Below are positions 1 through 26,151 of a stretch of 26,151 bases of DNA, one piece after another. The position numbers and the translations under genes were made by a program. A model generated the notes under the pieces. The model had not been told where the DNA came from and did not search any database. It was given only the letters and a program-made list of their open reading frames with translations. How positions within the stretch are numbered: the stretch's first letter is position 1; the number at the start of each line of letters is the position of its first letter. The DNA lies in IMG/VR virus record IMGVR_UViG_3300026077_000022, positions 1 through 26,151 of that record; one strand, written 5' to 3'. The stretch comes from a virus.

Positions 1-12
1 GCCAAGACTAGT

Positions 13-32
13 GGACAGAACTTGAAGTGGCA
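13..32. repeat. 20-bp dyad, copy A
   Basis: First of eight related 8+4+8 dyads. Left arm GGACAGAA, spacer cttg, right arm AAGTGGCA; it is the most degenerate copy, with the inner left arm changed. Its right end is 9 nt before a TTGACA hexamer. Stop codons in two frames fall at 9-11 and 23-25; in other copies a gene end abuts or enters the dyad, so an upstream gene probably ends here, but its frame cannot be decided. Confidence 0.55.
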
Positions 33-41
33 CAATTGAAG

Positions 42-70
42 TTGACAGGGGTTCTCGATTGTGGTAAGCT
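42..70 (+). promoter_or_regulatory. Possible sigma70-type promoter after dyad A
   Basis: A perfect -35 (TTGACA, 42-47) lies 9 nt after dyad A, the same spacing as in the other copies. The -10 candidate at 17-nt spacing (TAAGCT, 65-70) is poor. No gene starts shortly downstream: the next supported ATG is at 296 with its own promoter, so any transcript from here would be non-coding or would read through. Confidence 0.35.
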
Positions 71-212
71 CGACCCCAAATATTACAGAAGATTACAGAT
101 ATTATTTTCAGGCTCGGGGAGTGGCGAAGGTTTTCTATCAGTCCTACCCCAGACTCTTGTTTTTGTTATACACTCATTATAACCCCGCAACATCCTTAAT
201 TCAACCTCTAGT
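71..212. other. Stretch with no supported gene
   Basis: No tRNA fold, convincing start codon or conserved coding pattern was seen. A reading frame spanning 61-279 starts with GTG or TTG-like codons, has no ribosome binding site and runs through the dyad and promoter of the next gene, so it is not called. A TATAAC box near 178 followed by a C-rich stretch resembles the leader style of the region, but no ATG follows it. A decayed gene or small RNA is possible. Confidence 0.4.
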
Positions 213-213
213 G

Positions 214-233
214 TGCCACTTTTTTAAGTGTCT
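214..233. repeat. 20-bp dyad, copy B
   Basis: Left arm TGCCACTT, spacer tttt, right arm AAGTGTCT. The inner five bases pair perfectly and the outer three do not (TGC against TCT). It ends 8 nt before the -35 of the promoter at 242. Confidence 0.75.
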
Positions 234-241
234 ACTACGGG

Positions 242-269
242 TTGTTTTTTGGTGTAGATGGAGTATAGT
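242..269 (+). promoter_or_regulatory. Early promoter of the 296 gene
   Basis: -35 TTGTTT (242-247), 16-nt spacer, -10 TATAGT (264-269). The bases after the -10 (aggaatgtaaac) are repeated at the promoter at 2222. The expected leader of about 20 nt carries ACCCC before the ATG. Confidence 0.7.
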
Positions 270-295
270 AGGAATGTAAACGTTATACCCCGCTA

Positions 296-424
296 ATGAA
301 CTACGAAGAAATCCTAAAGTGCTATGAGGGCGAAACTGACATTCACGCTTCAACATCGTTTGAGTTTGGTTTGATGAATGACCTCTACTACCAATTGTTC
401 TACTCATACCCAGAGGTGGACTAA
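296..424 (+). CDS. Small hypothetical early protein, 42 aa
   Basis: I do not recognise the family. The 42-residue protein starts MNYEEILKCYEG and ends YSYPEVD; it is acidic and aromatic with no clear domain. The start is chosen because it is the first ATG after the TATAGT -10 box, about 26 nt downstream, matching the leader length of neighbouring genes, with the same C-rich element (ACCCCGC) before it. The stop overlaps the next start (TAATG), so the three genes 296, 424 and 725 probably form one operon. It is too small for length-filtered gene finders; coding is inferred from promoter, leader and coupling. Confidence 0.7.
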   Translation: MNYEEILKCYEGETDIHASTSFEFGLMNDLYYQLFYSYPEVD

Positions 425-735
425 TGGCACGTTGTGAAGAGTGTGATTGCTACGATGACAACTGGGTTGACGGTGAGGATATCACCGATGAAGAACTTGA
501 AAACGACCCGTTGTATGAACCCCATAGGTATTACTACTGGCACGGGGATATCCAAGAAGATTACCAGATGCCAGCTGGATATGAGTGCTTATGTGAGCGT
601 TGCTTTGGCGATTTGTTAGGTGCGGGGGAAATCATTGAAAAATTTGATGATGTAACTGGCGAACCTAACCCTAAATGGAACCCCGATGAAATGGGGTGGT
701 TTATACCGTATGTGGAGGAAACTCATGGAACTTAA
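424..735 (+). CDS. Acidic Cys-rich hypothetical protein, possible zinc binder
   Basis: A 103-residue, strongly acidic protein. An N-terminal CEECDC (Cys4, Cys7, Cys9) and a later CLCERC cluster (about residues 56-61) give two CxxC-type pairs that could hold one zinc ion; the spacing suits a small zinc finger, but this is inference. The centre is rich in Tyr, Trp and Asp. The start overlaps the stop of the 296 gene by one base, implying translational coupling. The C-terminal codons contain a good ribosome binding site for the next gene. No family is recognised. Confidence 0.85.
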   Translation: MARCEECDCYDDNWVDGEDITDEELENDPLYEPHRYYYWHGDIQEDYQMPAGYECLCERCFGDLLGAGEIIEKFDDVTGEPNPKWNPDEMGWFIPYVEETHGT

Positions 736-871
736 AGAAGTCAAAAAAGAAATTAAGGATTATGTCCGTGACCATTACAAGTACTACGGCTGGTACCCGT
801 ATGATGTACAGGTTGGAGACGTATTATACTCTTATGATGAGTATATGCATATACTGAGTAGGACAGTTTAA
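725..871 (+). CDS. Small hypothetical protein, 48 aa
   Basis: Starts MELKEVKKEIKDYVRDHY and is rich in Tyr and Asp (YKYYGWYPYDV). The ATG at 725 is preferred over the in-frame ATG at 686 because a strong Shine-Dalgarno (GGAGG, about 713-717) sits just before it, inside the end of the preceding gene; the two genes overlap by 11 nt. It is the last gene of the 296-871 operon. Its TAA stop (869-871) lies in the spacer of dyad copy C, so coding end and regulatory element share bases. Function unknown. Confidence 0.75.
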   Translation: MELKEVKKEIKDYVRDHYKYYGWYPYDVQVGDVLYSYDEYMHILSRTV

Positions 872-880
872 TAACTGTCC
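861..880. repeat. 20-bp dyad, copy C (perfect)
   Basis: GGACAGTT, spacer TAAT, AACTGTCC: a perfect 8-bp inverted repeat. The stop codon of the 725 gene occupies three of the spacer bases. It ends 8 nt before TTGCAT at 889. Confidence 0.85.
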
Positions 881-888
881 ACTTTCGG

Positions 889-916
889 TTGCATCCGTGC
901 GTGGATGTATTATAAT
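889..916 (+). promoter_or_regulatory. Early promoter of the 944 gene
   Basis: -35 TTGCAT (889-894), 16-nt spacer, perfect -10 TATAAT (911-916). The spacer holds a short inverted repeat CATCC/GGATG (892-896 and 903-907). Dyad C lies directly upstream. Confidence 0.85.
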
Positions 917-943
917 AATTACATAACACAAAAGGAGACCCCT

Positions 944-1399
944 ATGCCTAACTGGTGCTACAACAGAGTCCGAATTGATGCAGATTCTGACCAAGTGGAT
1001 AAACTCAAAGAAATCTATGAAATTTTTGAAAATCATTCTGACCCTTTTAATCAGATACTACCCATCCCTGATTTCAAGAACATCCCTAACGACAAAGGGG
1101 AACTACCTAAACTTGAACAACACAAGAATGATAAAGGGGAGGTTATGTGGGAAACATATAATTTCCCAGATGGTAAGAATGATGATAGATGGTATCACTG
1201 GTGCATTGAGAACTGGGGTACAAAGTGGGAGTTATCAGAACTCGACATAGAATATGATGAAGAAGTATTGGAACTTACATTCTCTACTGCGTGGAGTCCA
1301 CCCGAAGGAATTATGGAGGAGTTAAAAGATAAGTATCCTGATTTAGGATTCTCTTGTTTCTATGATGAACCAGGTATGGAGATTGCAGGATACTATTAG
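944..1399 (+). CDS. DUF1281 / Api92-like ferredoxin-fold protein
   Basis: A 151-residue protein with the pattern of the DUF1281/Api92-like family found in phages and plasmids: N-terminal MPNWCYNRV, a central HWCIENWGTKWE block (about residues 85-96), a FSTAWSPPEG block (about 116-125) and a C-terminal YDEPGMEIAGYY. The family has a ferredoxin-like fold of unknown biochemical role. The start is set at 944, not at the in-frame ATG at 905, because 905 precedes the -10 box of its own promoter and 944 has an AAAGGAG site followed by ACCCCT. This is the only promoter-proximal gene here with both a classical Shine-Dalgarno and the C-rich element. Its stop abuts dyad D. Confidence 0.85.
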   Translation: MPNWCYNRVRIDADSDQVDKLKEIYEIFENHSDPFNQILPIPDFKNIPNDKGELPKLEQHKNDKGEVMWETYNFPDGKNDDRWYHWCIENWGTKWELSELDIEYDEEVLELTFSTAWSPPEGIMEELKDKYPDLGFSCFYDEPGMEIAGYY

Positions 1400-1418
1400 G
1401 ACAGTTTAGAAAGTGTCC
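1399..1418. repeat. 20-bp dyad, copy D
   Basis: GGACAGTT, spacer taga, AAGTGTCC; one mismatch between arms. The TAG stop of the preceding gene ends on its first base. It ends 8 nt before TTGCAT at 1427. Confidence 0.85.
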
Positions 1419-1422
1419 ACTT

Positions 1423-1454
1423 GGGGTTGCATTGCGTAACCCCAATGCTATAAT
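1423..1454 (+). promoter_or_regulatory. Early promoter of the 1483 gene, hairpin-embedded -35
   Basis: -35 TTGCAT (1427-1432), 16-nt spacer, -10 TATAAT (1449-1454). A hairpin GGGGTT (1423-1428) / AACCCC (1438-1443) encloses the -35 and could end the upstream transcript. Confidence 0.85.
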
Positions 1455-1482
1455 TAACATGTAAACCAAACACCCCTACATT

Positions 1483-1812
1483 ATGAGAAAGATTGAAGAG
1501 CAAATGAACAACGCTATCAGACACAGAAAGAACTGGTCAGGTAGTAACACAACTGTCACTTGCTTCAAAGAGAATGGAGTTACAACTGAAGTAAATGTAA
1601 TGCTTCACGGAAACTGCATTGCGTGGTTTGATACTGCATCGAATGATTTTAACATCTCTAGTGCAGGTTGGGAGACAGTTACCACCAAATCAAGATTAAA
1701 TGCAATTCTTGAAGAGTTTGCGTCAGGTGCCAGAGTCATTCAGAGAGACTTTGAGTGGTTCCTATCAGACTTTGGAACTCTTAAACCATTCGTTGACGGA
1801 ATGAAGGTCTAA
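1483..1812 (+). CDS. Conserved phage hypothetical protein, 109 aa
   Basis: The layout matches a small protein family I have seen in many phages but cannot name: N-terminal MRKIEEQMNNAIRHRKNW, a LHGNCIAWF strand (about residues 41-49), a GWETVTTKSRLNAIL block (about 62-76), then an aromatic DFEWFL segment and a C-terminal PFVDGM. No catalytic motif is visible. The start is the only ATG within leader distance of the -10 box and is preceded by ACCCCT. The stop is followed by an A-run and an 11-bp hairpin. Confidence 0.8.
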   Translation: MRKIEEQMNNAIRHRKNWSGSNTTVTCFKENGVTTEVNVMLHGNCIAWFDTASNDFNISSAGWETVTTKSRLNAILEEFASGARVIQRDFEWFLSDFGTLKPFVDGMKV

Positions 1813-1822
1813 CGAAAAAAAA

Positions 1823-1863
1823 TCTAGTCGAGACTTAAGCATCTCTTAACAATCTCGACTAGA
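1823..1863 (-). terminator. 11-bp hairpin with an A-run on its left, minus-strand terminator geometry
   Basis: TCTAGTCGAGA (1823-1833) and TCTCGACTAGA (1853-1863) form a perfect 11-bp stem with a 19-nt loop. Eight A residues (1815-1822) precede it, so the classical hairpin plus U-tract reads on the minus strand, where no gene is seen. On the plus strand there is no U-tract, and the stem reaches to 9 nt before the -10 box at 1873. It may instead be an operator or an RNA-processing hairpin. Confidence 0.55.
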
Positions 1864-1872
1864 CATTCATGC

Positions 1873-1878
1873 TATAAT
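1873..1878 (+). promoter_or_regulatory. -10 box of the 1902 gene
   Basis: Perfect TATAAT. No good -35 lies at 16-17 nt; TTAACA at 1847-1852, in the hairpin loop, is 20 nt away. Promoter activity may depend on a factor bound at the 11-bp dyad. The following leader contains CTAGATTCGAGA (1883-1894), an imperfect third copy of the dyad arm. Confidence 0.6.
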
Positions 1879-1901
1879 ACAACTAGATTCGAGATTCCCT
1901 T

Positions 1902-2042
1902 ATGAAAACACTCAACTTAACAGAAAGTCAACTAGAGTACCTACAAGACCTAGTAATGTTTGCCTACGAAATGGATGTCCCAGAGCAGAAAGGATGGGAT
2001 GTTCAAACCTACGATAACCTAGTTGATGAGGTGATGAAGTGA
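1902..2042 (+). CDS. Small hypothetical protein, 46 aa
   Basis: Starts MKTLNLTESQLEYLQDLV and continues acidic and probably helical to DNLVDEVMK. No family is recognised. The ATG is preceded by TTCCCTT, the C-rich leader element of this region, 24 nt after a TATAAT box. The last codons overlap the GTG start of the next gene (GTGA), so the two are likely translated together. Coding is supported by promoter, leader and overlap rather than homology. Confidence 0.7.
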   Translation: MKTLNLTESQLEYLQDLVMFAYEMDVPEQKGWDVQTYDNLVDEVMK

Positions 2043-2206
2043 TTGACACCTACGATCAGGCGGGTTACGTACGTAACATGGAGACATACGGGTTACGTAA
2101 TATGATACGTGCACTCAGCATCATGGAACTTCTCAATACTGAGGAGGAAAACCAAAGACTAGCACTGGCAAAGGCAGAAATCAAGCGGAGGTGTGCCAGT
2201 TCTTAA
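2039..2206 (+). CDS. Small hypothetical protein, GTG start, 55 aa
   Basis: A GTG start at 2039 overlaps the TGA of the preceding gene by four bases, with GAGG about 8 nt upstream, a typical coupled start. The alternative ATG at 2078 would shorten it by 13 residues. The middle and C-terminus look helical and charged (EEENQRLALAKAEIKRR). No family is recognised. The TAA stop (2204-2206) falls inside dyad copy E, as in the 725 gene. Confidence 0.65.
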   Translation: MIDTYDQAGYVRNMETYGLRNMIRALSIMELLNTEEENQRLALAKAEIKRRCASS

Positions 2207-2213
2207 AGTGTCC
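2194..2213. repeat. 20-bp dyad, copy E
   Basis: TGCCAGTT, spacer ctta, AAGTGTCC. The outer triplets do not pair (TGC against TCC). The stop codon of the 2039 gene lies within it. It ends 8 nt before TTGCAT at 2222. Confidence 0.8.
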
Positions 2214-2217
2214 ACTA

Positions 2218-2249
2218 TGGGTTGCATTTAGTTTTAAATGCCCTATAGT
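2218..2249 (+). promoter_or_regulatory. Early promoter of the 2279 gene, hairpin-embedded -35
   Basis: -35 TTGCAT (2222-2227), 16-nt spacer, -10 TATAGT (2244-2249). The inverted repeat GCATTTA/TAAATGC, flanked by GGG and CCC, covers the -35 and spacer and would form a bulged hairpin in RNA. Confidence 0.8.
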
Positions 2250-2278
2250 AGGAATGTAAACAAATTTCCCTTACGATT

Positions 2279-2470
2279 ATGACTATTGATGAGTACAAAG
2301 ACTTACTACTTGAAGATGAAATAAACATCGGTTACGATGTTGAAGAAGATGACCTACCCGAAGAAATCGAGGAAGAGTCATGGATCGATGGACTTCTAAC
2401 AACTGGATTTCATGCGGTGAATGATGACGAATTATTCGGAGAAGAAATCACAGGATATTCTTTATATTAA
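2279..2470 (+). CDS. Very acidic hypothetical protein, 63 aa
   Basis: Dominated by Asp and Glu (for example VEEDDLPEEIEEESW) and ending with ITGYSLY. Such acidic small phage proteins can act as DNA mimics or inhibitors, but nothing here shows that. The start is the first ATG after the -10 box, with a TTCCCTTA leader element and no Shine-Dalgarno. It appears monocistronic: the next promoter begins 15 nt after the stop. Confidence 0.8.
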   Translation: MTIDEYKDLLLEDEINIGYDVEEDDLPEEIEEESWIDGLLTTGFHAVNDDELFGEEITGYSLY

Positions 2471-2481
2471 TTTTATATTTG

Positions 2482-2514
2482 GGGGTTGCCATGCGTGACC
2501 CCTTATCCTATAAT
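2482..2514 (+). promoter_or_regulatory. Early promoter of the ArdA-like gene
   Basis: -35 TTGCCA (2486-2491), 17-nt spacer, -10 TATAAT (2509-2514). GGGGT (2482-2486) and ACCCC (2498-2502) bracket the -35 as a hairpin. No 20-bp dyad is present upstream. Confidence 0.8.
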
Positions 2515-2537
2515 GAAAACAGTTACACCCCTAAACT

Positions 2538-2951
2538 ATGATTGATTCACCAACAACTTGTTTCAATGACCAAGAGCATGCAGAAGAACTTCTAAAGGAA
2601 TTATCCGAAGATGGGCATGACCTCGATGAAATGAAAGAGTTTATTGAAACTCACGGACATAAAGATTTCGTATTATATTACGAAGATTATGCCCGTATGG
2701 TTGACGAATACGACCAAGAGACAGTAGACGCATTTCTTGAAGTCTTTGATCTCATGGACGTTGAACACTTGCAAGACGCATACTATGGACAGTATGACAG
2801 CGGAGCAGCATTTGCGGAGTCGTTCGTAAGTGATTGCTACGGGTTGCCAGATATGCCCTATTGGATCGCTATCGACTGGGAGGAAACCTGGAGTAATTTA
2901 GAGTACGATTACTCAGAGTCTAATGGTTACATTTTTTGCAACAACTGGTAG
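2538..2951 (+). CDS. ArdA-like antirestriction protein
   Basis: A 137-residue, very acidic protein. The C-terminal half has the ArdA pattern: an AFLEVFD segment (about residues 65-71), QDAYYGQYDSGAAFAESFV (about 79-97), then YWIAIDWEETWSNLEYDYS (about 108-126) and a terminal aromatic YIF. ArdA proteins mimic B-form DNA with surface acidic residues and block type I restriction enzymes; that is family knowledge, and activity here is inferred. The protein is shorter than plasmid ArdA (about 165 residues), lacking part of the N-terminal domain. The start follows ACACCCCTAAACT. The position in an early region suits defence against host restriction. Dyad F follows two bases after the stop. Confidence 0.7.
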   Translation: MIDSPTTCFNDQEHAEELLKELSEDGHDLDEMKEFIETHGHKDFVLYYEDYARMVDEYDQETVDAFLEVFDLMDVEHLQDAYYGQYDSGAAFAESFVSDCYGLPDMPYWIAIDWEETWSNLEYDYSESNGYIFCNNW

Positions 2952-2953
2952 TA

Positions 2954-2973
2954 TGCCAGTTCGTAAAGTGGCA
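2954..2973. repeat. 20-bp dyad, copy F
   Basis: TGCCAGTT, spacer cgta, AAGTGGCA; one inner mismatch. It ends 9 nt before TTGCAT at 2983. Confidence 0.85.
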
Positions 2974-2978
2974 CATAG

Positions 2979-3011
2979 GGGGTTGCATAACCCCTTACCA
3001 CTTGCTATATT
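2979..3011 (+). promoter_or_regulatory. Early promoter of the 3040 gene, -35 in hairpin loop
   Basis: GGGGTT (2979-2984), loop GCAT, AACCCC (2989-2994): a tight hairpin whose loop and closing pairs are the -35 TTGCAT (2983-2988). A 17-nt spacer leads to TATATT (3006-3011). Confidence 0.85.
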
Positions 3012-3039
3012 AAGTATATAAATTAATTCCCTCTTTATT

Positions 3040-3309
3040 ATGAAAAAATTTCCAACACCATTTCAAATCTACACAGAGATTGACAGAAACTATAGAAATG
3101 GTTTAACACTCACTCAAATTGTTGAGAAAACCCACCCAACATTTAATATTAATGAGTACCGCAAAGACGGACACAGAGCGTTAATTCGTGAAACACTTGT
3201 TAAAACTGGATTCGTTGACGAAATCCAATTTAATAAGAGAACATATAAGTATGTTCCAACAAAGAAAAGAGTTTCAATTATTAATAAAGTATTAAGAAGG
3301 GTTGCATAA
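3040..3309 (+). CDS. Basic hypothetical protein, possible winged-helix DNA binder
   Basis: An 89-residue protein, basic unlike most neighbours. Predicted order: helix (FQIYTEIDRNYRNG), a helix-turn-helix-like LTLTQIVEKTHP (about residues 23-34), a helix around HRALIRETLVKTG and a beta hairpin with RTYKYVPTKKR, which would suit a winged helix. This is a judgement from the pattern, not a family match. If correct it is the only candidate regulator in the region and could be the reader of the 20-bp dyads. The last codons and stop (GTT GCA TAA) are also the -35 of the next promoter. The leader carries TTCCCTC. Confidence 0.75.
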   Translation: MKKFPTPFQIYTEIDRNYRNGLTLTQIVEKTHPTFNINEYRKDGHRALIRETLVKTGFVDEIQFNKRTYKYVPTKKRVSIINKVLRRVA

Positions 3310-3329
3310 CCCCTCTTATACATTATAAT
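3299..3329 (+). promoter_or_regulatory. Early promoter of the 3356 gene, overlapping a stop codon
   Basis: GGGTT/AACCC hairpin (3299-3312) with loop GCAT. The -35 TTGCAT (3302-3307) overlaps the final codons and first stop base of the 3040 gene. A 16-nt spacer leads to TATAAT (3324-3329). Confidence 0.85.
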
Positions 3330-3355
3330 AAGAATATACAAAGTTATTTCCTCTT

Positions 3356-3622
3356 ATGACTCAAACAAAACAATTACACGCTCTAAACACATTTAAACCT
3401 TATGCGGTACTTTACAGGACTGGTGGGCAGATTGAAAAATTTCATTTTCTTAATGGTTGGGGGGCATCTGTTGCTAACCATTCTGGGTCTTATGGTGGAG
3501 ACGAAGGATTATACGAAATTGCTGAAATCAACCCCAACGGACACATTGTTGACGATAGTATCAAAGGTTGGTTAACCTTTGCGGAGGTTGACTGCTATCT
3601 GAGAGAGATTGCAGAATATTAA
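3356..3622 (+). CDS. Hypothetical early protein, 88 aa
   Basis: Begins MTQTKQLHALNTFKPYAVLYR and has a Gly-rich middle (NGWGASVANHSGSYGGDEG, about residues 34-52) followed by an acidic helical end (FAEVDCYLREIAEY). The pattern suggests a small mixed alpha/beta protein; no family is recognised. The start is the first ATG after the -10 box, with TTTCCTCTT before it. It is followed within 12 nt by the next terminator-promoter element. Confidence 0.8.
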   Translation: MTQTKQLHALNTFKPYAVLYRTGGQIEKFHFLNGWGASVANHSGSYGGDEGLYEIAEINPNGHIVDDSIKGWLTFAEVDCYLREIAEY

Positions 3623-3633
3623 GAAAGTGTTAA

Positions 3634-3667
3634 GGGTGGTTGCATAACCACCCAGACATACTATAAT
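3634..3667 (+). promoter_or_regulatory. Early promoter of the 3699 gene, -35 in a perfect hairpin loop
   Basis: GGGTGGTT (3634-3641), loop GCAT, AACCACCC (3646-3653): a perfect 8-bp stem. The -35 TTGCAT (3640-3645) is the loop plus the last two stem bases. A 16-nt spacer leads to TATAAT (3662-3667). This is the clearest example of the -35-in-loop design. Confidence 0.88.
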
Positions 3668-3698
3668 AAGTATATACAAAAACAATTCCCTTTAAATT

Positions 3699-3878
3699 AT
3701 GTCTACATTACATCACGAATCAATACTTGAAGATTGCTTAGTTGAAGCAGAAGAGAACTTCAGAGTATCAAACAAACTAACTCAAAAGCAATTAGATGAG
3801 TTAATAGTTCGTTCAGAAGGAGTGAGACTTGCAATAGAAAAGCAAGCACAGAAACTCTTTGATGATAGGTGCATATAG
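3699..3878 (+). CDS. Small hypothetical protein, 59 aa
   Basis: A mostly helical, charged protein: MSTLHHESILEDCLVEAEE at the start and a C-terminal helix around GVRLAIEKQAQKLFDD, possibly a short coiled coil. No family is recognised. The start is supported by a promoter with -10 at 3662 and the leader TTCCCTTTAAATT. The stop codon (TAG 3876-3878) lies in a perfect hairpin that probably terminates or protects the transcript. Confidence 0.7.
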   Translation: MSTLHHESILEDCLVEAEENFRVSNKLTQKQLDELIVRSEGVRLAIEKQAQKLFDDRCI

Positions 3879-3885
3879 CACCTAT
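3865..3885 (+). terminator. Hairpin over the stop codon of the 3699 gene
   Basis: ATAGGTGC (3865-3872), loop atata, GCACCTAT (3878-3885): perfect 8-bp stem without a U-tract. A second inverted repeat (GAATC/GATTC near 3893-3905) and the pair TATGGG/CCCATA (about 3883-3928) enclose the following bases, so the stretch could fold into a larger structured 3' end. Confidence 0.5.
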
Positions 3886-3928
3886 GGGCGGGAATCAATG
3901 ATTCGCTCTTATTTCCGTAAGTCCCATA

Positions 3929-3948
3929 TGCCACTTCACAAAGTGGCA
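3929..3948. repeat. 20-bp dyad, copy G (perfect)
   Basis: TGCCACTT, spacer caca, AAGTGGCA: a perfect 8-bp inverted repeat. A -35 position 16 nt before the TATAAT at 3980 would begin 9 nt after it, as in the other copies. Confidence 0.85.
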
Positions 3949-3954
3949 CACCAT

Positions 3955-3985
3955 AACCCCAATTCGTAGGATTTGGGGTTATAAT
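3955..3985 (+). promoter_or_regulatory. Early promoter of the MutH-like gene, no recognisable -35
   Basis: TATAAT at 3980-3985. AACCCCAA (3955-3962) and TTGGGGTT (3973-3980) form an 8-bp hairpin ending on the first -10 base. The expected -35 position (3958-3963) reads CCCAAT, so activity may rely on the dyad upstream. A close relative of this arrangement occurs at 7296-7325. Confidence 0.65.
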
Positions 3986-4009
3986 AAGAATAACTGCAAC
4001 CGAAGTAGA

Positions 4010-4570
4010 ATGACTCTAACCCTCTCAGAGACTATACAAAAACTGCAAAATACAAACTTTGCGGAACTACCAAAACCCCGAAAAAATAAGGGGGTTCGGG
4101 GACAACTGTTAGAACTTGCGTTGGGGATACCCAATAGTTCAAAATTAACAGATTTGGTAGATGGAGAGTTAAAGTCCTATACTAAAGGGGAATCGGTTGC
4201 AGTTACTCAACTTAGACACACATTACCCGAAATTTTCAATAACACCCCTTTCAATCAGTCTAAGTTAGGAATCAAAATTTCCCGCACTTTATATGTTGCA
4301 TTTGATAGAAACAACAATTTTCTAGGAACTGCAACACATACAGAAACAAACAAATTAATTGAATCTGATTACTACAATATTTGCGACTACATCAGAAACG
4401 CAAAAACATTACACACATTTACAGGTAGTAACGGAATCTTACAAATCAGAACCAAAGACAGTAAAGACAGAAACGGAAACTACCACCCCATAATTTGGGA
4501 AGGTAAACAAATCTCAAATAAGGGGTTTGCGTTCTATCTTACAGGGAGATATGCAAAAGGTATCATATGA
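4010..4570 (+). CDS. MutH/Sau3AI-type restriction endonuclease-like protein
   Basis: A 186-residue protein with the catalytic signature of the MutH/Sau3AI branch of PD-(D/E)XK nucleases: GVRGQLLELALG (residues 28-39, Glu35), then a TDLVDGELKSY segment (47-57) supplying an Asp (48 or 51), Glu53 and Lys55. In MutH the equivalent residues are Glu56, Asp70, Glu77 and Lys79, with similar GQLLE and ELK context. Known relatives cut or nick at GATC; the specificity here is not visible and the protein is shorter than MutH (229 residues). Possible roles are host DNA degradation, mobility or repair. The leader lacks the C-rich element. A strong terminator follows about 50 nt later. Confidence 0.75.
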   Translation: MTLTLSETIQKLQNTNFAELPKPRKNKGVRGQLLELALGIPNSSKLTDLVDGELKSYTKGESVAVTQLRHTLPEIFNNTPFNQSKLGIKISRTLYVAFDRNNNFLGTATHTETNKLIESDYYNICDYIRNAKTLHTFTGSNGILQIRTKDSKDRNGNYHPIIWEGKQISNKGFAFYLTGRYAKGII

Positions 4571-4619
4571 TACAAAACTACTCCCACCAGGATCGCCTGT
4601 AAGGGGTCTGAAATAATCT

Positions 4620-4647
4620 TTAGGGGTGATAGTACCCCTAATTTTTT
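4620..4647 (+). terminator. Rho-independent terminator after the MutH-like gene
   Basis: TTAGGGGT (4620-4627), loop gatagt, ACCCCTAA (4634-4641), then six T. It is the most classical terminator in the window and is not joined to a promoter. The rest of 4648-4770 holds T- and A-tracts with nothing else recognised. Confidence 0.85.
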
Positions 4648-4772
4648 GCTTATTTTTTATAAAAAAAAGAAGGCTCCCTGAGTGTCGACCTTTTTCGTTT
4701 TCGGTGATACTTCCCACCTCTTTTGCTTATGTACTTATTATAATCCATTGAAAACCAATTTCAACCAATAGT

Positions 4773-4792
4773 GGACAGTTTATAAAGTGGCA
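4773..4792. repeat. 20-bp dyad, copy H
   Basis: GGACAGTT, spacer tata, AAGTGGCA. The outer triplets belong to different types (GGA against GCA). It ends 9 nt before TTGCAC at 4802. It is the last copy seen in the window. Confidence 0.8.
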
Positions 4793-4830
4793 CATAGCTG
4801 GTTGCACACCTATGTGCATGGGAATATATT
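4791..4830 (+). promoter_or_regulatory. Early promoter of the GIY-YIG-like gene
   Basis: -35 TTGCAC (4802-4807), 17-nt spacer, -10 TATATT (4825-4830). CACATAG (4791-4797) and CTATGTG (4810-4816) form a 7-bp hairpin with the -35 in its loop; a competing repeat TGCACA/TGTGCA (4803-4818) is also possible. Confidence 0.8.
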
Positions 4831-4862
4831 AAGTACATAGATTTTTAACCCCTTTAAATCAA

Positions 4863-5489
4863 ATGACAACTTTAACTTTAAACCCAGTTAAACAATACGT
4901 TTACATCATTGAGACAGGTAGAACAAACGGAAAGGTATCCGTAAGAATTGGAAAATCAAAAGACGTTGAGCAAAGAAGAAGGGGCATTGAAATGTATTGT
5001 CCAAATGCAAAAGTATTACATACATTCCACGTTGCAAACGACAACCCAACCGCACTACAAGTTGAAAAGAAAATTCAAAGAATGTTCCCAGTACAGAAAC
5101 AAGGGGGAGATAATTTTGAATTTAACTCTATCTACCTTGCAAACGTAGTAGTGCCACAAATTAAGGAGTTGGTAAGAGGTTTGAACGTGCAGGACATTCC
5201 CGCACCATCTGAAAAGGTTGCAACCCGTGAGATGAGCAAACAGGAGTATATGGCACTTAAAATTCAATTAGCAAAATTGAATAACAAAATGTCAAAGGGT
5301 CAGGAATTAGAGTTCTTTGAACAGGCACAAAGAAAGGAAATTGTGGACAGATTAGCAGAAGAGGCAAACAGAGAAAAGGCACTTGCAAAACTTAAATTCC
5401 TTAAGTTACAAGAGAAACGCAGAGCATACAAAGAGAAAAGAGCAAAGGAGCAGAGAGCGTTTCATTACTTAGCATACATTATGAGATAA
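4863..5489 (+). CDS. GIY-YIG/T5orf172-type nuclease-domain protein with coiled-coil tail
   Basis: A 208-residue protein. Residues about 11-95 match the T5orf172/Mug113 branch of the GIY-YIG fold: YVYIIETGR (12-20) as the first strand, VRIGKSKDVEQR (27-38) as the GIY-YIG-like strand and helix with Arg38, a probable metal-binding Glu68 in LQVEKKIQ, and GDNFEF (82-87). Residues about 117-208 are Lys/Glu-rich and almost certainly a long helix or coiled coil. Known members are putative DNA endonucleases in phages and mobile elements; activity here is inferred. It follows the MutH-like gene after a terminator and dyad promoter. The leader carries AACCCCTTT. The gene is Lys-rich and basic among acidic neighbours. 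Confidence 0.75.
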   Translation: MTTLTLNPVKQYVYIIETGRTNGKVSVRIGKSKDVEQRRRGIEMYCPNAKVLHTFHVANDNPTALQVEKKIQRMFPVQKQGGDNFEFNSIYLANVVVPQIKELVRGLNVQDIPAPSEKVATREMSKQEYMALKIQLAKLNNKMSKGQELEFFEQAQRKEIVDRLAEEANREKALAKLKFLKLQEKRRAYKEKRAKEQRAFHYLAYIMR

Positions 5490-5515
5490 TCACAAAATGT
5501 TAAGTCTTTATAAAG

Positions 5516-5550
5516 AAGGGGATAACACCCCTTTTTTATGCTAATATGAT
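5516..5550 (+). promoter_or_regulatory. Fused terminator-promoter before the HEXXH gene
   Basis: AAGGGG (5516-5521), loop ATAACA (5522-5527), CCCCTT (5528-5533), with six T at 5532-5537: a canonical terminator. The six-base loop sits exactly 17 nt before TATGAT (5545-5550), that is, at the -35 position. Confidence 0.75.
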
Positions 5551-5568
5551 AGTAACCCCAAAAGAATT

Positions 5569-5904
5569 ATGTTTTACACTTCAGAAAAAACAACTCTTTC
5601 AAATCAGGTTTATTCATTTATGAGTAAATTGTATCCAAATTTGGATAAGGTGGATATTGAGGTTATCCCAACCGACCTATCCGAAGATAATGTTTTTGGT
5701 TGGACATTAGAAAACAACAACCAAAATGAAATTGAAATTCATCATCTATTAACAAATGAGGAGTATATAACAACTCTCATTCACGAATTAATCCACGTTG
5801 ACCAAAACGTGAGAGGGTTAAGAGATGACACACAGAGAGAGGAGGAAGCATATTCATTAGAGCATACCTTAACCAATCAATTTTTAAATGTTACTAATTG
5901 TTAA
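5569..5904 (+). CDS. HEXXH zinc metallopeptidase-like protein
   Basis: A 111-residue protein with LIHELIHVDQ (residues 70-79), giving the zinc motif His72-Glu73-x-x-His76, and a downstream REEEAYSLE helix (90-98) with a Glu that could be the third ligand, as in minigluzincin or SprT-like proteins. The preceding EIEIHH strand (54-59) suits the edge strand of such folds. Substrate and activity are unknown; in an early phage region it might act on a host protein, which is inference. The start follows a TATGAT box and AACCCCAAAAG. Confidence 0.75.
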   Translation: MFYTSEKTTLSNQVYSFMSKLYPNLDKVDIEVIPTDLSEDNVFGWTLENNNQNEIEIHHLLTNEEYITTLIHELIHVDQNVRGLRDDTQREEEAYSLEHTLTNQFLNVTNC

Positions 5905-5914
5905 ATCTTTCTTG

Positions 5915-5949
5915 AGTCTACTGGATATCCTCTTTCCAGAGACTATAAT
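5915..5949 (+). promoter_or_regulatory. Early promoter of the 5975 gene, hairpin-embedded -35
   Basis: AGTCT-A-CTGGA (5915-5925) pairs with TCCAG-AGACT (5935-5944) around a bulged A. The -35 candidate TGGATA (5922-5927) is in the stem/loop, 16 nt before TATAAT (5944-5949). Confidence 0.7.
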
Positions 5950-5974
5950 AAAAGTAATTACACCCCTTAAACAA

Positions 5975-6235
5975 ATGAAAGCAATTCAACCATCAATCAA
6001 CCTTTGGGACAAACAGGAAAAATATAATGGTTGGTCAGATTGGACAACTTGGAATGTTGCCCTATGGATTAACAACGACCTAACATATTATGGCATTGCG
6101 AAAGAGTGCAGAGATTATATGGACTTTCTATATGAAATGCAATCTATGATAGGTTCATTCGCAACACCTGACGGAGCAGACTGGGGCGAAGCAAACATTG
6201 AAGAAATGAATGAAGTTATTTTTGAATGTAACTAA
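5975..6235 (+). CDS. Conserved phage protein of the YNGWSNYETWNV type, 86 aa
   Basis: Residues 17-33 (YNGWSDWTTWNVALWIN) match the start pattern of a small family common in phages and plasmids (annotated as DUF7249-like or hypothetical), followed by TPDGADWGEANIEEMNEV near the end. Function unknown. The in-frame ATG at 5888 is rejected because it lies in the preceding gene, upstream of this gene's -10 box; ATG 5975 is preceded by ACACCCCTTAAACAA, the regional leader element. Confidence 0.8.
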   Translation: MKAIQPSINLWDKQEKYNGWSDWTTWNVALWINNDLTYYGIAKECRDYMDFLYEMQSMIGSFATPDGADWGEANIEEMNEVIFECN

Positions 6236-6253
6236 TTGTTTCAATTCAGACAC

Positions 6254-6287
6254 AGGGGGATTCATTCCCCCTTTTATCCTTTATAAT
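6254..6287 (+). promoter_or_regulatory. Fused terminator-promoter before the 6311 gene
   Basis: AGGGGGA (6254-6260), loop TTCAT, TCCCCCT (6266-6272) then TTT: an intrinsic terminator. TATAAT follows at 6282-6287; the position 16 nt before it (6260-6265, ATTCAT) is the loop. Confidence 0.78.
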
Positions 6288-6310
6288 AGTAATAGTTAAA
6301 CAAACCTCTT

Positions 6311-6478
6311 ATGTTCGACAAACAATTAAAACCTTACTTTGACGGAAGGGTACTTGCAAACAAATCAGCAATGAATGACCCAATCGTTCAAGCAGTCCTT
6401 AAGGATATGCAAGCACGTAACTGGGAAGATTTACCCCAACCAAATGCGGGAACTTGGTACATCTCAGACAGGCACTAA
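6311..6478 (+). CDS. Small hypothetical protein, 55 aa
   Basis: Begins MFDKQLKPYFDGRVLANKSAMNDP and ends GTWYISDRH. A helix is likely around PIVQAVLKDMQARNW. No family is recognised. Start supported by TATAAT at 6282 and the ACCTCTT leader. The next gene begins two bases after the stop, so the two are co-transcribed. Confidence 0.72.
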   Translation: MFDKQLKPYFDGRVLANKSAMNDPIVQAVLKDMQARNWEDLPQPNAGTWYISDRH

Positions 6479-6480
6479 TT

Positions 6481-6732
6481 ATGAACAAGCAACCAATGTA
6501 TATAAAAGGCGATTATAAGTTAATCGCCAAATACAACAGATTTGATGAATGTGTTCAAATCGCTGACCTTGATACCCCAGACTTAGGGTGGACAGACTAC
6601 GACCCCACACAGGGTGCAAGTAGTGATGAATTAACAGAAATCTGCAATTCATTATATGACCGCTGTTTATTAGCGGAATTAGGTGTTGAAGGATTCACAC
6701 CCGCTAACGAACACAAATTAATAAAGTCTTAA
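6481..6732 (+). CDS. Acidic hypothetical protein, 83 aa
   Basis: Begins MNKQPMYIKGDYKLIAKYNRF and contains a TPDLGWTDYDPTQGASSDELTEICNSLYDRC stretch in two parts: an acidic aromatic loop and a helix. No family is recognised. ATG 6481 is preferred over an in-frame upstream start at 6454, which would overlap the preceding gene by 25 nt; 6481 directly follows its stop. No Shine-Dalgarno is present, so coupling with the 6311 gene is likely. A six-G/six-C terminator follows within 6 nt of the stop. Confidence 0.78.
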   Translation: MNKQPMYIKGDYKLIAKYNRFDECVQIADLDTPDLGWTDYDPTQGASSDELTEICNSLYDRCLLAELGVEGFTPANEHKLIKS

Positions 6733-6737
6733 TATTT

Positions 6738-6770
6738 GGGGGGTTTACTTCCCCCCTTTTATGATATAAT
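6738..6770 (+). promoter_or_regulatory. Fused terminator-promoter before the 6797 gene
   Basis: Six G (6738-6743), loop TTTACTT, six C (6751-6756), then TTTT: an intrinsic terminator. TATAAT is at 6765-6770. A TTTACT in the loop (6744-6749) is 15 nt before it, and the -35 position at 16 nt overlaps the same loop. Confidence 0.78.
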
Positions 6771-6796
6771 TAATGTATAAGTTTAATTCACCCCTT

Positions 6797-7051
6797 ATGA
6801 CAAAAACTCAAAGACTAATTAACAGAATCCAAGAAAAGGAATCTTTTTATGATATCGCATATATCTGCGAAGACTTCGACACTTTCATAGATGAAATTTC
6901 TGAATGGGGTGTTGACCATATCGGAGGAGTTGACTTTGACGACCCCGAAGTTAACAGAGGTATGATGAACGCATTTTTTGCTTCATTCGGTTGTACACCT
7001 GACGACCCCCACCCCTGTAGCAAGTACGCATTACCCAAGGTTTACGGGTAA
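6797..7051 (+). CDS. Acidic hypothetical protein, 84 aa
   Basis: Begins MTKTQRLINRIQEKESFYDIAY and is acidic in the middle (DFDTFIDEISEWGVDHIGGVDFDDPE), ending in a Pro/His/Cys loop (DDPHPCSKY). No family is recognised. The in-frame ATG at 6773 is rejected because it is only 3 nt past the -10 box, before the expected transcription start; 6797 follows the leader CACCCCTT. It overlaps the next gene by one base (TAATG). Confidence 0.78.
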   Translation: MTKTQRLINRIQEKESFYDIAYICEDFDTFIDEISEWGVDHIGGVDFDDPEVNRGMMNAFFASFGCTPDDPHPCSKYALPKVYG

Positions 7052-7272
7052 TGCCACACTTCATTGTAGAATCCATTGAGTTTGATTTTTCAGACTCAAT
7101 GGGAACAATCACAGAGCAGGAGCAGGAATTTATAACGGATAACGCTCTGGGGTTATGGCACGTCGAAGAAGAAGATGATTTGGTTGACTACATCACAGAC
7201 AAAACGGGGTGGTGCATCAGTTCAATTAAATACTGTCCGAACCGACCACACCCGTTAACTGCATATAAGTAA
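7051..7272 (+). CDS. Hypothetical protein, 73 aa
   Basis: Begins MPHFIVESIEFDFSDSMG, with a central helix (EQEQEFITDNALGLWHV) and a final strand-like GWCISSIKYCPNRPHP. The pattern suggests a small beta-alpha-beta domain, but no family is recognised. The start overlaps the preceding stop by one base, implying translational coupling in a two-gene transcript from the promoter at 6738-6770. Confidence 0.78.
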   Translation: MPHFIVESIEFDFSDSMGTITEQEQEFITDNALGLWHVEEEDDLVDYITDKTGWCISSIKYCPNRPHPLTAYK

Positions 7273-7295
7273 ATATATCAGTTTCGTAACATAAC

Positions 7296-7325
7296 ACCCC
7301 ATTCGTAAAGAGTGGGGTTTATAAT
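7296..7325 (+). promoter_or_regulatory. Early promoter of the 7357 gene, no recognisable -35
   Basis: TATAAT at 7320-7325, immediately preceded by a hairpin ACCCCA (7296-7301) / TGGGGT (7313-7318). The arrangement and much of the sequence (CATTCGTA then GGGGTT before TATAATAAG) match the promoter at 3955-3985, pointing to duplication or shared constraint. Confidence 0.65.
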
Positions 7326-7356
7326 AAGTATATAAGTTTAACACCCCTTTTAAATT

Positions 7357-7551
7357 ATGTTTACAACTACCGCATATAACACACTTGGCGAAGCACAAGA
7401 AACAGAAACTCAGAACGACAGTTGGGCAGCAACTGAAATGTGCTTGGATATGTCTATGCTTTATGGATATGCTGAGACTACAGACCTATGGGGTCGCCAC
7501 TACGGAGAGTATGGCGACAGACCTAACGCATTAGGTCAGAGGGTGTACTAA
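7357..7551 (+). CDS. Small hypothetical protein, 64 aa
   Basis: Begins MFTTTAYNTLGEAQETETQ and is rich in Met, Tyr and Gly further on (CLDMSMLYGYAETTDLWG), ending RPNALGQRVY. No family is recognised. Start supported by TATAAT at 7320 and the ACACCCCTTTTAAATT leader, nearly identical to that of the 6797 gene. It is the last gene of the early array: a GC-rich hairpin and a 220-nt gene-free stretch follow. Confidence 0.75.
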   Translation: MFTTTAYNTLGEAQETETQNDSWAATEMCLDMSMLYGYAETTDLWGRHYGEYGDRPNALGQRVY

Positions 7552-7577
7552 CCCCTATTCGTGCGTGGTCAGCAGTT

Positions 7578-7598
7578 AAGGGGCGGTTCGCCCCCCTT
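7578..7598 (+). terminator. Terminator-like hairpin closing the early array
   Basis: GGGGCG (7580-7585), loop gtt, CGCCCC (7589-7594) with flanking AA/TT. The tail is CCTTATATAA rather than a pure U-tract. The following 7599-7721 shows only a T-run at 7688-7695 and no supported gene. Confidence 0.65.
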
Positions 7599-7721
7599 AT
7601 ATAAAATCGCAAGGTACCATTAAGCTATAAACGACCCAAATCGACCTCTAAATCTAAAACGCTCTTGATTTACACAGGGGGCACAGATTTTTTTTCGTGT
7701 GTAAAAATGCCCATAAGGGAT

Positions 7722-7749
7722 TTGACAAAGAATACGTAAGTACTATATA
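7722..7749 (+). promoter_or_regulatory. Sigma70-type promoter of the 7772 gene
   Basis: Perfect -35 TTGACA (7722-7727). The -10 is TATATA (7744-7749) at 16 nt or TATACT (7746-7751) at 18 nt. No hairpin or dyad is attached, unlike the promoters upstream. Confidence 0.7.
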
Positions 7750-7771
7750 CTGGAAGAAGTGAACTACATGA

Positions 7772-7945
7772 ATGAAACACGATTCTGAATCTCAAATCCA
7801 ACCCATCACAACAGACCCACTCACTGGAGAATATAAGTTAACGATACCCGAATGGATGATTAACGAATATGGTTGGTTTGAAGGAATGAATCTTGAATGG
7901 TTTATTGATATTGATGGTATTCACATACTCGAAGAGGAAGAATGA
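7772..7945 (+). CDS. AbrB/MazE-like small protein, 57 aa
   Basis: Begins MKHDSESQIQPITTDPLTGE, followed by YKLTIPEWMINEYGW, a charged LEWFIDID strand and HILEEEE. The TGEYKLTIPEWMINEYGWFEG and IHIL pattern resembles swapped-hairpin AbrB/SpoVT folds, which bind DNA or act as antitoxins, and similar small proteins occur in other cyanophages; the assignment is moderate. The ATG at 7772 is chosen because an ATG at 7768, in another frame, stops after six codons. The TGA overlaps the next start (ATGA), giving a coupled pair. Confidence 0.65.
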   Translation: MKHDSESQIQPITTDPLTGEYKLTIPEWMINEYGWFEGMNLEWFIDIDGIHILEEEE

Positions 7946-8112
7946 GAACCTATCACATTTACTTAAAGGATAAGTGTTTATTCAAAGATTTAAATGAAGA
8001 AGAGTTTGAAGTGATATGGGGAAGAATATACAAGTCATATTTTACAGAAGACATTACATATACAGAAGTGAGTGAAAACCCTACCTTAGCTTTAGAGGAG
8101 AGTTCTTATTGA
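7942..8112 (+). CDS. Conserved cyanophage hypothetical protein, 56 aa
   Basis: MRTYHIYLKDKCLFKDLNEEEFEVIWGRIY is a beta-strand then helix arrangement that I associate with small conserved hypothetical proteins in T4-like cyanophages; no function is known. The start overlaps the preceding stop by four bases (ATGA). Its last codons and TGA (8110-8112) lie inside the -35 of the next promoter (TTGACA 8109-8114). Confidence 0.72.
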   Translation: MRTYHIYLKDKCLFKDLNEEEFEVIWGRIYKSYFTEDITYTEVSENPTLALEESSY

Positions 8113-8137
8113 CAATATAGATAAATTGCATTAAAAT
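8109..8137 (+). promoter_or_regulatory. Strong sigma70-type promoter of the glycosyltransferase gene
   Basis: -35 TTGACA (8109-8114), exactly 17 nt, -10 TAAAAT (8132-8137). The -35 overlaps the stop codon of the preceding gene. It is the best consensus match in the window. Confidence 0.8.
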
Positions 8138-8159
8138 AAAAGTGTAATTACAACATATT

Positions 8160-8927
8160 ATGGCGAAAGGATTTACAGTAAAAGCAAAGAACCCAAAGAA
8201 AGCAAAAGCACCTGCTGCTGCTCCACAATATGATTATGCAAAGGCAAAAGAAATGATTAAAGGAAAGACAGTTGTATTCTGTCTACCTGGTCGTGGAGTT
8301 TCTTATAACTTTCTGAAGTCCTTTGTATCATTATGTTTTGACTTGGTTCAATCAGGAGCAAGTATACAGATTAGTCAAGACTATTCATCAATGGTGAATT
8401 TTGCCCGTTGCAAGTGTCTTGGTGCAAACGTTCTTCGAGGACCTAACCAATTACCTTGGGATGGAAAGTTAAACTATGACTATCAATTATGGATTGACTC
8501 TGATATCGTATTCAATGTTGAGAAGTTCTATCAGATACTTCTTATGGATAAAGATATTGCAGGAGGTTGGTATTGTACAGAAGATGGAAAGACTACATCA
8601 GTTGCACACTGGTTAGAGGAAGATGACTTCCGTACAAACGGTGGTGTAATGAATCACGAAACAATTGAAAGTATAAGTAAGAGAAAGAAACCATTTACAG
8701 TTGACTATACTGGTTTCGGTTGGTTATTAATTAAGAAAGGTGTCTTTGAACACGAAGGTATGCCTTATCCTTGGTTTGCTCCAAAGATGCAGGTATTTGA
8801 ATCTGGAGAAGTTCAAGATATGTGTGGTGAAGATGTATCATTCTGCCTCGATGCAAAAGAAGCAGGATTTGAAATCTGGTGTGACCCACAGGTCAGAGTT
8901 GGACACGAAAAGACAAGGATAATCTAA
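8160..8927 (+). CDS. GT-A-fold (GT2-like) glycosyltransferase
   Basis: A 255-residue soluble protein. After a basic, Ala/Lys-rich N-terminal 20 residues, a first strand KTVVFCLPGRG (36-46) opens the fold; the DxD metal/sugar-nucleotide motif is Asp113-Ser-Asp115 in LWIDSDIVF, and the acceptor-side motif is GEDVSFCLDAKEAGF (223-237), followed by IWCDPQVRVGH. This fits a family 2-like transferase using a nucleotide-sugar donor. The target is unknown; phage enzymes of this type modify DNA bases, virion proteins or host glycans. The start is the first ATG after the promoter at 8109-8137; no Shine-Dalgarno is visible. The stop overlaps the next start (TAATGA). Confidence 0.82.
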   Translation: MAKGFTVKAKNPKKAKAPAAAPQYDYAKAKEMIKGKTVVFCLPGRGVSYNFLKSFVSLCFDLVQSGASIQISQDYSSMVNFARCKCLGANVLRGPNQLPWDGKLNYDYQLWIDSDIVFNVEKFYQILLMDKDIAGGWYCTEDGKTTSVAHWLEEDDFRTNGGVMNHETIESISKRKKPFTVDYTGFGWLLIKKGVFEHEGMPYPWFAPKMQVFESGEVQDMCGEDVSFCLDAKEAGFEIWCDPQVRVGHEKTRII

Positions 8928-9004
8928 TGATAGCAATTATCTCAATACTGCTGATAATGGCTATACTATACTTGTTGTTACGGTATTACAATCCACATAA
9001 TTAA
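8927..9004 (+). CDS. Tiny single-pass membrane peptide, 25 aa
   Basis: MIAIISILLIMAILYLLL is a continuous hydrophobic stretch followed by RYYNPHN, so one membrane helix fills almost the whole peptide, with a basic and aromatic tail. The ATG overlaps the last stop base of the glycosyltransferase gene, which supports coupled translation. Function is unknown; size and layout resemble small phage membrane peptides. Coding is inferred from overlap and from two such peptides occurring in a row. Confidence 0.6.
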   Translation: MIAIISILLIMAILYLLLRYYNPHN

Positions 9005-9006
9005 CG

Positions 9007-9099
9007 ATGGGAAATTACGGATTTACAATTTTAATATGGATCGCAATCGGACTCTTTGTATTTAATCAATGGGAAAACCGCAAAAAGAAAAGAAAATAG
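9007..9099 (+). CDS. Tiny membrane peptide with basic tail, 30 aa
   Basis: MGNYGFTILIWIAIGLFVF is a membrane helix followed by NQWENRKKKRK, a strongly positive tail expected to stay in the cytoplasm. It starts two bases after the stop of the preceding membrane peptide. Its last 31 nt overlap, in another frame, the start of the next gene, an unusually long overlap here; either both are real or the next gene starts later. No family is recognised. Confidence 0.6.
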   Translation: MGNYGFTILIWIAIGLFVFNQWENRKKKRK

Positions 9100-9272
9100 G
9101 AGACCGTTACAACGTTCTCCGTAAAGGCAAGGTCATCTTCTGGAATGTCTCAGAATCAGAAATGTTTGACATTATGGAAGACCTTGCAGTGGAGTGTTAT
9201 TATAATAAGACACTCACAGCACAAGACATCACTTATGAACCTTATATTGAGGAACCTTTAGACAATGGCTAG
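9069..9272 (+). CDS. Conserved cyanophage hypothetical protein, 67 aa
   Basis: MGKPQKEKKIGDRYNVLRKGKVIFWNVSESEMFDIMEDLAVECYY is a basic lead, a beta hairpin and an amphipathic helix, followed by an acidic tail (YEPYIEEPLDNG). The pattern matches small conserved hypothetical proteins I associate with T4-like cyanophages. The start at 9069 overlaps the preceding peptide; the next in-frame Met is deep in the protein (residue 32), so 9069 is the best start. It overlaps the next gene by 8 nt. Confidence 0.75.
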   Translation: MGKPQKEKKIGDRYNVLRKGKVIFWNVSESEMFDIMEDLAVECYYNKTLTAQDITYEPYIEEPLDNG

Positions 9273-9411
9273 AAAAACAGGAATGATGGGTAGTACTTAT
9301 ATTACTGAGTCAAAACCCAAAAAAACTCGTCAAGGGCGGGGAAAACACTCGAAATATGCAGCAACCTCCCGTAACTCGGCTCGTAAAAGATACAGAGGGC
9401 AGGGTCGTTAA
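9265..9411 (+). CDS. Small very basic protein, 48 aa
   Basis: MARKTGMMGSTYIT, then a Lys/Arg-rich sequence (KPKKTRQGRGKHSKYAATSR, ending RKRYRGQGR). About a third of residues are Lys, Arg or His, suggesting nucleic-acid binding or a virion-packed basic peptide. I associate similar proteins with cyanophages but know no function. The start overlaps the end of the preceding gene by 8 nt, and the stop overlaps the next start by one base (TAATG). Confidence 0.72.
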   Translation: MARKTGMMGSTYITESKPKKTRQGRGKHSKYAATSRNSARKRYRGQGR

Positions 9412-10100
9412 TGAGTTCACTTATTTGTAATTTACCTGCTGTTGAATTATGGGTACGAAAGGAATACTTAACCGACCATCAAAGTGGTAAAGGTGAGTTT
9501 GTAAAGGGTGTATGGGTATCGGCTAAGAGTATTCCTGGTCGTGCCTTTTATTTTGAGACGTATTTACCCGAATATGCTGCGATTTATGATAAGTTGCCCA
9601 TATCCGCTTTTGTCTCGTCACCAGAAACACCCGATCCTGATATGCCATTGCATAATTTACAGTTTTGGAACTGTATGGACTACGGATTAACTGCAATTTG
9701 TAAGAATTTTATTGGGTCAATGCACTATGAAGTGTATACAAGAGACTTTGGAACACAAACAGGCACCTATATTTGTACTTTAGACAACTATCACGAAGAT
9801 ATTGACACTGTTGACTACTCAACAAGTGAGTCACCTGCTGAACACAAGTCTCATAACATCATTGAACTTGATAATGGGCAATATTGTCTCTATCCAAACA
9901 ACCGAATGAGGATTTATGACAATAGCATCACCCCAGAAACACCAAAAGTGCCTGATTTTAAGGTTTCAACCTCTTATTATCAGGTTGAGAATGGACATGA
10001 CCGTGATGGTCTAGGTTCAGAGGACAATTATTTTTGGAAAACATCAAAAGAACGTAAAGAAACGAACGATAGAAAACCATTTGAACCAGAATTGGGATGA
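9411..10100 (+). CDS. Conserved T4-like cyanophage protein, 229 aa
   Basis: Begins MSSLICNLPAVELWVRKEYL and has a distinctive GKGEFVKGVWVSAKSIPGRAFYF-type block (about residues 26-49, here split by a Ser), then FETYLPEYAAIYDKLPISAF, a central LQFWNCMDYGLTAICKNF (about 83-100), and an acidic hydrophilic C-terminus. I associate it with conserved hypothetical proteins in cyanomyoviruses; no function is known. It has no signal or membrane segment and looks like a folded soluble protein, possibly virion-associated. It is linked to both neighbours by overlaps (TAATG in, ATGA out). Confidence 0.78.
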   Translation: MSSLICNLPAVELWVRKEYLTDHQSGKGEFVKGVWVSAKSIPGRAFYFETYLPEYAAIYDKLPISAFVSSPETPDPDMPLHNLQFWNCMDYGLTAICKNFIGSMHYEVYTRDFGTQTGTYICTLDNYHEDIDTVDYSTSESPAEHKSHNIIELDNGQYCLYPNNRMRIYDNSITPETPKVPDFKVSTSYYQVENGHDRDGLGSEDNYFWKTSKERKETNDRKPFEPELG

Positions 10101-10447
10101 AAAACGTAAAAAATGCTCATATGGGCACTCATTTACTTGTTGAAGTGTATAATGTACCCTTTGATAAGTTAAATGATGTCAAAAAAATCGAACAAGTGTG
10201 CGTTGATGCTTGTAAAATTGAAGGAGTGCAGGTTTTAAACACTTATACTCACCAATTTGAACCTTACGGAGTGACTTGTACTCTATCTTTGGCAGAAAGT
10301 CATCTTTCTTGTCACACTTGGCCAGAAAAAGGGTGTGTTTCTTTCGATATTTTCACTTGTGGAGCGAAAAATCCACGGTGTGTTGCCTTTTGGGTGCTTG
10401 AATACTTCGATAGTGATGATTATGTGATGAATGATTATGCAAGATAG
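10097..10447 (+). CDS. speD: S-adenosylmethionine decarboxylase proenzyme (prokaryotic class)
   Basis: A 116-residue AdoMetDC that self-cleaves to a pyruvoyl enzyme and makes decarboxylated AdoMet, the aminopropyl donor for spermidine. The self-cleavage site is Glu67-Ser68 in LAESHLS, with Ser68 becoming the pyruvoyl group; His73 in SCHTWPEKG and Cys88 in FTCG match the processing His and catalytic Cys of the Thermotoga enzyme (Ser63, His68, Cys83) with a constant offset of five. Length suits the single-domain bacterial type, so all key residues appear intact. The start overlaps the upstream stop (ATGA), joining it to the structural-region operon; Met9 is a less likely start. speD is a known cyanophage auxiliary gene, presumably supporting polyamines during infection. 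Confidence 0.93.
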   Translation: MKNVKNAHMGTHLLVEVYNVPFDKLNDVKKIEQVCVDACKIEGVQVLNTYTHQFEPYGVTCTLSLAESHLSCHTWPEKGCVSFDIFTCGAKNPRCVAFWVLEYFDSDDYVMNDYAR

Positions 10448-10449
10448 GG

Positions 10450-10457
10450 TATAAATA
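10450..10457 (+). promoter_or_regulatory. T4-type late promoter before gp25
   Basis: Perfect TATAAATA, 18 nt before the gp25 ATG and 2 nt after the speD stop. In T4-like phages this box is read by the gp55 sigma factor with gp33 and the sliding clamp. No -35 is needed and none is seen. Confidence 0.88.
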
Positions 10458-10475
10458 AATCTAAAAGCATTAATA

Positions 10476-10877
10476 ATGGCGATTCAACGCAAATCAAGAG
10501 CATTTAAGGATATAAGTCTGTCTTTTTCACCACATCCAGTGACAAAAGACCTTCCTGTGCTTGTAAATGAGCGAGCAGTAATCAGATCAGTGAGGAATTT
10601 AGTTGAAACAATACCTACAGAGAGGTTTTTTAACTCTCTTGTAGGCACTGACATTCGTGATATGTTGTTTGAAAATTATGATCGTACTCATGTAATGATG
10701 ATTGAAGAGCAAATTCGTGAAACATTGAGTAATTTTGAACCTAGAGTTAGTAATGTGGGTGCTACTGTTAAAGCTAAACCAGATGATAATACATTAGATG
10801 TATCTGTATTTTTTGATATTACTGGATTGGATTTACCAACTCAATCATTTTCCTTTATTTTAGAACCAACGAGATAA
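10476..10877 (+). CDS. gp25: Baseplate wedge protein gp25
   Basis: A 133-residue protein, matching T4 gp25 in length (132). The gp25/GPW domain covers most of it: ISLSFSPHPVTKDLPVL near the N-terminus, AVIRSVRNLVETIPTERFF (about residues 34-52) and the IEEQIRETLSNFEPRVS segment (about 77-93), then a beta-rich end. gp25 lies at the inner baseplate wedge and joins the gp6 ring to the sheath. It is preceded by a late promoter and followed after one base by gp6, as expected of a late structural operon. No Shine-Dalgarno is visible. Confidence 0.93.
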   Translation: MAIQRKSRAFKDISLSFSPHPVTKDLPVLVNERAVIRSVRNLVETIPTERFFNSLVGTDIRDMLFENYDRTHVMMIEEQIRETLSNFEPRVSNVGATVKAKPDDNTLDVSVFFDITGLDLPTQSFSFILEPTR

Positions 10878-10878
10878 T

Positions 10879-12825
10879 ATGCCCTTTACACAGTTTACTA
10901 GTTTAGACTTTGCCGACATCAAAGTACAGATAAAAGATTTTCTTCGTTCAAATTCAAATTTCACTGACTTTGATTTTGAAGGTTCTAACTTCTCAGTTTT
11001 ACTTGATACCCTAGCATATAATACATATATTAATGCATTTAACGCAAATTTAGTTGCAAACGAATCATTTTTAGACTCTGCAACTTTAAGAGAGAATGTA
11101 ATATCACTTGCAAGGAATATTGGTTATGTACCACGTTCAAAAACCGCTGCAACAGCACAAGTTAGTATTTCTGATGTAAATGTAGGTGCGACAAATGATA
11201 ATACTACAAAGTTTTTAACCCTTCAAGCAGGTTTAGTTTGTGTAGGAAGTTCTGGTAATACAACTTATAGATTTTCTCTACCAGATAATATAACTTCAAC
11301 TAGAGTAGTTGATATAGGTGGTACATCATTTGCTAAATTTGATGAACCAATTACGATACATGAAGGAACTCTCCTTCAAAGAGTTTATCGTGTTGATGCG
11401 TCAATAGATCAAAGGTTTATAATTGATAGTCCGAATATTGATAGTTCAACTATAAGAGCATTTGTATCAGGACCTGCTGATGTTACCATTGGTCGAAAAT
11501 ATAAAATGGTAGACAATATATTGAATATTGATAAGAATTCAGAAATATTCCTTTCTCAGGAAGTGCAAGATGAAAAATATGAAATAATATTTGGTGATGG
11601 ATTATTCGGACGTAAGTTAGAGAATAATTCAGTTATAACAGTAAAGTATATTGTAACTGAAGGTGAAACTGGTAACGGAGCATCTAATTTTAGTTTCCAA
11701 GGTACTTTTACAAAAAGCGATGGAACAATCTTTACACCATCTGATAGTTTAACAGTAACTACCGTCTCAAACGCTTCTAATGGTGCTGAAGTTGAGGATG
11801 TGTCTTCTATTAAGTATTTTGCTCCAAGACTTTATTCAGCACAATATAGAGCAGTTACACCAAGAGATTATGAGGCAATAATTGGTACAATTTTCCCTCA
11901 AACAGAATCTGTAGCGGTTGTTGGTGGAGAGGAGTTAGACCCACCACAATTTGGAAAAGTTCAAATAAGTATCAAACCAAAAAATGGTACTTTTGTATCA
12001 GATTTTGATAAATCACAAATTAAAAATAAACTAAAGAACTACGCTATCGCTGGTATTAATTCTGAAATTGTTGATCTTAAACTACTATATGTGGAAATCA
12101 ATTGCACAGCATATTATAATCCATCACAAATAGCATCTGCAACGGATTTAAGAACTGGAATTATTAATTCATTAAATGAATATGCAAATAATGTAGAGAT
12201 TAATAAATTCGGTGGTAGATTTAAATACAGTAAAGTGAGTACTCTAATTGATCGTGTTGATAATGGAATTACCTCAAACATCACTAAAGTTATTATAAGA
12301 AGAGATTTGAAAGCACTGTTAAATCAGTTTGCACAATATGAATTATGTTATGGTAATAAATTTAATATCAATCCTGCAGGATTTAACGTCAAGAGCACAG
12401 GATTTACTATTAATGGTTTCAATGATACTGCTTATATTACTGACGTTCCAAATAAAAATGCCTCTGGAGCATTAGATGGAAGTATGAAGGGAACTCTTAG
12501 TATCGTAACTAAAAATAATAAAGGTGAACAAAGAGTTGTTGTAAAAGATGCTGGTATGGTTGATTATAAAAAGGGTGAGATCATATTAAATACTATTAAT
12601 ATCACATCAACTGTGAATCAAAATAATATAATTGAGATTCAAGCATTTCCTGAATCAAATGATGTAATTGGATTGAAAGATTTATATCTTAATTTTGACG
12701 TATCGAAAAGCACAATAAATACTGTGAAGGACGTAATTGCATCAGGAGAAGATGTATCAGGAGTCGTATTCCAGAGAGATTACTACACATCAAGTTACTC
12801 TAACGGAGATTTAGAGAGGAAATAA
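10879..12825 (+). CDS. gp6: Baseplate wedge protein gp6
   Basis: A 648-residue protein close to T4 gp6 (660). The N-terminal FTSLDFADIKVQIKDFLRSN and SNFSVLLDTLAYNTYINAFNANL blocks, the SLARNIGYVPRSKTAATA stretch (about residues 75-92) and the RLYSAQYRAVTPRDYEAII segment (about 316-334) are typical of gp6/baseplate J-like proteins. gp6 dimers form the continuous ring of the inner baseplate and contact gp25, gp53 and gp7. The ATG lies one base after the gp25 stop. The gene ends three bases before the giant gene, whose Shine-Dalgarno (GAGGAAAT) is within the gp6 end. Confidence 0.9.
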   Translation: MPFTQFTSLDFADIKVQIKDFLRSNSNFTDFDFEGSNFSVLLDTLAYNTYINAFNANLVANESFLDSATLRENVISLARNIGYVPRSKTAATAQVSISDVNVGATNDNTTKFLTLQAGLVCVGSSGNTTYRFSLPDNITSTRVVDIGGTSFAKFDEPITIHEGTLLQRVYRVDASIDQRFIIDSPNIDSSTIRAFVSGPADVTIGRKYKMVDNILNIDKNSEIFLSQEVQDEKYEIIFGDGLFGRKLENNSVITVKYIVTEGETGNGASNFSFQGTFTKSDGTIFTPSDSLTVTTVSNASNGAEVEDVSSIKYFAPRLYSAQYRAVTPRDYEAIIGTIFPQTESVAVVGGEELDPPQFGKVQISIKPKNGTFVSDFDKSQIKNKLKNYAIAGINSEIVDLKLLYVEINCTAYYNPSQIASATDLRTGIINSLNEYANNVEINKFGGRFKYSKVSTLIDRVDNGITSNITKVIIRRDLKALLNQFAQYELCYGNKFNINPAGFNVKSTGFTINGFNDTAYITDVPNKNASGALDGSMKGTLSIVTKNNKGEQRVVVKDAGMVDYKKGEIILNTINITSTVNQNNIIEIQAFPESNDVIGLKDLYLNFDVSKSTINTVKDVIASGEDVSGVVFQRDYYTSSYSNGDLERK

Positions 12826-12828
12826 TTT

Positions 12829-15800
12829 ATGTCACAAATTGACAAAAGAATACAAGTCAATACTATCATTAAAAATCAGTTACCAGAATTTGTGGTATCT
12901 GATTTTCCGAATGCTACTGAATTTTTAAAACAATATTACATATCACAAGAGTTTCAAGGTGGTGCTCAAGATTTAATTACTAATTTTGACCAATATTTAA
13001 AAGTTGAAAACTTAGTTCCTGAAGCAGTTGTAGGTGTAACAACCATCTCTGCAGCGATATCAACTTCTGATACTACTATAACAGTTCCTAGTACTAAAGG
13101 TTTTCCATCTGAATATGGATTACTTAAGATAGATGATGAAATAATTTCATATACAGGTATAACTTCGACAACTTTTACAGGATGTATTCGTGGTTTTAGT
13201 GGTATTACAGGATATAATGTTGGTATTTCTTCTTCTTTACTGGATATAAATCAAGAGAGTTTAAAATTTAACAGTACACTAGCAGCATCTCACACATCAG
13301 GGTCATCACTAACAAATTTATCAGTATTATTTCTCCAAGAGTTTTTCAAAAAGTTTAAGAAAACTTTTTTACCTGGATTAGAAAATAATGATTTTGCAGA
13401 TAATTTGGATGTAGGCAACTTCTCAAAGTTTGCTCGTTCATTTTATCAGTCAAAAGGTATTGAAGAGTCTGTAAAAATTTTATTTAAGGTATTATTTGGA
13501 GTTGAAGCAAGAGTTCTTGATTTAGAAGGAAATCTAATAAAACCATCTGACGCTGAATTTATAAGAAGAGAAGTAGTTGTAGCAGACTTAATTACACCAA
13601 ATGGAGAACCACAGAACTTAACTGGACAAACAATATTTAAATCAACCGATACATCAACAAATGCATCTGTATCTGAAGTAGAAATTATAAAAAGAGATGG
13701 AAAAAATTATTTTAAACTTGCTTTATTTGTTGGATTTAGTGACCGTGACTTAATTGAAGGAGTTTTTACAGTACCAGGTAATACAAAAGTTTTAGATGAT
13801 GTTACTGCAGGTGCTACAATAATTAATGTTGATTCAACTGTTGGGTTTGGTACAACTGGTACTATAATTAGCGGTACTAATTCTGAGATAAATTATACAT
13901 CAAAGTCAATAAATCAGTTTTTTGGATGTAGTGGGATTGGAGTAGGTATAGGTACTGCAGATGATATTAGGGCAAATGAAACAATTTTTGGTTATGAAAA
14001 TGGAGATTTATCAAAAAGAATTGATTTAAGAATCACTGGTGTATTATCTGAGTTAGTTCCAATCACTGATATTAGTCTTATTAATGAGGGAGAAAATTTC
14101 TTTGTTAAAAATATTGGTGAAAAGATTGAAAATGATAGCGAAAATTATAAACAAATATTTGCTAACTCTTGGATTTACAACACAAGTTCTAGATTTCAAG
14201 TTGATATACCAGTTGGAGGTTCAACCTTTACATTAAGAACTCCTATTGATAAATCTTCACTTAAGGTAGGTGATAGATTTGATATATTAAAGAGAAATGA
14301 ACAAGTCATTGCTGGTAGTGGTACTATCGCTAGTATCAACGTTGGACTAAATCAGATTACAGTATCTAACATAGCTGGATTTACACAAGACGCAAATCAA
14401 TTATATGATATTCGTAGAAAAGTTGAAAAGGTAACTAGCTCTGGAGTCAATATTTTCAAAGGCAATGAATCAATTATTGCAGATACTTTAAGTGTATACA
14501 CTGATGGTAATGAAGATGGTTACGTTGCATCTAACTCTTTACCAAGTTATGACATTACTACTGATATAATTGAAGAGACTCTTACAGGAGGAACTGCTGC
14601 TGGATTAGATGGTTTTAATCCATTAAATGATAGATATAGTTTTATTAATTTTAATATTAGTCGAAATTTAAAATTCATTCAGGGTGATGCTGTTACTTAT
14701 TTACCTGAAGGTGATGGACTTGTTGGATTAGACACTGGAAGAACATATTTTGTAGATCCTGTGTTACCTGAACCAGGACAAGATATTACAAAAATTAGAA
14801 TATTTAACTCTTTAGCACAAATTGGTTCTGCAAGCACAGTTCAGGTAGGACCAACTACTTCCACCTCTGATGTACATAGATTTGTATTAGAGAAGCATAA
14901 AAGCAGAACATTAGATGCAGATAAGATATTAAGAAAAATACCTTTATCTCAGAACCTATTTGTAAGCTCAAATCAGGATATACCTACAACTGATATTGGA
15001 ATATTAATTAATGGTGTACAAGTACGTTCACCTATTTCAGATAATCAAATTTATTTTGGTCCTCTTGAATCAATTGATTTATTAAATTCTGGAAGTGAAT
15101 ATGATGTTGTCAATCCACCAATAGTAGGTATTGAGACAAGTAGTGGTGTTGGTGCAGCAGTTGAACCAATAATTCAAGGTACAGTTAAACAAGTTTTTGT
15201 TGACCCCCAAGAATTTGACATTGATGCAATTCAAAGTATTTCATTGACTGGTGGTAATGGTAGTGGATGCGTCTTACAACCAATTTTAGGAACTAGAAAT
15301 AGAGAACTACTGTTTGATAGTAGAGATATTTTCTTTAACGGTGGTGTTGACATAGTAAATGAAACTATAACCTTCAAAACTGCTCATAATTTAGATGACG
15401 GACAACTTGTTTATTATGGATCAAATGGTAATGACCCAATTGGTATCGGAACTGCCTTTGATTTACTAAATCAAGTTGCTGGAACATTATCCGATGGTGC
15501 TCCATATTTTGTAAGGTCTATTAATCCTACCACAGTCAGAATATTTAATACTAGAGTAGATGCATTATTTGGCACCGCAGGTATAAACACTGTTGGTTTA
15601 TCGACTGATACATCTGCAAGTGGTATTCATAAATTTAGAACAGAAAATAAAAATACATTAGTTGCAATTAAGGTTCTAGAGGAAGGTTCAGGATATACAC
15701 ATCGTAAATTAAGAGTAAAACCTACAGGTATATCAACATCATTGAATGTTGTTACATTTAAGAATCACGGTTTTGAAAATGGTGAAATTGTTGAGTATTC

Positions 15801-18800
15801 TGCAGAAACAACAGCAATACAAGGTTTAACAACAACATCCTCATACTTTATCAACAAATTAACAAATGATACATTTCAATTAGCAGATGCTGGTATTGGT
15901 GGAACTTCTACAGTAGATTATAATAGAGGAAAATATGTCAATTTCACTTCATCAGGTGAAGGATTCCAGATATTTAATTATCCTCAGATAAAGGTAAATG
16001 TTGATGTATCTTATGGTTCAACAATTACAGGTGATATAATAATTACTCCTGTTGTTACAGGTGAATTGATTGGTGGATATCTATATGAACAAGGAACAAA
16101 CTATGGTTCAACTACACTTGATAAAGAAGTTGTACCTAAAGTTACCATTGAAAATGGAAAATTTGCTGAGTTCAAACCAATTATTGTAAATGGTAGAATT
16201 ACTGATGTTGCAGTTGTAAACAGAGGAAGAGAATATAATTCACTTCCAGATATTAGAGTAATATCAACAGGTTCAGGAGCTGGTGCTGTTGTTCGTCCAG
16301 TTATAGAGAATGGGCAAGTAATTGATGCTATAGTAACAAATACTGGTATTGGATACAGTAGTGTTTCTACAGAAGTTAGAGCATTTTCAAGAGGTTCTAA
16401 TGGAAGTTACATTGCAAGAGTAAGAAGTTTAACTTTAAATAATACTCACAGATTTGGTGATTCATTCTTATCTGAAAAAGAAGATTCTCTAAAATTTAGT
16501 ATTTTAGGTTACTCTCAAGAGATAGCAAATAATTTTGAAAAAACATTCAGTGTAAATTCAAATGGTGAATTTAATCAGATAACTGGTCACTCTCCAATTG
16601 TAGGATGGGCATATGATGGCAATCCAATATATGGTCCTTTTGGATATTCAGATCCTGCAAATATTAACTCTGATTTAAAAATTATACAACCATCATACGT
16701 AACTGATATTAATAGGGTTGAAAATCGTCCAGCAGGTTATGCAGCAGGATTTTTTGTAGAAGACCACGTATATAACGGAACAGGTGATTTAGATATTCAT
16801 AATGGAAGATTTGGTAAAACACCAGAGTTTCCTAATGGTGTTTATGCATATTTTGCCACTGTTGGTTTAGGAACTGGAACAAACAAATTAGAAGGACAAT
16901 ATCCATATTTTATTGGTAATACTTATCGCTCACCATTTATTGCAGAAAATCAACTATTAAATCAAGATTTTGATTTCAATAACTCAGGATTGAGAAGAAA
17001 TACACTACCATACAATGTCGATGAAAAATTTGCAGGAAATGATTTTGTAACAGAATCTTATGAAACAATAAGACAAATATCTAAAATTGAATCTGTAACT
17101 AAAGGTGGTGTTGATGGATTTACTATACTGAATGGTGGTACAGGATATAAAGTTGGTGATATTACTGAATTCGATGATGAGGGTACTAATGGTTCAGGAT
17201 TCCGTGCACAAGTTGATGAAATCGTCGGTATTGGAATATCTAGAATCGATACTACAATTACTCCATTTGAAGGAGCAGTATTTGAGTGGAAGAGTGGAAG
17301 TGAAGTTCAGGCAAATTTCTTACCATTCATTGAACTTAATGATCAAACTTCAGTAGCCATATCTGGTTTAAGCAGTTCGATTGTTAATTTAACAGATTCA
17401 TTTAGTGTTGGTATTAAGACTGACAAAATTGGTCTTGCAAAATCTATGACTGTCGGTGCTGTTGGTGGTTTAATTCAAGACATTTATGTAACAGAAATAC
17501 CTAATTCAATTGCTATTGGAGGTTCATTAAGAGTTGGTTCTGGAAATACATCAGATGTTGAAACTCTAAAAGTATTAAACTTACATCCACTCAGAAAAGT
17601 AATAAGAGTTTTAAGACATACAGGTATTGCTCATACTTTAGGTTCACACGTTGATGTACTTAATAATAAAATCAGTATTCCAGTCAAGACAAGTAAATTC
17701 AATTCAGAAGTAAATGATATAGTATATTTCAATGGTCCACAATCTGTTGGAGTTGGAACAACATCTGGTGGTGCAATTAATGTAGATAGAGTTACTGGAG
17801 AAATAAAAGAAACTGTTTCTATTCCTACTAGAACAATACATATCCCAAATCACCCATTTAAAACTGGTCAAAAACTATTTTTAAATAAAAGAGTTGGTGC
17901 AAATAGATTTGATGTAGGTAAATCACCCTTTGTTACTGAATTTAAATTACCTTTCTTAGGTGCAAATAGGACTGAAGTTTATGTAATTAATAAAGATGAA
18001 AATAATATTGGTCTTGTAACATCAAGAGTTGGAACTGCAACAACAAGTGAAGGATTATTCTTCTATAGTAAAGGTTCAAATACAGGTATTTCTTCAGGTT
18101 TATATTTCTTTGAAACTGATAAAGAACAAATAACAGGAGATATTGATAAGATTGTAACCAGAGTATCTACAAATGTTGCAGCAGCAAATACCACAACTCA
18201 TAATTTAGTTGAAGGTGACATTATTAGAATGAATGTTGTTCCAAATCTTAATGTTGGTCTTGGTAATACAACACCTATATCCGTAAATTATAATGAAGCA
18301 TTTGAAAAGTTAATTATAAATCCAATTTTATTCAATGCTGCAGATGTCGAAACAAACCAGATAGACATAGTTGATCATGGATTTGAAACTGGTGATAAAG
18401 TATTCTATGATGGTGGGGCAACTGGATTGAGCACAGGCACCTATTTTGTTAATAAAGTAAGTAGTCGAAGATTCCAACTCTCTGAGACAATTGAAGATAA
18501 TAGGGCAAATCCAGTTAGAACTGTAAATATTACTGCAAATACTGGTGGTAATAATCAATCAATCGGATTGATAAATCCAAGAATTGATGTTGTTAAAAAT
18601 TCAAAATTAAATTTTGGATTGACAAGTAGCACATTATTAAATTTTGACTTTAAATTATTTTACGATAGACAACTTACCAACGAATATTTGAGTTCACAAG
18701 ACTCTCCTTCATTTAATGTTGGAACTGGTGGTACGATTGGTATAGGTACAAATAATGTTGACCCTGTAGGTGCTGGTCTGACTGTACAATATTCTGCATC

Positions 18801-21800
18801 TTCACCTGGTAGATTATATTATGGATTAACAAAAGGTGGATTTATTAGTACTGCCGATACTGAGGTTTCTAATTACTCTGAAATAAGATTTATTGATAGT
18901 AAGTATAATGGAGAATATAAGATATCTAATGTGACTCCAGATACTTTTGATATTTCACCAGAAATACCTGAGTTCTTAAGTTATAATTCTGGTGATTGTG
19001 AAAAGTTAGAGTATTCAACAAAATCTACTAATGTTCATGGTCAGATAAAAGATTTAAATATCATATCTCCTGGTTTTAATTATAAAAAATTACCACAATT
19101 TAAATCAGTTAAGAGCACAAACGGAACTGACGCTAACATAATTGCATCATCTAGAAATATCGGAAGAATCAAAAAAATAAGAATCGTTGATATTGGATAT
19201 GAATATTCTTCAGATAAAACCTTAAGTCCAGAGGCATTTATATCACCTGTTGTAAACATTGATAATCTTGATATTATTGATTCAGTTAATATTGTAAGTG
19301 GTGGTGCTGATTATATGAGTACACCTAATTTACTAGTATTCAATCCCGTAACTAATACAGTTGTAGATACACTTTCACTACAGGCATTTACACCTAATCA
19401 AACAATATCGAAAGTAGACGTATTATCACCAGTTACTGGATTAGATTCAGTTGTTCATAAGATTATCTCAATTAATAATTCTAATGGAGTTGGAATTAAC
19501 TCACTTCAAGTAAGTAATTCTGGAGTTGTAACTTGTTTCCTTGAAACTCCTATCAATGGATTTGAAAATCAACCGTTTGCAGTTGGAGATCAAGTTTATG
19601 TTGAAGGTATACAAAGAGTCGGAGAAGCAGGAATAGGTGCCACACAGGGTGGAATATCAACTAATACTAGTGTTGAAGGAACTGGATATAACTCTGATAA
19701 TTATAACTATCAATTCTTTAACGTAGATGACTATATCGTTGGAACACAATGTATTTTAAAGTTTAGTACAGCAGGTGTTACAACCAATCCTGGTATCGCT
19801 AAAACTTTCCAATCTGGTTATGCTACATTAATCAATAAGAAAAAGTATCCTGTTATTGAACCAGTTCAATCAAGAGGTGTCTTTGAATTGAAGGAGACTC
19901 TAATTGTTGACAGTGTAATAACAGATTTAAAAGTTATTGAAGTTAGAAATGATTACATTAAAATTGATGGTAAATTCAAAATTAAAAAAGGTGATAGAAT
20001 AAAAGGTGAACTTAGCAATGTATCTGCTGAAATTACAAGTATTGTTGATAATCAAGCTAAATTTACCACTGATTTTTCAAATAGACAGGATTATGGATGG
20101 TTAGATGATATTGGTAAACTAAATGAAGACTATCAAGTTATACCTGATAATGATTACTATCAAAACTTATCTTACACAGTTAAGAGTTCAGTTGAATGGG
20201 AAAAATTTGTAAATCCAGTTAATCGTTTAGTTCATCCATCAGGATTAAAGAATTTTGCTGATACTGCAATTACATCTAATCTTCAAGTTGGAGTTGGAAG
20301 TGTTCGTGAATCAAATCAGACTGTTGTTTTAGATGTTGGTAATGTATTAGAACTTAATGATAAGCAAAGAGTTGATGCGATTAATAATTTTGATTTTGCA
20401 AGAGATTTTGACACTAGAGTTAATGGTTCTAAGTTTTTAACATTCAAAAATAGAACTCTTACAGATTTCACTAGATGTAAAACTAACAGAGTTTTATTAC
20501 ATGATGATATAAGTGAAAACTTCTCAAGTGAAGGATTTGAAAGCACCAATACAGTTATTGAACCACTCATTGAAGATTTTGGAAATTATCTTGTACAAAT
20601 TGTTGATCCTGATAATTTTGATACTCAATTTACAGAATTAGTCACATTAACAACTGAAAGCAATGCATTTATACTAGAAAAATCCACTGACTTTACAACA
20701 GTAAAATTAGGTGATTTTGATACTGAAATATTAGCAACTGGAACTAAAAATTTACTATTTACACCTACAGAGAAATTTACTAAAGATCATGATATAAAAC
20801 TTCTTAAAATTGATTTTAATACAGACTTAACAGGAATAGGTACAAATGGAATAGGAAGTGTTGATTTGACTGGTATAAATGCAGGTATAGGAAGCACATC
20901 AGTTGGATTTACTACTACTACATTTGCACAGTTCCCTAAAACAGATTTCAATTCATTATACGCAACTATTTTTGTTCAGGATAGTGTAACTAAAGAAATT
21001 AATTATAATGAAGTTATTGTCGATTTTGATGGTGTTGATACAACAATCGCTGAAACATATATTGATACAAAAACTGAATTAAGCAATAGTGTGGTTGGAG
21101 TAATTACTGCAAGATTTGAAAATGACTTTATCAAACTACAATGTGAGAATGATAGAGTTAACACTCTTGACCTTAGAGCAAATATTGTAGGGTTGGGAAC
21201 AACAACTACTGGAATTGGAACCTATAGATTCTCAGTTGCAGGTCAACCACAGGGTTCAGAAAGAAGTGCTAGATTAGAATCTGGATATGTTACTGGGACT
21301 GCAAGCACAATTACATATGCTACACTAAACAAATTAGTTGATAGTTCTGTTAAATCGTTAGTTAGAGTTTCTTGTGGAGAAACTTCCGCTGTCCATCAAG
21401 TCATATCGATTCGTGATGTTGATGATATTTTGACAGTTCAATATCCATTCGTATCTGCTGGATCTACTACAGGTATTGGTACATTTGGTGGTGAGATAAG
21501 TGGTGATAATATTAATTTAAGATTCTACCCAGATGCAGAGTTTGAGTCTTTAATTGAAGTTCAATCATACAATCAGATATTGTATACAGTAAGTGATTTT
21601 GAGAATACTCCACCAGATTTAACTTATGGTACAGTAAATCAACAAATATTGTTAACAACTTATGATGGTGCTGCAGGTCTCAGAGCAAATAAGAAAGATT
21701 TTGTATTGAAGCATAAAGAAGTTCCAATTTACTCTAAAACATTTAATCCAGCAGGAACGATAAGCACAACTACAAGCACAATCAATATTAACAGTCATTT

Positions 21801-24800
21801 CTTTAATGATAATGAAGAATTAACATACACTCCAGATTCAACATTCATCGGAATTGCAGGTACAGCAATTTCCATAGGATCAACAGCAAATATTGCTGGA
21901 GTAGTAACTACTTTACTACCAAGTACTGTTTACGCAAAAGTTGTAGATGAAAATCAATTCCAATTATTTACAAGACCTGAATATGTTTTATCAGGTAATC
22001 CAGTAACATTTACAGGAATTGGTGCTGGTAATGCACATAAGTTGTCTATGAGAAAACAACTTACCAAAACTATCATTGGTTTGGATGGTGTTGTTCAGCA
22101 ACCTATTTCTTTCACTTCAATAACACATAATTTAGGAATCTTTGATGGATTTACACATAATAATGGCATTGGTATTGGACTATCACAATTTGTACTAAGT
22201 GGAATTGGTTCTGTTGCACCAAGAGATTTCCTTAAAATTGATGATGAGTATGTTAAAGTTACAGAAGTTGGATTTTCAAGCATACCTACTGGAGTTATAA
22301 ACGATTCGACTGATGTATCACTTGGTATTGCAACTCTACCAGTTGTTAAAGTTGATAGAGGTCAATTAGGTATCGCAGCAACTTCACACGCAGCAAACGC
22401 AACTGCAAGGGTTCATAGAGGAGCGTTCAATATAGTTGATAGTACAGTGTTCTTCTCCGATCCTCCAAAGGGTAATAATAGATCAAGAAGAGATGAAACT
22501 AACTTACCTTTTGTAAGAGCAAACTTTAGTGGCAGAACATTCTTAAGAAGTAACTACACAACAAATATGTTGTTTGATGATATCTCTGACAACTTCACAG
22601 GTATAGGTAAAACATATACCTTAACTGTTGGTGGTGCAAATACTTCTTCAGGTATTGGCGTAGGAAATGGAGTTCTATTCATCAATGGCGTATTCCAGAC
22701 TCCTAAAACTGTCAATAATACTGGAAGTAACTATGAATTTATTTCAGACACAACTGCTGGTATATCAACTGTACAGTTTAGTGGTATAACATCTACAAAC
22801 GGTGATTTTATTGTATCCGAATTTGATATAAACCAAAACCAAGTTCCTAGAGGTGGACTTATAGTTTCATTAGGTTCAACACCAGGCACAGGATATGCAC
22901 CACTACAAGGAGCAAAAGTAAAAGCATTTAAAGATGCAAATGGTGGAATTACAAGTGTTGTTGGTATCGCAACATCATCTGGTTTTAATCTTGGTATTCA
23001 AACCGCATCGTACGATAATATAACTGGTATTATTACAGTTACAACAGATAAGGTTCATGGTTTTGCACTTGAAAGACCAAACACAGTCAAACTTAAAGGA
23101 TTAGAGTTTAGATGTCCTAAGACAGTTGTTGGCACACCTACAAACGCAACTTACAATCCAGCAAATGGTGTACTGGTATTAACTATTGCTAATCATGGAT
23201 TGACAAATGGTGATGCAGTAGTTCTTGACACAGGTTCAATTTGCTTTACTTGTTCAAAAGATAGTAATAATTCAACTCATTGTTATCCTCGTGCGACTGA
23301 CCCTGCTGCTGGTCAATATTTAACAGTCAGTAACGTTACTACAAATACTTTCAGAGTTAATGTTGGTGCATCTGCTCCAAGTGATCAATATACTCATACA
23401 TTTGTTTCTGCTGCTGCAAACTCAGTTAAGACTATTGGTGGCGGTGGGTATGTTGGTGTTACAACTACAATTTTCCAAGACCACGAAAGACCTCTATTTG
23501 TTGTTGGTATAGTTTCTGATAGAACATTTGAAGTTCAAGCGGGTGCAAGTACAATACCACACACTTATCAAGGTGGCGGTAATGCATTCGAGTTCTTTGA
23601 AGATCTTACATTTGGTTCAGGATATCGTGGTGGTTCTGTTGCGATTGGTGTTACAGACCAAGCATATGTTCATAGATTTGTAAGTGCTGGTATCAATTCT
23701 ATTCGTAAGGGTAATTTTGCTGCAACAGGTGCAAATGCATTTACAGCAACAAACGCAGTTTATACATCTCATTCAGGACAATTAGTTCTAACAATACCAA
23801 ATCACGGATTGTCTACAAGTGATACAGTTGGTATTGACACTGGTGGATTAGTATTTAAATGCTCAAAAGATAACTTCTTCTCTGATCATCCATATCCTCG
23901 TTCAGTATCCAAGACAAGTTTCCCTAATTCAGATCCTATTGCTGGTATTCAAACTGCAATTGTTGCAACTACAAATAATACAATTACTTTAAATGTTGGT
24001 GCTGGAGGTGGCGGTGGAACGGGTGCACAAATATCTGCAGTAGTTGGTGCAGGTGGTACATTAGCACTAACAATTACTTCTGCTGGTTCAGGATATGTAA
24101 ATCCTGAAATTATTATACCAGAACCAAATTATGATAATTTACCAGTTATTGGTATATCAAGAGTTGGGCAGGGTTCAACTACGGACACAGGTTCAAACTT
24201 ATTAATTGATGTGAAAGTAAGTGCAGCGAAAACAACAGTAGGTATTGGTTCAACAACTTTTGAAATATCTGAATTTTCCATCGCAAGACCTGGTCATTCA
24301 TTCAAAGTTGGTGATAAATTCAAACCTGTTGGATTAGTTACAGCAGCACATCTATCTTCACCAATACAAGAGTTTGAATTAGAGGTTACTCAAATATTCC
24401 AAGATAAATTCTCATCTTGGCAATTCGGTGAAATAGACTTTATAGATTCAATAGGTAACTTACAAGATGGTTCAAGAACAAGATTCCCATTATTCTTCAA
24501 TGGACAATTACTAAGTTTTGAAAAAGACCTTAATAATGCTCGCTCACAATTAATTGATTTGAATGCTGTTCTTCTTATATTCATAAATGGTGTGTTACAA
24601 GAACCTGGTTCTTCATATACATTTGAAGGTGGCACAACATTTGAATTTGAGGAAGCACCAAGAGAAGAGGCAAAGGTTGATATATTCTTCTATAAGGGAC
24701 AGGATGGAGTTGATGTAGATACTGCAGATATTCAACAAACAGTTAAAATTGGTGATGAGGTTAGATTATTCAAGCATGCTGTTGGAGTTTCTACTTCACA

Positions 24801-26013
24801 ACAAGCAGAAAGAACAGTTAAAGAATTATTAGGTGCAAAACTTCTAGAGACTGACATTTATACTGGTGCAGGTATTGATGAAAAAAATATTAAACCACTT
24901 AGATGGACTAAACAAAAAGTCGATATCATCTTAGGTGGTAAGAAAATAGATAAGTCAAGAGAAATTCTTGAACCACAAGTTTATCCAACTTCAAAGATTA
25001 TCGGTGATTTTACATCAACATCTGGACAAGGAAGTACAAATGGAATATTTGTAGATGATGCAGAAGTATTCTTCTATGAAAAAGGAGATCATTTAAGTGC
25101 AAGTAATCCTGATGAGACTGATGGCGATTATAATTTAGAATACAGCACTGTAGATGCTCTTGTAACTTCTGGTGAAATTAACGTTGGTGCATCTGCAACA
25201 GCAATTGTATCCTCTGCAGGAACCATCACATCTCTTAATATAACAAACGCAGGTTCTGGATATGCGAGTGCAACGATTAAAATAAGTGCACCACCTGTTA
25301 TTGGAGTTGGAATTGGAAGTACAGCAACAGCTACTGCAACTATTACTAATGGCACAGTTACTTCAACATCAATCGTGAATCCTGGTTTAGGTTATTCAAA
25401 TCTAACACCCCCACAAGTAATTATTGATTTACCACAATTTAAGACAGAAAAAGTTACTTCTATAGACAACGTAGAGGGATTCACTGGTATCATAACTGGT
25501 ATCAGCACAACCACAGTAAGTGGTCAATCTGCACTTAAGTTCTTCTTTAGAGCAGATAAAACAGCAAATTCATTGTTAGTTGGTTATCCAGTGTTTATTA
25601 AAGATACAACAGTGGGAACTGGTATTACATCTGTTGATACTCATAATTCATCTATAGTAAGTATAGGTTCAACTTTCTTAGATAATATCTATAAGGTTCA
25701 TGCAATAACATCTACAGGTGAAAATGGTGAAATTACTTGCAATATTCTTAATGGTCAAACCACTGGAGTAGGAGCAGGATTAACAGGAAACTTTGATAAT
25801 ACTAATCCTGGCATCGCTACTCACTTAGGTCGAATCAGTTGGGGTAGATTATATAATGCATCAAGAAATAGTAGTCCTATTTCTATTGGAGTTACAGGAT
25901 TAACAGTCAATACAGGATTGACAACATTCCCAACTATACAAAGAAAGAACTACACTGTAGCATCTCTAAGGGGTCTTAGATCATCAGGTGCAATCAGAGT
26001 GTTTGGACTTTGA
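12829..26013 (+). CDS. Giant repeat-rich virion structural protein with YHYH domain, 4394 aa
   Basis: An uninterrupted 13.2-kb gene in the T4 gp7 position. The N-terminus (MSQIDKRIQVNTIIKNQLP) and a helical segment (about 164-244) look like a baseplate attachment region. Much of the rest is beta-rich repeats: about a dozen GxGY units (for example ITSAGSGY, ITNAGSGY, VTNTGIGY, VLEEGSGY), HGFxxGDxVxY...YFVxxVxxxxFQL units, INGVxQ units and LKIDDE...SHAA units. A YHYH domain covers about 1253-1345 (HSPIVGWAYDGNPIYGPFGY, then DLDIHNGRFGKTPEFPNG). Two adjacent copies of one module lie at 3439-3513 and 3642-3724. T4 gp7 has 1032 residues, so this may combine gp7-like wedge and fibre-like functions; that is inference. 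Start chosen for its strong GAGGAAAT site. Confidence 0.88.
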   Translation: MSQIDKRIQVNTIIKNQLPEFVVSDFPNATEFLKQYYISQEFQGGAQDLITNFDQYLKVENLVPEAVVGVTTISAAISTSDTTITVPSTKGFPSEYGLLKIDDEIISYTGITSTTFTGCIRGFSGITGYNVGISSSLLDINQESLKFNSTLAASHTSGSSLTNLSVLFLQEFFKKFKKTFLPGLENNDFADNLDVGNFSKFARSFYQSKGIEESVKILFKVLFGVEARVLDLEGNLIKPSDAEFIRREVVVADLITPNGEPQNLTGQTIFKSTDTSTNASVSEVEIIKRDGKNYFKLALFVGFSDRDLIEGVFTVPGNTKVLDDVTAGATIINVDSTVGFGTTGTIISGTNSEINYTSKSINQFFGCSGIGVGIGTADDIRANETIFGYENGDLSKRIDLRITGVLSELVPITDISLINEGENFFVKNIGEKIENDSENYKQIFANSWIYNTSSRFQVDIPVGGSTFTLRTPIDKSSLKVGDRFDILKRNEQVIAGSGTIASINVGLNQITVSNIAGFTQDANQLYDIRRKVEKVTSSGVNIFKGNESIIADTLSVYTDGNEDGYVASNSLPSYDITTDIIEETLTGGTAAGLDGFNPLNDRYSFINFNISRNLKFIQGDAVTYLPEGDGLVGLDTGRTYFVDPVLPEPGQDITKIRIFNSLAQIGSASTVQVGPTTSTSDVHRFVLEKHKSRTLDADKILRKIPLSQNLFVSSNQDIPTTDIGILINGVQVRSPISDNQIYFGPLESIDLLNSGSEYDVVNPPIVGIETSSGVGAAVEPIIQGTVKQVFVDPQEFDIDAIQSISLTGGNGSGCVLQPILGTRNRELLFDSRDIFFNGGVDIVNETITFKTAHNLDDGQLVYYGSNGNDPIGIGTAFDLLNQVAGTLSDGAPYFVRSINPTTVRIFNTRVDALFGTAGINTVGLSTDTSASGIHKFRTENKNTLVAIKVLEEGSGYTHRKLRVKPTGISTSLNVVTFKNHGFENGEIVEYSAETTAIQGLTTTSSYFINKLTNDTFQLADAGIGGTSTVDYNRGKYVNFTSSGEGFQIFNYPQIKVNVDVSYGSTITGDIIITPVVTGELIGGYLYEQGTNYGSTTLDKEVVPKVTIENGKFAEFKPIIVNGRITDVAVVNRGREYNSLPDIRVISTGSGAGAVVRPVIENGQVIDAIVTNTGIGYSSVSTEVRAFSRGSNGSYIARVRSLTLNNTHRFGDSFLSEKEDSLKFSILGYSQEIANNFEKTFSVNSNGEFNQITGHSPIVGWAYDGNPIYGPFGYSDPANINSDLKIIQPSYVTDINRVENRPAGYAAGFFVEDHVYNGTGDLDIHNGRFGKTPEFPNGVYAYFATVGLGTGTNKLEGQYPYFIGNTYRSPFIAENQLLNQDFDFNNSGLRRNTLPYNVDEKFAGNDFVTESYETIRQISKIESVTKGGVDGFTILNGGTGYKVGDITEFDDEGTNGSGFRAQVDEIVGIGISRIDTTITPFEGAVFEWKSGSEVQANFLPFIELNDQTSVAISGLSSSIVNLTDSFSVGIKTDKIGLAKSMTVGAVGGLIQDIYVTEIPNSIAIGGSLRVGSGNTSDVETLKVLNLHPLRKVIRVLRHTGIAHTLGSHVDVLNNKISIPVKTSKFNSEVNDIVYFNGPQSVGVGTTSGGAINVDRVTGEIKETVSIPTRTIHIPNHPFKTGQKLFLNKRVGANRFDVGKSPFVTEFKLPFLGANRTEVYVINKDENNIGLVTSRVGTATTSEGLFFYSKGSNTGISSGLYFFETDKEQITGDIDKIVTRVSTNVAAANTTTHNLVEGDIIRMNVVPNLNVGLGNTTPISVNYNEAFEKLIINPILFNAADVETNQIDIVDHGFETGDKVFYDGGATGLSTGTYFVNKVSSRRFQLSETIEDNRANPVRTVNITANTGGNNQSIGLINPRIDVVKNSKLNFGLTSSTLLNFDFKLFYDRQLTNEYLSSQDSPSFNVGTGGTIGIGTNNVDPVGAGLTVQYSASSPGRLYYGLTKGGFISTADTEVSNYSEIRFIDSKYNGEYKISNVTPDTFDISPEIPEFLSYNSGDCEKLEYSTKSTNVHGQIKDLNIISPGFNYKKLPQFKSVKSTNGTDANIIASSRNIGRIKKIRIVDIGYEYSSDKTLSPEAFISPVVNIDNLDIIDSVNIVSGGADYMSTPNLLVFNPVTNTVVDTLSLQAFTPNQTISKVDVLSPVTGLDSVVHKIISINNSNGVGINSLQVSNSGVVTCFLETPINGFENQPFAVGDQVYVEGIQRVGEAGIGATQGGISTNTSVEGTGYNSDNYNYQFFNVDDYIVGTQCILKFSTAGVTTNPGIAKTFQSGYATLINKKKYPVIEPVQSRGVFELKETLIVDSVITDLKVIEVRNDYIKIDGKFKIKKGDRIKGELSNVSAEITSIVDNQAKFTTDFSNRQDYGWLDDIGKLNEDYQVIPDNDYYQNLSYTVKSSVEWEKFVNPVNRLVHPSGLKNFADTAITSNLQVGVGSVRESNQTVVLDVGNVLELNDKQRVDAINNFDFARDFDTRVNGSKFLTFKNRTLTDFTRCKTNRVLLHDDISENFSSEGFESTNTVIEPLIEDFGNYLVQIVDPDNFDTQFTELVTLTTESNAFILEKSTDFTTVKLGDFDTEILATGTKNLLFTPTEKFTKDHDIKLLKIDFNTDLTGIGTNGIGSVDLTGINAGIGSTSVGFTTTTFAQFPKTDFNSLYATIFVQDSVTKEINYNEVIVDFDGVDTTIAETYIDTKTELSNSVVGVITARFENDFIKLQCENDRVNTLDLRANIVGLGTTTTGIGTYRFSVAGQPQGSERSARLESGYVTGTASTITYATLNKLVDSSVKSLVRVSCGETSAVHQVISIRDVDDILTVQYPFVSAGSTTGIGTFGGEISGDNINLRFYPDAEFESLIEVQSYNQILYTVSDFENTPPDLTYGTVNQQILLTTYDGAAGLRANKKDFVLKHKEVPIYSKTFNPAGTISTTTSTININSHFFNDNEELTYTPDSTFIGIAGTAISIGSTANIAGVVTTLLPSTVYAKVVDENQFQLFTRPEYVLSGNPVTFTGIGAGNAHKLSMRKQLTKTIIGLDGVVQQPISFTSITHNLGIFDGFTHNNGIGIGLSQFVLSGIGSVAPRDFLKIDDEYVKVTEVGFSSIPTGVINDSTDVSLGIATLPVVKVDRGQLGIAATSHAANATARVHRGAFNIVDSTVFFSDPPKGNNRSRRDETNLPFVRANFSGRTFLRSNYTTNMLFDDISDNFTGIGKTYTLTVGGANTSSGIGVGNGVLFINGVFQTPKTVNNTGSNYEFISDTTAGISTVQFSGITSTNGDFIVSEFDINQNQVPRGGLIVSLGSTPGTGYAPLQGAKVKAFKDANGGITSVVGIATSSGFNLGIQTASYDNITGIITVTTDKVHGFALERPNTVKLKGLEFRCPKTVVGTPTNATYNPANGVLVLTIANHGLTNGDAVVLDTGSICFTCSKDSNNSTHCYPRATDPAAGQYLTVSNVTTNTFRVNVGASAPSDQYTHTFVSAAANSVKTIGGGGYVGVTTTIFQDHERPLFVVGIVSDRTFEVQAGASTIPHTYQGGGNAFEFFEDLTFGSGYRGGSVAIGVTDQAYVHRFVSAGINSIRKGNFAATGANAFTATNAVYTSHSGQLVLTIPNHGLSTSDTVGIDTGGLVFKCSKDNFFSDHPYPRSVSKTSFPNSDPIAGIQTAIVATTNNTITLNVGAGGGGGTGAQISAVVGAGGTLALTITSAGSGYVNPEIIIPEPNYDNLPVIGISRVGQGSTTDTGSNLLIDVKVSAAKTTVGIGSTTFEISEFSIARPGHSFKVGDKFKPVGLVTAAHLSSPIQEFELEVTQIFQDKFSSWQFGEIDFIDSIGNLQDGSRTRFPLFFNGQLLSFEKDLNNARSQLIDLNAVLLIFINGVLQEPGSSYTFEGGTTFEFEEAPREEAKVDIFFYKGQDGVDVDTADIQQTVKIGDEVRLFKHAVGVSTSQQAERTVKELLGAKLLETDIYTGAGIDEKNIKPLRWTKQKVDIILGGKKIDKSREILEPQVYPTSKIIGDFTSTSGQGSTNGIFVDDAEVFFYEKGDHLSASNPDETDGDYNLEYSTVDALVTSGEINVGASATAIVSSAGTITSLNITNAGSGYASATIKISAPPVIGVGIGSTATATATITNGTVTSTSIVNPGLGYSNLTPPQVIIDLPQFKTEKVTSIDNVEGFTGIITGISTTTVSGQSALKFFFRADKTANSLLVGYPVFIKDTTVGTGITSVDTHNSSIVSIGSTFLDNIYKVHAITSTGENGEITCNILNGQTTGVGAGLTGNFDNTNPGIATHLGRISWGRLYNASRNSSPISIGVTGLTVNTGLTTFPTIQRKNYTVASLRGLRSSGAIRVFGL
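16585..16863 (+). other. YHYH domain inside the giant protein
   Basis: Residues about 1253-1345. It contains the family hallmarks GHSPIVGWAYDGNPIYGPFGY and, after a variable loop, a DLDIHNGRFGKTPEFPNG segment and YAYFAT. YHYH domains occur in many bacterial secreted proteins; their biochemical role is not well known. Here it is presumably exposed on the baseplate. Confidence 0.8.
23143..24000 (+). repeat. Duplicated module in the giant protein
   Basis: Copy 1 (23143-23367) and copy 2 (23752-24000) encode related modules: NGVLVLTIANHGLTNGD against SGQLVLTIPNHGLSTSD, TCSKDSNNSTHCYPR against KCSKDNFFSDHPYPR, and both end in NVG. The sequence between them contains YTHTFVSAAANSVK and YVHRFVSAGINSIR, a second paired element, so the unit of duplication is about 200 residues. 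A Gly-run (GAGGGGG) follows copy 2. Confidence 0.75.
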
Positions 26014-26025
26014 TTAAATTACCAC

Positions 26026-26033
26026 TATAAATA
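26026..26033 (+). promoter_or_regulatory. T4-type late promoter before the last gene
   Basis: Perfect TATAAATA, 12 nt after the giant gene stop and 25 nt before the next ATG. It matches the box before gp25. The following leader AAAAGGAAAAG supplies a purine-rich ribosome binding site. Confidence 0.88.
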
Positions 26034-26058
26034 AAAGGAAAAGAAAAGTTTAGATACA

Positions 26059-26151
26059 ATGTCAGCGATTATTACTGATCAATTTAGAATTCTGAACGCA
26101 AACAACTTTGTTGAATCAGTAGAAAACACAAATAATTCTTACTATGTTTTC
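26059..26151 (+). CDS. Start of a virion structural gene (probably gp8-like), cut by the window end
   Basis: Only the first 31 residues are present (MSAIITDQFRILNANNFVES, then VENTNNSYYVF). The pattern resembles the start of structural proteins that follow the large gene in T4-like cyanophages, where T4 has the baseplate wedge protein gp8. Assignment rests mainly on position (after gp25, gp6 and a gp7-position gene) and a dedicated late promoter, so it could be another baseplate or neck-region protein. Confidence 0.6.
   Translation, partial: MSAIITDQFRILNANNFVESVENTNNSYYVF

Follow-up and report, generated by a model that had tools for sequence, protein, structure and literature searches.

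Giant gp7 of P-SSM2-like cyanophages: a fixed composite of repeat units with one recombining cassette

In phage T4, the baseplate wedge protein gp7 is a monomer present in six copies per tail and gp9 is a trimer, giving 18 copies; the gp9 N-terminus sits on gp7 while its C-terminal domain holds the long tail fibre (PMC3004832). Cyanomyoviruses are without recognisable g10, g11, g12 and g34-37 (PMC2984593). Their gp7 can be far larger than the 1032 residues of the T4 protein. The gp7 of P-SSM2 (Salacisavirus, Kyanoviridae), which belongs with the profile phrog_2885, has 5195 aa, and the P-SSM4-type gp7 (T4-GC 397) has 7312 aa. Among other phage proteins relevant to the domains described below, the barrel of the K1F endosialidase binds polysialic acid and is a hotspot of host discrimination whose sensitive residues include S460, S468 and G504 (PMC12632334). 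Giant gp7 proteins of T4-like cyanophages are thus a known kind. A triplet of predicted gp9-like domains and a recombining cassette within them are undescribed as far as we found; our literature searches, for which subscription papers were largely outside reach, returned no published account of gp7 repeats or cassette exchange.

A giant gp7 downstream of gp25 and gp6

The window analysed is a viral contig of 26,151 nucleotides. Most of its second half is occupied by one open reading frame of 4394 codons, preceded by two baseplate wedge genes.

10476..10877, + strand: gp25, baseplate wedge (Pfam GPW_gp25, E=3e-11)
10879..12825, + strand: gp6, baseplate wedge (67% identity to P-SSM2 gp6; phrog_219)
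12829..26013, + strand: giant gp7, baseplate wedge protein, 4394 aa (phrog_2885 profile, gene order, T4 gp7 match)
13441..13719, + strand: T4-gp7-like core domain, aa 205-297 (HHalign to T4 gp7; profile match to KP1 gp7 in the PDB)

The giant ORF matched phrog_2885 'baseplate wedge subunit' end to end (E=0; ORF aa 3-4373 against profile positions 5-4178 of 4179). The order gp25-gp6-gp7 is that of P-SSM2, with the contig ending before the gp8 side, and identity to P-SSM2 gp7 is about 56% over the gene. Residues 734-811 of T4 gp7 aligned with aa 205-297 of the giant (HHalign 94-95%, score 78 versus 24 for the reversed control), and an N-terminal profile of the giant matched KP1 gp7 729-814 among PDB sequences at E=0.01. 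No alignment of T4 gp7 with the giant was obtained outside aa 205-297, and a search of PDB sequences with the whole giant protein gave no match. Taken together, the profile match, the gene order and the T4 gp7 domain match identify the ORF, at the level of sequence, as the gp7 of a P-SSM2-like virus that infects marine cyanobacteria. By the same kind of evidence, homology to T4-type gp7 runs through one domain only. Like its T4 counterpart the protein sits after gp6; unlike it, the giant carries additional arm domains that do not align with T4 gp7.

The surroundings of the gene gave several further observations. An S-adenosylmethionine decarboxylase gene (PF02675, E=1e-31) lies at 10097-10447, immediately upstream of gp25, and S-SRM01 has the same gene near gp25. 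In a region of small ORFs, 4010-4570 gave a weak MvaI/BcnI-type restriction endonuclease match just below the cut-off and 4863-5489 a weak match to the T5orf172 (GIY-YIG-like) domain; these may be homing or nuclease genes. Among related genomes, gp7 is broken by frame changes into four ORFs in S-SKS1 (L084, 11974-24367), the first two pieces carrying no annotation in the record, and into three in L022 (6402-19577), through either sequencing error or real splitting.

Repeat families in the giant protein

A sequence-only reading of the window had described at least four repeat families interleaved along the protein, marked by GxGY, HGFxxGD, LKIDDE and INGVxQ motifs, and had proposed that a composite domain was shuffled and that the protein grew in modules by recombination. 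Profile analysis resolved the following units, designated L (LKIDDE), H (HGFxxGD type), G (GxGY), I (INGVxQ), X and C. Bits are scores of leave-one-unit-out HMMs where marked 'left-out'.

13027..13197, + strand: L unit 1 (LKIDDE), aa 67-123; HHalign 92% with L unit 2, leave-one-out HMM failed
13771..13941, + strand: L unit 2, aa 315-371; HHalign and HMM
14614..14913, + strand: H unit 1, aa 596-695; left-out 7.6 bits against a shuffle maximum of 7.2, the weakest passing unit
15043..15240, + strand: G unit 1 (GxGY), aa 739-804; left-out 15.7 bits
15295..15666, + strand: H unit 2, aa 823-946, predicted FCCH-like beta-barrel; left-out 38 bits, Z <=8.1 to E1 FCCH
15697..16002, + strand: H unit 3, aa 957-1058, predicted FCCH-like beta-barrel; left-out 35 bits, Z 7.7 to Uba1
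16150..16383, + strand: G unit 2, aa 1108-1185; left-out 31.5 bits
16585..16866, + strand: YHYH domain, aa 1253-1346; Pfam PF14240, E=4e-23
17083..17268, + strand: G unit 3, aa 1419-1480; left-out 12 bits, shuffle maximum 5.3
17773..18105, + strand: H unit 4, aa 1649-1759; 21.6 bits by an HMM built without unit 4, left-out 23 bits
18298..18588, + strand: H unit 5, aa 1824-1920; left-out 33 bits
19009..19470, + strand: G units 4 and 5, aa 2061-2132 and 2135-2214; left-out 16.8 and 10.8 bits
20542..20856, + strand: X unit 1, aa 2572-2676; HHalign with X2 and X3 34-36, null maximum 22
20911..21189, + strand: X unit 2, aa 2695-2787, predicted to fold like the C-terminal domain of T4 gp9; Z 13.4 to 1qex 169-287
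21346..21606, + strand: X unit 3, aa 2840-2926; HHalign with X2 38.5, null maximum 25; Z ~7 to tailspike C-terminal parts
21727..22071, + strand: H unit 6, aa 2967-3081; left-out 39.8 bits
22138..22308, + strand: L unit 3 (LKIDDE), aa 3104-3160; HMM 49 bits with its own sequence in the seed, leave-one-out failed
22660..22803, + strand: I unit 1 (INGVFQ), aa 3278-3325; HMM, weak
22981..23118, + strand: housing unit of the cassette, left half, aa 3385-3430; uninterrupted in cassette-free relatives
23119..23445, + strand: C cassette, aa 3431-3539 (HGLTNGD...FTC...CYPRATDP); presence/absence among relatives
23446..23628, + strand: housing unit of the cassette, right half, aa 3540-3600; uninterrupted in cassette-free relatives
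23737..24033, + strand: second C unit, aa 3637-3735; HHalign 99% with the cassette
24007..24231, + strand: G unit 6, aa 3727-3801; HHalign 91% with aa 4115-4155, leave-one-out not passed
24562..24672, + strand: I unit 2 (INGVLQ), aa 3912-3948; HMM, weak DUF4183 match (E=0.008, aa 3907-3937)
25171..25413, + strand: G unit 7 (two half-units), aa 4115-4195; left-out 24 bits

Profile self-comparison of the giant by HHalign yielded 185 off-diagonal window matches at a score of at least 40, and the reversed profile yielded 0. Leave-one-unit-out HMMs recovered seven of eight H units and six of seven G units above all shuffles. The G unit consists of two half-units of about 40 aa each, as illustrated by aa 4117-4147 aligning with aa 4162-4191 at 77% (HHalign). 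Three L units start at aa 67, 315 and 3104, and HHalign joined aa 67-119 with aa 315-367 at 92%; two I units start at aa 3278 and 3912. Neither L nor I units passed the leave-one-out HMM test. On these profile statistics the H and G families are solid and the L and I families weak. The three tandem X units aligned with one another at HHalign scores of 34-38.5, versus maxima of 22-25 from 32 null windows. C units are a Cys-containing 'YPR' variant of the HGF class (HGLxxGD...FTC...YPR).

The motif sites of the sequence-only reading all fell in the single 4394-aa frame within about 20 nt of where it had put them, and many proved to be loose variants. Strict GxGY occurs 10 times in the giant (shuffle mean 1.4), yet only five of the ten places listed were strict, the others reading GSEY, GREY, FNY, ADY and so on. 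HGFxxGD occurs strictly once, the other five places listed being loose variants. LKIDDE was correctly seen twice, near 13110 and 22210 (0 in shuffles), and a third unit, L unit 2, was overlooked, as were H units 1 and 4. INGVxQ stands as a weak two-unit family by HMM, and its proposed member at 15003 was unsupported by HMM and leave-one-out tests. Several interleaved families do exist; the X family was not separated in that reading, and the C units were lumped with HGFxxGD. Alternation holds for H and G units but not for X, with three in a row, or for C. Profile alignment within a class, which the same reading had made its own test, succeeded for two of its four classes (H and G), L and I failing on leave-one-out.

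Two of these modules also deserve mention for where they occur. The YHYH domain lies within gp7 between G units, and its motif WAYDGNPIYGPFGY is nearly invariant in relatives. A G unit is present near aa 200-260 in gp8 of the same phages (L082-L087, e.g. L082 29619-31220), making the G module common to two neighbouring wedge proteins, gp7 and gp8.

Predicted folds of the H and X units

The predicted model of aa 590-1400 was good (pLDDT 89); in that of aa 2560-3560 the X block was good, about aa 3215-3385 poor and the cassette reasonable. In the first model, H units 2 and 3 superimposed on the E1 FCCH domain with Z up to 8.1 (rmsd 2.5 over 78 residues), and H unit 3 on Uba1 (Z 7.7), the phi92 endosialidase barrel (7.1) and endoNF (6.2, residues 424-505). 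Overall, the likeness to E1 FCCH and endosialidase barrels (4hiz, 3gvk) spans Z 6-8 over 71-79 residues. These barrels made up 31 of the 33 top rows of structural matches to H units, at Z values (~8) near the level of common arrangements. The H units gave no Pfam sequence match at E<1 with single sequences. The best Foldseek hits for aa 590-1400, to RNA polymerase Si3 (E ~0.015, probability 0.04), were whole-chain matches of beta-rich proteins and were discarded. The models thus point, with moderate strength, to H units being FCCH-like beta-barrels. In contrast to E1 and the endosialidases, the unit is repeated eight times here with no enzyme domain nearby.

The predicted model of X2 matched the C-terminal domain of T4 gp9 (1qex 169-287) with Z 13.4 and rmsd 2.7 over 115 residues, and KP1 gp9 (9f4a_LA) with Z 10.9. 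X1 gave no separate match to this fold. The modelling places a gp9-type C-terminal beta-sandwich in the X block as a predicted fold. A gp9-C profile scored 15-19 against the giant and against X1-X3, within the null, and the X profile searched against PDB sequences returned only a chance match to a designed protein. Because there is no sequence-profile link, the likeness is one of predicted fold, and common descent of X and gp9 does not follow from it. The gp9_10 N-terminal domain (PF07880) was absent from the giant and from all seven X-type genomes. In T4, gp9 is a separate homotrimer; here three such predicted domains stand in tandem within gp7, lacking the gp9_10 motif.

Among 15 cyanophage genomes, X was present in all seven chosen for X and in none of the eight chosen for gp9, with no exception; the gp9_10 N-terminal domain and the full gp9 profile showed the reverse distribution in the same 15. 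Gene order is gp7-gp9-(one more gene)-gp8 in P-SSM4 and gp7-gp8 in P-SSM2. P-SSM4-type gp7 is likewise giant, with L, G and I units and 13 C units, but has no X, no H above threshold, a separate gp9 and a further gene before gp8. The two phage groups may differ by a single ancestral event. Three X units per gp7 chain, times six, would give 18 gp9-C-like domains per baseplate, the T4 figure. By analogy with T4, mutual exclusion and this count are suggestive of a fibre socket residing in gp7. That X replaces gp9 is itself to be read as analogy, since the N-terminal attachment motif is all that the cyanophage gp9 has in common with its T4 namesake. Tentatively, then, the fibre socket might be built into gp7, the three gp9-C-like domains forming an intramolecular pseudo-trimer per wedge in place of homotrimeric gp9, with the arm beyond bearing the recombining host-contact cassette.

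The X block might instead be a tailspike-type trimerisation or carbohydrate-binding module unrelated to gp9 function. X2 also matched tailspike C-terminal parts in the predicted model; for X2 and X3 these came from Acinetobacter and Klebsiella phages at Z 7-10. An X-like domain also adjoins a tail-fibre gene in S-SRM01. We consider this account unlikely, though worth keeping in view: the best match is T4 gp9 itself, and X and gp9 exclude each other.

In S-SRM01 (L101, 220498-220758), the hypothetical protein QPX48298.1 contains one X3-like domain (E=3e-6) and is encoded next to a putative tail-fibre gene; this was the sole X-like match beyond gp7 among the 15 genomes. The P-SSM4 'gp9' (L090/L092, record 79112-80341) combines the gp9_10 N-terminal motif with a C-terminus cupredoxin-like in look (YYQCTIHAAM); further large proteins encoded by P-SSM2, S-SKS1 and Sf-CH5 have this C-terminus as well.

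A fixed unit order and a recombining 109-aa cassette

HMMs for H, C, G, L, X and I were used to read unit order in 39 full-length gp7 homologues of 36-90% identity. The order in the giant, LLHGHHGHHGGXXXHLI[C]nIG, was identical in 39/39 relatives, down to 36% identity, with sub-threshold drop-outs and a few extra calls. Indels of at least 40 aa were concentrated at aa ~3378-3740. The number of C units per gp7 ranged from 0 in S-SRM01 to ~11, in a row, in P-SSM2, while other families varied little; the present gp7, otherwise of the same unit order as P-SSM2, has two complete C units and the housing unit. Given the same order throughout the relatives, the composite gp7 is old and frozen, with C as its one growing array. 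C units are also present in the 7312-aa gp7 of P-SSM4, and tblastn with a C unit hit 327 phage records, each of which is catalogued as a cyanophage or a marine virus.

Two other insertions were observed. The first LKIDDE unit is split in L025 and L036, which are not sisters in the tree, by a 70-aa insertion after the aa 110 equivalent; this may mark another cassette site, rarer than the main one. There was no support for counting these insertions, or those that L066 and S-T4 have at aa 3022, as additional copies of any known unit.

The cassette at aa 3431-3539 is a C unit inserted in a loop of another unit. Exactly these 109 aa are missing in L003, L007 and others, including close relatives 85-90% identical that lack the same piece. 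The housing unit reads ...VKLKNLEFSCVGYSGVTTTIFQDHE... when uninterrupted and ...VKLKGLEFxCPKTVVG[...]TIGGGGYVGVTTTIFQDHE... when interrupted. On the gene tree, cassette presence/absence required 10 changes, which does not improve on shuffled labels (mean 11.0). Three sufficed when the tree was built from the flanks (3380-3430 plus 3540-3625), and none of 1000 shuffles was as low; trees of aa 3250-3376 and 3625-3720 showed no agreement with cassette state. Thus, cassette state tracks the local flanks and not the gene tree, as befits a recombining cassette.

The class-wide synonymous difference at the cassette flanks was slight (0.362 vs 0.374, p=0.026) because synonymous sites are near saturation. 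Individual pairs were therefore used, and only recent exchanges are visible. L025 and L032 differ in the cassette at 3% of amino acids and 17% of synonymous codons, versus 39% and 43% elsewhere. In a same-pair test (p<0.001) with a fixed set of pairs across control and hotspot windows, significantly low pairs numbered 0/153 in six control windows and 2/45, 8/153 and 2/148 in the three hotspot windows. These sequence comparisons support the cassette being a small homologous-recombination hotspot at which tracts of a few hundred bases are exchanged among relatives.

The repeats could be neutral or structural spacers that set arm length, making C-copy variation irrelevant to the host. A copy number that runs from 0 to ~11 while the gene is kept would suit such spacers, and simple beta repeats are common in tail proteins. 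The cassette, however, is exchanged between lineages together with its flanks, which is more than slippage in number, and C units occur in ACG-2014j ORFs annotated 'tail fiber-like' and 'short tail fiber'; we give the spacer account perhaps one chance in a few. The view of the sequence-only reading, in which recombination shuffled all families along the protein and modular growth is ongoing, retains the point that the unit classes are homologous and interleaved, so that duplication and mixing once occurred. It is nevertheless improbable as a description of these phages, given one unit order across the relatives, large indels clustered at one site and control windows without exchange. Its observation was largely right and its interpretation right at one locus only, the aa ~3378-3740 region that makes up about a tenth of the protein. 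Finally, it is very improbable that chimeric metagenome assembly or faulty alignment created the pattern of cassette presence/absence: the relatives are mostly metagenome contigs, but the missing piece is exactly 109 aa, the cassettes that were exchanged stem from different samples and have diverged at 16-17% of synonymous codons, and isolates and reference genomes show both states (present in P-SSM2 and S-T4, absent in ACG-2014f and S-CAM7).

The explanation we favour, and consider somewhat better than even, is that gp7 is a composite arm, frozen in its unit order, that contains its own fibre socket and a single cassette open to exchange. We infer these functions, including the rim arm, X as socket and C/H barrels on the host surface, from predicted folds and T4 biology. 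The short T4-gp7-like core domain would place gp7 in the wedge, and the C-terminal nine tenths, a fixed series of small beta domains, would form an arm at the baseplate rim. The H units would be FCCH-like barrels, a fold that binds host polysaccharide in phage endosialidases. X1-X3, as tandem gp9-C-like sandwiches in phages without gp9, would form the long-fibre socket within one chain. The C units would be H-type modules at a recombination hotspot, where whole cassettes are swapped between relatives, and such swapping would most simply serve to alter the contacts of the arm with the host surface.

This analysis offers a candidate fibre socket in marine T4-like phages without known T4 fibre genes, and, for a virus group that is among the commonest in the ocean, 109 codons as a precise address of diversification. 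If true, the conversion of a homotrimer into one polypeptide with three domains would clearly exemplify covalent consolidation within a contractile machine.
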